Assembly (NCBI RefSeq): GCF_000226115.1
Contig: NC_016461.1
Coordinates: forward strand, 3,224,001-3,288,000
DNA length: 64,000 nt
DNA from: Thermothielavioides terrestris NRRL 8126
Lineage: Eukaryota > Ascomycota > Sordariomycetes > Sordariales > Chaetomiaceae
Direction of reading: 5' to 3'
Position numbers and translations under genes: made by a program. Positions within the stretch are counted from its first letter, which is position 1; each line of letters opens with the position of its first letter. The notes beneath the pieces are model-generated. The model searched no databases. It was not told where the DNA came from and worked only from the letters and a program-made list of their open reading frames with translations. Below, piece after piece: positions 1 through 64,000 of this stretch.

Positions 1-177
1 TTTTCTGCGACAGGGTTGGCCCGAGCAGTGAACCATGACGCAAGGGGCGGCAGAATCTGGCCCACCGCCTTCCACTCGCAGAGTCTAAGCCCCAACGAAT
101 TTTTTGGAGGCCTGAGCCTGCCCTCAACTCAACTCGGGCACCGTGCCCTTCCGGCCGAGGCCAACCAGTGGTAGACG
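1..177. other. Unique flanking DNA, no gene seen
   Basis: No open frame with recognisable protein features is seen. Base composition is that of the unique parts of the window, without the TAG/CTA-rich look of the RIPed repeats. Confidence 0.5.
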
Positions 178-541
178 TTAAAGAGGTCCCGCCAAGACTA
201 ATTTCGGCCAATTGTCGGCAATGTTTTTACAGCGTTTTTACATAGCCACGATCGCCAAGGCGTTTACACTATCGCCAAGGGTTAGTTCGCCGGGGGTACG
301 GGGGCGGCGCTAGCCCCCCGCTGGTTAGGGTTCGGGTTATAGTTAGGATAGGGGTTAAGGCTAGGGTACGGGTTATCTCGGTTTTCCTTTTTTTGGATTT
401 GGTTGAGGTTTCGTGAAGTTGTTGCGACGAGTCTTTGCGATTGTTCGTTGTTGATGTTGCTCGAAGTCGTCGTAGCCTTGGCGATTTGTAAATACTTGTA
501 AACGGTAGGTTCCGAAATTAGTCTTGGCGGGACCTCTTTAA
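178..541. mobile_element. MITE-like element with 30-bp terminal inverted repeats
   Basis: Positions 178-207 (starting TTAAAGAGGTCCCGCC) and 512-541 (ending GGCGGGACCTCTTTAA) are perfect inverted repeats of 30 bp. They enclose about 300 bp that holds short degenerate TTAGGG-like runs (about 322-370) and repeated 'atcgccaagg' words. No transposase frame is present; an open minus-strand frame at 282-581 is low complexity (Asn/Pro-rich) and runs past the inverted repeat. No clean target duplication was found: flanks are agacg and cgacg. It is a non-autonomous DNA element or a simple foldback. Confidence 0.6.
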
Positions 542-1555
542 CGACGACCCAACCAGTGTGGGAGTGAGAGAGGCCTCGCAAGGTCCTTTACAGAAATGGC
601 GAAATTGGACACTGACAAACTGGAAAAAAAAAAAAAAAAACCGTCTCCGCGATGGAATACCTACCTAATTCAGTACTTAGTGTCAGTCTCAAAAATGCGT
701 CTGCTCCAGTTCGCCCTTACCACAGTAGTCCGCAGCCAAAGTTGCAAAAACAGAAGTCTGGCCGATCCAACAGCCCCCCTTCCAAACCCCTGTCGACCTC
801 GGCCGAAGGGCCGCTCTCACCGATCCGAACCGCGGGTCTCGGAGGCCCCACAGATCTGGTCCAGACTCCGGCCCGTCTGGCCACTTTGTGCACAAAGTTA
901 TCGCCAAGCAGAGCGGTGTCCAAACACGAGCGAATGGACAAGGACCTTACTCAGCGAGTGCTGGAGCCTCATTCCCGACGGCCGTGGTCACCTCGGCCCA
1001 GATGTTGATGCCGCTTTGGGCAATTTGCGGCGAGGGTTCGGCGATGCCGCTGGTAACCGCGGGGTGTGCCGGCGAACAACAGGGCCCCATTGCGGCTTGT
1101 CCGTTCGGTGCTCGAAGGCGCCCAAGCTCGTCTGTACTCCGTACCGGTTCCGCGTTTCGTCGGGTGGCCGGCCCGGCTGCTGTCAGAGACGATGCTGCTG
1201 TCTACAACGGCGACTTCTGCTAAGACGCAATGCTCTGGAGCGTGACGCACACCATTGATACCCATCTTCAATTCAATCAGACAATTTAAAAAGGCGCAAT
1301 CATGTACGATGCTGACAAATGGACCATGCAGGATGGTTGCTCAACAGGGCGGGCGCACGTTGAGTTGGCGTTTCGGTGCAGCCTGTTCAGGAATCTCCGC
1401 CTGCCCTCCGCGTGTGGTTCGGGGTGTGGTTCGAGCGAACCGCGACCAGTCCATCAACATCGTCCCTTCGTCCCTGGGAGACAATGACTTTTCTGAAGAC
1501 ATGGCCCCCAAGATAACCTGGTCGGATGCTGCTCTACGGAGCAGTGTATTGGACA
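542..1555. other. Intergenic region upstream of MFS gene, no supported gene
   Basis: GC-rich unique DNA with several overlapping open frames on both strands (longest on plus, about 596-1258). None has recognisable domains, they overlap in all frames, and no consistent start or splice pattern was found. A poly-A run lies at about 625-640. Confidence 0.5.
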
Positions 1556-1693
1556 TTATCCCCTCCTCCGGTCCCCTCTCCTATCCCCCCCTCTACCCCT
1601 TACCTTTTCTGCATTACTTAAAGGACTGCTTGGACAAGACTTTGGAGCCAAAACACCGCGCTCAGTAATCACCTTCGCTATGGTTATAGAGTA
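1556..1693 (+). promoter_or_regulatory. Core promoter region of the MFS transporter, CT-rich tract
   Basis: A strong pyrimidine tract (about 1560-1612, mostly C and T) lies 80-130 bp upstream of the ATG at 1694. Such CT-rich stretches are common just upstream of fungal transcription starts. No clear TATA box is seen. Confidence 0.4.
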
Positions 1694-3467
1694 ATGTCAA
1701 CGATAGACACAGCCATCATGCATGTTCACGGCCTTGCTCGGCGGCCCGCGGGCTATGTGGTGGCCAGCACACTCACCTCGCTCGGAGGCTTCCTCTTTGG
1801 CATTGACACGGGCATCATCGGTCCGGTCACCGTTATGCCGGACTTTGCCAAGTATGCCAGCGACTCGTCCTCGCCCACGATCCACGGCCTGATCGTGTCT
1901 TCGATCCTCATCCCCGCTGCGATTTCATCCTTCTTCGCCGGCCGGCTGGCAGACGCGATCGGCCGTCACTGGGCCATCGCCATCGGCGCTTTCGTCTTTG
2001 GCCTCGGGGCTGCTATCGAGGCTGCATCGGTCCACATTGCCATGTTTGTTTCTGGACGCGTGATCGAAGGCATCGGCGAGGGTCTTTACCTCAGCAACCT
2101 GGTTGTGTAAGTCCTCCCACGGGGCACGAACGGTCCCGGGGGAACACACGGCGGACTAATACCGGTTGCTTCTCATCTGCAGCTACATCTGCGAAATCTC
2201 TCCGCCGAGAAATCGCGGCACCCTGACTAACGGGCCGCAGTTGCTTGTCACCATGGGCCTAGTCACCGGGTTCTTTACGTGCTATGGGACCGCCACCATG
2301 GAATCGACGTTCTCCTGGCGCTTGCCATTCATGCTGTTGGCTGCATACTCCTTCACTTTTGCTGGCGCGGTCCTCCTTTGGCTTCCTGCCTCCCCGCGAT
2401 GGCTCACACTTCGGGGGCGGACCAGCGAAGCTTCTGAAATCTGGGAAAAGCTTGGCGTCCCTTCTGCTGATCGAGAGAAGATCATGCATCAGCGCGAGGC
2501 TGTCATGGTCGTCGAGAGTGACAACAACGAGGCCGGTGGTGAGAACAGTTCCGGAATCGCCAACCCTGCTCCCGCAGGTCTCCTCGGGCACGGTCAGCCT
2601 GTCAAGTCCAACAAGGCGAAGGCCCTGGTGCTCGGGCTGTTCGCTCCAGACACGCGCTCCCGCCTCTTTCTGGCGGTGTTCCTCATGGGCATGCAGCAGC
2701 TCAGCGGGATCGACGGCGTGCTCTATGTAAGCCTCCTGACCCCCACCAAGTCCCCAAGTCACTTGATCATCTGTGCCGGATCGAGGCAATCTGCTGGTTC
2801 AGGACCTGATGCTGACGTGCGGCTCCAGTACGCTCCTGTCCTCTTCCAACAGGCTGGCCTATCCTCTGCGAAAGCCAGCTTCCTCGCATCCGGCGTGTCC
2901 GCCATCGTCATCTTCGCCGTCTCCATCCCGGCCATGATATTTGCCGACCGCTGGAGCCGCCGCGCAAACACGATCCTGGGCGGCATCGGCATGGGCATCA
3001 CCATGTTCCTCATGGGCGGGCTCTACGCCGGCGGCGCAGTCCACGCGGACTCCGGTGCCGGCCGCTGGATCATCGTCGCGTCCATCTACGTCTTCGCCAT
3101 CATCTTCAGCATCTCGTGGGCCGTCGTGATCCGGATCTACGCCGCCGAGATCCAGCCGCAGAAGACGAGAGCGGCGGCGACCAGTCTCGCGCACGGCTCG
3201 AACTGGCTGAGCAACTTCCTCGTTGCCCTGGTGACGCCGACGTTGCTCGCCAGGACAAGCTACGGGGCGTACTTTTTGTTCGGCTCCTGCTCGGTCGTGA
3301 CGGCGCTGGTCTGCTGGGCGTTCATGCCCGAGACCAGAGGAAAGAGCCTGGATGAGATCGAGCAGGCCTTCTATGACACTAGGGGCAGCCGGCGCGGGCT
3401 GAAGGCGTTTGGCACGGTGCTGCGGAGGAAGTTGCCATGGGGAATGCCTCCTGCGATCGATGCCTGA
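1694..3467 (+). CDS. MFS sugar transporter (SP family)
   Basis: Predicted 12-helix plasma-membrane sugar permease of the major facilitator superfamily, likely a proton symporter for a hexose or related sugar. Three exons join in frame to 531 aa: 1694-2106, 2183-2726 and 2829-3467. Intron 1 (2107-2182) has GTAAGT, a CTAAT branch point and CAG. Intron 2 (2727-2828, 102 nt) keeps the frame if retained, but splicing restores the family motif GIDGVLYYAPVLF. Other family marks are GRLADAIGRH after helix 2, YICEISPPRNRG, PASPRW at the end of helix 6, ADRWSRR between helices 8 and 9, and PETRGKSLDEIE after helix 12. Length is normal for fungal sugar porters. The substrate cannot be told from sequence. 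It is unaffected by RIP and the nearest repeat starts about 850 bp downstream. Confidence 0.93.
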
Positions 3468-4320
3468 CCTGGGGCGCTGCAGAGCTGCTGGATCATCCGT
3501 TTTGCTGTGACGGTCTCGACGATGAAGGTTTGTTATCGGCTCGACGATCGCGAGGTTCGAGATCCTTGGCTGCAAGGTTCTGGAATCTGGAATGGCCAGG
3601 GGCATGAACCCGTGGCTTGAGCGCTAGGTGATGTCATCGAACAGGACCAAGTGGGGCCAGGTAACGAGTCCCGTGGACGGAATACTCGTGCCGACACCTG
3701 GGAACTCAGCAATCCAGGAGTTGTGATGGGCCATACCCCGTAGGAACCTGGAACCTACCGCCAGGAGCGAAAGCCATTGGCACAAGAGGTGAAGTGTAGG
3801 TACCGAGATGGCAGGTAGTCAACGTTGGCCAAGCTTATCAGAGTTTATTGTTTAGGAATGCAACTTTGCAGGCAGGCAGCTTCCTTTCTGTGATGGACGG
3901 CTTCGTGATGGGCCCCGTAGCCCGCAGCGACCAGGACATGTTTGCGCAGTTGCTGGGCGGGGATCAGCCAACTTGAACGCGAGTATTGTGCTGAGTCTCT
4001 CGTCTCCATTCTTCGGTACCGAAACCCCAAAACGGCTCTGCAGGATGACCAAGCGCTTCGGAGCCGCTGTTTGCCCTGGTCTTGTGGAGGTTGGCCCAGT
4101 TGAGGATCTTCGGCTTACTCACTTTAAATGGTTGGGCACGTTGAAACCAACCGGTCCCTGCTCAGCGGCGCTTGCCCCCCGCCTGTGCCCCGCGGTACCC
4201 CGCTGACGACATTGCGCGCGACAGACACAACGTGTGGGAAGCACTTCCCACAAGGCATTAAGGCATCATTACCGGGGCAGGGGCATCCGTTATAGCCCCA
4301 CAGCCCAGAGTGGCGCAGAT
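3468..4320. other. Downstream flank of the MFS gene, no gene seen
   Basis: This is unique DNA. Short frames occur (for example 3973-4206 plus) but overlap each other and show no domain. The transition to TAG/CTA-rich RIPed repeat DNA occurs around 4320. Confidence 0.5.
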
Positions 4321-5582
4321 ATTGTACTTAGACATATAGACAGACGCAAGGGTAGAGATTCCATCATCATCATCGAATCAATCAATCTGTTATTCGCATT
4401 ATACGCTCTTATATAGCATTTGCGCTATAATTTAGTGCCTACTGTACAATCGAATTGACAATAGCTTTAGTAGCAATTATCCTCGACTTCGTTACTTATA
4501 AGCAACCTTCTTAGCAACTAGCTAGTTCCTTATAACTATATACCAGTTGGTAAAAACGCTATACTAGTCAGCTGTGATATAGCTACGCTAGACTAACGGC
4601 ACCTCGTATATAAACGAGCCATTGCCTATACCAACCAAGATCGTAGATAGACAACTCAGAGCCTAGCAGCTATTCTGATTCCACAACTCTAGGCACCTCT
4701 ACGTGGCTACTGTAGACCGTAGCGACCTCAACTACGCCTATTCGCTCGTCGGCGATACCTATTAAACCATTACCGATTCGTCGCCTTGGCTACTAGCTTA
4801 GGAAGCTAGTAAACAGTCCTTTAACACGTTCTATAGCTAGTGGAGGAACTAGCGTCCATTGACGCTAACGACAACGATGGCGACGTCATCGGCTACGACA
4901 TCACAGTTAGCGTTATAGTCCGTAGCGCCTTCTATATCTTCAACGTTATAGTCCACAGCACCTTCTATAGCTTCAACGTCATCTACGCCTACTACGCCGT
5001 TATTACTAACGCCTACCCTATCTAACGACATTGCGTAGGCGTAGGCACCACCTACCCTACAATAGGCATAGCTATCCACGCCTTCTACTAAGCTAGGCAC
5101 CACTTACGACTATCTATCTACCGGCAACACCCCCAAAGGAAGTACCTAGAAGCTTCGTAACCACTATAGTATATCTACTAACATAGACGCCTACAACGAT
5201 AGACGTAGGTACTATCGGCAAGTTATAGCTAACAACCGTGGTAGCAACAATGTTGATCCTAATGCCCCTCTTACAGCTATAGCTACGGCAGAGCTAATAT
5301 AGGCCGTATTCCGCTAGTACTGCTAGCACTAGAATATAGATATAAGTGTTAATATATAACAATATAAATAACTAATACTAAGCATTCCCTATAGCAAAGC
5401 TCCCTCTAAGGGTTCTATAACATTATAACTACTACAGTACTATAACTTATACCTTGGCAGTTATTGACAGTTGGTAACAGCTGTTAGCCTTCGATAGCAA
5501 CTGCCAACGGCTATTGACCTTGACGGTTGACAGCGGCTGAGATGGAATCTAGATAAGTGGATCTAAGTCATTAGATCCAAGC
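4321..5582. repeat. RIP-degraded repeat, family not identified
   Basis: Dense in CTA/TAG and TA steps while CpG is kept, as in the proven RIPed copies elsewhere in the window. The run 4840-5025 is open on plus and rich in Tyr/Val/Ile codons, probably former coding sequence, but no retroelement motif could be placed. It ends next to the Copia LTR at 5583. Confidence 0.5.
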
Positions 5583-6238
5583 TGTTAGAACTGATGCATC
5601 TGATCCAAGCCGTTGGATCAGAGCCGTTCAGATCCGAGTATACGGATACTAAACGTTATACTTTGATAACTTAGCCAAATACGGCTAGTGCAGCTCCGTC
5701 AAAACATTTAGTGCGGCTCTAATTAGTTTTGTACGTTATACTTTGATAACCTAGCTGGATATAGCTAGTTTAGCTCTGTTAGAACATCCGGATTAGCCGG
5801 ATTAGCTGAACCTTGGCCAAATTAGCCAAGGTACGTACTGTAGCTCCAGAACTATAAATATCGCAGTGCCTCCCGGCTCTAGAAGATAGAACCTTAAACT
5901 GAATAGATCCTTTTACGAGTTGAACTCGTAGCCTCTACTTCTTTGATCTATTTTTGTATATACCGCAACCACCACCTGCGCTACGCTATCTCTATGACGA
6001 AGCACAATAGCACTAGGGTCCAAAGACCTTATATGCTTGCGATCAGCTATTCTGCTCCCAACCTTCCGAACTATCCTCCGAACCCTCCTACCGAGCCATT
6101 TACCCTGCACCCTGCAGAACCTCCGATTCTTCTAATACCTCCCGATCGACCTACCCTGCACTTCTAGTGCATACCTCCGAACCTGCCCTCCTATGCTAGC
6201 CCTCTCCTCCAGTATAATAATAATCTGTCTCTTTGACA
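5583..6238 (+). repeat. 5' LTR of Copia element 1
   Basis: Begins TGTTAGAACTGATGC and ends TCTCTTTGACA, giving TG...CA ends. It holds internal repeats in its upstream half: two copies of 'acgttatactttgataac' at about 5653 and 5732, and inverted 'gatccaagccgttggatc' words. A TATA-like box (ctataaatat) lies near 5850. The right border is well defined by the adjacent primer-binding site. The left border is inferred from the TG start only, because no matching 3' LTR is present in the window. Confidence 0.6.
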
Positions 6239-6252
6239 GGTTATAAGCTTAG
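6239..6252 (+). promoter_or_regulatory. Copia primer-binding site, initiator tRNA-Met half-tRNA type
   Basis: GGTTATAAGC follows the LTR directly. Allowing one RIP-type G-to-A change it reads GGTTATGAGC, complementary to the anticodon arm of fungal initiator tRNA-Met. Copia and Ty5 are known to prime from that half-tRNA. The TRIM element at 8148 has the same GTTATAAGC at its own LTR border. Confidence 0.55.
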
Positions 6253-8147
6253 AGTCGTATCTGGGAATAAGGATTTCATTCTCAATAGGATCCTATCTCC
6301 TTTAGTTTTTCCTAGGAAATTCTATTAGAAATAATAACCTCCCTCGGTCTTTCCTTTAACTAGGAGATTCCAAATAAAGCAATAGCCTCCTCATAGAAGG
6401 TCTATACCTTTGAAAAACTCAAGGGAGCAGAGAATTACGTTACGTAGGCCCTCCGAATAGAGGCTTGCCTAACAAAACTCGGCCTCGAAGATGCCTTTAA
6501 GAGTGCTAATAACGATACTGAAAAGTGTCAAAAGAGAGTACTAGCTAAGATAAAGCTCTAGGTGGAAGATGGCCCTTTCTACTAAATAAAGGGCATTGAA
6601 ACCGCTTTCTAAGCTTGGAAGCGGTATAAGGAGCTATATTACTTCGAAGGCTTCACCTCTAAATACCTCCTACTAAAGGAGTATTTCAACTGCCGGTTAG
6701 AAAACTTCGATTCGGTAGAAAAATACCTCAACAAGGTAAAGGAGAGTATCAACGATCTAAAATTATAGGACGTTGAACTCCCTAAGGAAGTAAATATCGC
6801 TTAGGTATTATTTAGTTTAACGGAGGAATTTAAGGGGTTTGCTAGTTCAATAGTTCAGACCCTCTAGAAAAATCCTAATGCCTATACCTTTGATTCTCTC
6901 TCCACTAGCCTTTTAGATAAATCTAAGAGGCTTAGTATCTCTTATAACACAAATAAGGATAGCTAAGTCTTTAGTGTTGTAAAGAGGAAGGGGAAGAAGA
7001 TAAAGTGCAGTTACTATAAGTTCGTTGGGCATACTACAGATAACTGTGCCTTTCTGCACCTAGAGAAAGCTCCTAAGGGCTAGAAATATAAATCCTCCCC
7101 TACCTCGAAGGCTATCTAAAAGCCAAATAAGAGAAAGGAAGAGAGGGAGAAGAAAATCCACTTGGCTATAGCAAAACGGGCCTTGTTGGATAATATAGAC
7201 TTGGAATCGAACACCGGTTCTAGCTTTCTGCAAATCCTTAATACCAATAAACCTCCCTTGGCCTCTTCTTCTTCGGCTTCCCCTACCGCAAATCCCGATG
7301 CCGAAATGGATACCGATGACGATTCGAATGCCGATTTGGAATTCGAAGATTGCCTCGATATCGGCAAGATAGATTTAGATAACGAAAAGAATCACTTCGA
7401 GGTAAATAACTCTAATATTTTAATAAATAATACCTCCTTAGCAACAGATACTAATAACGATAACCTAGATCGACTCCTCCAAGTGATGTTTAAGAGATTA
7501 GAAAAGGAGGGAAAGTCTTTAGCTCTAGAGGCATACTTAGATAGCTTTATAGCTAATACTGGTGCCTAGATAAGTGTAATAGCTAATAGAAGACTCTTCT
7601 CCTTATTCAAACCTATAAAGAAACAAGTTGCTTAGGGTAAGGTAACAACTATAAATATAATTGGAATTGGGAATGTCAAAACAGCTCTCTTTAATCCAAT
7701 AACAAATAAAATAACTATAGTTACTTAGAAGAACTGCTATTATATCCCCAAGATAGGAATAAATATAATAAGTGTCTCTGCCTTACTATAGTTGTTGATA
7801 ATAACTACAAATAGATATCTATACTTAGTGAGGACCTTAGACTTTAGAACAATAGCCTAAGGAGAAAAGAGAGATAGATTATTCTATATCCCAATAATAA
7901 ATAACCAAAATAAAAATCTACCTCTGATAAATCACGTTAAGAGGGCAATAGATATCGAGACACTGCATAGGCGTTTCGGTCACCTAAATAAAAGGAATAT
8001 AGATAACCTAATAAAAAACACTTCTTCTAATAACACTTATATAAAGAAGAAGAATAAAGATAAAGATCACTGTTGTAAAGTCTATCTTAAGGCTTTCTTT
8101 AAAAATAAGGTGTACCGAGCTTCAACTAATAAAATGGTATACGAATA

Positions 8148-8340
8148 TGTCGTGTACCACACTGGCCCCCTGTCTATGGCTCTGGCACCTATGGGGCTCC
8201 TCGGTGGGGGGCTGAGCTCCTGCATATGTATATAGATCTCAGCTCTCCTCCCACCTACTGGGAGATATACCCTCGATTATATATCCATCCTCTTCTCTAC
8301 GGCTCTCGCTCAGCCTGATGGCCCTCGTATCCTTTCCTTA
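8148..8340 (+). repeat. Left LTR of the TRIM-like element
   Basis: Starts TGTCGTGTACCAC; the right copy reads TATCGTATACTAC, showing RIP-type changes. The less mutated of the two LTRs. Confidence 0.8.
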
Positions 8341-9560
8341 GTTATAAGCCTGGTTCGCGCTTTAAATCACCCTCGGAGGTTGCTTTGTAGGGCCATCTTT
8401 TATTTCCTTTCTTCTTTCTTCTAGCCTTTTGTAACTACTATGGCATCAATCCATCTCTTGCGCCTACCTCTTGCGATTGAGAGCGCCTTCGATCGTCGAC
8501 CTTCGACAACCTCTTTTTTAAGCCCCTTTCTTTCTCGGAGTGTTCGGATCTCCTGACTCCTAACGGCAATCTCGGCTACTACCCGCCAAGCCACTAGCGC
8601 GGATACCACGGCTATTCTCGGGAACGATCGACAGGCGGCCCCACTATTTAGGGGGTGCTATAGTCTTGGAAGATCTTTTTCCGACCGCCCACCTCTACGA
8701 GGCAAGGCACTTCCTATAGCCTTTTTCGACTTTCGACTTCGCTATAGAGACCTAAATTCCTAGTAGCCTTCCTAATTAGCTAGCACTATAGAATCAGGTG
8801 CCAGGTGCACAATAGTAACTATAGGTCTAGGCGCCTATAGTTCCGTACTTGGTTTTTTAGCTCCTAGGTATAGCACGTGCTCTACGCCCTATTAGAGTTG
8901 TAGCCTAGGAGGACCTAGTGACGGTTCCTAGCCCTCTAATACAACTAGGGGGTACTAAGGGAACTGGAAGGGCAGGATCCTCCCTACTCTCTATCCTATC
9001 TAAGGGGTACGGAAGTACTCAAGCACCCAAGGCCAAGGCTCAAACGAAGATCCCACTAGTAGTCCTTATACTCTAGAACCAACTCCGGAGCTACGCTAGG
9101 AACGCCTAAACGTGTCTAGAGGGAGCGGCCCCCCTACTGATCACTGGGCTAGCAGTGACAGCAGACCGGAGACCTACCGTATTAGTAGAGGCCTCTAATA
9201 TAGGCGTTGGCACAGTTGTTGCCAATATAGCGGTACACCTAGGAGTACTAGCTAGGGCAGTACGATAGCAAGTACTGCTACTACTACTATAGTCGACACT
9301 CCCAATAATGGAGGTCAGTTCGACCACTTCTACCACGGTCGACACTCCTAATAGTGGAGGTCTGTTCGACCACTTTTCGCTCTAGCCAACGTAGCTAACA
9401 ACTGGAGGCAACTACGAGCCTCGATAGCCTTGTCAATCGACAGCCTTATTAGGCACCTATTTTTCTTTTGTTCGAGGGATAGTTCTTAGGTTAGATCTAT
9501 AGCCCAGTGTACCTCGCATTTTCTATAGACCCACTCCTCTCGGAGCACGTCTAGGAGGTA

Positions 9561-9752
9561 TATCGTATACTACACTAGCCCCCTGTCTATAGCTCTAGCA
9601 CCTATAGGGCTCCTCGGTAGGGGCTGAGCTCCTACATATATATATAGATCTCAGCTCTCCTCCCACCTACTAGGAGATACACCCTCGATCATATATCTAT
9701 CCTCTTCTCTGCGGCTTTCGCTCAGCCTGATGGCCCTCGCATCCTTTCCTTA
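9561..9752 (+). repeat. Right LTR of the TRIM-like element
   Basis: Aligns along its full length with 8148-8340 apart from one single-base gap in a G run and transition changes. Followed directly by the GAATA target duplication. Confidence 0.8.
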
Positions 9753-10389
9753 GAATACCTTGATAAAATAAGTAGTGACCTCTATAGCCCTTTCAAAACG
9801 CCCACCTATAATAGATATCGATATTTTATAACCTTCCTAGATAAAGGAACTAGATTCCTAGAGGTAGAACTGCTTCGTACTAAAGACGAAGTCTATAATG
9901 CCTTTATTAAATTCAAAGCAAGATCAGAAAATAAGAAAAATAATAAAAGAATACGCATTTTCCAAAGTGATAACGGTGGTGAATATATATCTAAAATATT
10001 TGAAGACTTTCTTCTCAGAGAGGGTATAATACATTAGCGTTCACTAGCCGATACCAAAGAGCTAAACACTTTTCTAGAGCGTATAAATCAGACATTGCTT
10101 ATAAGAGTAAGGGCAATGTTAATAGATTTGAGAGCTCTGAAATACTTTTAGGGAGAAGCTCTGTTAGCCGCTATCAATATCTATAATAAAACTCCCCATT
10201 CAAGTCTCAAATATAAAACTCCTTTTGAGATAAAATATAAAATAAAACCAAATATCGATAATATAAGAATTTAGAGATCTAAAGCTTATTATAAGATAAA
10301 GGGACCAAATATCAATAATAAGCTCGCCGAACAAGCTGCGGAAAGCATATTAATAGGATTTGGGCAAGATAGTTATATTGAAGTGGTGC

Positions 10390-12060
10390 AAAACCTCTAT
10401 ACCAACCTACCCCACCACACCTAGAACCAGGTGTGCGAGATAGCTTCCAAAGGAATGTAGTGTCCCTCTAGACGGATAAAGATAGTACGTATCGAGTAGT
10501 AGGAAGGCTGTCTTCTAAGAGGAAGATATATAGCTTAGATACGTCTAGTAGGATATAGCAGAAATATAAGAAAGGACAATAAGAATATAGTTAGAGCTCA
10601 ATAGCTCAGATACCTATCGTCTAGACAGAGGTAGAACAACAAAAGGAGAGGCTTAATAGCCTTCCTAGAAGAAGGAGAACCACTAACGTAGTGTCAACGA
10701 ACGTATATTAACAACTACTTAATATCTTGCTTAATAATAAAGAAGATAGGCTTAGCCTACTTAAATATATATAACTAGAGGGTTAGACTTCCCCTAGCAA
10801 CGAATATAACGTTCTAAGACAAATAGAAAAATAGAAAAACTAGGTCCCCTATATTTAGGTAATCTATTACCCTAATCTATACTTCCTTTTTAAGCTTGCT
10901 ATACGCTCCTATAGGCAAGCTTATACTTTAAAAGCTCTCTGATATACGCCTTTTATTGTCGCTGCTCTTTGAGTTGCTCTCTATATACGGCTCTCTTAGC
11001 TTGCAAAGGTCTAGCTAGCTATAGTAGTTAATTACGCTGTCTCTTGTACTCCTCTACCTCCTTAATATATATATCCTAGCCTTGCTACTATACTAGATAC
11101 TTATACTTATAGATAAAGGCACGGTCGTATAGGTCGTATAGTGGCAGGCGAAGTAGACGTCTAGGCTTCGTAGGCTCCTTGCAAGGACGCTTACTACAGT
11201 GCTATACTAAAGGTAACGTCTAGCTAAATAATATAGATAATCCTTATACCTAAAGATACTTCTATACTAGAGTATAAGGCATCTTAAGGTAGTCTAGCCT
11301 CCTTATAAGTATATAAACAAGCGTCTCCTCTTCCTAGAGGTAGGGATCGAGTATTATCTTCTTAAAGGCTACTTATACCAATGCCCTAAGGTTTCTAACT
11401 AGGTTACTACCGAGAAGGCGCTTATAGTCTATCTTATCTATAGGGGCATCGACAAGCCTTTATATTATAGTCGCTTATAGCGTAGTAATCTTTATAATCT
11501 TAGCTTCGATATCTCGCTAAATCGATATATTGTTAAGATCCTCTATAAGTAGCGCTAATGGACCTAAAGCAACTAGCTAGTCCTCTAGTTAGAGAGGTAG
11601 AATAGCGCTAGATACTAGAAACGTACCCTATAGCTATTGTCTAAGGTCGTCTATAGGGTCTTACAAAGGTAGTACGCCGCTAAACTGTCTGTCTAGCGGG
11701 AGTCCTATAACCCTATAGTAGTATACCTAGTACGCTACGTCCTTCTTTAACTAGAGTATAAGGATAATTTAAGCGATAGTGATCACTCCTTTTTTACTTT
11801 AGTTAGAGAGCTAGGCTTCTTTAAACGCTACTAAGTATATAGCTAGGATCCTAAGTTCTATATTACTAAAGTGGTTATAGAGATATATAGGTAGGTCATT
11901 GAATTTAAGGATATTAGGTATAAATATATTATTAGCTTAGAAGACTTCGATCACTTTGTCTTTGTTATACTCTAAGAGCGTAGGCTATATAGGTTCTTAG
12001 GTCGGAGACAATAGGTCTAGAGGGAGCTTGTATATCTTCCCTTCGTTCTACTACAACGAA
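10390..12060 (-). pseudogene. Unidentified RIPed coding block, minus-strand frame about 10900-12060
   Basis: After Copia homology stops near 10389 the sequence changes to an unknown repeat. Reading the minus strand from about 12060 to 10900 gives one long frame interrupted mainly by TAG/TAA, rich in Leu and charged residues (for example VIGLPLDRQFSGVLPLQDP), which looks like real former protein. A separate plus frame of similar quality covers about 10480-10860. I could not assign either to a transposase, reverse transcriptase or integrase family. They may be accessory proteins of an unknown element. Confidence 0.4.
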
Positions 12061-13240
12061 GAGATTCCCTTAGCATAGAGTGGGCAATCCTTAAAGGTAC
12101 TAAGAGCATTCCTATAAGCTCCTAACTACAAGTATAATATACATTGCTATATAACTATCTTGCTATCTCCCTAGTATAGCTAAAGCTAGGGTAGCCTAAA
12201 CTATATCTATCTATCTAGAAGGTAGGGCTAGAGCTCTTAAAGAAAGGCCTATATAAACTTAAAGGCGAACTATCTATACTCCTATTCTAAACTTTGCTAA
12301 AGGTAGTAGATAATAACCTTCTTATATAGCTACGACTAAGGGAACTTATAGATAGACTAGAAAGTAATCTAGACCTCTAACAAGATGTTGATATACGTCT
12401 CTATACTCTTAAGTATAGAGTTGAAGTAGTAAAGCTAATCTACGACTTAGTCGAAGATCGCGATAGCCTAATACCTTCCGTCGATAAAGCAAAGGAAGAC
12501 TTAGAAACAACAATAGTTGGTAATAACCTTCTAGTTAGACTAGTGGAACTCCTTTGATATAGGACTAGTATCCGAGACGAGCTATAGGTAGAACTAGAGA
12601 TAGTCTTTATAAAGACGAAAGAAAAACTATATAACGTCTAGGATTATTTAGCTCTCTAGCTATTCCTTAGCGAGTAGTATACCTTCTATATTAAAGAGCG
12701 AAACACCTATATCTATAAAACTAACCTTGAAAAACCGATCTATCGTATACCTTTCCTCTAGCTAGCCTAGGAATAGGTAGCTTACAATCTTAGGGTTTAT
12801 ACTAAGCTAAGGGCTCTAAATCTAGTTAGGCTACCAATTGATTATATCTTATAAGTACTTCTTTAAAGTCTATAGAAATAGAAAAAGCTTAGGACTAGTC
12901 TCCTTAGGGTAACTTAGTATCTTTAAGTCTAGCTCTTGCCCTATAAGGGAAGTGTAATACTACATCTAATCGCTATCGCTAGTAGGCCTCTACGAACCTA
13001 GCGGTATATAAAACTTAAGCTCTCTAAGCGGCTACTTCTATCCTAGAGCAGCAGTTATATCGGCCTAAAATTATATAGGCCCTATGAAATTAGAAATCCT
13101 ACAACAACCTATAGCAATGCTCGCGATAGTATATAAAAATTTAGCTTAATAGAAAAGTCGCTCTCTAGGTAGAAAGATCTAGACCAATTAAAGCGATTAT
13201 AAGAAAATCCAAGGCGCGGTAGGCAAAGCGAAAAAAATAG
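12061..13240 (+). pseudogene. Unidentified RIPed coding block, plus strand
   Basis: One plus frame runs about 390 codons with stops almost only TAG/TAA. It encodes a Leu-rich, charged, probably helical protein (for example LRLRELIDRLESNLDL near 12325, then YDLVEDRDSLIPSVDKAKED). It is head-to-head with the minus-strand block at 10900-12060. No domain was recognised, and neither DDE nor RT motifs were seen. Confidence 0.4.
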
Positions 13241-15600
13241 TTAATTATAAAAGAGCTAGCGGAAAGATTAAGAAAAAGGGGTAGACAAGCCTTCGAAGGT
13301 AGAAGGGCTACTTAGCTCTTTCCTAAACTAGGCGAAAGAAAACGAATAAAGCTTATAGCGCCTACTAATTAGCTAGAAATAAGTGTTCGCCCCCTAATTT
13401 CTTAAGGCCTTCCTCTCCTCTTTACTATCCTAGAAGCATTTTCTTCCTCTAATCTTCTTACTACTTTATTCTAATACCCTCTTCTCTCTAGGCGAATTAG
13501 GTTCTTAGTTAGGTCTTCCACTTCCCTTTCGAATTTATATACAGCTCCTATATATAAATTCGTAACCTAGAAACTATAATGCTAAGCAGCTAATATACCT
13601 ACGATATATCGTAGGAAATTACTAATAAAGTAAGCGACTAAAGGCTACTATTATATAGGATTACGAACCGCTAGATCGATCTCTCGCTAGTACTGAAAAC
13701 AACGATCTTCGTAGCCTAGAAGTATATCTAAGTAGTCTAAAGCAAGATAAGGGATCTATTAATACTAAAAGATAAGCACTATACTAACGAATATATTACG
13801 ATCTTAGTCGAATATAAGGCTATCTATAGTATAATTAAGATCTATCGACTAAACATTAGATTACTATACGTTTAATAGGTTCTACTAAGCAATTAGCAAG
13901 ATTAGTATAGGATATAGCAATCGGTTTATATCGACGATAAGCTAGTTAACGTAATCGAATAGCATTGTAATACCTTAGTTCTTTGTCCAATGTTTATAGA
14001 GCATTATAATAGTAGACTGCTTAGACGTTAGATATACTATCTCGCTATACGCCTAAACCGAGCTTCGGCTCTCTTGATCTAGGTATAGGGTTGTAAGTAA
14101 GTGCTACACTTCCCTTTTATACTTGCCCTCTAGGTAGAGGAAGACTAATACTCCTATAGCAACAAAGTTCTTTGCTAAAGCTACAAACTTTTATACTAGC
14201 GTTCGACAACTCCTTTTAGCGAAGATAGGGATATCTATATAACTTAGCCCTTTAATAGCTACGCTTCTCTTACTCCTCTCTTTGCTAATAAGTATATTAA
14301 CTATATCTAGTTGGAGAAAAAATATACTTAGACTTACGTCTATAAGAACAATTAGAAGTACCTAGCTTAGGACTTAATCTTATAGGGCTACTTTCTATAT
14401 AATCTAAAGAACGATCTTAGGCTAAAGCTATATCTAGAAGAGGTGGGCCAAGAGTGGTTTGTCCTACTAGAGGATATTATTAAGGAGTAAATAGTATAGT
14501 ACTAGGCCAACTATAAAAGCTTATGTTGCTAAGGGACAGAGACAATGGACAGGGATAGGTAGGGGGTAGGATATAGTCTAGAAGCTTAGCCTATAGACAA
14601 TAGGTTAAGAGACTATATACCTTAATTATAGATTTTTCTTAGCTTTGGCTTTAGCTCTAAGAAACTTAGTCCTATATAATAGAAACTATCTATCTAGAGG
14701 ATAGAAGTGAAAAGAAAAAGGTATAAATAACTATAAGGCTCCTAAGAGTAGGGTTACCCCCTAGGAGGAAAACTTAGATACTAGCGAAAAAGAATAAGAT
14801 CTTAAGGGTTAAAAACGAGCGAAGGACAGTGGATAGATAAAGACTAAGTGAGATATAATTAATAGAGATATTATTAGCGAGTAGAAGGCTAATATAACAA
14901 TAGGTATTAGGAAGGAAATGTAGCTAAACGCTAGTGAAACTATCAAAGGTAGTAGCTTCTACGCCCTCCCCCCCTTCTAGAACGTACGTCCTTATACGTC
15001 TAGAGGGCCAATGTTAAAAACTAGGTGGCTTTCTATAGGGGATTTCGACAATAAGCTTCTAACAAGGTCGCTCTTTCCTTACCCCCTTTACAGTTAAGCG
15101 AGTCTAACTAGCCTAAAGCGCTATAGTACAACTAGGGGTTTCTTTCTTAAGGACCTCCTCCTCAACTATAATTGCAATGTCCTCTATAACTATTTATATA
15201 GTTTCCTCCCTTAGTAGGCTATCGCTATAAATGTAATAAGGATCGCTAAGGTAGTACCGTCGACTAGTTAAGGTACTATATAGTTCGCTACTACGAAGAA
15301 GCCTAACTAGTTGGCTACTATTAGAATTCTTAGCTAGTTAATAGAGGTAACAACCTATAGTCTAGTCGCTAGTATTCTAGTTGTCTTTAATAGCGCTAGA
15401 CCCCTCTTCGCTATCCTTATAGAGCTTTAAACGACTATTAAGGCGGTAGTGTTCTCCCTAGAAATATCTAGTATACATCTCCCTATTATAGTAAAAGCTT
15501 AAGCGACTATTAAGTCGATATATCTCGCTATCGTAGTATACCGAGGTAGCTAAGCCTCGGCTAGCGCTAGGGTTAGGATTAGCTCCTCCACTGTTCTACA
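13241..15600. repeat. RIP-degraded repeat, not assigned
   Basis: TA-rich with frequent TAG/CTA. Stretches of plus-strand frame (about 13760-14520) remain open after allowing for TAG, but no family motif could be placed. From about 14950 to 15600 the composition suggests proline/serine-rich linker on the minus strand, perhaps the C-terminal side of the Gypsy remnant that follows. Confidence 0.4.
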
Positions 15601-17010
15601 CTTCGCTATAGCGATTATTATAGCAGTGCTCGTCGTCGCTATACCCCTCTAAGCAGAGGAATAGGTTCGTATCGTCCACTTCTAGCTAGACGTTATCTAG
15701 CTTAAAGAACTTCTTTATATAGTTCAGAGAATATAGTGTCTAGATAGATATATTGTCTAAAGTCTCTAGGAAGTAAGTGTTCTAGTCTTTGATTATCCGA
15801 ATATAGAACGGGCTAAACTAGCGATACTCTAGCTTCTAGACTAAGCTTATATCTAGCTACTAAATATTGTTGTAGACGAGGACGAGATCGCTAATAAATA
15901 TTACTACGTTTTCTAGGCGAAATTTACGTTTATAGGCCTTATTATAGCGTTTAGCTAGCTTTTTATAAGCTATAGCAACCTGTTTAACGGCAATCTTATA
16001 GTTATACTTAGCTTCTTAGAGGATATAAGTATAGAGAGCAATAAGCTTTGTATAGCGTCTAGTAGGATCTTCTCCCTCTATCTAAATATAGATAAAGTCC
16101 TAGGTAAGAATTCGCTAAGTAGGAATATTAAACTCGACTAGACTAATAAGCTTATAGTTGTAGGCAAGAAAGAAGAGAGATATTCTATAAGAGCCCCTAA
16201 TAGTTGTATAATCTATATATAAAATATATAGAAGGAGCTCCCTCTACCTCTTTCCTATACTATTAGTCATCTTTATAAACGAGGTAGCAATTGGGATATA
16301 GCTAGCCTCATTCACTCTATTTATACGTAAATTGTATAGTGAGATAATAACTCTCTTGATCTATAGTTTATAGAGGATCTCTTTGACTTCGCCCTTGAAC
16401 TTAGAGCCTCCGTCGACAACTATAATAATAGGGTAGCCCTAGCGACAAAGGATGTACTATATAATAAAGGACTTAATAGCTTTAGAGAACTTGTTCAATA
16501 GGATCTTAGCTTTAATATATCCTATAAGATTGTTATAAACCTCGATAAGGAAATACTTCTTCTCCCTATAGCTAGATAGTATATATTAGATATCAAGGTG
16601 CTATTTAGCAAAAGGAAAAGGCGAAAGTACTATCTAACCTACTACTTCCTCGAACCTCTAGGCATTATACACTTAATATAGTATATAAGCCTAAATCTAC
16701 TCTACAACAGCTTTGTATATACTATACTAATAGTAGTAGTTTATTACTCGTTAGTATATCGCCTCTCTCCTATAATAGCCAACTTCGCTATAGCACTGGT
16801 CGAAGATTAAACGCCTCTCTTTAGGGATGTCAACAACGTGCCTATAACACTATATATAATTTATATTTTAGAGGAAAAGGTAACGATCCTTAACAAAGTA
16901 TTTCAATACTTCCCTTTTAAGCTAATATCGCTTTTAGTATAGACTATAGCTAAACGGAGCTTCTATTGTTAATAGGAAGTAGGCGATGTCCTAGGAGCGC
17001 TAGGAGTAAC
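15601..17010 (-). pseudogene. Ty3/Gypsy integrase remnant, minus strand
   Basis: Read from 17010 downwards, the minus strand gives a RIPed Gypsy integrase: an HHCC-like region near 16750, an integrase core with VDGGSKFKG near 16420 (second catalytic Asp), NRVNEASY near 16310 in place of the catalytic-Glu helix, then a C-terminal part rich in Tyr/Lys. It is cut exactly at 17010 by the chromovirus LTR, and the reverse transcriptase expected further upstream is absent on the other side of that element. Confidence 0.65.
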
Positions 17011-17604
17011 TGTCATGCCCCGGAGCCACCCTAACCCGCGGGACCCGCCTCGGCACCCGGCACAGCCCTCGGAACGCGCCTCGGCACCTGGCACAACCCT
17101 CGGCCCGACCACCTCGCCCTGCATCCGGCACCCGGCGCAGCCTGGCCAACCACAGGGCACCACGCAGGTCATCTGCGTGCGCCACCAGGGCGCACGTCAG
17201 TAGCCCAGATCACGCGAGCCACCCGGAGGAGCGATCGGAGGGGCACAGAGCTGAGCGAAGTGCGGGGCATCAGGCTGAGCAAGTGCGGGGAACTGAGACA
17301 TTGGGTCGGCAGCAGAGCGGATTGGGCGCACTCAGGGAGCTATGCAGGCGCCACAGGATGGCCCAGGAAAGGATCTGCGAGCTCAGGAATGGAGGCTGGC
17401 CGATGCGGAGGAAGATCGAGGGCCAGGATGGGAGAAATAAGGAGGATGGAACCCACAGGCAGTGGGAGAGGCCAGCGTTCAATGCAACCACCCGCAACCC
17501 CCCTACCTGTAGCTACCCTGTAGCGCGTGCTCTGCTTGTGCCTTGCTCGTACTCCGTCACTTCAACGTATACCCCCTTCCTTCTGGGAGCCCCCGCTCCT
17601 GACA
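17011..17604 (+). repeat. 5' LTR of the chromovirus
   Basis: 594 bp, starts TGTCATGCCCCGG and ends GCTCCTGACA. Appears identical to the 3' LTR at 25850-26443. GC-rich with no strong TATA box. AGCGTTCAA at 17474-17482 may mark the RNA 5' end (see primer-binding site). Confidence 0.95.
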
Positions 17605-17617
17605 AGTTGAACGCTCT
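17605..17617 (+). promoter_or_regulatory. Candidate self-priming primer-binding site
   Basis: The bases after the LTR, AGTTGAACGCTCT, do not start with the TGG expected for a tRNA 3' end. TTGAACGCT (17607-17615) is complementary to AGCGTTCAA inside the LTR (17474-17482). In Tf1/sushi-type chromoviruses the mRNA 5' end folds back to prime at such a site. If so, R would start near 17474. Confidence 0.45.
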
Positions 17618-17655
17618 TATCCCACCTCAGGGAGTTGAACCGGCGGAGACGAGCC

Positions 17656-19317
17656 ATGGCCCAGACCCGCGCCCGCGCTGCGCTCGAGCAGAGCCCTGCA
17701 CCCTCGCAATCTCAGGCACTTTCCACCGATCCGACCTCTTCGTACACCCTCTCCGCACCGCCTGCGCCTGACGCCACCATGGGCGAGAGCTCCCAGCACG
17801 CCCAGATTGATCTGAACGGCTCCCGTGCAGCGCCTATCGACCCCCTGCTCTCCACCCAGGAGCGCGACCTTGCTGAGGAAGAGCGCCGTCTGAGCGCTGA
17901 GATCGCTCTCGAGCGCCGCCGTCAAGCTATCCTCCAACTGCGAGCTCAGCATGCGCAGCTCCTGCGCCAGAATGCCCAGCTTGCGCATGTTGCCGAGGGC
18001 GCCACCTCTTCGAATTCCGACCCTCTTGCCGCCCAGACCGCCAATACCACCGTGCCGGCTGCATCTGTTGCCGCGCCTGCGCCCGCACCCGCTCCTGCAC
18101 CTGCTCCTGCGCCTGTTGCCGCGCCTGAGGCTGCGCCCGTGGCCGCTGCGCCTGCGCCCGCACCTGTGGCCGCACCTGTGGCCGCGTCTGTTGCCATCGA
18201 TGCCCCTCCGCCCGCTGCCAATCCTGAGTTCAGCGCTCCTATTGCGCCCTCGCCGATCCTTCCCAGCGCTGCGGGAGCTCCCCTCTGGCGTGCCGCTGGC
18301 TTGAACCACCCCACGTACAGCGGCAAGGATGCTTCTTCGCTTCGGGCCTTCCTGTACGACTGCCGCACCAACTTCCAGCTCATGGGCTACTCGCTCGATG
18401 GTAGCGACTGCGTTGCGTACGCGGCAAGCTGCCTCCGAGGCCCGCCCAAGAACGCCTGGGTGAAGTATGTCCAGGAGCAGGAGGCCGATCCTAACTTTCG
18501 TCTCTCGGCCATCACCTGGGGCGAGTTCGTTGCGTTCCTTCAAAACGAACTATCTGATCCCGATTCGCGCGCCTTCAGTGCGGCCTCGGAGCTTGAGCGC
18601 CTCGCACAGCGCGAAGACGAGACCGTCCCGGAGTTCGTTGAACGGTTCACCAGCGTAATCGCCGACATGCCTTCGAAGTGGGATGAACCCACCCGCATAG
18701 TCACCCTCCTGCCGAAGTTCCGCCCAGAGATCAGCTTCATCCTCAACTGCTCCCCCCAGTTACCCGCTACGTTCCAGCAGCTCGTGAGCTTCGCCCGCCG
18801 TATCGAGCATAGTCAGCGCATTGCCGGCACCTCTCGCTATCGCCCTCGCTCGTCAAACAACGCCCCCACGGCTCCGCAGCCGCCGCGCCCTGTTAACGTC
18901 CCGCCCGCGCCCTTCCAGCGCCCCGTTCGATGCTTCACCTGCGGCAGGGAGGGCCATCGCTACGCCAACTGCCCCGAGAACCGCCCTCCTGCCCAGCCTG
19001 CCCCGCCTTCTGCCCCGCCTGTTCAGCCTGTTCCGCCTGCGGCTGCGCCCACCCAGCTTCCTCCTGCGCAGCCCGCACCCCAGCAACCCGCCCCAGATGC
19101 TGCCACGGCACCCGCTGCTGCGCCCAAGTCGCGCCCAGTTTGCTACACCTGCAACGAAGTTGGCCACATCTCCACATTCTGCCCCAAGGCCATCTGCCGT
19201 CGTTGCGGGCGTACAGGTCACACCGCTGTTCGTTGCCCGGAGCCTCTGAACCCGAACGCCCAGAATAACCCGAACCTTGCTCCGCTCGGGCGCGACCGCA
19301 GCGCCAACGCCGCCTAG
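17656..19317 (+). CDS. gag: Chromovirus Gag
   Basis: 553-aa structural polyprotein that forms the virus-like particle and packages element RNA. The first ATG in frame (17656) is used; upstream in-frame codons contain no ATG. The N-terminal third is Ala/Pro-rich, with a long AP repeat around residues 140-185 (18060-18200). A retrotransposon capsid region covers about residues 225-370 (YDCRTNFQLMGY to ILNC). Three zinc knuckles follow: CFTCGREGHRYANC near 425, CYTCNEVGHISTFC near 495 and CRRCGRTGHTAVRC near 513. Three knuckles is more than the usual one or two. The frame ends at TAG 19315-19317 and continues open into pol without a shift. Wholly intact. Confidence 0.93.
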   Translation: MAQTRARAALEQSPAPSQSQALSTDPTSSYTLSAPPAPDATMGESSQHAQIDLNGSRAAPIDPLLSTQERDLAEEERRLSAEIALERRRQAILQLRAQHAQLLRQNAQLAHVAEGATSSNSDPLAAQTANTTVPAASVAAPAPAPAPAPAPAPVAAPEAAPVAAAPAPAPVAAPVAASVAIDAPPPAANPEFSAPIAPSPILPSAAGAPLWRAAGLNHPTYSGKDASSLRAFLYDCRTNFQLMGYSLDGSDCVAYAASCLRGPPKNAWVKYVQEQEADPNFRLSAITWGEFVAFLQNELSDPDSRAFSAASELERLAQREDETVPEFVERFTSVIADMPSKWDEPTRIVTLLPKFRPEISFILNCSPQLPATFQQLVSFARRIEHSQRIAGTSRYRPRSSNNAPTAPQPPRPVNVPPAPFQRPVRCFTCGREGHRYANCPENRPPAQPAPPSAPPVQPVPPAAAPTQLPPAQPAPQQPAPDAATAPAAAPKSRPVCYTCNEVGHISTFCPKAICRRCGRTGHTAVRCPEPLNPNAQNNPNLAPLGRDRSANAA

Positions 19318-19362
19318 GAACTCGGGGGGCCCAGGTCGTCTCGGATCGAGAGCACTGTCCTC
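19315..19362 (+). promoter_or_regulatory. In-frame TAG between gag and pol, candidate readthrough site
   Basis: Gag and pol share one reading frame; only TAG at 19315-19317 separates them and no other in-frame stop follows until 23290. Downstream, TCTCG-GAT-CGAGA (about 19339-19351) can form a 5-bp hairpin, preceded by a G/C run (GGGGGGCCC). The RIPed copy has TAG at the same place (58793-58795, minus). Stop suppression as in gammaretroviruses would give Gag-Pol. Alternatively a single RIP change of CAG to TAG hit an originally fused polyprotein. Confidence 0.6.
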
Positions 19363-22300
19363 GTGCGCTTGGATAAGAATTGGAAGCCTGCGGTAGCAAT
19401 GCTAGATACTGGGTCGGATTACAACATGATCAGTCGCAGCTTTCTAGCTGAGCACTCGCAGTTGACCAAGTTCATTCAGTGCCCTGGATTTGCCGCTGTT
19501 GGCAATGTGCCTGTTCTGACGTACGGCGTGTGCCCCCTGCATGTTCGCATCACCGACCACCTTGGATACTCCCAGACCTGCCTGCTGCGCTTCGTGGTCG
19601 CAGATATCGAGCCATTCACAATCCTCTTGGGCCAGACTTGGATGGAGATGGCCGAGCCATTCTTCAACTACCACGAAAAGACTTGGACTTACCCGAACTC
19701 GAAGCGCCACCTTGGCTTGCAAGTTGAGCCCAAGCAGGATTGGAGCGATAATGCTTTCCTTGTTGCCGCGCTTGTGCCAGTCACCGACCCAGCCGAACCG
19801 CCCGACCCAGCCAACCCAGACGACCCAGCCGAAGAAGACTCGCCCACCGTTGGCTTGCAACCTGCTACTCCCGAGCTCCCGGAAGTGTATGAGGCCTACC
19901 GAGACCTCTTCTCCACTGCGGATCGACCTCCCCTGCCTCGCCACACTGCGCTTGAGCACCGCATCGATCTCGAAGACGGTGCGACTGCGCCATGGGGGCC
20001 GATCTACCCTCTCAGCGAGAAGGAATTGGAAACCCTGCGCAAGTGGCTCGCGGAGGCTCTGGAGAAGCAGTGGATCCGACCTTCCACCAGTCCCGCAGGC
20101 GCGCCCATTCTGTTCGTTCCGAAGAAGGGAGGCGAATTGCGCCTCGTTGTCGACTATCGTGCGCTCAATCACATCACCCGCAAGAACCGCGCTCCCATTC
20201 CTCTGATCGGCGAGATCCTCGATCGCCTGTCTTCCGCGAAGATCTACACCAAGCTCGATTTGAAGGATGCGTACTATCGGATCCGGCTGCGCGAGGGCGA
20301 CGAGTGGAAGACCGCCTTTCGCACGCGTTACGGCCACTTCGAGTTTGTTGTGATGCCGATGGGCCTGGCTAACGCACCCGCAACCTTCCAGACTTACATC
20401 AACCATGCCCTCTCTGGCCTTGTTGATGTCACCTGCATCGTGTATTTGGATGACATACTGATCTTTAGCAACGACGAAGCTGAGCACGAGCGGCATGTGC
20501 GCGAAGTTTTGGAACGGTTGCGAAAAGCCGACCTCTACGTCAACCTTCCCAAGTGCCGGTTCCATGTGCGCGAAGTCGAATTCCTCGGGTTCATTGTCAC
20601 CCCGGAGGGCATCAAGATGGAACCATCGCGCGTTGAAGCCATTGCGCAGTGGCCGCTACCTCGCAGCGCTCACGACATCCAGGTGTTCCTTGGGTTCACT
20701 GGCTTCTACCGCAGGTTCATTCGCAACTACTCGAAGATCTGCGCCCCCCTGACCGACCTACTCCGAGGCAATCGCACCTTTGAGATGACACATGATGCGA
20801 TCGATGCGTTCCACGAGCTACAGCGCAGATTCCAGGAAGCGCCCGTCCTGCGCCATTTCGATCCCAGCCTTCCGACCCGCGTTGAGGCAGATGCTTCGAA
20901 GTTCGCCATCGGCGCGGTCCTCTCCCAACTGTTCGAGGGCCAGTGGCACCCTGTTGCGTTCCGCTCCCGCAAACTCAGCCCCGAAGAAACGCGCTACGGC
21001 ACCGGTGATGGGGAGCTGCTTGCGCTCGTCGACGCCTTTCGTGCCTGGCGGCATTACCTCCTGTACTCGCAGACCACCGTCATCGCCCTCACTGACCACC
21101 TAAACCTCGAGTACATGAAGACGAAGAAGCGGCCCTCTGCGCGGCAGCTGCGCTGGAGCGATGAGCTCGCAGAATTTGACTTCGTCATTAAGTATCGCCC
21201 CGGCCCGCAGAACCCTGCTGACGGACTCTCTCGAAGACCAGACCTGGCAGAAGGCCCCAGCGACGAGGGCGCCGAGAACCCGCTGCTACGGCTCCTGGAG
21301 GAGCGTATTGCTGCGGGAAAGGACCATGTGCCAGGGCACCGCTCTACGGTTGGGGTTGTCACTCTGGCTGTGCGGCCGAGACCCAGTATGGGCCTCAGAG
21401 AGTTGGAGGATGCGTATGAGCTGCGTGAGCGGGAGTTTGATGAGAGTGTTGCGCCTGATGTGCGCCTCGAGGAGGGCCATCGGGAGGTCTCGCAGCGCGT
21501 GGGTAGCGGCAAGCGTCACCGTGAGCCCACGGCTGGGGACGAGGGAGAGGCGGCGGCGCAGAGGCCTCGCCTGGATGACGCTTTTCCACTGGTCAACCAC
21601 GGCTTGGACGGAAGTGCCACCCGCGGCCCAGATGGACCTGGTAAACCGCCGCTGGAGCGTGGCTCCCCGGAGGCCCAGGAAACACACGCAAGGGAACCTG
21701 GCCACCCGGGGCCTGGGCGGCGACCCCCCTCGGACCAGACGGCCCGCAGCAGTCTGGCTGGCGGCGTGCGTGCGCCTGATCACCGCCCGTACGTCGCTGC
21801 CGCTGCTAGGAAGCCGGTGGAGGACGAAGGCTGGCCTTTTGAGCAGCAACTAATCCAGGCACAGGAAGTCGATCCCTGGGTGACTGAGGGCGCTTGGAAG
21901 ACGGCTCGCATGCGCAGGCAGTGGAAGCTCGGAGACGATGGCATCCTGCGTTACAGCGGCAGGATCTATGTGCCTGCGGCCCTGCGGCACACGCTTTTGG
22001 CGCGCTACCACAACGCTGCAACAGGTGGCCATGGCGGCATCAGGAAGACTCGCGAGCGCCTGATGCGCTACTACTACTGGCCGGACATGCGCAGGGAGAT
22101 CGATCAACATGTGGTGGAATGCGTCACATGCGGCCGCACGAAAGCGAGAACCCACCGCCCTTACGGCGAGCTCGCAGCGCTGCCGGTTCCTGAGCGCCCG
22201 TGGCAGGATATCACGGTCGACTTCGTCACTGGCCTGCCCACCTCCATCGACCCCCGCACGCACAAACCCTGCGACGCCGTCCTCGTCATCGTCGACAAGT

Positions 22301-23292
22301 TTACCAAGTACGCCCTCTACATCGCAACGCACAAGCAGCTCCAGGCTGGCGCCTTTGCCCACCTCTTCTTCGATTACGTCTACCGACCCTTCGGCCTGCC
22401 GCAGACCATTGTTTCCGACCGCGGGAGCTTGTTTACAAGCGGGTTTTGGCGCGCACTCTGCGACCTCTTGGATGTCACGCAAAAGCTGAGCACTGCGTAC
22501 CATCCTCAGACTGACGGCCAGACAGAGAGGCAGAATCAGGCGTTGGAGCATTACCTGCGCACTTACTGCGCGTGGGAGCAGCATGACTGGGCGCAGAAGT
22601 TGGCTCTGGCCGAACACACTTACAACACCTCAGTGCATTCGGCTACGAAGGCGACCCCGGCATACCTCCTTTACGGCTACCACCCGCGCGATCCGGCAGA
22701 CCCGCTTGCGAACAGCTCGAGCAACGTTCCCGCTGCGGAGGAGCGTGCTAGGAAGCTCGCCAAGGATCGGGAAAGAATCCGCGAGGCCCTGGTGCAAGCC
22801 AACGAAGGTTATGCGAAGTGGTACAACCGCAAGCGCACGCCCATGACCTTCAGAGTTGGCCAGTGGGTTTGGGTTGATTCAAGGCACATTCGCCAGCGGC
22901 GCCCGAGCAGCAAACTCGCAGATAAGTATCTCGGGCCGTTCAAAATCATCGCTGATGTGGGCAGCAAGAAGATGGCGTATCGCTTGGATCTCCCGCCTGC
23001 GTTCAAGTTCCACCCTGTTTTCTCTGTTGCGATGCTCGAGCCGTTCAACGGCAACCTGCAGGAAGCGCTCGCGTACCGCGATCGCGTGCAGGTCGTTGCG
23101 CAGGAGCAGCATTGGGAGGTCGAAGCCATTCTTGATCATGCAGGGCCACCTCTCGACAGGTATTTCCTCATCAAGTGGAAGAACTACCCGCCAGAGGAGA
23201 ACACCTGGGAGCCGCGCAGGCATATTGATGACGGGCCTTTACTGCGCGCTTACGAAGCACGCATTCAAGATGAGCACAGGCGCAGGCGATGA
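19318..23292 (+). CDS. pol: Chromovirus Pol (protease, RT, RNase H, integrase, chromodomain)
   Basis: 1324 codons from the base after the gag TAG; the first ATG in frame is only at 19399 (MLDTGSDYN), so translation as Gag-Pol is more likely than independent initiation. Domains: aspartic protease DTGS near residue 29; reverse transcriptase about 200-480 with LVVDYRALN, FVVMPMGLANAP and YLDD (near 374); RNase H about 515-625 with VEADAS and LTDHLNLEY; a long disordered Pro/Arg/Glu linker about 650-860, unusual in length; integrase with H2C2 zinc finger (YHNAATGGHGGIRK, CVTCGRTK) near 895-940 and DDE residues in ITVDFVTG, VSDRGSLF and TDGQTERQNQ; a C-terminal chromodomain (YFLIKWKNY...NTWEP) near 1275-1295. 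The chromodomain defines a chromovirus and usually targets heterochromatin. All catalytic residues are present. Confidence 0.95.
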   Translation, partial: ELGGPRSSRIESTVLVRLDKNWKPAVAMLDTGSDYNMISRSFLAEHSQLTKFIQCPGFAAVGNVPVLTYGVCPLHVRITDHLGYSQTCLLRFVVADIEPFTILLGQTWMEMAEPFFNYHEKTWTYPNSKRHLGLQVEPKQDWSDNAFLVAALVPVTDPAEPPDPANPDDPAEEDSPTVGLQPATPELPEVYEAYRDLFSTADRPPLPRHTALEHRIDLEDGATAPWGPIYPLSEKELETLRKWLAEALEKQWIRPSTSPAGAPILFVPKKGGELRLVVDYRALNHITRKNRAPIPLIGEILDRLSSAKIYTKLDLKDAYYRIRLREGDEWKTAFRTRYGHFEFVVMPMGLANAPATFQTYINHALSGLVDVTCIVYLDDILIFSNDEAEHERHVREVLERLRKADLYVNLPKCRFHVREVEFLGFIVTPEGIKMEPSRVEAIAQWPLPRSAHDIQVFLGFTGFYRRFIRNYSKICAPLTDLLRGNRTFEMTHDAIDAFHELQRRFQEAPVLRHFDPSLPTRVEADASKFAIGAVLSQLFEGQWHPVAFRSRKLSPEETRYGTGDGELLALVDAFRAWRHYLLYSQTTVIALTDHLNLEYMKTKKRPSARQLRWSDELAEFDFVIKYRPGPQNPADGLSRRPDLAEGPSDEGAENPLLRLLEERIAAGKDHVPGHRSTVGVVTLAVRPRPSMGLRELEDAYELREREFDESVAPDVRLEEGHREVSQRVGSGKRHREPTAGDEGEAAAQRPRLDDAFPLVNHGLDGSATRGPDGPGKPPLERGSPEAQETHAREPGHPGPGRRPPSDQTARSSLAGGVRAPDHRPYVAAAARKPVEDEGWPFEQQLIQAQEVDPWVTEGAWKTARMRRQWKLGDDGILRYSGRIYVPAALRHTLLARYHNAATGGHGGIRKTRERLMRYYYWPDMRREIDQHVVECVTCGRTKARTHRPYGELAALPVPERPWQDITVDFVTGLPTSIDPRTHKPCDAVLVIVDKFTKYALYIATHKQLQAGAFAHLFFDYVYRPFGLPQTIVSDRGSLFTSGFWRALCDLLDVTQKLSTAYHPQTDGQTERQNQALEHYLRTYCAWEQHDWAQKLALAEHTYNTSVHSATKATPAYLLYGYHPRDPADPLANSSSNVPAAEERARKLAKDRERIREALVQANEGYAKWYNRKRTPMTFRVGQWVWVDSRHIRQRRPSSKLADKYLGPFKIIADVGSKKMAYRLDLPPAFKFHPVFSVAMLEPFNGNLQEALAYRDRVQVVAQEQHWEVEAILDHAGPPLDRYFLIKWKNYPPEENTWEPRRHIDDGPLLRAYEARIQDEHRRRR

Positions 23293-23333
23293 GCGGCGGG
23301 AACGCAACGAGGGCGCCAAGCGGCGCTTCAATT

Positions 23334-23369
23334 GAGGAAAAAAGAAAAGAAAAGGAAAAAAGAAAAAAA
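23334..23369 (+). promoter_or_regulatory. Internal 36-nt purine tract after pol
   Basis: An unbroken run of G and A (starts GAGGAAAAAAGAAAAG) lies 42 nt after the pol stop and 38 nt before the 3' end of the antisense gene. It may act as a second plus-strand primer, or be the relict 3' polypurine tract from before the antisense module was acquired. On the minus strand it is a pyrimidine run just past the antisense stop. Confidence 0.4.
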
Positions 23370-23406
23370 CAACGCAAGAACCACCCACCCACCCAACAGC
23401 CACCCC

Positions 23407-24742
23407 CTACATCGCCAAGTCCTTCTCCAAGCCCTGGATCGACTCCGTCACGAACTCGGCCACCTGCGCGTCATCAGCGCCCTCCTCGCTACCCCCCTCC
23501 CCCTCCTCACCCTCCTCCGGCGGCGGACCCCAGCTCTTCACCACCACCAAAATTTCATTCTTTGATTGTTAGCCACACACACGCTTCGTGGACGCAACGG
23601 ACTCGCAGACTTACCACCACCCCCTCCACACGCTTCTGCTGCTCCTCCAGCTTGGCCAGCCTCTCCACCACCTCCTCCAGCGTAGTGCTAGGAGGAGGGG
23701 GAGGAGGTGGGAGCGGCGCGGGCGCGCCGACGAAGCGCCGGAGGCGCCTCTTCAGCACGCCCTCCGCCTTCCGCACCTCCCCCCACTGCTCCGAGAAGTT
23801 CTCGGAGCGGGCGGTGGGGGCGACCGGGGCACCGCTGATGGCCTCGCGGGCCACCGCAAGCGCGTCGACGACGCCCTGGACAAGCGCAGCCGGCTAGAAC
23901 GCGCTCAGTACACGCATCGCGCACGCAGGGGAGACACTTGAAAACTTACCTTTTCATCGGCGGCGGGGTGGTCCCTCTTGTCGAGGGCTTCGATAAAGCC
24001 GCAAACTGCGGCGAGGGCAGTAGGATGAATCTTCATTTTTTCAGAGGGATCAGCAACAGCGCAACGCACACGCAACGAAAACGCAGGTTTCGGCTTCAAG
24101 GCGCTGAGGTCAGCGCCTTTGAAGGAGGAGGGCAACTCACAGCCGGGCAAGTATGGTTATTTTGCGCACACTCGACGCAGCGCGAACCGGAACCTACGAG
24201 CATGTCAGACGCAACGAACACGCAACCTACACGCAGACACGCACCGGCTTGATGGTGGCAGACGGGGGCGCCACCACTGTCGAAAAACTTGGCCACACAA
24301 CGGCGGCAGCTACCATTGTCAGCACACGCACAGCCCGCGCCTCCGACACGCTTCGGTTGCGCTCTCTGCACTTACGGAATGATGCGGGCAGCGCCCGCAG
24401 GGACTCTCTTCTTGGGCGTCGAGTCAAGGTCACTGGACTGCCGCACTGTCAGCGATCGCGTTGCTCCCCATCTGCGCCCTCTCTACGTACCGCCCTTCTC
24501 TTGCGGCCGAAGCCGCCCTTGCGCGGAGTCGGAGGCTCGGATTCCTCCATCTCTTCGTCCTCGTCCTCCTCCTTCTTCTCCTCCTTCTCGTCGTCGTTGG
24601 CGGGCGCAGCCGCCGCGCCAGACGCACGCTCCGCGGGAGCCGCGGGCGCGTCGTCGGCGGGCGACTCCGCCTCGCCAGCAGGGCGCTCTTCAGGCGCCGC
24701 GTTGATGGGCCGGAAGCCCAGGCTCGAGAACAACTTTGACAT
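23407..24742 (-). CDS. Antisense spliced accessory gene of the chromovirus, Cys-cluster protein
   Basis: Unrecognised gene on the strand opposite pol, predicted 329 aa. Exons (minus): 24742-24491, 24437-24376, 24309-24245, 24193-24141, 24093-23950, 23875-23615, 23559-23407. All junctions keep phase; donors are GTACGT, GTAAGT, GTGCGT, GTGAGT, GTAAGT, GTAAGT; most introns have CTGAC or CTAAC branch points. Features in order: MSKLFSSLGF start; Ala/Pro then Glu/Lys-rich acidic region (30-75); basic GRKRRA; PKKRV (nuclear-signal-like); Cys cluster CRRC-x13-C-x9-CVEC-x6-C (about 105-142); central helical region with ALAVAREAISG; a seven-proline run; a coiled-coil-like helix (TLEEVVERLAKLEEQQKRVEG); acidic tail ending KDLAM. 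A nuclear or nucleic-acid-binding role is inference. The RIPed copy at 53369-54704 has exactly the same 1336-nt length. Single junctions may be off, especially the AAG acceptor at 24094. Confidence 0.7.
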
Positions 24743-24750
24743 GATTGCTT

Positions 24751-24818
24751 CTACCCAGCGTGTCAGCAGCGTCCGCCCTGCTCCATCCATCGACATCTCA
24801 GCGTTGAAGGTCACTCAC
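24751..24818 (-). other. Possible 5' UTR intron of the antisense gene
   Basis: GTGAGT at 24818, a CTGAC branch point and TAG at 24751 define a 68-nt intron nine bases upstream of the ATG at 24742. An in-frame upstream ATG was not found, so this would be an untranslated-leader intron. Confidence 0.4.
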
Positions 24819-24859
24819 GAGGCGCGGCCGGAAATGAATGAGTTATTTGAATCTGCCAC

Positions 24860-25849
24860 ATTGTCAGCGCACCATTGCATTCTTCCCGCCGGCCGCGCAG
24901 CGAGTTCGCCAGCCACGCGGCCCTCGCACGCTGGAATCGCCAGAGCCATCCTGTCGATCGAGAGCCATCCTGCCAATCGACCGAACCATCGCGGGGCGAC
25001 CTACCGAGGAGAGGCGAGGGCGGAAGCGCCAAAAAAAAAACGAATCATCTGCAGAGCGAAGAAGTCAGCCATGCGCGCGCGATCAGAGGGAGCGTTAGGA
25101 GGAAGCAGAGGGCACGCGCGCGATCGCAATCGCGGGCCAGTATCGCATTGTCGTCGTGGTGGGCTGGGCACTTAGGTGGGCTGGGCACTTACGAAGATGG
25201 CGCGAAGGAAGAAAAGGAGGAAAGGAAGGCTGGGAGCCGCGAGCCCAGAAGATATACTCGGTAAGGTGGTCCAAGCTTGGAGGGCTCAAAATCCTGTGTT
25301 TCTTGCATCGCAATGTTCTGGCAGAAGTTTCAATTCCCCTTTTCCATGTGCGCAGCGAAGGCGCTTGGGACGCGCATAGTGTGCGCTCCTTACCCCTTTT
25401 TCTTTCCTGCCGTCACCCCAAACATGCACACCTTCTATTCAGTTCTATTCAGCTCTATTGTTGCCTTCCTGTTTCGGGCCTGAATAGGCCCTGAATAGGC
25501 GGCCCCAGATCTGAACAGGCCACTTCCATCTGGGCCGCCCTGGATCGCGCATGCGGAGGAGCAGTTGGATCGATGGAGGCCGCGCATGCAGGAAGATCGC
25601 AAGCCGCGCATGCGCCACCCGAACTACCGCTACGCGATCTGCCGCCGGCAGGCTAGGCCGCGGGCCGAAGCGCGACTGACAGGAACCACGCGTGCGGCAA
25701 GATCGTAAGCCGCGCATGCGCCACCCGAACTACCGTTACGCAGTCCGCCGCCGGGCATGCAAGGCTACGACCCCGAGGCGCGACCACTGCGCCCCTCAGG
25801 CTACGGCACGGCAGTCCCTGGGGTCAGGGACCTTGAAGGAGGAGGGCCC
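24860..25849 (-). promoter_or_regulatory. Presumed promoter region of the antisense gene, with direct repeats
   Basis: About 1 kb between the antisense gene and the 3' LTR without supported genes. It holds a roughly 50-bp repeat present twice (about 25587-25640 and 25703-25755; shared core AAGCCGCGCATGCGCCACC), a tandem 'ggtgggctgggcactta' at 25158-25193, repeated 'ctattcag' at 25436-25457 and 'cctgaatagg' at 25481-25500. Position fits a promoter firing away from the 3' LTR; this is inference. A plus-strand open frame at 24153-25175 is a shadow of the antisense exons. Confidence 0.4.
25834..25846 (+). promoter_or_regulatory. Polypurine tract of the chromovirus
   Basis: TTGAAGGAGGAGGGCCC lies directly before the TGTCATG start of the 3' LTR, in the position of the plus-strand primer. 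It is conserved, inverted, in the RIPed copy at 52262-52280. Confidence 0.8.
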
Positions 25850-26443
25850 TGTCATGCCCCGGAGCCACCCTAACCCGCGGGACCCGCCTCGGCACCCGGC
25901 ACAGCCCTCGGAACGCGCCTCGGCACCTGGCACAACCCTCGGCCCGACCACCTCGCCCTGCATCCGGCACCCGGCGCAGCCTGGCCAACCACAGGGCACC
26001 ACGCAGGTCATCTGCGTGCGCCACCAGGGCGCACGTCAGTAGCCCAGATCACGCGAGCCACCCGGAGGAGCGATCGGAGGGGCACAGAGCTGAGCGAAGT
26101 GCGGGGCATCAGGCTGAGCAAGTGCGGGGAACTGAGACATTGGGTCGGCAGCAGAGCGGATTGGGCGCACTCAGGGAGCTATGCAGGCGCCACAGGATGG
26201 CCCAGGAAAGGATCTGCGAGCTCAGGAATGGAGGCTGGCCGATGCGGAGGAAGATCGAGGGCCAGGATGGGAGAAATAAGGAGGATGGAACCCACAGGCA
26301 GTGGGAGAGGCCAGCGTTCAATGCAACCACCCGCAACCCCCCTACCTGTAGCTACCCTGTAGCGCGTGCTCTGCTTGTGCCTTGCTCGTACTCCGTCACT
26401 TCAACGTATACCCCCTTCCTTCTGGGAGCCCCCGCTCCTGACA
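25850..26443 (+). repeat. 3' LTR of the chromovirus
   Basis: 594 bp, appears identical to 17011-17604. Followed by AAGTA and a Copia reverse-transcriptase frame. Confidence 0.95.
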
Positions 26444-28000
26444 AAGTATAGGAAGGAGTTCAAGGTAGCTATATACGAAGAGATCTATAATCTTATAAGC
26501 AAAGGAATATAGCGAGAGATTAAGCGAGAGCATGCGAAAACGTAGCCTCTACCCCTGAAATAGGTGTTCGAGTATAAGCTCAACAAGGATAGCAACCTTA
26601 AGAAGTGCAAAGTGTATATCTATATATAAGGCGATCTACAAGACACTACTAACATTGTAAATATATATATAGCTACCTTCGCTATACGCTCTTTTCGCAC
26701 TATTATAGCGCTTATAGTATACTTCGACCTTAAAGTAAAGTATTTTAATATTAAATAGGCGTTCCTAAATATAAAGAGGCTAGATATAGAGCAGGTGACT
26801 TATAAGCTCCTAGAGGGATTTAAGAAACTAAGGATCTATATAGAGCTTCTAAAGGCTCTCTATAGGCTAAAAGACTTATTGCTCCTATAGTACAATAAGT
26901 TCTGCGATACTTTTAGAGAGCTTGGTATATAGTCCTCTATATAAGAACCCTACCTGTTCCTCGACCCTAAGAAAAAGATTATCCTTATCTTCTATATCAA
27001 CAACTTCTTAGTAGTCTACTATCGAAATAATGCTATAGCTATAGAGTATATTATAAAGGGCATTAAAGCGAAGTATAAGGTATATAAGTAGAGTAATGTC
27101 AAGCACTTCCTTAGGATCAGGGTCATCTACAATCGTAGAGCATATAAAATCTAGCTTATATACAACTAGTATATCGAGAAGATTATAAAGAAGTACAGTC
27201 TCGCTAATATCGCGAGCGCTCTAGCTATTCCGCTTCTTATAGAAGAGCTTTGCAAGTTCGAGGGAAAGGCAACCCCAAAGTAGATCAAATTATATTAAGA
27301 GCTTATAGGCTCGATCCTCTACTCTATAGTTATAATCTAGCTAGATGTCGCGTTTATAGCTATAAAGCTCTCTCAGTTCCTAACGAATCTAGGACTAGAG
27401 TATATCAAAGTAGCAAAACGAGTTATCTAGTACCTATATACTACACGCTTCCTTGGCATATAGTATAGGGGTAGAGCTATTTACTAGGTGCTCTAGATTA
27501 TATCTAACGCTTTGTACACTGACAATCTAGATATACAACGCTCCTTATAGGGCTATATTATAATGCTCTTTGGCAGGTTAATTTCTTAGAAAGCTATATA
27601 GTAAGATACTGTTACTATATCTTCTACCGAGGTAGAGTTAAAAGCTTTGTCGCTTATTATAGCTAAGACAATTGCTCTAAAACGCTTGTTTAGGGACCTT
27701 GCGTTCAAGAATAGAGAGCCTTAGAAGATCTTCTATAACAACTAGCAGACGATTCGCCTTATAGTAGGAGAGTATATAAGGATTAATACTTGCCTACGCT
27801 ATATAGATATTCACAATATATAGCTTTATTAAAAGTATTAGAACAAGCAGTTTAAGATGCTCTACCTCTCTATAGTATAGATGCCTATAGACGGTTTAAC
27901 GAAGTAGCTCTCGAGATAGAAGTTTAAACACTTTTATACTCTATTAAACCTTTAAGATATACGTTAGGCAAGAAAAGAGTAGGGGAGTCAACTATCTTCT
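26444..28000 (+). pseudogene. Copia reverse transcriptase-RNase H remnant, RIPed
   Basis: One plus frame broken mainly by TAG/TAA. It starts abruptly at the chromovirus LTR inside the N-terminal part of the RT (FKVAIYEEIYNLISKG; then VFEYKLNKDSNLKK). Copia RT marks follow: IVYFDLKVKYFNIKQAFLN, LKALYGLKDSLLLWY and FYINNFLVVY in place of the YVDD box near 26995. The RNase H with ALYTDNLDIQ and STEVELKALS lies near 27520-27650 (STEAEYxAL in intact elements). The frame ends near 28000. Gag and integrase of this copy are missing on the left. It is followed by an antisense frame and the LTR at 29238. Confidence 0.85.
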
Positions 28001-28079
28001 TTATAAGGACTATCTACTACTGCTATTCTATACTATCGCCCTATATATTTTAGCAATTAATAAGCTCTATTATCGTTAC

Positions 28080-28960
28080 CTTTCCCTAGAGCCGAAGAAT
28101 CCTTACCTATATCTCTAGCTGCTCTACTAGCTCTATTGTCTATACAATAACCTACTCTAGCTCCTAGTTGTTAACCAATTTATCGCTCTCCATCTACTTA
28201 GAGAGCACCTTCTACGCCTCACTCTTTATCAACGCTAAAGGTATAAAACCGAAGGGGTTATCTAGAACTCTACTCTAGGCGACTATAGGACTCTCCTATA
28301 CCTACTCCTACACTTACTGTTGAGGCTACTACTCTACTAACTCTACTATCTCTATATCCTCCTACTCTCCCTCTTCCTCTACCTCTTAGAGATCGTTCAA
28401 AAGTATATAAAGTATAGGGCAAATCTTCTTTGTAGCCTACCTAGCTATTAGATAAGGGATATAGAGTAGCGGATAATAGGGACTCACCTTCTAGTCGAGG
28501 TTGTTAATAGCTATAGTTAGAGCTTGTACCTTTTCTATAATAGTAGGTAGGATTGGCTTATAGCTATAGTTAAAGCGTTTACAGTACTAGTAATATATAC
28601 TATAGCTATTATAGTTATAGTAGGTTCTATTGTAGGAGCTTATAAGAACGATGTATATACAACCTAGGTATAGAATCTTACGCTCTATAATCATCTATAG
28701 GGTATAATTAGAGGAGGTATATTAGAGCGATATAGCGGTAAGCTAGAAGGAAGAGCGTATAACTCACTCGACTAGAAGACTATAGCGCTAGTTGGAAAAG
28801 GGCGTAGTAAGCTCTTTAGAAGTAGTATATAGAGTGGTAGGCTCCTCTACTATAAGCTCTTTAGCATTGTTACCCTCCTCTAAAGGAGTAGGCAAAGGTA
28901 TAGGTAACTCGTTTAAGAAGATATTAAAGTAGAGCAATATAGTAGTAGTCTTATACGCTC
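28080..28960 (-). pseudogene. Antisense accessory frame of the Copia element, RIPed
   Basis: Read on the minus strand between the Copia pol end and the 3' LTR. An upstream exon (about 28960-28768) encodes an acidic, Pro/Thr-rich stretch (PLPTPLEEGNNAKELIVEEP) and ends at a GTGAGT donor. A second block from ATG 28694 to about 28080 runs in one frame with stops almost only TAG/TAA. It has a Cys/Tyr cluster (YYQYCKRFNYSYKP) in which Tyr codons TAY can be RIP products of Cys TGY, fitting C-x2-C-x6-C, and then a helical and Glu-rich region (EVEEEGEQEDIEIVELVE if TAG is read as Gln). The order acidic, intron, Cys cluster, helical, acidic resembles the chromovirus antisense gene. Similarity is by pattern only. 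Confidence 0.5.
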
Positions 28961-29237
28961 TAGGGAGCTAGGAATAGTAATAGTAGTAGTAGCTACTATA
29001 TATATAAATAAGAGAATATATATAGGAAGAAGGAAGCTTAAGCTCTTATAGATAGGAATTTATACTTTTTCCTAGATCTAGGCGCTCTAATTAGCTAGAA
29101 TCGCGCTTTAGAATTTCTTATAGCCTTATACAACGAATTCCTATATAACCTACTGTTTATAAAGATTTCCTATATTCTAGTTTTACAATTGTTCAACTAT
29201 ATATACTTAGGCGTTCTATTGAACAACTGGGGGGTAT

Positions 29238-29355
29238 GTCACGTCAGGGGTAAGGGGCTTAGAGCTTGGTAGAACGCACTGGCTATAGTTTCCCTACTCC
29301 TGGATATATATATACCACGCTTTGTTCAGTCCTTAGCTTTCTTTTATATTGGAAC
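29238..29355 (+). repeat. 3' LTR of Copia element 2
   Basis: Starts TGTCACGTCAGGGG after a purine run (AACTGGGGGGTA, polypurine tract) and ends ATTGGAACA. A TATA-like stretch (gatatatatatac) is at about 29304. It is short (about 118 bp) and marks the change from RIPed repeat to unique DNA. No matching 5' LTR is visible in the window. Confidence 0.6.
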
Positions 29356-29848
29356 AACGCACTCTCTTTGCATTCCGATGCTCCGCTATGATCCCACCGT
29401 TGCATCCACACCTCGTAGCTCGCTGTAGCGTGTCAATACTCGACTCGGGCCGGGACACGCGATGCGGACGATGCGGACCGTCGCATGACAGCGACCGCCC
29501 GACATACCGAGCATCTTGCCAACGGGGCCTCTCCGCATGGCTGGTCGGTTCTTTAGTGGACGGAGCGGGGACGATGCGGAGGATCGGCGCGGCCGGATGC
29601 GGAGGGTCAGTTGCAGCAGCGGGACAATTTGTCGACCCGCCGCACGGCGATCGGAGTCCGTTCCAGCGATCCACAGCACCTCCAATACAAACCGTCCGTC
29701 CGGCTTTTTCCAACTCCCCATCGAACCAGACCTGCGCAAGGATTTAGCGGAGAGAAAAGCCCTAGGCATGTTTCTTCTGGGACCCTTGCCCTTTATTTTT
29801 CTCCCGACTGTCCAAAGTCTCCAAACGCGCTGATAAAAAGAACTCGAC
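29356..29848 (+). promoter_or_regulatory. Upstream region of the Zn2Cys6 gene with CGG repeats
   Basis: Unique DNA with repeated GATGCGGA words: GATGCGGACGATGCGGACC at about 29461, ACGATGCGGAGGATCGG at about 29572 and CCGGATGCGGAGGG at about 29593. Zn2Cys6 proteins bind CGG triplets, so these may be operator sites, possibly autoregulatory (inference). No other gene is supported; minus-strand frames overlapping 29386-30081 are shadows. Confidence 0.4.
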
Positions 29849-30600
29849 ATGGTGTCAACCACGCCCTTCCGTAAGCCCCAGAGCCGCCAGCGGCCGCCGC
29901 CCAGTCGACGAAGAGATAAACCGCAGCTGTCGTGCACCCCATGCAGAATCAAGAAGTAAGCTCGGTCGTTTGTGGTCAAGAGTTGTCGACGGACAATAAC
30001 TAAGTGTTGCTGACCCCTGCCGGCCAGAAGAAGATGCGACCGTCGTGCACCATGTGGGAGATGCGCCAGGATAGGAGACACATCTAACTGCGTCTATGTC
30101 CCTTTTCGCCCCAACGGCACCGCGCGAGAGCAGTCAGCAGTGTCGCTGGACCCTGGCATCACGGTGGCCGCCAGGGGGGCTCCTCTAGCAGCTTTCTTGA
30201 ACGGTCAGGCTGGAGGCGTGATCCGTGGTAGAGATTCGCCAACAAGTGCGTTCTGACGTGATAATGCAACTTCCTTTCCACCCTAATCTAAATCTGGATA
30301 TCAGATCCTGCGAGAAATTGGGCACGGGCAGTGCCGGAGGCCCTGGAACGCACCGACGGGGCCGTGATGGGCCGGGAGAGATTAAGGGATGCAGACATAA
30401 ACGGCATGGCATCCAAAGTTTCTTTCGCTGACCTCTTTGCCGATAAGCTTCGGTCCAAAACTATGTTTGCCGCGCCTACGCAGCCGCGTTCGAGCGATCG
30501 ATCAGGGCCAAAAACTTCCACCCAGCTCGGAGTCCCCGCTAAGTACGAGCAAGACTCGAAGGGCCAAGTTTACCACAGCATCTTCAAGTTCCCAATATGA
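29849..30600 (+). CDS. Zn(II)2Cys6 DNA-binding protein, short or truncated
   Basis: Fungal-type zinc-cluster transcription factor, likely nuclear. Three exons join in phase to 206 aa: 29849-29955, 30028-30245 and 30305-30600. Intron 1 (72 nt) has GTAAGC, CTGAC and CAG and splits the zinc cluster. Intron 2 (59 nt) has GTGCGT, CTAAT and CAG. The joined sequence gives CTPCRIKKRRC, then DRRAPCGRC and ARIGDTSNC: six Cys with C-x2-C-x6-C-x5-C-x2-C-x8-C spacing, followed by VYVPFRPNG. No linker coiled coil or fungal-specific middle domain is seen. Family members are usually 500-900 aa, so this is either a short regulator or one whose 3' part is lost; the outer retroelement begins only 267 bp downstream, but the DNA beyond the element does not continue the frame. 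Without intron 2 the protein would stop at 30256. Confidence 0.75.
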
Positions 30601-30862
30601 GGCAAAGTTTTTCGGCGGGGATGTCGGCCTGAATGCGTCCACGAATGTCGCGGCGGCCGAGTGAATCGAAGTGAAGTTGTCATTTGGCTCGTATAGGTTG
30701 TTGTGGAATGACGTAAATGCTAACCTGGAAATGAACGAGACAACAAGTTCAAGTTGCATGGACTCGTGGTCTGCTAGATATGTTCTTTGCCCTGAAAAGA
30801 AAACCTGCTGTCTCATGATTCCAGTTTTATTCTCGTCAAGCCAAAATCCAGGAGTTCAATGT
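30601..30862. other. Unique DNA between the Zn2Cys6 gene and the outer LTR element
   Basis: No supported gene. A minus-strand frame (30502-30816) overlaps the Zn2Cys6 exon 3 and has no recognised domain. The last five bases before the LTR are GAGGG (30863-30867), the target duplication. Confidence 0.5.
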
Positions 30863-30867
30863 GAGGG

Positions 30868-31084
30868 TGATGCGGTGGCACGCAATAGTAGTATGTAGAT
30901 ACAATGGTGGGATGAGTGATGATCCATTCCAAGTGGGGAGGCTCCCTCCACTGCCAAGATATTCTTGGCAGTGTGTAGGGCGCATGGGCTATGTAGGGCT
31001 AACCCTGTATGGAGCAACCCTAACCTAGAGCCTAACCCAGAAGGGGTCATCATCTAATTATATATATAGGAGCATTCGGTATCA
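30868..31084 (-). repeat. 3' LTR of the outer element
   Basis: 217 bp, same length as 61459-61675 and differing mainly by transitions. Contains a short inverted repeat 'tgccaagatattcttggca' at about 30953. Confidence 0.85.
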
Positions 31085-31167
31085 AGTGCCGGGCCGTAAG
31101 AAAAATAGTAGTGCCCTCACTGCGTTGCTCCTCGTATTGTATTGATCCTCCTTCCCAATGAGATAAC

Positions 31168-33070
31168 TCATTCCTCTTGGACATCCTCCTTCTCCTCGCG
31201 GTATTGCGTCGGTTTAACGCCTTTGCTAGTACGTGTGTTGCGCCGTAGATTCGGGGCTGGACCGGCCACTACAATGGTCGAACGTACTAGCGAAGGTGGC
31301 TCCGGGATATGCTCAACCGGCATAGGTGTCTCCTTTGGCGTTGTAGGCTATAGCGCTATAGGTAGCGGCGCCGTTATATACTTAACTGGGGCCTTTAGCG
31401 TAGGTTCCTCTTTGAGTATGCCGGGCCGTGGTACTACGGTCTATAGCGCCGAGGGTAGCCTAGTCTAGGCCGCTAGAGTGGGCACCTCCTGTAAAAAGGT
31501 CTTCGTCGATAGGCCCGCTACTACTAGGTCCTTCCGAAGGCGGCTACGTGGGCGCTAGGCGGGTGCTATAGCGCCTATGGCCTCTACGTTCTTTTAGGGC
31601 CGATCTCGAGGGTGCTTAGTGGGCGCTACGGCATCTTCCTTCTTCTATATAGCGCTTATAGGTAGATCGATGCCTAGGTACTTCTAGTATTTTTCTATAA
31701 TCTTAAGAGTATACTATATATTGTATAGCGATTTCTAAGTGTTATAATAGACGCCTAGATTCTTCTACTAGATTAAATATTTAAGCTATATACGTATAAC
31801 TAAGTACTTATAGATATACTCTACTTTATAGTTATTGCTAAACTTATAATCTAACTAATTAGAGGCTTAAGAATCTTTAACTAGGCTAGCCTCTAGCTCG
31901 ATATACTTATATAGATCTTCTCCTAGTAGTATAGGCGAGAGATATTCTATGGAGATAACTAGGTAGATTCCTATATAGCTTAGAAGATTAAGTTTATAAG
32001 CTAGGTAGCTAATATAGCGCTTAATAGAGAATGGTCTAGCGTGCTATAATAATAACTTCCGAGGTAGGTTGCTAGGCAGGTAGTATCTGTAATAGAGGCG
32101 AAGATATACCTTGTCGCCGACTTCGAATTCGACCTAGCGGTAGCGGCTATCGTAGTAGCGTTTAGCTTACGTGGTTACGAAATCTATTGCCAACTGTACC
32201 TTATAGCGCAAATCCTCTCACAGAGTGGGCAAGTCTGCTAGGGTAGCTACGCCTAGATCGGCTACAATTACGTCGAGCAGTTCTTGTAGCCTGAATCTGT
32301 ACAGTTGCTTGTATAGTGTAGACCAAATAGGAGCCGAATAAACGCTATTGAGGTTCTATTGTAGTAGAGAAATAATGTCGACCTAGTTACTAGTCAGGAA
32401 TTCGAAGGTATAGAATCGTAGGGTAATTTCTACAGTCTAATTCTTATACTCTACTAGACCATCTGTCTATAGATAGTATATAGTTGTTATCAGTAGCTTA
32501 GTACCCTAATATTCCTATATACTAGTCTAGAGATCCAATGTAAACTTATAATCGCGATTGGAAATAATCGCTAACGGTATACCCTAGTCTAATAGGAGCA
32601 GTTGGCGTATAAGAACGTAGCCCTAGTCCTTTGTAGAGTACTTGCTATTGCCTAGCAATAGAAGGGTCTATTTACTACTTTTATAGAATATAGTCATTAT
32701 CGTATCGAAGGTATCGTATTTATCTAGCTACTAGAGTAAGCCTTGTAATAGTATATCGAGAAGGCTTACAATAAAGTCGATAGCAATAACTCGTATCGAG
32801 AGTATATTGCTTAGCTAAATTAGCTAAAATTTGCCAATTGGTTTCTAACGATCTATAATATTAAGATAGTATAACAGGTAGTATATAATATACTTCTTGA
32901 CTTCGCGGGTTTTATTGACTATAGAGATACTACACAAGTCGTAGAATATATGTTCTACACTAAAGTAGTACTTAGCATCATATACTAGGCTAAGTGTTAA
33001 ACCTACTATAGCAGTAGGCTATATAAATAGAGTTGGAGAACTGCTATAGTAGTGATTATAGTAACGTAGT
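31168..33070 (-). pseudogene. Outer element integrase and pol C-terminus, RIPed
   Basis: Minus-strand Ty3/Gypsy integrase with RIP stops. AIDFIVSLL near 32790 marks the first catalytic Asp, ISNRDYKFTLDLW-like sequence near 32570 the second, and YLQTDGLVEYKNQTVE near 32455 the Glu helix. A C-terminal domain follows with FEVGDKVYLRL near 32120. The tail after about 31600 is Pro/Ser-rich and ends at TGA 31170-31168 after REEKEDVQEE. The N-terminal side is cut by the MITE at 33072. Confidence 0.75.
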
Positions 33071-33071
33071 A

Positions 33072-33083
33072 ATGCAATCAGAG
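33072..33083. repeat. Left tip of the foldback MITE (split by Gypsy copy A)
   Basis: ATGCAATCAGAG, the first 12 bp of the MITE, preceded by TA (33070-33071). It continues at 48414. CAGAG (33079-33083) is the target site that Gypsy copy A duplicated. Confidence 0.7.
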
Positions 33084-33332
33084 TGTTACGGACCGGGCTG
33101 TACCCAGGCTAGGTATATAGGGCTGCGCCTAGGATCCGTGGTAGCCCTAGGACGGACCTATAGCGGGCCCGCCTCACGCCTAGAATAACGTTGGTCCGAA
33201 CCTATTTCGCGAGCCCCTGAAAAACTCTATACGTAGGGACTATAGCCTATACTTCTCCTTTTTCCTTCTTTAAAGTAGTTGAATAGAATATTGTACACTT
33301 ATCTATAGACGCTATAAGGCTAGTATATTATA
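33084..33332 (+). repeat. 5' LTR of Gypsy copy A
   Basis: 249 bp, TGTTACGGACC...TATATTATA; lacks the 22-bp duplication found in the LTRs of copy B. Confidence 0.85.
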
Positions 33333-33339
33333 GTTCAAC

Positions 33340-36300
33340 TACCTTTATATAGATAGAGTAGCTATTACTTTCAAATATAGACGAGAGTAGTATACTAGGC
33401 GTTTCGACGTTAGTATCAAGTAGGCTAGACGCTACTATAAACAACCTAGGCGTCCTATAGGTCCTAGACTTAGATTAGGTCTATAAATACTTCTAACTTT
33501 TATAGAAGACGATTATACGTTAGAACGTAACTATTAAGGAACTTTATATAGCTTAGATTGCTATAGCTTAGACTATAAACGCTTTTATAGTAGCTAACGC
33601 CTAGGCTCTAACGACTAACGCTATAGCTCTAGTAGCTCTCTAGATATAGTAGAAGCGCCTCCCTATAAAACAACCCTTCGATAGTAAAAAGGAGCTCTTT
33701 GTTGTCTAGAGGGCTATAATAGTATATATCTTAGTAGTGGACTAGGACTTTATTAGGGGTCTCTACGATTAATAGGTATTTATTTAAAGGAACTTTAGCT
33801 AAAGGGTCTAGGCTAAGGTCGTAGCCTTCTATAAGTTAGGAGGACCTAGCTATAACTACGACCTAGGAGCGTTTCTTAAATATCTTATAACAATCTATAT
33901 AGACCCTTATAAGTAGGTTATAGCCTTAATAGAGCTAGATATACTCTATTAAGGAGACAATAAACTATTCTCCTCCTTTATTATTTACTTTAAGGCAAAG
34001 CTATCGAAGGCTAGAGGACTTAATTAGAGCGACGAAGTACAATTCATTAGACTATAACAATGCTTCTCCCTAAAGTTAAAGTATATTATAGTAGGATAGG
34101 GGGTTTTATAGAACGACTATACTATAGCTATTACGAAATATTATAAGATTGCTATTGACCTAGAGGCCTTTCGCCTAGAGGAACGATATTAATAGTCCTA
34201 GGGTAAGCGACCTAGGCCTAATGTAGATATAAAGAAGGATATAGATAGAGATATACTAATAACTAGGATTAATACGACCTATACTGCCTTAGCTTAGAGG
34301 GGAGCTAATAGGGGTTATAGAGAAAAGTAGTAGTAGAATAAAGGAAAATAAGGTATAAACGTGCTATAGGCAAAGTAGATAAGCAACGAAGTATATATAG
34401 TACGCTAATAGGCTAGAGCTTATATCTATTATAGGCGCTAGGGCTACTTCGTAGCTACTTGTCCCTTTGCCTTAGCTAAGAGACTAGCTCCTTAGGTCGA
34501 CATTAATAAGTTAGAGGCTAAAGAATAGGTAGAGGAGGACTCCCCCTTTAAAGAGGAGGAGGGAAAAGAGTAGCCTCTATACAAAGTCTTATATAGGGGC
34601 TAAAAGGACCTAGCCGTTTATAGAACGAGTTTATAGAGATTAGAGAGAAAATAGATAAGCCCCCCTTTCTTATCCCTATTTTTCTAAACTCCTCTAGTTT
34701 TATAAATATATAAGTGGATAGTAGATACTAGAGCTATAGAGCTATTAGCGAGAGAGTATATTAGAGGTTAAGGATCAAGTAGGTAAGTTTGTCGACTCCC
34801 TATACCTTAGATATTATAGTTAAAGGGGTATAAATTATAAAGAAAATTATATATATCGCCTATATTACAATAGACATTAATAGGTAGATTAGTGCTACTA
34901 TATTCTATATAGTACTAGGGCTAGCCTACAACGTTATATTAGAGCTCCCTTAGATAAACTACTATAGAATTATATTAGACCTAGCTAATAAGGTCTTTAC
35001 TATCAATTTATAAAGTAGCCTATAGGTATATAAATACTCTTTATAGTAGAAAGAAGCTAACGCTACTCTAATTATAGGCGTAATGTTTATAGGCTTAGCC
35101 TATAGGGTATAAAGGAAGAAGTCTAAAGGGGTATAAGATACGTTCCTTATTACTAGTATCTATAAGATAACTACTATACTAGGAATAGCCGTCTCCTAGC
35201 CCAATATCGACCTAGACCTGAAGGTTGCTCTACTAGAGGAGCTATATAACTTCGTTAACCTCTTCGATAAAGAGAAGGCGAACGACCTCCTCCCCTATTA
35301 GAGGGAGGCTAACTATTATATCCGTCTTAAGATAGGCCTAGACGAAAAACCTTCTAAGCTCCTATAGGGACCTTTATATAATATACTAAAGGACTATCTT
35401 CTAGAGATTTAGAAGTAGGTTATAAACCTATTAGATAAAGGATAAATCTAGGTAAGCTCCTTATTAGTAGCTACCTTAGTCCTCTTTACAAAGAAGTTAA
35501 AAGAAGGATAGAGGTTCTATATAGACTACTAAGCTTTAAATAAGATTATTAAGTAAGATCGGTATCTACTCCCTCTAATTAAGGAGACTCTTTAGTCCTT
35601 AGCTAAGGCTAAATAGCTTATAAAGCTAGACGTTAGAGCTATATTCTACTATATTTAGATAGCTAAGAGGGATAAGTACCTTATAGTGTTTTATATAAGG
35701 TTTAGACTATTTAAGTAGCTAGTCTACCCCTTTAAGCTTATAGGTACTCCTATAATATTTTAGAGATATATTAACAATGCCCTTGGTCTAACGCTAGGAG
35801 ACTATATAATAGTATACTTTAACGACGTCTTAGTATATTTGAGTAAAAGCTAAAAGGACTATATAAAGAAGGTATATAAGGTCCTCTAAAGACTAAAGGA
35901 TATAGGCTTTAACCTAGACCTTAAGAAATATATATTTGTAGTAAAGGAAGTTAAGTACCTAGGGTATATTATAGAGGCAAGGGTCTATATCCGCCTTGAC
36001 TCTAAGAAGATCAAGGCTATTCGTAAATAGGAGGTACCCTATAAGGTCTAAAGAGTATAGAGCTTCTTAGGATTTACTAATTTCTATTGCGACTTTATCT
36101 CTAACTTCTCTAAAAAAGTAGCTCTATTAATACGCTTTATCTATAAGAACGTCCTCTTCTACTAAGGCAAAGAGGAGTAGGACGTCTTTAATACGCTTAA
36201 GGCTATATTTATATCGGAGCTGATCCTTATCTAATAGGATCCTAAGAGAAAGACGATTATAGAAGTAGACTATTCTAGTATAGTACTTAGTAGATACTTA

Positions 36301-38600
36301 TCTTAGTAAGGAGAGGACAAGGTTCTTTACCCTATAGCCTACTACTCTACGAAATTAAGCTCTACTAAGTGCAACTATACTATCTATAATAAAAAGCTAT
36401 TAGCTATTATCTTATATTTTAAAGCCTAGTTAATAGAGCTTCGAAATATAGTAGCCCCCTTCATTATCCTAACCAACTATAAGAACCTTAAGTACTTTAC
36501 CTAGCTATATCCAATTAGTAAACGGTAGGCCTAATAGGCGAAGACGCTCTCTCTATTCAACTTCGAGCTAAAGTACTAGCTAGGATCCTAGGCTTTATAC
36601 CCTAATACGCTCTCTTAGTATAAATAAGACGAGCCTAAAGATAGCTAGTATATCGCCTAGCTACTCTCTCCGATTAAGGTATACTAGACTAGCGTATAGG
36701 AGAAAGCTAGGTTGCCTATAGGAGAGATACTCTTTGAGGATAAGTAGCTTATAGCCCTATAGGAAAAGGGTATTATTAAAGACAAGTACTACGTTTACTA
36801 GCTCTAGGCTATTTATAATAGAGCTTAGAAATTTCTAAAGAAGGCGAATATAGTATAAACCTAGATTATAGACTACTCCTTCAACGTATAAGGCACGCTC
36901 TAGTTCTATAGCCGTCTCTAGCTCCCTATATAGGAGCCTTTAACTACTACGATTATCTAGTAGATCTATAACTTAGCTATATTAAGATACCTAGGGTATA
37001 ATAAGCTATTTAAAATACTCTAGAGAGATTACTACTAGGACCTTATATTGTCTAATGTAAAGCAGTTTATTAGGAACTACAATTAGTACTACTAAAATAA
37101 GATCTCCTAGTAGCTATATTAAAGGCTTTTACAACCTTTGCCTATCCCTAATCGCTTTTAGAAACAAATCTCTATTGACTTTATAACTAACCTCCCTATA
37201 AGAGACGAAGGGGCGTCTAGCTACCTTATAGTAATTACTAACCACTTCTCTAAATATATATAGCTTAAAGCGATATATTCGATAAGAGTAGAAGAGTATA
37301 CTCTCTAGTTCTATAATATATAGTAGCACTTCTATAGGTTTCCAACTTAAATTATAACCGACTATAGGTTAGACTAGTTGAGTAGGTTCTAGACTATACT
37401 ATATAAGGCGGTAGGGGTAGAGTAGCTTCTATCGACTTTTTACTATCCTTAGACAAATAGGGGAATAGAGTAGGTCAACTAAGAGGTATAGGCTATCCTC
37501 TAGATCTTCGTCTCCTTTATATAGTACAACTAGCTTAAACACCTCCTAGCCTACTAGTTTATATTTAACAATAGGGACTCGTCTATAATTAGGGTAAGCC
37601 TAAACTACCTCCTCTATAAGTTCGATATAAGCTCTATATAACTTATTACGATCCTAATAGCGCTTATAGCGACCTTAGAGAGCTACGTTGCTAAGTTCCT
37701 TCGCTATCTAAAGGAGGAAATAGAGTAGACCTAAGTAGCTATCGTATATATATAGTAGCGGTAGTAGACGAATATAAACCGCTCCTATTGCCTAGCTAAG
37801 AGGTTTAAAGTAAAGGATAAGGTATAGCTCTCTCTATATAATATAAAGACAAACCACCCTAGTAAGAAACTTGACTAGCTAAATACTAAATATAAGGTAG
37901 TTATAGTACCTACCCCCTTAACAGTGACGTTTAATATACTAAGTAGTCTATACCTAACCTTCTATATCGATCTAGTTAAGTAAGCAACCTTTAATCCACT
38001 CCCTTTGTAGAAAGTTATAGATAAGTGGCTAGACCCTATATAGGTTACGTCGAAGGAGGGTATTCCTTAGTAGGAGTATAGGGTAAAGGCGATCTTTAAA
38101 GCTTAGAACGCTAAGGGGAAGGGAAACAACTATAATATATACGTCAAGTAGATAGGTTACAATAAACCAACGTAGAAGCCTTTAAAGAACTTCTTAGATA
38201 CTACTACGCTTAACGAGTTTAAATAGGAATAGAGAGATATACGATATAACGATAGGCTAGTATCGAACTAGAAGAGGAAAAGAAAATACAATGTTTATAT
38301 ATAGACTACTCTATAAGAAACGACAACGATAAAACAAATATAGCTCGATAGTACTACTAGATATATAGTTACTTTAACACATCTAGCTACAATCTTATTA
38401 TAAAAGAACAATAAGAAAAATATAAGTATAGAAAGGCTCTAATGTACTAACTAGGTCTCCTTCCTCAGATATAGGTAGTCCTCTAGCCTTACTTTAGCGT
38501 CAATCTTACAATATTATAGGATACCTAGGTACAAGCTAAGGGGAGACGAGGTTAGTAGCTAACGTATTACCTACTTTAGGATCTCTAAGATAGGGCAAGG
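33340..38600 (+). pseudogene. Gypsy copy A gag-pol, RIPed
   Basis: A plus frame with dozens of TAG/TAA stops. Gag includes a capsid part (SFIIYFKAKLSKARGLN near 33980) and a CCHC knuckle with RIP damage near 34430 (YYRRQGYFVATC). The protease is weak (VDTRAIELL near 34725). RT is recognisable by KLDVRAIFYYIQI near 35630, YPFKLIGTP near 35730 and YFNDVLVY (YxDD position) near 35820. RNase H follows with IEVDYSS near 36260. Integrase has SIDFITNLP near 37170, ITDYRLDQLSRF near 37360 and PQTNRGIEQVNQ near 37460. It ends just before the copy B insertion. Closely related to copy B along its whole length. Confidence 0.85.
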
Positions 38601-38609
38601 GCGGATATT

Positions 38610-38880
38610 TGTTACGGACCAGGCTGTACCCGGGCTAGGTATGTGGGGCTGCGCCTAGGATCTGCGGCGGCCCTGGGACGGATCCGCGGCGGCCCTGGGA
38701 CGGACCCGTGGCGGGCCCGCCTTACGCCCGGAATAACGTCGGTCCGAACCTACTTCGCAAACCCCTAAAAAACCCTATACACAAGGACCGTAGCCTATAC
38801 TTCTCCTTTTTCCTTCCTTAAGGTAGTTGAATAGAATATCGTACGCTTATCTATAGACGCTATAAGGCTAGTACGTTATA
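38610..38880 (+). repeat. 5' LTR of Gypsy copy B
   Basis: Starts TGTTACGGACC. Contains a tandem 22-bp repeat (units starting 'ggatc(t/c)gcggcggccctggg') at about 38658-38701. AAGGTAGTTGAA at 38820-38831 is complementary to the bases after the LTR. Confidence 0.88.
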
Positions 38881-38881
38881 G

Positions 38882-38893
38882 TTCAACTACCTT
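38882..38893 (+). promoter_or_regulatory. Self-priming primer-binding site of Gypsy copy B
   Basis: TTCAACTACCTT, one base after the LTR, is a perfect 12-bp reverse complement of AAGGTAGTTGAA at 38820-38831 in the LTR. This is the arrangement used by Tf1-type elements, where the mRNA 5' end primes reverse transcription. In copy A the same pair is present with one RIP-type change. Confidence 0.7.
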
Positions 38894-38899
38894 CGTGTA

Positions 38900-41800
38900 G
38901 ATAGAGCAGCTATTACTTTCAGATATAGACGAGAGTAGTACGCTAAACGTTTCGACGCTAGTACCGAGTGGGCTAGACGCTACTATAAACAACCTAAGCG
39001 TACTGTAGATCCTAGACCTAGATTAGGTCTACGAACACTTCCAACTTTTGTAGAAGACGATTATACGTTAGAACGTAATTATTAAGGAACTTTATATAGC
39101 CTAGATTGCTATAGCTCAGACTATAAACGCCTCTATAGTAGTAAACGCCTAGGCTCCGACGACTAATACCGTAGCTTTGGCAGCTCCCTAGACATAGCGG
39201 AAGCGCCTCCCTATAGGACAACCTTTCGACGGTAAAAAGGAGCTCTTTATCGTCTAGAGGGCTACAATAGTGTACGTCCTAGTAGTGGACTAGGACTTTA
39301 TTGGAGGTCCCTACAACCAATAGGTATTTATTTAAAGGAACCTTAGCTAGGGGGTCTAGGCTAAGGTTGTAGCCTTCTATAAGTTAAAAGGACCTAGCTA
39401 CAACTACGACCTAGGAACGTTTCTTAAGTATCTTATAATAGTCTATATAAACCCCTACGAACAAGTTATAGCCTTGACAAAGCTAGATATACTTTGCTAA
39501 AGAGATAATAAGCTATTCTCCTCCTTTATTATTCGCTTTAAGGCGAAGCTATCGAAGGCTAGGGGACTTAATTAAAGTAATAAGATATAACTTATTAGAC
39601 TATAACGATACTTCTCTTTAAAGTTGAAGTATATCGTAGTAGGACGAAGGGTCCTATAGAACGACTACGCTATAGCTATTGCGAAATACTATAAGATCGC
39701 TACCGACCTAGAGGCCCTCTACCTAGAGGAACGACACTAGCGGTCCTAGGGTAAGCGACCTAGGCCTAATATAGACGTAGAGAAGGATATAGATAGAGAT
39801 ATACCGATAACTAGGATTAATACGACCTATATTGCCCTAGCTTAGGGGGGAGCCAACAAAGGTTATAGAGAAAAGTAGTAGTAGAACAAAGGAAAACAAG
39901 GTGTAAATACGCTATAGGCAAAGTAAGTAAACGACAAGGTATATATAGTATACTAATAGGCTAGAGCCTATATCCATTGTAAACGCTAAGGCTACTTTAT
40001 AGCTACCTATCCCTTTGCCCTAGCTAAGAGACTAGCTCCTCAGGTCGATATTAATAAGTTAGAGGCCAAGGAATAGGTAGAGGAGGACTCCCCCTCTAAA
40101 GAGGAGGAGAGAAAAGAGTAGCCCCTATACAAAGTCTTGTATAGGGGTCGAAAGGACCTAGCCGTTTATAGAACGAGTTTATAGAGATTAGAGAGAAAAT
40201 GGATAAGCCCCCCTTTCTTATCTCTATTTTTTTGAACTCCTCTAGTTTTATAAATATATAAATAGATAGTAGGTACTAGAGCTACGAAGCTATTAGCGAG
40301 AAAGTATATTAGAGGTTAGGAATTAAGTAGATAAGCCTATCGACTCTCTATACTTTAGGTATTATAGTCAAAGGGGTATAAATTATAAAGAAAATTATAT
40401 ATATCGCCTATATTACAATGGATATCGATAGGTAGATCAGTACTACTATATTCTATATAGTACTAGGGCTAGCCTACGACGTTATATTGGGGCTCCCCTA
40501 GATGAACTATTGTAGGATTGTACTAGACTTAGCTAATAGGGTCCTTACTATTAATTCGCAAAGCGGCCTATAGGTATATAAGTACTCCTTATAGCGGAAG
40601 GAAGCTAACGCTACCCTAATTATAGACATAGTATTTATAGGCTTAGCCTATAGGGTACAAAGGAAAAAGTCTAAAGGGGTATAAGATATATTCCTTGTTA
40701 CTAGTATCTATAAGATGACTACTATACTAGGAGTAGCTATCTCCTAGTCCAATGCCGACCTAGACCCGAAGGTCGCTTTGCTAAAGGAGCTATATAACTT
40801 CGCCGACCTCTTCGACAAAGAGAAGGCGAACGACCTTCCCCCCTATTAAAGGGAGGCCGACTATTATATCCGTTTTAAGATAGGCCTAGACGGAAAACCT
40901 CCTAAGCTCCTATAAGGACCTTTGTATAATATACTAAGGGACTATCTCCTAGAGATTTAGAAGTAGATCGTAGACCTATTGGATAAGGGATAGATCTAGG
41001 TAAGCTCTTTATTAGTAGTCGCCTTAGTCCTCTTCGCAAAGAAGCTAGGAGGAGGATAGAGGTTCTATATAGACTACTAAGCCCTAAACAAGATTACTAA
41101 ATAGGACTAGTACCTACTCCCTCTAATTAAGGAGACTCTTCGATCCCTAGCTAAGGCCAAATGGCTTATAAAGCTAGACGTTAGAGCTATATTCTACTGT
41201 ATCCGGATAGCTAAGGAGGACGAGCATCTTATAGCGTTTTATATAAGGTTTAGACTATTCGAATAGTTAGTCTACCCCTTTAGGCTTATAGATACTTCTA
41301 CAACGTTCTAAAGATATATTAATAACGCCTTCGGTCTAATGCTAGGAGACTATATAACGGTATACCTTAACAACGTCTTAGTGTACTTAAGCGAGAGCCG
41401 AAAAGACTATATAAGGAAGGTATATAAGGTCCTCTAAAGACTAAGGGATATAGGCTTTAACCTAGACCTTAAGAAATATATATTTACGGTAAAGGAAGTC
41501 AAGTACCTAGGGTATATTGTAGAGGCTAAGGTCTATATCCACCTTAACCCTAAGAAGATTAAGGCTATCCACGAGTAGAAGGCACCCTATAAGGTCTAAG
41601 GAGTATAGAGCTTCCTAGGATTCGCTAATTTCTATTACAACTTTATCTTTAACTTCTCCGAGAAAGTAGCCCTATTAATACGCCTTACCTATAAAAACGT
41701 CTCTTTCCACTAGGGTAAAGAGGAGTAGGACGCCTTCGATACATTTAAAGCTATATTTATATCGGAGCCGATCCTCGCCTAATAGGATTCTAAAAGAGAG

Positions 41801-44150
41801 ACGATTATAGAAGTGGACTATTCTAGTATAGCACTTAGTAGATATTTATTTTAATAGGGAGAGGACAGGGTTTTTTACCCTATAGCCTACCACTCTATAA
41901 AACTAAGCTCTACCAAGTACAACTATACTATCTATAATAAAGAGCTATTAGCTATTATCTTATATCTTAAGGCCTAGTCGACGGAGCTTTAGAGCGTAGT
42001 AGCCCCCTTTACTATCCTAACCAACTATAAGAACCTTAAGTACTTCACCTAGCTATATCCAATCAATGAATAGTAGGCCTAATAAACGAAGACGCTCTCC
42101 CTATTTAACTTTGAGCTAAAATACTAGCTAGGATCCTAGGCCTTATACCCTAATATACTCTCTTAGCGTAAATAAGACGAGCCTAAAGATAGCTAGCGTA
42201 TTACCCAACTACTCCCTCTAATTAAGGTATACTAGACTAGCGTATAGGAGGAGGCTAGGTTGCCTATAGGAGAGACGCTCTTCAAGGATAAGTAGCTCGT
42301 AGCCCTATAGGACAAGGGTATTGTTGAAAACGAGCACTACGCTTACCGGCTCTAGGCCATTTACAACGGAGCTTAGAAGTTTCTAAAGGAGGTAAACGTA
42401 GTATAAACCTAGATCGTAGACTACTCCCTCAACGTATAAAGCGCGCTTTAGTTCTATAGCTATCTCTAGTTCCCTATATAGGAGCCCTTAACTACTACGA
42501 TTATCTAGTAGATCTATAACTTAGCTATATTAAGATACCTAGAGCGTAATAAGCTATTTAAAATACTTTAGAGAGATTACTACTAGAACTTTATATCGTC
42601 CAATGTAAAGCGGTTTATTAAGAACTACAACTAGTGCCACTAAAGCAAGATCTCCTAGCAGCTATATCAAGGGCTTTTATAACCCCTACCTATCCCTAAT
42701 CGCTTCTAGAAGCAGATCTCTATTGACTTTATAACCAACCTCCTTACAAAAGACGAGGGGGCGCCTAGCTACCTTATAGTGATTACCGACCGCCTCTCTA
42801 AGTATATATAGCTCGAAGCAATATACTTAATAGGAGTAGAAGAGTATACCCTCTAGTTCTATAATATATAATAGCGCTTCTATAGGTTCCTAACTCAAAT
42901 TATAACCGACTATAGTTTAGATTAGTTAAATAGGTTCTAGACCACGCTATATAAGGCAATAGAGGTAGAGTAGCTCCTATCGACTTTTCACTACCCTTAG
43001 ATAGATAGGGGAATAGAGTAGGTTAACCAAGAGGTATAGGCTATCCTCTAGATCTTTATCTCCTTTATATAGTACAACTAGCCCGAACACCTTTTAGCCT
43101 ATTAATTCGCACTTAACAATAGGGACTTGTCTATAATTAGGGTAAACCTAAACTACCTCCTCTATAGGTTCGATATAAGCCCTATATAACTTATTACAAT
43201 CCTAATAGCGCCTATAGCGACCTTAGAGGGCTATACTACTAGGTTCTTCTACTATCTAAAGGAGGGAATAGAGTAGATCTAAATAGCTATCGTATATATA
43301 TAGTAGCAGCAATAGGCGAATATAAACTACTTTCGCCGCCTAGCTAAGAAGTTCAAGGTAGGGGACGAGGTATAGCTCTTTCTATATAATATAAAGACGA
43401 ACCACCCTAATAAGAAACTCGACTAGCTAAATGCCAAATATAAGGTAGTCGTAGTACCTACCCCCTTAACAGTAATGTTCGATATACTAAATGGTCTATA
43501 CTCGACCTTCTATATCAATCTAGTTGAGTGAGTAGCCTCTGATCCACTCTCTTCGTAGAAAGTTACAAATAAGCGGCTAGACCCTATATAGGTTATATCG
43601 GAGAAGGGTATTCCTTAGTAGGAGTATAGGGTAGAGGCGATCTTTAAAGCTTAGAACGCTAGGGGGAAAGGAAATAACTACGACGTATACGTCAAGTAGA
43701 TAGGTTACAATAAACCAATGTAGAAGCCCCTAAAGAACTTCTTAGATACTACTATACTTAACGAGTTCAAATAGGAATAGAGAGATATACAATACAACGA
43801 TAGGCTAATATCAAACTAGAGGAGGAAAGGAAAATGTAATATTTGTATATAGACTACCTTATAAGAAACGACAACAATAAAACGAATATAGCTCGGTAGT
43901 ACTACTAGGTATATAGTTACCCCGATATATCTGGCTATAGCCTTATTACGAAAGAACGACAAGAAAAATATAAGTGTAGAGAGGCCTCGACACGCTAACT
44001 AGGTCTCCTTCCTCAGATATAGGTAGTCCTTTAGCCTTACCCTAGCGTTAATCCTATAGTACTATAGGATACCTAGGCGTAAGCTAAAGGGAGGCGGGGT
44101 TAGCGGCCAACGTATTACCTACTCTAGGATCTCTAAGGTAGAGTAGAAGC
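38900..44150 (+). pseudogene. Gypsy copy B gag-pol, RIPed
   Basis: Same domain order as copy A: gag with a CCHC-like knuckle near 39980, protease near 40270, RT near 40950-41500 (LDVRAIFYCIRIAK near 41175; YLNNVLVYLSES near 41365 at the YxDD position), RNase H near 41800-42000, integrase near 42600-43050 with SIDFITNLL and ITDRLSKYI, and a C-terminal region ending around 44100. Stops are almost all TAG/TAA. Several segments carry fewer stops than copy A, for example around 43430-43560. Confidence 0.85.
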
Positions 44151-44187
44151 GGATATTAAAGTTACTGTAACTACTCTAGTTAGTAGG

Positions 44188-45392
44188 TTAGTTCAATAAT
44201 AGGTCGAAGCGTAGGATAAAGTAGGAGCAAGGCTATAGTAAGGGATAGAGCTATCTCTAGCCCTACTCTATAGCCTCTTCGTCTCTAGATAGTACTATAT
44301 TGCTAGTGGGTAGGTACTCGATACCCTCGTTAAACGACGAAAGTACCTCTATAATTGGCTATCTATTAGACCTGCTAGGGGTTTAGGGTAGAGGATTAGT
44401 ATATTCCTAAGGGACGTAGGCAAGGTTTTCGAGGAAAAAGGATAGATAGCGCTAGGGATATAGGACGAAGGGAACTAGAGTAATGTTGTACCTAGTAGGA
44501 GTTGTACCGTAGCTGCCTTATAGAGAGGGGCTAGACTATAGTGAGCTCAAAATATAGTCGACGAGACGATTGTTAGTATTAACGACTATTATAATAGTGT
44601 CGACCAAATAGCGTATATCGCGTTAATAGGCTTCCTCATTGCTTATTAAATGATAAGTTAAGTAGACGGCTAGTTAGGCGGAGTAGTCTAGGGAGGAGGT
44701 AGGCAGATTATAGGGCACTAAAGCCCTATAGTAGCTCGGCGTAGTAGAGGAGGCGACTAGGGTCTAGGGGATAATATGAGTTGGGGTCCGCTTAGTAGTA
44801 GACGGAGGGAGTAGTACTAGCTAAACGAGGATACGATACGTCTATATATTGTTAAAAGCGGTCTAGAAAGACTACGTTAGCTTCTAGAATTTACATTTAA
44901 AGACTATGTAACGAGCGGGCTACGAGCTTATCTTCTTTTAGGCTAGGGTCTCAATAGCCTAGCCTATATCGTACACCTTAAAGATTTTCTTTAGACTAGA
45001 CCAAAGGCGAAGGTTTATTACCTACAATATAGAGTCCTACTTATATATAGTATAGGCCCTTCGACATTCCTCGTAAGATTTACTATAACTAGGGGTATAT
45101 TCGACCTTGGTACTACTAAGAAGGTAAGCGATATACTATATATAGAACTCTCCTTTATTAGGAAGTAGTTCGTTTTCTTCGTTATCGAAGTCTCCTTCGA
45201 CAACGAACTCGCCGATCGATAGCTTATCGTTCTTCTAACGATTATTTCAGTTCTATAACGTCGTAGTTAGTAAGCGACTTAGGTCTATAATAGAGTCGTC
45301 CTAGAAGCATTTATATTATAGTCTTCGTTATTATCGCTACTAGGACAATGGCCTATACTACTACCTCTAAGAGCAGTAGTAGCGACTAACAT
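44188..45392 (-). pseudogene. Antisense accessory frame of Gypsy copy B, RIPed
   Basis: Minus strand between pol and the 3' LTR. From 45252 to 44188 a single frame of 355 codons runs with internal stops TAG/TAA/TGA only of RIP type. It includes GEFVVEGDFDNEENELLPNK and RIVFKCKFQK-like stretches and ends at TAA 44190-44188. An upstream ATG at 45392 opens a short N-terminal exon; TACTAAC followed by TATAG at 45253 looks like a branch point and acceptor of an intron joining them. The protein is acidic at its start and Pro/Ser-rich later; no domain or Cys cluster was recognised. Copy A has the same frame at 46327-47531. Confidence 0.6.
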
Positions 45393-46020
45393 TTTAGCGT
45401 TCCTATATACGAATATAGCAAATGAGTTTTAGAACTATATTGCTATTGAGGAGGGGGACAAAGAGACTCTTATAGGAGCTAAGGCAATAACGAGCAATAT
45501 ACTCGAAGGTATAGGTAGACGTGAGGTAGGAGCGTAAAAGAAAGGAAATATATATAAGACGGAATAGGGAGAACGATATTACTATATAAGAAAGGGGAAG
45601 AACAGATCGTAGGGGAGGAAGGGGAGGTATACGTTAGGTATAGGAAGAAAATATAAGAAAGTCAAGTTGTATAGAAGAAGGGGTTTAAATGACAGTAGAC
45701 AGGGTTGGATTATATATAATTAGCAAGTACACTTAGTACAACATAGTTGTAATATATAAACGTACGAAGTGAGGAAGGGCTAATCAACGGTTTGCTAGGC
45801 AATGTAAATAAACGACTTAAGCCTAGGCAATAGGACGGCTACAAGTGGCAAGGCCTCAATAGGCAACTACGCTAGACTACTCTAATAGCGAGGTAGGCGC
45901 TATACAACTAGACAGTAGGTGCTAGCGTCTATTACGACTGGCGCTACGCTAGACCTGAACCACGTTCGATACGACGTTATATATACTCCAATTTAGCTAC
46001 CCAACGGGGTGGGGGGGGTA

Positions 46021-46291
46021 TATTATAGACTGGGCTATATCTAGGCTAGGTATATAGGGCTGCGCCTAGGATCCGTAGCGGCCCTGGGACGGATCCGCGG
46101 CGGCCCTAGGACGGACCTATAGCGGGCCTGCCTTACGCTCGGAATAACGTTGGTCCGAACCTACTTCGCGAGCCCCTAAAAAACCCTATACATAGGGACC
46201 GTAGCCTATACTTCTCCTTTTTCCTTCCTTAAGGTAGTTGAATAGAACATCGTACGCTTATCTATAGACGCTATAAGGCTAGCACGTTACA
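46021..46291 (+). repeat. 3' LTR of Gypsy copy B
   Basis: 271 bp, starts TATTATAGACT (RIPed TGTTACGGACC) and ends GCACGTTACA, carrying the same 22-bp tandem duplication as the 5' LTR. Preceded by a purine-rich tract. Confidence 0.88.
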
Positions 46292-46326
46292 ATATTAAAG
46301 TTATTGCAACTACTCTAATTAGTAGG

Positions 46327-47531
46327 TTAGTTCGATAATAGGTCGAAGTATAGGATAAAGTGGGAGTAGGGCTATAGTAGAGGATAGAGCCGTCTCTAGC
46401 CCTACTCTATAGCCTCTTTATCTCTAGATAGCACTATGTCGCTAGTAGGTAGGTACTCGACACCCTTATTAAGCAACGAGAGTACCTCTATAATTAGCTA
46501 TCTATTAGACCTACTAAGGGTCTAAGGAAGGGGATTAGTATACTCTTAAAGGACGTAGGCGAAGTTCTTAAGAGGAGAGGATAGATAGCGCTAGGGATAT
46601 AGGACAAAGAGAACTAGGGCAATGTCGTACCTAGTAGAAGTTGTACTATAGCCGCCTTATAGAGAGGGGCTAGACTATAGCGAGCTTAAAACGTAGTCGA
46701 CGAGATAGTTATTAGTGTTAACGACTATTGTAATAGCGTCGACTAGATAGTGTATATTATACTAATAGGCTTCCTTATTGCTTATTAAACGATAAGTCAG
46801 GTAGGTAGCTAGCTAGGCGAAGTAGTCTAAAGAGGAGGTAGGCGGATTGTAGAGCACTAAAGCCCTATAGTAGCTTAGCGTAGTAGGGGAGGCGACTAGG
46901 GTCTAGGAGATAGTGTAAGTCAAGGTCTACTTAATAGTAGATAGAGGGAGCAATGCTAGCTAAGTAGGGATATAATACGTCTATATATTGTTAAAAGTAG
47001 TCTAGAAAGACTATATTAACTTCTAGAATTTATATTTAAAGACTATATAGTAAGCAAGCTATAAGCTTATCTTCTTCTAGACTAAGGTCTTAATAGCCTA
47101 GCCTATATTATATACTTTAAGGATTTTCTTTAGACTAGACTAAAGGCGAGGGTTTATTGCCTATAATATAGAGTCCTACTTATATATAATATAGGCCCTT
47201 TAATATTCTTTGTAGGATTTGCTATAACTAGGGGTATATTCGACCTTAGTGTTACTAAGAAGGTAAGCGATATACTATATATAGAACTCTCCTTTATTAG
47301 AGAGTAGTTTATTTTCTTTGTCGTTAGAGTCTCCTTTAACAACGAATCTACTAATTGATAGTTTATTATTCTTCTAGTGATTATTTTAGTTCTATAACAT
47401 TATAGTTAGTAAGCGACTTAGGTCTATAGTAGAGTCGTCCTAGAAGCATTTACATTATAGTCTTTATTATTATCGCTATTAAAATAGTAGTCTACGCTAC
47501 TACCTCTAAGAGCAGTAGTAGCAACTAACAT
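46327..47531 (-). pseudogene. Antisense accessory frame of Gypsy copy A, RIPed
   Basis: Colinear with 44188-45392 of copy B at a constant offset of 2139 bp, so no insertions or deletions have occurred. It has more RIP stops than copy B. The ATG near 47531 is preserved. Confidence 0.55.
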
Positions 47532-48159
47532 TTTAACGTTCCTATATATAAACGTAGTAGACGAGTTTCAAAACTATATCGCTATTAAAGGGGGGGATAA
47601 AGAGACTTTTATAGGAGCTAAGGCGAAAACAAGTAGTATACTCAAAGATATAGGCAAATATAAGGTAGGAGTATAAAAGAAAAGAAATATATATAAAGTG
47701 GAATAGGGAGAACAATATTACTACGTAAGAAGGGGGAAGAACAGATTATAGAAGAGGAAGGGAAGGCGTACATTAGATATAGGAAGAAAATATAAGAAAG
47801 TCAAATTATATAGGAGGAGGGGTTTAAATGACAGTAGACAGGGTTAGATTATATATAATCAGTAGGTACATTCAGTGCAACGTAATTACAATATATAAAC
47901 GTATAAAGCGAGGAAGGGCTAATTAGCAGCTTACTAGGCAATATAAATAAACAACTCGAGCCTAGGCAATAGGATAGCTACGAGTGGCAAGGCCTTAGCA
48001 AGCAACTACGCTAGACTACCCTAATAGCAAGGCAAGCGCTATACAACTAGATAGCAGGTGCTAGCGTCTATTACAACTAGCGTCGCGCTAGACCCGAACT
48101 ACGCTCAATACAACGTTAGTTATACTCTAATTCAACTACCCAACGGGGTAGGGGAGGTA

Positions 48160-48408
48160 TATTATAGACTAGGCTATACCTAGGCTAGGTATATAGGGCT
48201 ACGCCTAGGATCTATAGCGGCCCTAGGACGGACCTATAGCGGGCCCGCCTCGCGCCTAGAATAACGTTGGTCCGAACCTACTTCGCGAGCCTCTGAAAAA
48301 CTCAAAACACAGGGACCACAGCCTATACTTCTCCTTTTTCCTTCCTTAAGGTAGTTGAATAGAACATTGTACGCTTATCTGCAAACGCTATAAGGCTAGC
48401 ACGTTACA
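48160..48408 (+). repeat. 3' LTR of Gypsy copy A
   Basis: 249 bp, starts TATTATAGACT and ends GCACGTTACA; no 22-bp duplication, as in the 5' LTR of copy A. Confidence 0.85.
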
Positions 48409-48413
48409 TAGAG

Positions 48414-48621
48414 TGCGGAAATGGCGGCTAGATGCGCAAGATACAAGATGTAGATTGATAGTGCCCAATTCTTGTGTCTTGCGCATCTAGCCGCCATTTC
48501 CGCACTCTGATTGCATCAAGTGGTAGCTGCGACTAGATGCGCAAGACACAAGAATCGGGCACTATCAATCTACATCTTGTATCCTACGCATCTAGCCGCC
48601 ATTTCCGCACTCTGATTGCAT
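48414..48621. mobile_element. Foldback MITE with nested inverted repeats (main part)
   Basis: Together with 33072-33083 it forms a 220-bp element. Outer inverted repeats of about 65 bp begin ATGCAATCAGAGTGCGG and end CCGCACTCTGATTGCAT, with two or three mismatches. The 90-bp centre has its own inverted repeat of about 24 bp (arms with TTGTGTCTTGCGCATCTAG and its complement) plus a third copy of the GCACTCTGATTGCAT word. Flanking TA at 33070-33071 and 48622-48623 fits a Tc1/mariner-type TA duplication. It has no coding capacity and little RIP. Confidence 0.75.
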
Positions 48622-48623
48622 TA

Positions 48624-48790
48624 GGTGGTTACCCTGAGCCACCTACCCTACACCTCTAGCGCAGTGGTGGTTGTCTCCCAAGGGACCTACCCTGCACTGT
48701 CTCCCAACCGACCTACCCTACACCTCTCCCACGCGACCTACCCTGCACCTCCTACCTACCCTGCACCCCCTATATTTGAACGGCTATATC
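48624..48790. repeat. Short tandem-like repeat, 'cctaccctgcacct' units
   Basis: Units of about 20-27 bp sharing C(G)ACCTACCCTGCACCTC recur at about 48643, 48686, 48710, 48737 and 48757. The same word occurs at 6149-6166 in the Copia LTR. Starts with a short palindrome (GGTGGTTACCCTGAGCCACC). Confidence 0.55.
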
Positions 48791-49299
48791 TAAACCAAAC
48801 CTTTACCAAAATGGGACTGGCTTATATATCTCGATAGCTTAGTCAAAGGACTATATATCTATATATATACCATTTAGGGTTAGGGTTGGTAAGCCTTCTA
48901 AATTTAGGGTTAAAGTAGGTGGGGCAGTGGAGGCAGTGGGCCCAGTGATTAGTTGGAGCCAGTTCGCGAGCTTGCGAGCCAATTTTTAGGAAAACCTAGC
49001 TAAATGAGTTTTGCAAGTATGGGAAATCCGCCCTACAGCCCGCTAGCTCGTGTAGAACACTGCACCCAGGCCGGTAGATATATAAGTGGGAGAGGAGATG
49101 CCCGCTTAGTAGTGGAATACAAAGCTGTTCAACATAACGCAAGCTTATATTAGTCCTTTATCTAGCCCGTGCTGCACTGCCACTACAGAAGGCTACAAGC
49201 CTATTAGGCCCTGTAAGCCCTTCTAAGTTCTCCTACCCGGTTCTAACCTATAGTGCTATAAAAGCTTCTAGAATAACCTAATCTCAACAATACTTCCAG
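48791..49299. repeat. Repeat DNA of unknown type, LTR-like
   Basis: Moderate GC and less RIPed. Contains TTTAGGGTTAGGGTTGG at about 48870 and a TATA-like 'gatatataagtggga' near 49076. No coding frame is seen. It lies where the RT of the outer element should be, so it may be a further insertion or replacement. Confidence 0.35.
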
Positions 49300-51662
49300 T
49301 TCATCGCCATCTTCCTTTGCGTAGGTAGCAATACAGAGGTGCGTATAATTGCCTAAAGGGCTATCGATATTATCGTTCGATTCTAGAGCTAGGGCTTCCT
49401 TAACTTAGTACGCTATAACTTTGGGGGTCTTCGGCTTGTGCTCAATGGCTATTTTACCTACACATTCTATAGGTTCAAGACCGTCGAGCCCTGCCGGACA
49501 GCGAAAAATGCTGTTCTTTGCGTCCTCATAGTACTTTAAATAGCAGAAAAGAGCGTTGCACAAACCTAGAGTAGTAATACAATAGCTACAAGTACGACGT
49601 TCAAACGTAGCTTAGTTAGCTATATAGTTCTTCTAGGCGCGCCTTGGACCTATGCCCTTATAAGCCTTAATATACTAGTGGACCTCTGACTTAGCTTAGA
49701 AGGTCTTATAGCACTTATAGTATATAAGCTCTAAGTCAATAACCATATATACGATCTCCAACTTGGAAAACGAGACAGAGGCGCTAGAAGTAGTAGAATA
49801 GTCTAATACAATATCCGAGGTATTAGCATCATTCCTAGATTCGGGATCACCAACAAAATACGCACGATCATAGAGTTAATCGCACTTACAGTCGTCACGA
49901 CGATCCCTCTGGTCGTTGCACTGGTATTTCCAATCATTATAGCGATAGTTATCCTTCTTATAATCGTAGTCGTAATTATAGTCGTAGCAATTATAGTCTC
50001 GGGCCTAGCGCTCGTCTTAATTATAGTTAGCTAGGCGGTAATAGTCGCTACTATAGCGGTAGTGGTTCTTATAAACCAAGCTTCGAGATTTGTTAGCCTA
50101 ATACCGAAGTGCCTACTTTGCCTTTTCTTCTTTCTCTTTGCTACTTGGCTTCTTCTATATATTAGAATACTTCTTTATAGCTATTAACTTTAATATAGCT
50201 TGCAATTACTCCTATTTATATAGACATTGATTAAGCGAGGTAAAAAACTAAGGATAACGAATATAACGCTAAATATTCAGATCGATATATTCCTAAATTT
50301 GATATATAGTACCTTACCAATTGGAGCCCTCTACATTGTCGTTCATTATATATACCTAGCGCAATTTACATTCGACGAACTCTATAAAGGCTTCTTCGTT
50401 AGTGGCGATGTCTTTAAGATATAGAAACGTAGTATTGAACTTCTTTATAGCCACCATTGAATTGGGTTTAAAGCGTAACTTTAGGGTATCCAATATAGCT
50501 TCAAGACCTTAGTCTTTAAAGAAACGTCGATAGTGGTCAAAGATACTATTAAACCACCAATGTTCAGCTCTACCCTCGAACAATGTAGGAAACATCTTAA
50601 CAATCTACCACTTAACAGATCTATTATTATCATCCTCGATAAAGGTCTCAATATAGGCTTAAAAACGATAAGTATCGGTATAGGTAATTGTCTTACCTTC
50701 GCGGATCACTCCTAGGCTATCAGGGTCTAGGTAGTATAGGTCGAAGATTCCAATGTCCTCGCGTTTGACTTTGAATTCAGATTGGCCTACGATATAGCTA
50801 GAATCGAACGTACTATCGTAGTATCGGTAGTTGTCGAGCGAGGGGCTAAGGCTGTATATAGCTTATAGCTAGGGCTAATAGCATAGAGTTTCGTAGATAA
50901 GATTATACCTAGAACCGATAGCTATACCTTCTTTGGGAATCGGGTATATAGTCTAAATAGGTGTAGGCTAAACTAGTAGGTTCGGCCACGCTAGTGTATA
51001 AGGCTATACTAGAGGCGTCGGTAGGAGACGGTTGGCTAGCGAGGCCTAGGTTGGCTAGGCCTACCTATAGTGGTCCTCCGTCACCATACATTGCCTTAGT
51101 ATACGCTATAGGCAATTTAGCGTTATATTGTCGAGGCCTAGAGTGGTAAGCTAAGGTTGAGGCTACGCTTAAGGCAGTAGAATACCTATATATAGGCGAT
51201 CTATAGCTTCCTAATAGGCCTAACGAGATACCTAGGAATTGGTTCTTACAGAGCGAGCTATAGATTGTCCTTCTAGATACGTAATATAGGTGTTTATCTA
51301 GCTTATTATCTAATTCAATTCCTTTATATTCGCCTAGATTACTTTAGCTACTTGAGACGTTAGGGTATCTATTAGATTGATTTAATTATATTCTAAGTAA
51401 TTAAGATGCTAATATATATATTCTTTGATCTCGAGGTTATTAGACTATAAGTTATACCTAGTAACGAATAAAGCGTTAGCTTCTTATAGATCGCGATCGA
51501 GGGTAGTAAAGTCTTAGATATTACAAAGGCTACGATTTAGGTCGACTAGAAGGATCAGATACTCAACCTAGGTACATTAGGTATTATAGGCTTTAGCTAC
51601 TTAGTATTCTCCGCCTAGATTCTAGTCTTTGACTTACTCTATTAGGGATATAGTTAGAGCTA
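49300..51662 (-). pseudogene. Outer element Gag region, RIPed
   Basis: Minus-strand frame with RIP stops. The capsid-like part near 50600-50400 reads AEHWWFNSIFDHYRRF then LKLRFKPNSMVAIKKFN, typical of retrotransposon Gag. A Tyr/Asp/Arg-rich basic region (DYNCYDYNYDYDYK) lies near 49970. A C2H2-like finger (YKCYKTF with His spaced as in KSEVH-x-HI) is near 49700, as found in some fungal Gypsy polyproteins. A further conserved stretch (FRCPAGLDGLEPIECVG) is near 49490. The N-terminal end is not defined, because the second chromovirus interrupts at 51663. Confidence 0.65.
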
Positions 51663-51667
51663 TAAAT

Positions 51668-52261
51668 TGTCAGGAGCGGGGGCTCCTAGAAGGAAGGGGG
51701 TATACGTTGAAGTGACGGAGTACGAGCAAGGCACAAGCAGAGCACGCGCTACAGGGTAGCTATAGGTAGGGGGGTTGCGGGTGGTTGCATTGAACGCTGG
51801 CCTCTCCCACTGCCTATGGGTTCCATCCTCTTTATTTCTCCTATCCTGGCCCTCGATCTTCCTCCGTATCGGCCAGCCTCTATTCCTAAGCTCGCAGATC
51901 CTTTCCTAGGCTATCCTATGGCGCCTATATAGCTCCCTAAGTATACCTAATCCGCTCTGTTGCCGACCCAATGTCTTAGTTCCCTGTACTTGCTTAGCCT
52001 AATGCCCTGTACTTCGCTTAGCTCTATGCCCCTCCGATCGCTCTTCCGGGTAGCTTGTGTGATCTAGGCTACTGATATACGCCCTGGTGGCGTATGTAGA
52101 TGACCTATGTGGTGCCCTGTAGTTGGCTAGGCTACGCTGGGTACCGGATATAGGGCGAGGTGGTTGGGCCGAGGGTTGTACTAGGTGCCGAGGTGCATTC
52201 TAAGGGCTATACCAGGTGCCGAGGTGGGTCCTATGGGTTAGGGTGGCTCTGGGGTATGATA
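51668..52261 (-). repeat. 3' LTR of the RIPed chromovirus copy
   Basis: 594 bp, reverse complement of the intact LTR with scattered transitions. Followed at 52262 by the inverted polypurine tract (GGGCCCTCCTCCTTCAAGG). Confidence 0.92.
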
Positions 52262-53368
52262 GGGCCCTCCTCCTTCAAGGTCCCTAACCTTAGGGACTGC
52301 TATACTATAGTCTAAGGGGCGTAGTGGTTATACCTTAGGGTCGTAGCCTTGTATACCTGGCGACGGACTATATAACGGTAGTTTAGGTGGCGTATACGTG
52401 GCTTACGATCTTGCTGTACACGTAGTTCCTATTAGTCGTGCTTCGGCCTATGGCCTAGCTTGCTAGTGGCAGATCGTATAGTGGTAGTTTAGGTGGTGTA
52501 TATATAGCTTGTGATCTTCCTATATACGTAGCCTCTATCGATCTAACTGCTCCTCTGTATATACGATCTAGGGCGGCCTAGATAGAAGTGGCCTATTCAG
52601 ATCTAGGGCCGCCTATTTAGGGCCTATTTAGGCCCGAAATAGGAAGGTAATAATAGAGCTGAATAGAACTGAATAGAAGGTATATATATTTGGGGTGACA
52701 GTAGGAAAGAAAAAGGGGTAAGGAGCGTACACTATACGTATCCTAAGCGCCTTCGCTATATATATAGAAAAGGGGAATTGAAACTTCTACTAGAATATCG
52801 TGATATAAGAAATATAGGATTTTGAGCCCTCTAAACTTAGACTACCTTACTAAGTATATCTTCTAGGCTTGTAGCTCCTAGCCTTCTTTTCCTCCTTTTC
52901 TTCCTTTGTACTATCTTTGTAAGTGCCTAGCCTATCTAAGTGCCTAGCCTACTACAACGACAATACAATACTAGCCTATGATTACGATTATATATATACC
53001 TTTTACTTCCTCTTAACGCTCCCTCTAATTATATATATATAGCTGACTTCTTTGCTCTATAGATGATTCGTTTTTTTTTTAGCGCTTCCGCCTTTGCCTC
53101 TCCTTAGTAGGTCGCCTTACGATAGTTCAGTCGATTGGTAGGATGGCTCTCGATCGATAGGATAGCTCTAGCGATTCTAGTGTATAAGGGCTATATAGCT
53201 AGTAAATTCGCTATATAGCTAGCAGGAAGAATATAATAGTACGTTGACAATATAGTAGATTCAAATAACTCATTTATTTCTAGCTATACCTTATAAATGA
53301 CCTTCAACGCTAAGATATCGATAGATAGAGTAGGGCAGACACTACTAATACACTAAGTAGAAGCAATT

Positions 53369-54704
53369 ATATCAAAGTTGTTCTCGAGCTTAGGCTTCTA
53401 GCCTATTAATATAGCGTCTAAAGAGCGCTCTACTAGCGAGGCGGAGTCGCTTGTCAACGACGTACCTACGGCTCCCACGGAGTATACGTCTAGCGTGGTA
53501 GTTATACTCGCCAACGACGATGAGAAGAAGGAGAAAAAAGAGGAGGACAAGGACGAAGAGATAAAGGAATCCGAGCCTCTAACTCCGTATAAAGGCGGCT
53601 TCGGCTATAAGAGAAGGGCAGTATATAGAGAGGGCATAGATAGGGAGCAATGCGATCGCTAATAGTATAGTAGTCTAGTGACCTTGATTCGACGTCTAAG
53701 AAGAGAGTCTCTATAGACGTTGCCTATATTATTCTATAAGTGTAGAGAGTGTAACCAAAGTATATTAGAGGCGTAGGCTATATATATATTGACAATGGTA
53801 GTTGCCGCTATTGTATAGCTAAGTTTTTCGATAATAGTAGCGCCCCTGTCTACTACTATTAAGCTGGTGTATATCTATATATAGGTTATATGTTCATTAT
53901 GTCTAATATACTTATAGGTTCCGGTTTATACTACGTCGAGTATATATAAAATAACTATATTTGCCTAACTATAAGTTGCCCTCCTCCTTTAAAGGCGTTG
54001 ACTTTAGCGTCTTAAAGCTGAAATCTACGTTTTCGTTGTATATACGTTACGTTGTTGCTAATCCCTCTAAAAAAATAAAGATTTATTCTATTGCTTTCGC
54101 CGTAGTTTATAGCTTTATCAAAGCCCTAGATAAGAGGGACCACCCTACCGCCAATGAAAAGGTAAGTTTTTAAGTGTCTCCCCTATATATACGATACATA
54201 TACTGAGCACATTCTAGCTAGCTACGTTTGTCTAAGGTATCGTCGATACGTTTACGATAGCCTGTAAGGCTATTAGCGGTGCCCTAGTCGCCCCTACCGC
54301 CTACTCTAAGAACTTCTTAGAGCAGTGGGGGGAGGTATAGAAGGCGAAGGGTATACTAAAGAGGCGCCTCTAGCGCTTCGTCGATACGCCTATACCGCTC
54401 CTACCTCCTCCCCCTCCTCCTAGTACTACGCTAGAGGAGGTAGTAGAGAGGCTAGCTAAGCTAGAGGAGTAGCAGAAGTATATAGAGGGGGTAGTAGTAA
54501 GTCTATAAGTCCGTTATATCTATAAAACGTATATATAGCTAACAATTAAAGAATGAAATTTTAATAGTAGTAAAGAGCTAGGGTCCGCTATTAGAGGAGG
54601 GTAAGGAGGGGGAGGGGGGTAGCGAAGAGGGCGTTGATAATGTATAGGTAGCCGAGTTTATAACGGAGTCGATCTAGGGCTTGGAGAAGGACTTGGCGAT
54701 ATAG
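53369..54704 (+). pseudogene. RIPed copy of the antisense Cys-cluster gene
   Basis: Colinear with the intact gene at 23407-24742 and exactly the same length (1336 nt). The start ATG is now ATA (53369-53371) and the stop TAG is at 54702-54704. Donor GTAAGT of introns 5 and 6 survives, donor GTACGT of intron 1 became GTATAT. The acidic segment, seven-proline segment and coiled-coil segment are still readable (LEEVVERLAKLEE with one or two stops). It shows that the gene was already part of the element before this older insertion. Confidence 0.8.
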
Positions 54705-54817
54705 GGGGTAGCTATTAAATAGGTAGGTGGCTCTTATATTGTTTTTTCTTTTTTCCTTTTCTTTTCTTTTTTCCTCAATTGAAGCGCTACTTAGCGCCTT
54801 CGTTACGTTCCTACTAC

Positions 54818-57800
54818 TTATCGCCTACGCCTATACTCATCTTAAATATATACTTTATAAGCGTATAGTAAAGGCCTATTATCAATATACCTACGTAGCT
54901 CCTAGGTGTTCTCCTCTAATAGGTAGTTCTTCCATTTAATGAGGAAATACCTATCGAAAGGTGGCCCTATATAATTAAGAATAGCTTCGACCTCCCAATG
55001 CTACTCCTATATAACGACCTATATACGATTGTAGTATATAAGCGCTTCCTATAGGTTACTATTGAATAGCTCGAGTATCGTAATAAAGAAAATAGGGTAG
55101 AACTTGAATATAGATAGGAGATCTAAGCAATATACTATCTTCTTATTGCCTATATTAGCGATGATTTTAAATAGCTTAAGATACTTATCTACGAGTTTGT
55201 TGCTTAGGCGCCACTAGCGAATGTGCTTTAAATCAATCTAAACCTATTGGCTAACTCTGAAGGTTATAGGCGTACGTTTACGATTGTACTACTTTGTATA
55301 ACCTTCGTTGGCTTGTACTAGGGCTTCGCGGATTTTTTCCCAATCCTTGGCGAGCTTCCTAGTATACTCCTCCGTAGTAGGAACGTTGCTCGAGCTGTTT
55401 ATAAGTAGGTCTGCTAGATCGCGTAGATAGTAGCTGTAAAGGAGGTATACTAGGGTCGCCTTCGTAGCTAAATATACTAAGGTGTTGTAAGTGTGTTCAG
55501 CTAGAGCCAACTTCTATACCTAGTTATACTGCTCCTATACGTAGTAAGTATATAGGTAATGCTCCAACGCCTAATTCTACCTCTCTATCTAGCCATCAGT
55601 CTAAGGATAGTATATAGTACTTAGCTTTTATATAATATCCAAGAGGTCGTAGAGTATATACTAAAACCTGTTTATAAACAAGCTCCTATAGTCGGAAACA
55701 ATGGTCTATAGTAGGCCAAAGGGTCGATAGATATAATCGAAGAAGAGGTGGGTAAAGGCGCTAGCCTAGAGCTACTTATACGTTGCGATATAGAGGGCGT
55801 ACTTAGTAAACTTGTCGACAATAACGAAGATAGCGTTGTAGGGTTTATATATACGGGGGTCGATAGAGGTAGGCAAGCCAGTGACAAAGTCGACTATAAT
55901 ATCCTACTATAGGCGCTTAGGAACCGGTAGCGTTACGAGCTCGCTATAAGGGCAGTAGGTTCTCGCTTTCGTATAGCCGTATATAACGTATTCCACTATA
56001 TATTGATCGATCTCCCTATATATGTCCAGCTAGTAGTAGTAGCATATTAGGCGTTTACGAGTCTTCCTAATGCCGCTATAGCCACCTATTGTAGCGTTGT
56101 AGTAGTGTACTAAAAGCGTATACTATAGGGCTATAGGTATATAGATCTTGCCGCTATAACGTAGGATACTATCGTCTCTAAGCTTCTATTGCCTATATAT
56201 ATAAGCCATCTTCTAAGCGCCCTTAGTCACCTAGGGATCGACTTCCTATACCTAGATTAGTTGCTACTCAAAAGGCTAGCCTTCGTCCTCTACCGGCTTC
56301 CTAGTAGCGGTAGCGACGTATAGACGGTGATCAGGCGTATATACGCCGCTAGCCAGACTACTATAGGCCGTCTAGTCTAAGGGGGGTCGCCGCCTAGGCC
56401 CTAGGTAGCTAGGTTCCCTTACATATATTTTCTAGGCCTCTAGGGAGCTACGCTCTAGCAGTAGTTTACTAGGTCTATCTAAGCTATAGGTAGCACTTCC
56501 GTCCAAGCTATGGTTGACTAGTGGAAAAGCGTTATCTAGGCAAGGCCTCTACGCCGCTACCTTTCCCTTATCCCTAGCCGTAGGTTTACGGTAACGCTTA
56601 CTACTACCTATATACTATAAGACCTCCCAATAGCCCTCCTCGAAGCGTATATTAGACGTAACACTCTTATTAAACTCCCGCTTATATAGCTTATACGTAT
56701 CCTCCAACTCTCTAAAGCCTATACTAGGTCTTAGCTATATAGCTAGAGTAACAACCCTAACTATAGAGCAGTGCCCTAGTATATAGTCCTTTCCTATAGT
56801 AATACGCTCCTTTAGGAGCTATAGTAGTAGGTTCTTGGCGCCCTTGTCGCTAGGGCCTTCTACTAGGTCTAGTCTTCGAGAAAGTCTGTTAGTAGGGTTT
56901 TATAGACTAGGGCAGTACTTAATAACGAAGTCAAATTCTATAAGCTTATCGCTCTAGCGTAGCTACTATATAGAGGGCTACTTCTTCGTCTTTATATACT
57001 CGAGATTTAGATAGTCAATAAAGGCGATGACGATAGTTTACAAGTATAGGAGGTAATGCTACTAGGTATAAAAGGCGTCGACGAACGTAAGCAGCTCCCT
57101 ATTATTAGTGCTATAGTACGTTTCTTTAGGGCTAAGTTTATAAGAATAGAACGTAACAGGGTGCTATTGGCCTTCGAACAGTTGGGAGAGGACTACGCCA
57201 ATAGCGAACTTCGAAGTATCTGCCTCAACGTAGGTTAGAAGGCTAGGATCGAAATAGCGTAGGACAGGCACTTCTTAGAATCTGTGTTGTAGCTCGTAGA
57301 ATATATCGATTATATCCTATATTATCTCAAAGGTGCGATTACCTCAAAGTAGGTCGGTCAGAGGGGCGTAGATCTTCGAGTAGTTGCAAATAAACCTACG
57401 GTAGAAGCCAGTGAACCTAAGGAACATTTAAATGTCGTAAGTGCTACGAGGTAGTGGCCACTGTACAATGGCTTCAATGTATAATAGTTCTATCTTAATA
57501 CCCTCTGGGGTGACAATGAACCTGAGGAATTCGACTTCGTATATATAGAACCGGCATTTAGGGAGGTTGACGTAGAGGTCGGCTTTTTACAACCGTTTTA
57601 AAACTTCGTATATATACCGCTTATACTTAGCTTCGTCGTTGCTAAAGATTAGTATATTATCCAAATATACAATATAGGTGATATCAATAAGGCTAGAGAG
57701 GGTATAGTTGATGTAAGTCTAGAAGGTTGTAGGTACGTTAGCTAGGCCTATCGGCATTATAATAAACTCGAAGTAGCTATAACGTATACGAAAGGCGGTC

Positions 57801-58792
57801 TTCTACTTGTTGCCCTTATATAGCTAGATCCGATAGTACGTATTTTTTAAATCGAGTTTAGTATAGATCTTTATAGAAGATAGGCGATCGAGGATCTCGC
57901 CAATTAGAGGAATAGGAGCGCAGTTCTTATAGGTAATGTGATTGAGTATACGATAGTCGACAACGAGGCGTAATTCGCCTCCCTTCTTTGGAACGAACAG
58001 AATAGACACGCCTATAGGACTAGTAGAAGGTTGGATCTACTACTTCTCTAGAGCCTTCGCGAGCCATTTATATAGGGTTTCTAATTCCTTTTTGCTAAGA
58101 GGGTAGATCGGCCCCTATAGCGTAGTTGTACTGTCTTCGAGATCGATACGGTGCTTAAGCGTAGTATAGCGAGGTAGAGGAGGTCGATCTATAGTGGAGA
58201 AGAGGTCTTAGTAGGCCTTATATACTTCTAGGAGCTTGGGAGTAGTAGGTTATAAGCCAATGGTAGGCGAGTCTTCTTTGGTTAGGTCGTCTAGGTTAGC
58301 TAGGTTAGGCGGTTTAGCTAGGTCGGTGACTAGTATAAGTGTAGCAACAAGGAAAGTATTATCGCTTTAATCCTATTTAGGCTCAACTTATAAGCTAAGG
58401 TAGCGCTTCGAGTTTAGGTAAGTCTAAGTCTTTTCATAGTAGTTGAAGAATAGCTTAGCTATCTTTATCTAAGTCTAGCCTAAGAGGATTATAAATAACT
58501 CGATATCTATAACTATAAAGCGTAGTAGGTAGGTCTAGGAGTATCTAAGGTAGTTGGTAATATGAATATATAAGGGGTATACGCTATATATTAGAATAGG
58601 TATATTGCCAATAGTAGTAAATCTAGGGCATTGAATAAACTTAGTTAATTACAAGTACTTAGCTAGAAAGCTATAACTAATTATATTATAATCCGACCTA
58701 GTATCTAGTATTGCTATTGTAGGCTTCTAATTCTTATCTAAGCGTATAAAGACAGTACTTTCGATCCAAGACGACCTAGGCCCTCTAAGTTC
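54818..58792 (-). pseudogene. pol: RIPed chromovirus pol
   Basis: Minus-strand pol colinear with 19318-23292. RT blocks remain readable at 57824-58009 ([18 protein letters not shown], then [13 protein letters not shown]), and integrase C-terminal parts at 55289-55510. Stops are TAG/TAA from CAG, CAA and TGG. The chromodomain end is at about 54820-54960. Confidence 0.92.
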
Positions 58793-60454
58793 CTAGGTGG
58801 CGTTGGCGCTATAGTCGCGTCTAAGTAGAGCAAGGTTCAAGTTATTCTAGGCGTTTAGGTTTAAAGGCTTTAGGCAACGAATAGCGGTATAATATATATA
58901 CCTACAACGACGGTAGATGGCCTTAGGGCAGAATATAGAGATATAGCCAACTTCGTTGTAGGTATAGTAAACTAGGCGCGACTTAGGCGTAGTAGTAGGT
59001 GCTATAGTAGTATCTAGGGCGGGTTGCTAGGGTGTGGGCTACGTAGGAGGAAGCTAGGTAGGCGTAGCTATAGGCGGAATAGGCTGAATAGGCGGGGTAG
59101 AAGGCGGGGCAGGCTAGGTAGGAAGGCGGTTCTTAGGGCAGTTGGTATAGCAATAGCCCTCCCTACTGTAGGTGAAGTATCGAACAGGGCGTTAGAAGGG
59201 CGTAGGTAGGACGTTAATAGGGTATAGCGGCTATAGAGCCGTAGAGGCGTTGTTTAACGAGCGAAGGTGATAGCAAGAGGTACTAGCAATGCATTGACTA
59301 TACTCGATATAGTAGACGAAGCTTATAAGCTACTAGAACGTAGTAGGTAATTAGAAGGAGTAGTTGAGGATGAAGCTAATCTTTGGGCGGAACTTCGGCA
59401 AGAGGATAACTATATAGGTAGGTTCATTCTACTTCGAAGGTATATTGGCGATTACGTTGATAAACCGTTTAACAAACTCTAGGATAGTCTTATTTTTACG
59501 CTATATAAGGCGTTTAAGCTCTAAGGTCGTACTAAAGGTATACGAATTAGGATTAGATAGTTCGTTTTAAAGGAATATAATGAACTTACCCTAGGTGATA
59601 GCTAAGAAATAAAAGTTAGGATCGACCTCCTACTCCTAAATATACTTTACCTAGGCGTTCTTAGGTAGGCCTTAGAGGCAACTTGCTATATATACAACGT
59701 AGTCGCTATTATCGAGCGAGTAGCCTATAAGCTAGAAGTTGGTATAATAGTTGTATAGGAAGGCCTAAAGCGAAGAAGCATCTTTGCCACTATACGTAGG
59801 GTGGTTCAAGCTAGTAGTATACTAGAGGGGAGCTCTTATAGCGCTAGGAAGGATTGGCGAAAGCACAATAGGAGCGTTGAACTTAGGATTAGTAGTAGAT
59901 AGAGGGGTATCGATAGCAATAGATATAGCTATAGGTATAGCTATAGATATAGACGTAGGCATAGTAGCTATAGGCGTAGCCTTAGGTATAGCAATAAGCA
60001 TAGAAGTAGGTGTAGGAGCGGGTATAGGCGTAGATATAGCAATAGATATAGCTAGTACAGTGGTATTAGCGGCCTAGGCGGCAAAAGGGTTAGAATTCGA
60101 AGAGGTAGCGCTTTTAGCAATATATATAAATTGGGTATTCTAGTGTAGGAGCTGTATATACTAAGCTCGTAGTTGGAGGATAGCTTGACGACGATGCTTA
60201 AGAGCGATCTTAGCGTTTAGACGGCGCTCTTCCTTAGTAAGGTTGTACTCCTAGGTAGAGAGTAGGGGGTCGATAGGCGTTGTATAGGAGCTATTTAGAT
60301 CAATCTAGGTATACTAGGAGCTCTCGCTTATAGTAACGTTAGGCGTAGGCGGTATAGAGAAGGTATACGAAGAGGTCGGATCGATAGAAAGTGCCTAAGA
60401 TTACAAAGGTATAGGGCTTTGCTTAAGCATAGCGTAGACGTAGGTTTAGGCTAT
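58793..60454 (-). pseudogene. gag: RIPed chromovirus gag
   Basis: Minus-strand gag colinear with 17656-19317. The Ala/Pro repeat is now Thr/Ile/Tyr-rich (59890-60060). The stop separating gag and pol is TAG at 58795-58793, the same place as in the intact copy. The zinc-knuckle region is at about 58900-59190. Confidence 0.9.
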
Positions 60455-60505
60455 AGCTCGTCTCCGTTAGTTCAACTCCCTAAAGTAGGATAAGAGCGTT
60501 CAATT

Positions 60506-61099
60506 TATTAGGAGCGGGGGCTCCTAAAAGGAAAGGGGTATACATTAAAGTAACGGAATATAAGCAAGGTATAAGTAGAGTATACGCTATAGGGTAGCTA
60601 TAGGTAAAGAGGTTATAGGTAGTTGCATTGAACGTTAGCCTCTCCTATTGCTTATAGGTTCTATCCTCCTTATTTCTCCTATCCTAGCCCTCGATCTTCC
60701 TCTATATCGGCTAGCCTCTATTTCTAAGCTTGTAGATCCTTTCCTAAGCTATTCTATAGCGCTTATATAGCTCCCTAAGTGCGCCTAATCCGCTCTGTTG
60801 CTGACCTAATGTCTTAGTTCCTTGCACTTGCTTAGCCTGATGCCCCGTACTTCGCTTAGCTCTATGCCCCTCCGATCGCTCCTCTGGGTGGCTCGCGTGA
60901 TCTGGGCTACTGACGTACGCCCTAGTGGCGTACGTAGATGACCTGTGTGGTGCCCTGTGGTTGGCCAGGCTGCGCTAGGTGCCGGATGTAGGGCGAGGTG
61001 GTCGGGCCGAGGGTTGTGCCAGGTGCCGAGGCGCGTTCCGAGGGCTATGCCGGGTGCCGAGGCGGGTCCCGTGGGTTAGGGTGGCTCTGGGGCATGATA
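60506..61099 (-). repeat. 5' LTR of the RIPed chromovirus copy
   Basis: 594 bp. The outer part (60830-61099) is much less mutated than the inner part (60506-60830), with most CpA changes in the inner half. Confidence 0.92.
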
Positions 61100-61104
61100 T
61101 AAAT

Positions 61105-61458
61105 GATTGGGTTGTTGTAGGCTAGTTGTTGGGAAAGTCGCCTAGTATACTGGGCGTATCTTTCGGGGAGTTCTATAGCCTAGAGGGCTTTTTTAGGCCT
61201 TTAGCCGCTTTAGGAGATATAACTTCTCGGCTTAAGAAGGTGCTGAGATGCCAAGATGCTACAGTAGATACTAGCTTAGGCCAACTACTCGGTGGAGCTA
61301 GTAGTTATAGTCGACTTCTATATAATATATAGAGGCCTTCTGTAGGTAAGCCGTTGTGAACTCGTGGAATATTTGAATAGTTTGATCGAAGCGATTCAAT
61401 CGATTAAATAGATTAAATAGATAGTGGTTAATATGATCGAATAGTCGTAGCTACTATT
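61105..61458 (-). repeat. Outer element leader between 5' LTR and gag
   Basis: Unfolds, after removal of the second chromovirus, into the region joining the 5' LTR (61459-61675) with gag. No clear tRNA primer-binding site. AATAGTAG next to the LTR (minus sense) is complementary to CTACTATT inside the LTR, a weak hint of self-priming. Confidence 0.5.
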
Positions 61459-61675
61459 TGATGCGGTAGTACGCAATAGTAGTATATAGATATGATGGTG
61501 GGATAAGTAATGATCCATTCTAAGTGGGGAGGCTCCCTCTACTGCTAAGATATTCTTAGCAGTGTGTGGGGCGCATGGGCCATGCAGGGCTAACCCTGTA
61601 TAGAGCAACCCTAACCCAGAGCCTAACCCAGAAGGGGTCATTATCTAATTACATACATAGGAGCATTCGGTATCA
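61459..61675 (-). repeat. 5' LTR of the outer element
   Basis: 217 bp, TGATGCGG...GGTATCA, followed by the target duplication GAGGG at 61676-61680. Confidence 0.85.
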
Positions 61676-61710
61676 GAGGGATTTGTGAAATGGTAGTCAT
61701 TTTAGGCAAT

Positions 61711-62012
61711 CTGAATCGGCACAATAGTCAACGCTCTAGCGCGCCAGGCTCTGTCGCTGTATAGCTCGTAACATCTTCCGGTCCCCGTCGCCGAGTTCGT
61801 CACACGACACTGGATGGCGCCGAACAACTCGGCGTTCTGTTTGACCTGGGCGTCGTCGGCGTAGTACAGCATCTGGGAAAGGGGGTCAGGCCGAGCTCCG
61901 AGTGCTGGCAGCAGTTTGCCAGGTACACGCCCTTGCTATTGCGCTTGTCGAATTGCGCCGACGCTCGCAGCAAGAGTGTACAGGGAGGTGAGGCCAGGGT
62001 TGTACGCAGCAT
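61711..62012 (-). pseudogene. Small secreted Cys-containing protein, probably broken
   Basis: Minus strand. One frame from ATG 62012 contains KRNSKGVYLANCCQHSE after a Lys-Arg (Kex2-like) pair. The continuation MLYYADDAQVKQNAELFGAI, then C-x-V, lies in another frame (61873-61711, stop TAA). A hydrophobic stretch LTSLYTLAASVGA, which would make a signal peptide, is in a third frame. GVYLANC followed by an SxMxYY motif recalls a family of small secreted ascomycete proteins (from memory, not verified). The frame changes point to a decayed gene. An intron with CTGAC and CCCAG ending at 61874 could explain one change, but no good donor is present. It lies next to the retroelement and before that insertion faced the Zn2Cys6 gene tail to tail. 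Confidence 0.4.
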
Positions 62013-62400
62013 TTGGGGTGGAATGTTGTTGATGGAAGGTGAATGGTTTACCAGGTGGTTCAGACTGGAAAGCGGGAACGAACGGCTGTGGCACTTATAC
62101 TAGCTTTACACATCTTTACGCGTTGAATACGATTTCCTCGTGGAAGAGATATGATGGGTGAAAGAGGCTTTCTAACCAACTCGACCATGAGACTCAGGCA
62201 GCAAAGACTTAAGAGCTAGTGGGATCCGACGGAGGTGGCTGGCTCAGGACAGAACGCAGGTGAAACCCCAAGGCTCACTGCCCGTAGGCAGCATGCAATT
62301 GTCCTCCCCAAACTGATTACTCTTGCAATCAGATCCTCAGTCAGCTTAGCTCAGCTAACCCTGTGCATCTGCACCGGGCCCGGGCCGATACCGTCCGCCT
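62013..62400. other. Intergenic DNA, no gene seen
   Basis: Unique, not RIPed. It lies between the upstream side of the secreted-protein pseudogene and the 3' end of the kinase-like gene. Only short frames without domains. Confidence 0.5.
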
Positions 62401-63213
62401 TCACTCCGGCTTCTCCAGCCACTCGCGCAGCTTCTTCAGCGCGAACAAATCATGCTTGGCCTGCGACGTGAAGAAAATCTCCTCGTACCATCCGGGCGAG
62501 CCCAGCGACTGCAGCCGGCCGCCAAAGGGCTGGCACGATCCGAAGTCGATCAGCACGGGCGTGCCGTCCTGCCTGACCATGATGTTGTACGGGTTGATAT
62601 CGTTGTGCGCCAGCCCCAGCGAGTGGAGGTACGCCACGGCGGATTCCAGGCCCTTGACAAACTTGGCCTTGTCGAGGGAGGCAAAGCCCGGCTCGTGGAT
62701 GTACTGCATCAGCGTGTGCTCCAGGCGCTCGAGGCAGATGGCCGTGATTCGACCGCGATAGACCCGGCAGCCGAGGTAGCGGACGATGTTGGGGTGAGGG
62801 GTCCGGGAGATTTGCTCCATAATGAGTGTCTCCTCGAGAACGCCTTTTGGGACGAAGTTGGTGCCCTTCATGCTCTCGTAGCAATTCAGGCCGGATCGTT
62901 TGATGAAGGCGGAGGTGTCGTCCAGGTCGGTGGGTGCGATGGTGAGGGCCGTGTTGGGGGGTACCGCTGGGTAGATCTCGCTGTCGGGGACGTATTTCAG
63001 GGCGGCATTGTACTCCTCCAGGGTGATTTCCTTCTTCGGCTTGAACAATTGGCCAAAGTATACCTCATCTTCGGCCGTCACCAGGTAGAAAGTGACGTAT
63101 TTCGCCTCGGTCGCTCCCTGGTCGAAGGCCTCGAGGATGGTCAGGTCTTGCAGAGTTGACAGCACCGGTGGTTTCTTCTCGGGGCTACTATCAGCGGAGC
63201 CGGAAGCGGCCAT
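62401..63213 (-). CDS. Fungal protein kinase-like protein
   Basis: Intronless, 270 aa from ATG 63213 (MAASGSADSS); the frame is open further upstream to 63339, but the residues there are low quality and a start at 63213 is preferred. The C-lobe is kinase-like: helix with HPNIVRYLGC (about 145), AICLERLEHTL (hinge), catalytic loop HNDINPYNIM (about 205; HND instead of HRD), and IDFGSC (DFG). SPGWYEE stands where APE would be. The N-lobe is divergent; no clear glycine loop or VAIK lysine was found, so activity is uncertain. HNDINPxNIM is characteristic of a fungal-expanded kinase-like group often found near transposons and in subtelomeric or accessory regions. It is intact and unaffected by RIP; the substrate is unknown. 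Confidence 0.8.
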   Translation of the reverse strand: MAASGSADSSPEKKPPVLSTLQDLTILEAFDQGATEAKYVTFYLVTAEDEVYFGQLFKPKKEITLEEYNAALKYVPDSEIYPAVPPNTALTIAPTDLDDTSAFIKRSGLNCYESMKGTNFVPKGVLEETLIMEQISRTPHPNIVRYLGCRVYRGRITAICLERLEHTLMQYIHEPGFASLDKAKFVKGLESAVAYLHSLGLAHNDINPYNIMVRQDGTPVLIDFGSCQPFGGRLQSLGSPGWYEEIFFTSQAKHDLFALKKLREWLEKPE

Positions 63214-63830
63214 GTTGAGAAATGAGAAAGACAGAGGGGAGTTGAGGAAGCTGCACTTGGAAGTTGGATTGATGAGCGGTGAGGAGAAGTCTTCCGGAGT
63301 TTGACAGGCAATCGTTTGGACCCACTGCTCGAACGTCACGCCGCATTAGCCGCCCGCGGAGGCCCAGAGCAGGGCTGAAAGGCTGCCACAACCCCCTCCA
63401 GGACCTTGCCGCGAGATTCCGCCCCAATTTTCTCCCAATTCGCCTACCACGCTCTGATAAGTAAATTACCTACCTATCTTACCTTACTTTACTCTGGCTC
63501 TCTCGCACTGAACTCGCTGAATTACTCAGAAATGCAACAAAATCCAGCCGACGCGGGACTCCTGCGCATCGGCATCGCACGCATCGCAACATGTCGCACA
63601 GTATATAGGGTGCCCCTAGCCTTTGCAGGGCAAGGATGTCCTTTTGCCCGTTGTGACACAACAGCCTCACCAAGCTTCGTTTGACCAGTCAAGGGTCTTG
63701 TGCATGGTCTGGGGGTGGGCAGCAATGTTGTCCCAAAAGGCCGTCTCCCGAAACACGCTACACATCGTTCATTGGAGCTAGGTAATTGCTGACAGAGCCA
63801 CTGCGCAGGATAGAGACAAATGAGGCTATC
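63214..63830. other. Upstream region of the kinase-like gene, no other gene seen
   Basis: Unique DNA. It holds repeated 'ctacctatcttaccttactttactc' style CT-rich sequence at about 63470-63495 on plus, and 'catcggcatcgcacgcatcgc' at about 63568. No coding frame with a domain. Confidence 0.5.
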
Positions 63831-64000
63831 ACGAAGTGCCTAATACACAGAGATAGTGATCAATGATAGTAGTATTCGTTGTATTGATCAAAGTGTATAT
63901 AGAAAAGAGCTATTTTAGACATCTAGATCTATAGCTCTAGTAGATTCTAATTACAGCAGTATGGCTCGTAAGTATCGAGCTTCTAGTATTGAGCTCTAGG
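63831..64000. repeat. Start of another RIPed repeat, cut by window end
   Basis: Composition switches to the TA- and TAG-rich type (for example 'ctagatctatagctctagtaga'). Probably an LTR; too short to classify. Confidence 0.4.

Follow-up and report, generated by a model that had tools for sequence, protein, structure and literature searches.

A predicted multi-intron antisense gene between pol and the 3' LTR of a chromovirus in Thermothielavioides terrestris

Analysis of a 64,000-nucleotide stretch (here called the window) of contig C5 of the heat-loving fungus Thermothielavioides terrestris NRRL 8126 (Ascomycota, Sordariales, Chaetomiaceae; genome 36.9 Mb, six contigs) gives good support to the prediction that a chromovirus whose gag and pol are open carries, on its antisense strand, a spliced gene coding for a protein. 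This gene would occupy the minus strand at 24742–23407, between the pol stop (23292) and the 3' LTR (25850), and its seven exons join in phase as 314 codons and a TAG, separated by six introns of 51–110 bases.

The chromovirus and its antisense gene

The host element spans 17011–26443 and is bounded by two LTRs that are identical to the letter. The gag-pol products match Retrotrans_gag, zf-CCHC, RVT_1, RT_RNaseH, Integrase_H2C2, rve and Chromo above the Pfam cut-offs, with only a weak match for the protease (Asp_protease_2, E 0.26), and the domain order gag, RT, RNase H, integrase and C-terminal chromodomain is that of a Ty3/Gypsy chromovirus. The element had been called intact in an earlier note on this DNA, and it looks intact, with open gag and pol, identical LTRs and a chromodomain. 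Since pol is open in the frame of gag, with a single UAG (19315–19317) between them, synthesis of pol may rely on read-through of this stop codon. The features of the element and of the antisense gene, whose exons and introns were placed by exon joining, are as follows.

17011–17604, plus strand: 5' LTR, TGTCATGC...CTCCTGACA, identical to 25850–26443
17656–19317, plus strand: gag ORF, ending in the UAG (first ATG by eye; Pfam Retrotrans_gag, CCHC knuckles)
19318–23292, plus strand: pol frame with weak protease-like match, RT, RNase H, integrase and chromodomain (ORF list, Pfam)
24743–25849, minus strand: expected antisense promoter and leader region, up to the 3' LTR (from position)
24751–24818, minus strand: possible 5'-UTR intron just upstream of the ATG, GTGAGT...CTGAC...TAG (by eye)
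24491–24742, minus strand: exon 1, ATG at 24742–24740, acidic region
24438–24490, minus strand: intron 1, GTACGT...CTGAC...CAG
24376–24437, minus strand: exon 2, PKKRV
24310–24375, minus strand: intron 2, GTAAGT...CTGAC...TAG
24245–24309, minus strand: exon 3, first half of the Cys cluster
24194–24244, minus strand: intron 3, GTGCGT...CTGAC...TAG
24141–24193, minus strand: exon 4, second half of the Cys cluster, CVEC-x6-C
24031–24140, minus strand: intron 4, GTGAGT...CTGAT...AAG, acceptor uncertain
23950–24030, minus strand: exon 5
23894–23949, minus strand: intron 5, GTAAGT...CTGAG...TAG
23615–23893, minus strand: exon 6, charged region, proline run, helix-like end (helix by eye)
23560–23614, minus strand: intron 6, GTAAGT...CTAAC...AAG
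23407–23559, minus strand: exon 7, stop codon at 23409–23407
25850–26443, plus strand: 3' LTR, identical to the 5' LTR

The seven in-phase exons and the standard donors that the earlier note had described were thus recovered, and its mostly CTRAY branch points are found, by eye, in five of the six introns (CTGAC three times, CTGAT and CTAAC), intron 5 having CTGAG. Its length of 329 codons could not be reproduced. The weak point of the model is the acceptor of intron 4, where we used ATGAAG/ATT; taking the GAAG that precedes it would yield 335 codons (hand count) in place of 314. The gene and pol converge, their stops lying at 23407 and 23292. A direct repeat of 69 bp (87%) was seen at 25580–25754, in the stretch that separates the antisense ATG from the 3' LTR.

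Strand signals were compared with shuffled sequence. Between 23293 and 25849, GTRNGT donors number 18 on the minus strand and 0 on the plus strand. In 1000 dinucleotide-preserving shuffles the minus strand had a mean of 4.1 and a maximum of 10, so that 18 was reached in 0/1000, while the plus strand had a mean of 0.8 and zero donors in 444/1000. Part of this asymmetry is composition, because the gag-pol stretch (5658 bases) is also rich in minus donors (15, against 5 on the plus strand). The longest minus-strand coding sequence with introns allowed has 370 codons and five introns, and so differs from the seven-exon model; the same procedure on 200 shuffles gave a mean of 136 codons and a maximum of 434, with 314 or more in a single shuffle. 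On the opposite strand lies an uninterrupted sense ORF of 340 codons (24153–25175), above the 95% shuffle value of 215. By our own reckoning its codons share their third positions with antisense exon 1, and we read this ORF as a probable shadow of the antisense gene.

Judged by eye, the predicted product has an acidic N-terminal part, the basic stretches RKRRA and PKKRV, seven consecutive prolines and a charged end that looks helical, along with a cluster of six cysteines, C-x2-C-x12-C-x9-C-x2-C-x6-C. The PKKRV motif, the CRRC...CVEC-x6-C cluster, the prolines and the acidic stretches that had been pointed out before are therefore all present in the joined exons. Canonical Zn(II)2Cys6 proteins follow C-x2-C-x6-C-x5..12-C-x2-C-x6..8-C. 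The window product resembles them in its six cysteines and in its second half (C-x2-C-x6-C), but differs in its first half, which is C-x2-C-x12-C and not C-x2-C-x6-C. With this spacing, and with no Pfam match at E<=10 for the Cys region alone, assignment as a Zn(II)2Cys6 binuclear cluster was rejected. The whole product matched no Pfam family above the cut-off (best PF08070, E 0.12), and nothing in the PDB better than E 1.4.

Protein searches over 5.8 billion proteins returned a single match, THITE_117983 of the same genome. The earlier note had proposed such a search among other fungi; only the own-genome protein answered it, nothing from other fungi matching in searches that need shared five-residue words, one of which scored the best 8000 candidates. 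Viral contigs scanned with the spliced protein and with pol yielded no relative. Within the genome, residues 190–259 matched a site inside a long ORF (C1:6116259, L040; E 6e-4).

Copies of the gene, repeat-induced point mutation and selection

A genome search placed the antisense gene at 32 or more positions, two pairs of which look like split copies, leaving at least about 30 elements. Five copies, the window's included, are identical over the searched 1336 bases, and the other four are 100% identical to the window copy over 1651 bases. The association with the element was examined from the RT side: in 24 of the 30 RT matches of the window's family the gene lies on the opposite strand and downstream within 4 kb, so it is present in most copies, and in the remaining six a gene piece lies 8–36 kb away, as later insertions would cause. 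Three of the five identical copies have a 5 bp target-site duplication. The window copy and a copy on C2 (L011, L048) lack their own; each bears the other's flanks, with GTAAC / AAGTA at 17006–17010 / 26444–26448 for the window copy and AAGTA / GTAAC for the C2 copy. Either a reciprocal C2–C5 exchange took place at these elements, or the assembly was mis-joined through identical repeats.

We aligned the window with 28 loci (L009–L036), excluding L037 and L038 as pieces. Loci L013–L019 together have 2418 C>T or G>A differences and two others (hand sum), and among the 24 diverged loci the other differences range from 0 to 69 per locus, being highest in L036, L034 and L035. Such a bias is the mark of repeat-induced point mutation (RIP). 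The window itself contains a further, RIP-mutated copy of the gene (53369–54704), its element being on the minus strand. Since the copies descend from nearly one sequence, they say little about selection beyond the few differences that are not of RIP type.

These few differences were used in two ways. First, 20 of the 54 distinct coding changes that are not of RIP type are synonymous, where 11.4 would be expected (P=0.005); the changes come from related copies and so are incompletely independent, and the set leaves out L034 (partial) and L035 (a poorly aligned stretch), both dropped after their differences had been seen, and with L035 kept the figure is 22/76 against 15.8 expected. Changes common to two or more copies are synonymous in 7 of 12 cases (2.5 expected). 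The same test gave P=0.37 and 0.88 in the other antisense frames and P=0.64, 0.009 and 0.90 in the sense frames. As the sense frame with P=0.009 shares third positions with the gene, the test shows codon phase and not strand. Second, the four distinct exon indels among RIP-mutated copies (-3, -15, +15 and +12, all in low-complexity stretches) are multiples of three, compared with 2 of the 10 indels in introns and flanks; the hypergeometric chance of this exon/non-exon split is 15/1001 (by hand), with the +15 indel sitting in the poorly aligned part of L035 and L034 outside the count.

Of the 24 diverged loci L013 is the least mutated, and it is to this locus that the NCBI protein THITE_117983 maps. 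The alignment of the protein has the first two junctions as in the seven-exon model and departs from the model further on.

An antisense gene in a second chromovirus group

The same genome harbours a second group of chromoviruses, with an RT region 43% identical to that of the window element, and an antisense gene is found there at the same place. In L041 this gene starts at 1743 with a 26-codon exon and a GTAAGT intron, followed by a long frame that has ten TAG and one TGA over 417 residues, in-frame stops such as RIP would make. A less mutated fragment, L051, has the Cys cluster C-x2-C-x11-C-x7-C-x2-C-x6-C. Its comparison with the window cluster scored 49, a value reached by 7/5000 plain and 56/5000 Cys-fixed shuffles, while a mutated gene of the version called C below scored only 24. 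Homology between the Cys clusters of the two groups is likely but unproven, the similarity of the sequences being modest. One further protein search, again requiring shared five-residue words, gave no match. For another pol relative, L042, tblastn found no match to the window antisense protein; as L041 itself reached only E 0.25 in the same tblastn, this result leaves room for a gene there.

The 100 listed matches to the second-group gene (100 of 129 candidates were scored) include 77 that lie within 6 kb of a listed RT, and for 74 of these 77 the gene is opposite to it and downstream; among the remaining three, C2:5001677 is compatible with an RT that comes later in the same list. Full-length matches split into a version B, 56–73% identical to L041, and a version C, 27–36% identical, figures that are lowered by RIP in the query and in the copies. 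The 93 listed RTs comprise 38 with version B, 36 with version C and 19 with no listed gene. A third version was sought in two of these 19, and both carry version C. At the RT the two sets overlap, identity to L041 being 68–81% (median 73%, L041 excluded) for elements with B and 67–81% (median 69.5%) for those with C.

RIP yields transitions only. Transversions were for that reason counted to compare elements carrying the two versions, on one pair, L041 (B) and L054 (C), over the pol 3' part, the gene region and the LTR. They number 13/1830 in the pol 3' part and 3/246 in the 3' LTR, as against 47/448 in the stretch from gene to LTR and 310/1244 in the antisense gene region; transitions over the same four parts number 288, 34, 117 and 331. 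Blastn aligned the two elements to the end of pol and again past the antisense gene, and not across it. In this pair the antisense gene is deeply different while its compared surroundings hardly differ apart from transitions. The simplest cause is exchange by recombination; rapid divergence of the gene under conflict is possible.

A broader proposal is that the antisense gene serves fungal chromoviruses as an exchangeable identity or counter-defence cassette, of which at least two deeply divergent versions, carried by elements nearly identical (transitions aside) in their LTR and the compared part of pol, are kept apart by selection. We regard this as doubtful. Were it true, selection would be for recognising self, for excluding rival elements or for evading host silencing.

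Precedents and proposed role

Antisense genes of LTR elements and retroviruses have a history: the brtn gene of Boty-like Gypsy elements is reportedly treated by Zhao et al. 2011 (Virology 417:248), and HBZ is the antisense gene of HTLV-type retroviruses. These retroviruses resemble the window element in that their minus-strand gene is reached from the side of the 3' LTR (PMC7264820 and PMC11963269), a likeness by analogy and not by sequence comparison. As PMC7264820 describes it, LTR retrotransposition is considered to need no genes beyond gag and pol, yet additional antisense genes turn up repeatedly in plants and fungi, and the antisense additional ORFs (aORFs) between pol and the 3' LTR of plant elements and of Boty have been suggested to have nuclear regulatory roles; the same paper asks that antisense and spliced transcripts be looked for. 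The fungal precedent is brtn of Boty from Botrytis cinerea, placed antisense between pol and the 3' LTR and named also for Sclerotinia sclerotiorum (PMC7264820), and it figures likewise in PMC8365987, PMC4227169 and PMC5987419. The gag-pol of Boty ends in a chromodomain (PMC4227169), and a Monilinia transcript resembles BRTN (PMC5987419). By these accounts Boty is like the window element, a fungal LTR element with a chromodomain-ended gag-pol and an antisense gene before the 3' LTR. The protein searches, within their five-residue-word limit, gave no foreign relative of the window product.

Plant elements provide further parallels. The gene23 of Grande and the antisense genes of RIRE2, Retand and PvRetro13 are like the window gene in place, orientation and presence in most copies; a 2025 survey has antisense ORFs there in all representative Retand elements (PMC11963269), the GENE23 product is reported as nuclear (PMC7264820), and some plant aORF products are nuclear or predicted to bind DNA (both sources). 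They differ in belonging to another kingdom, and the window product has no match to TRP28 or Smc in Pfam. The word 'intron' is absent from the main texts of PMC7264820 and PMC11963269, as is 'antisense' from that of PMC3248453, a survey of fungal LTR elements. An antisense gene between pol and the 3' LTR is therefore known already, from plants and from fungal Boty, so that such a gene is not foreign to fungal elements. For the multiple introns that the earlier note stressed, we found no precedent among antisense genes of fungal elements in the literature searched, which lay mostly outside subscription journals. The new features are the number of introns, six, and the presence in this genome of another chromovirus group, whose antisense gene has the corresponding position and a similar Cys cluster.

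We think it probable, from sequence features, that the gene is the element's own accessory gene and that its product is a nuclear protein binding nucleic acid or chromatin, predicted to act as a regulator in trans. An antisense promoter would lie within 24743–25849, and its transcript would be spliced, while sense genomic RNA would retain the introns. Because the intron signals are unusable on the sense strand, the introns would be kept in genomic RNA and so survive transposition, which would require no special device. Guided by motifs, we postulate that the product enters the nucleus via RKRRA and PKKRV, that its six-cysteine cluster, perhaps zinc-binding, contacts nucleic acid or chromatin, that it self-associates through the helix-like C-terminal end and that it modulates the element's transcription, RNA handling or integration in trans. 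Deep divergence, or exchange, of the corresponding gene in the second group would be compatible with its taking part in a conflict, either with the host or with other elements. In T. terrestris five identical, unmutated copies carry the multi-intron gene, and the second group includes elements that resemble each other but differ mainly in their antisense gene, a contrast that makes the role of such genes testable by expressing and localising single proteins.

Four other explanations were weighed against that of an accessory regulator. An identity or immunity factor, whose protein would act on other elements or tell self from non-self, as in copy-number or superinfection control, would account for the existence of two divergent versions among elements that closely resemble each other, and B and C do sit in elements whose compared pol and LTR are near-alike apart from transitions. 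The contrast is however confined to the second group and to one measured pair, the window's family shows one version, and recombination requires no such function; we judge this reading unlikely.

Quite unlikely, in our assessment, is that the antisense transcript acts in place of the protein, pairing with sense RNA to feed small-RNA silencing or dampen transposition, the frame being secondary. The convergent 3' ends could give overlapping RNAs, and PMC7264820 suggests siRNAs as a possible product of antisense transcription in LTR elements, but selection on a protein is indicated by the six introns that keep the frame, by exon indels that come in threes and by the synonymous excess.

That the gene is a passenger captured from the host, without function for the element, seems decidedly improbable. 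The introns and gene-like anatomy do resemble genomic capture, and host-gene transduction by LTR elements occurs (PMC7264820). Against it, four matches outside elements (L039, L051, L052 and L057) are short or broken fragments with no intact paralog among them, these four being the ones read; 23 of the 100 second-group matches have no listed RT nearby, and a minority of these were read. An antisense gene also exists at the same place in another element group. The protein searches, within their word limit, returned the own-genome copy only, so that the captured host regulator entertained in the earlier note finds no support.

Lastly, it is hardly credible that there is no antisense gene and that the 340-codon sense ORF is the real gene or the region non-coding: the ORF does exceed its shuffle value and the synonymy also fits a sense frame with the same third positions, but sense donors are absent against 18 antisense, the ORF crosses antisense introns, and the similar Cys cluster of the other group lies on the same relative strand.

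The fragments away from listed elements are L051 (C3:3960700–3962200), L052 (C3:2256100–2257200), L057 (C2:3107900–3109400) and positions 3900–4130 of L039; they have few stops, being perhaps below the length on which RIP acts. At C2:3108388 a 46% match that lies apart from the listed RTs proved to be a frame-broken fragment (L057), and its score of 26 against the window Cys domain was reached in 1435/3000 shuffles, that is, by chance. Elsewhere in the window, at about 36000–48400, RIP-mutated elements of the second group stand apparently in a row, with antisense genes at 44002–45252 and 46291–47391.
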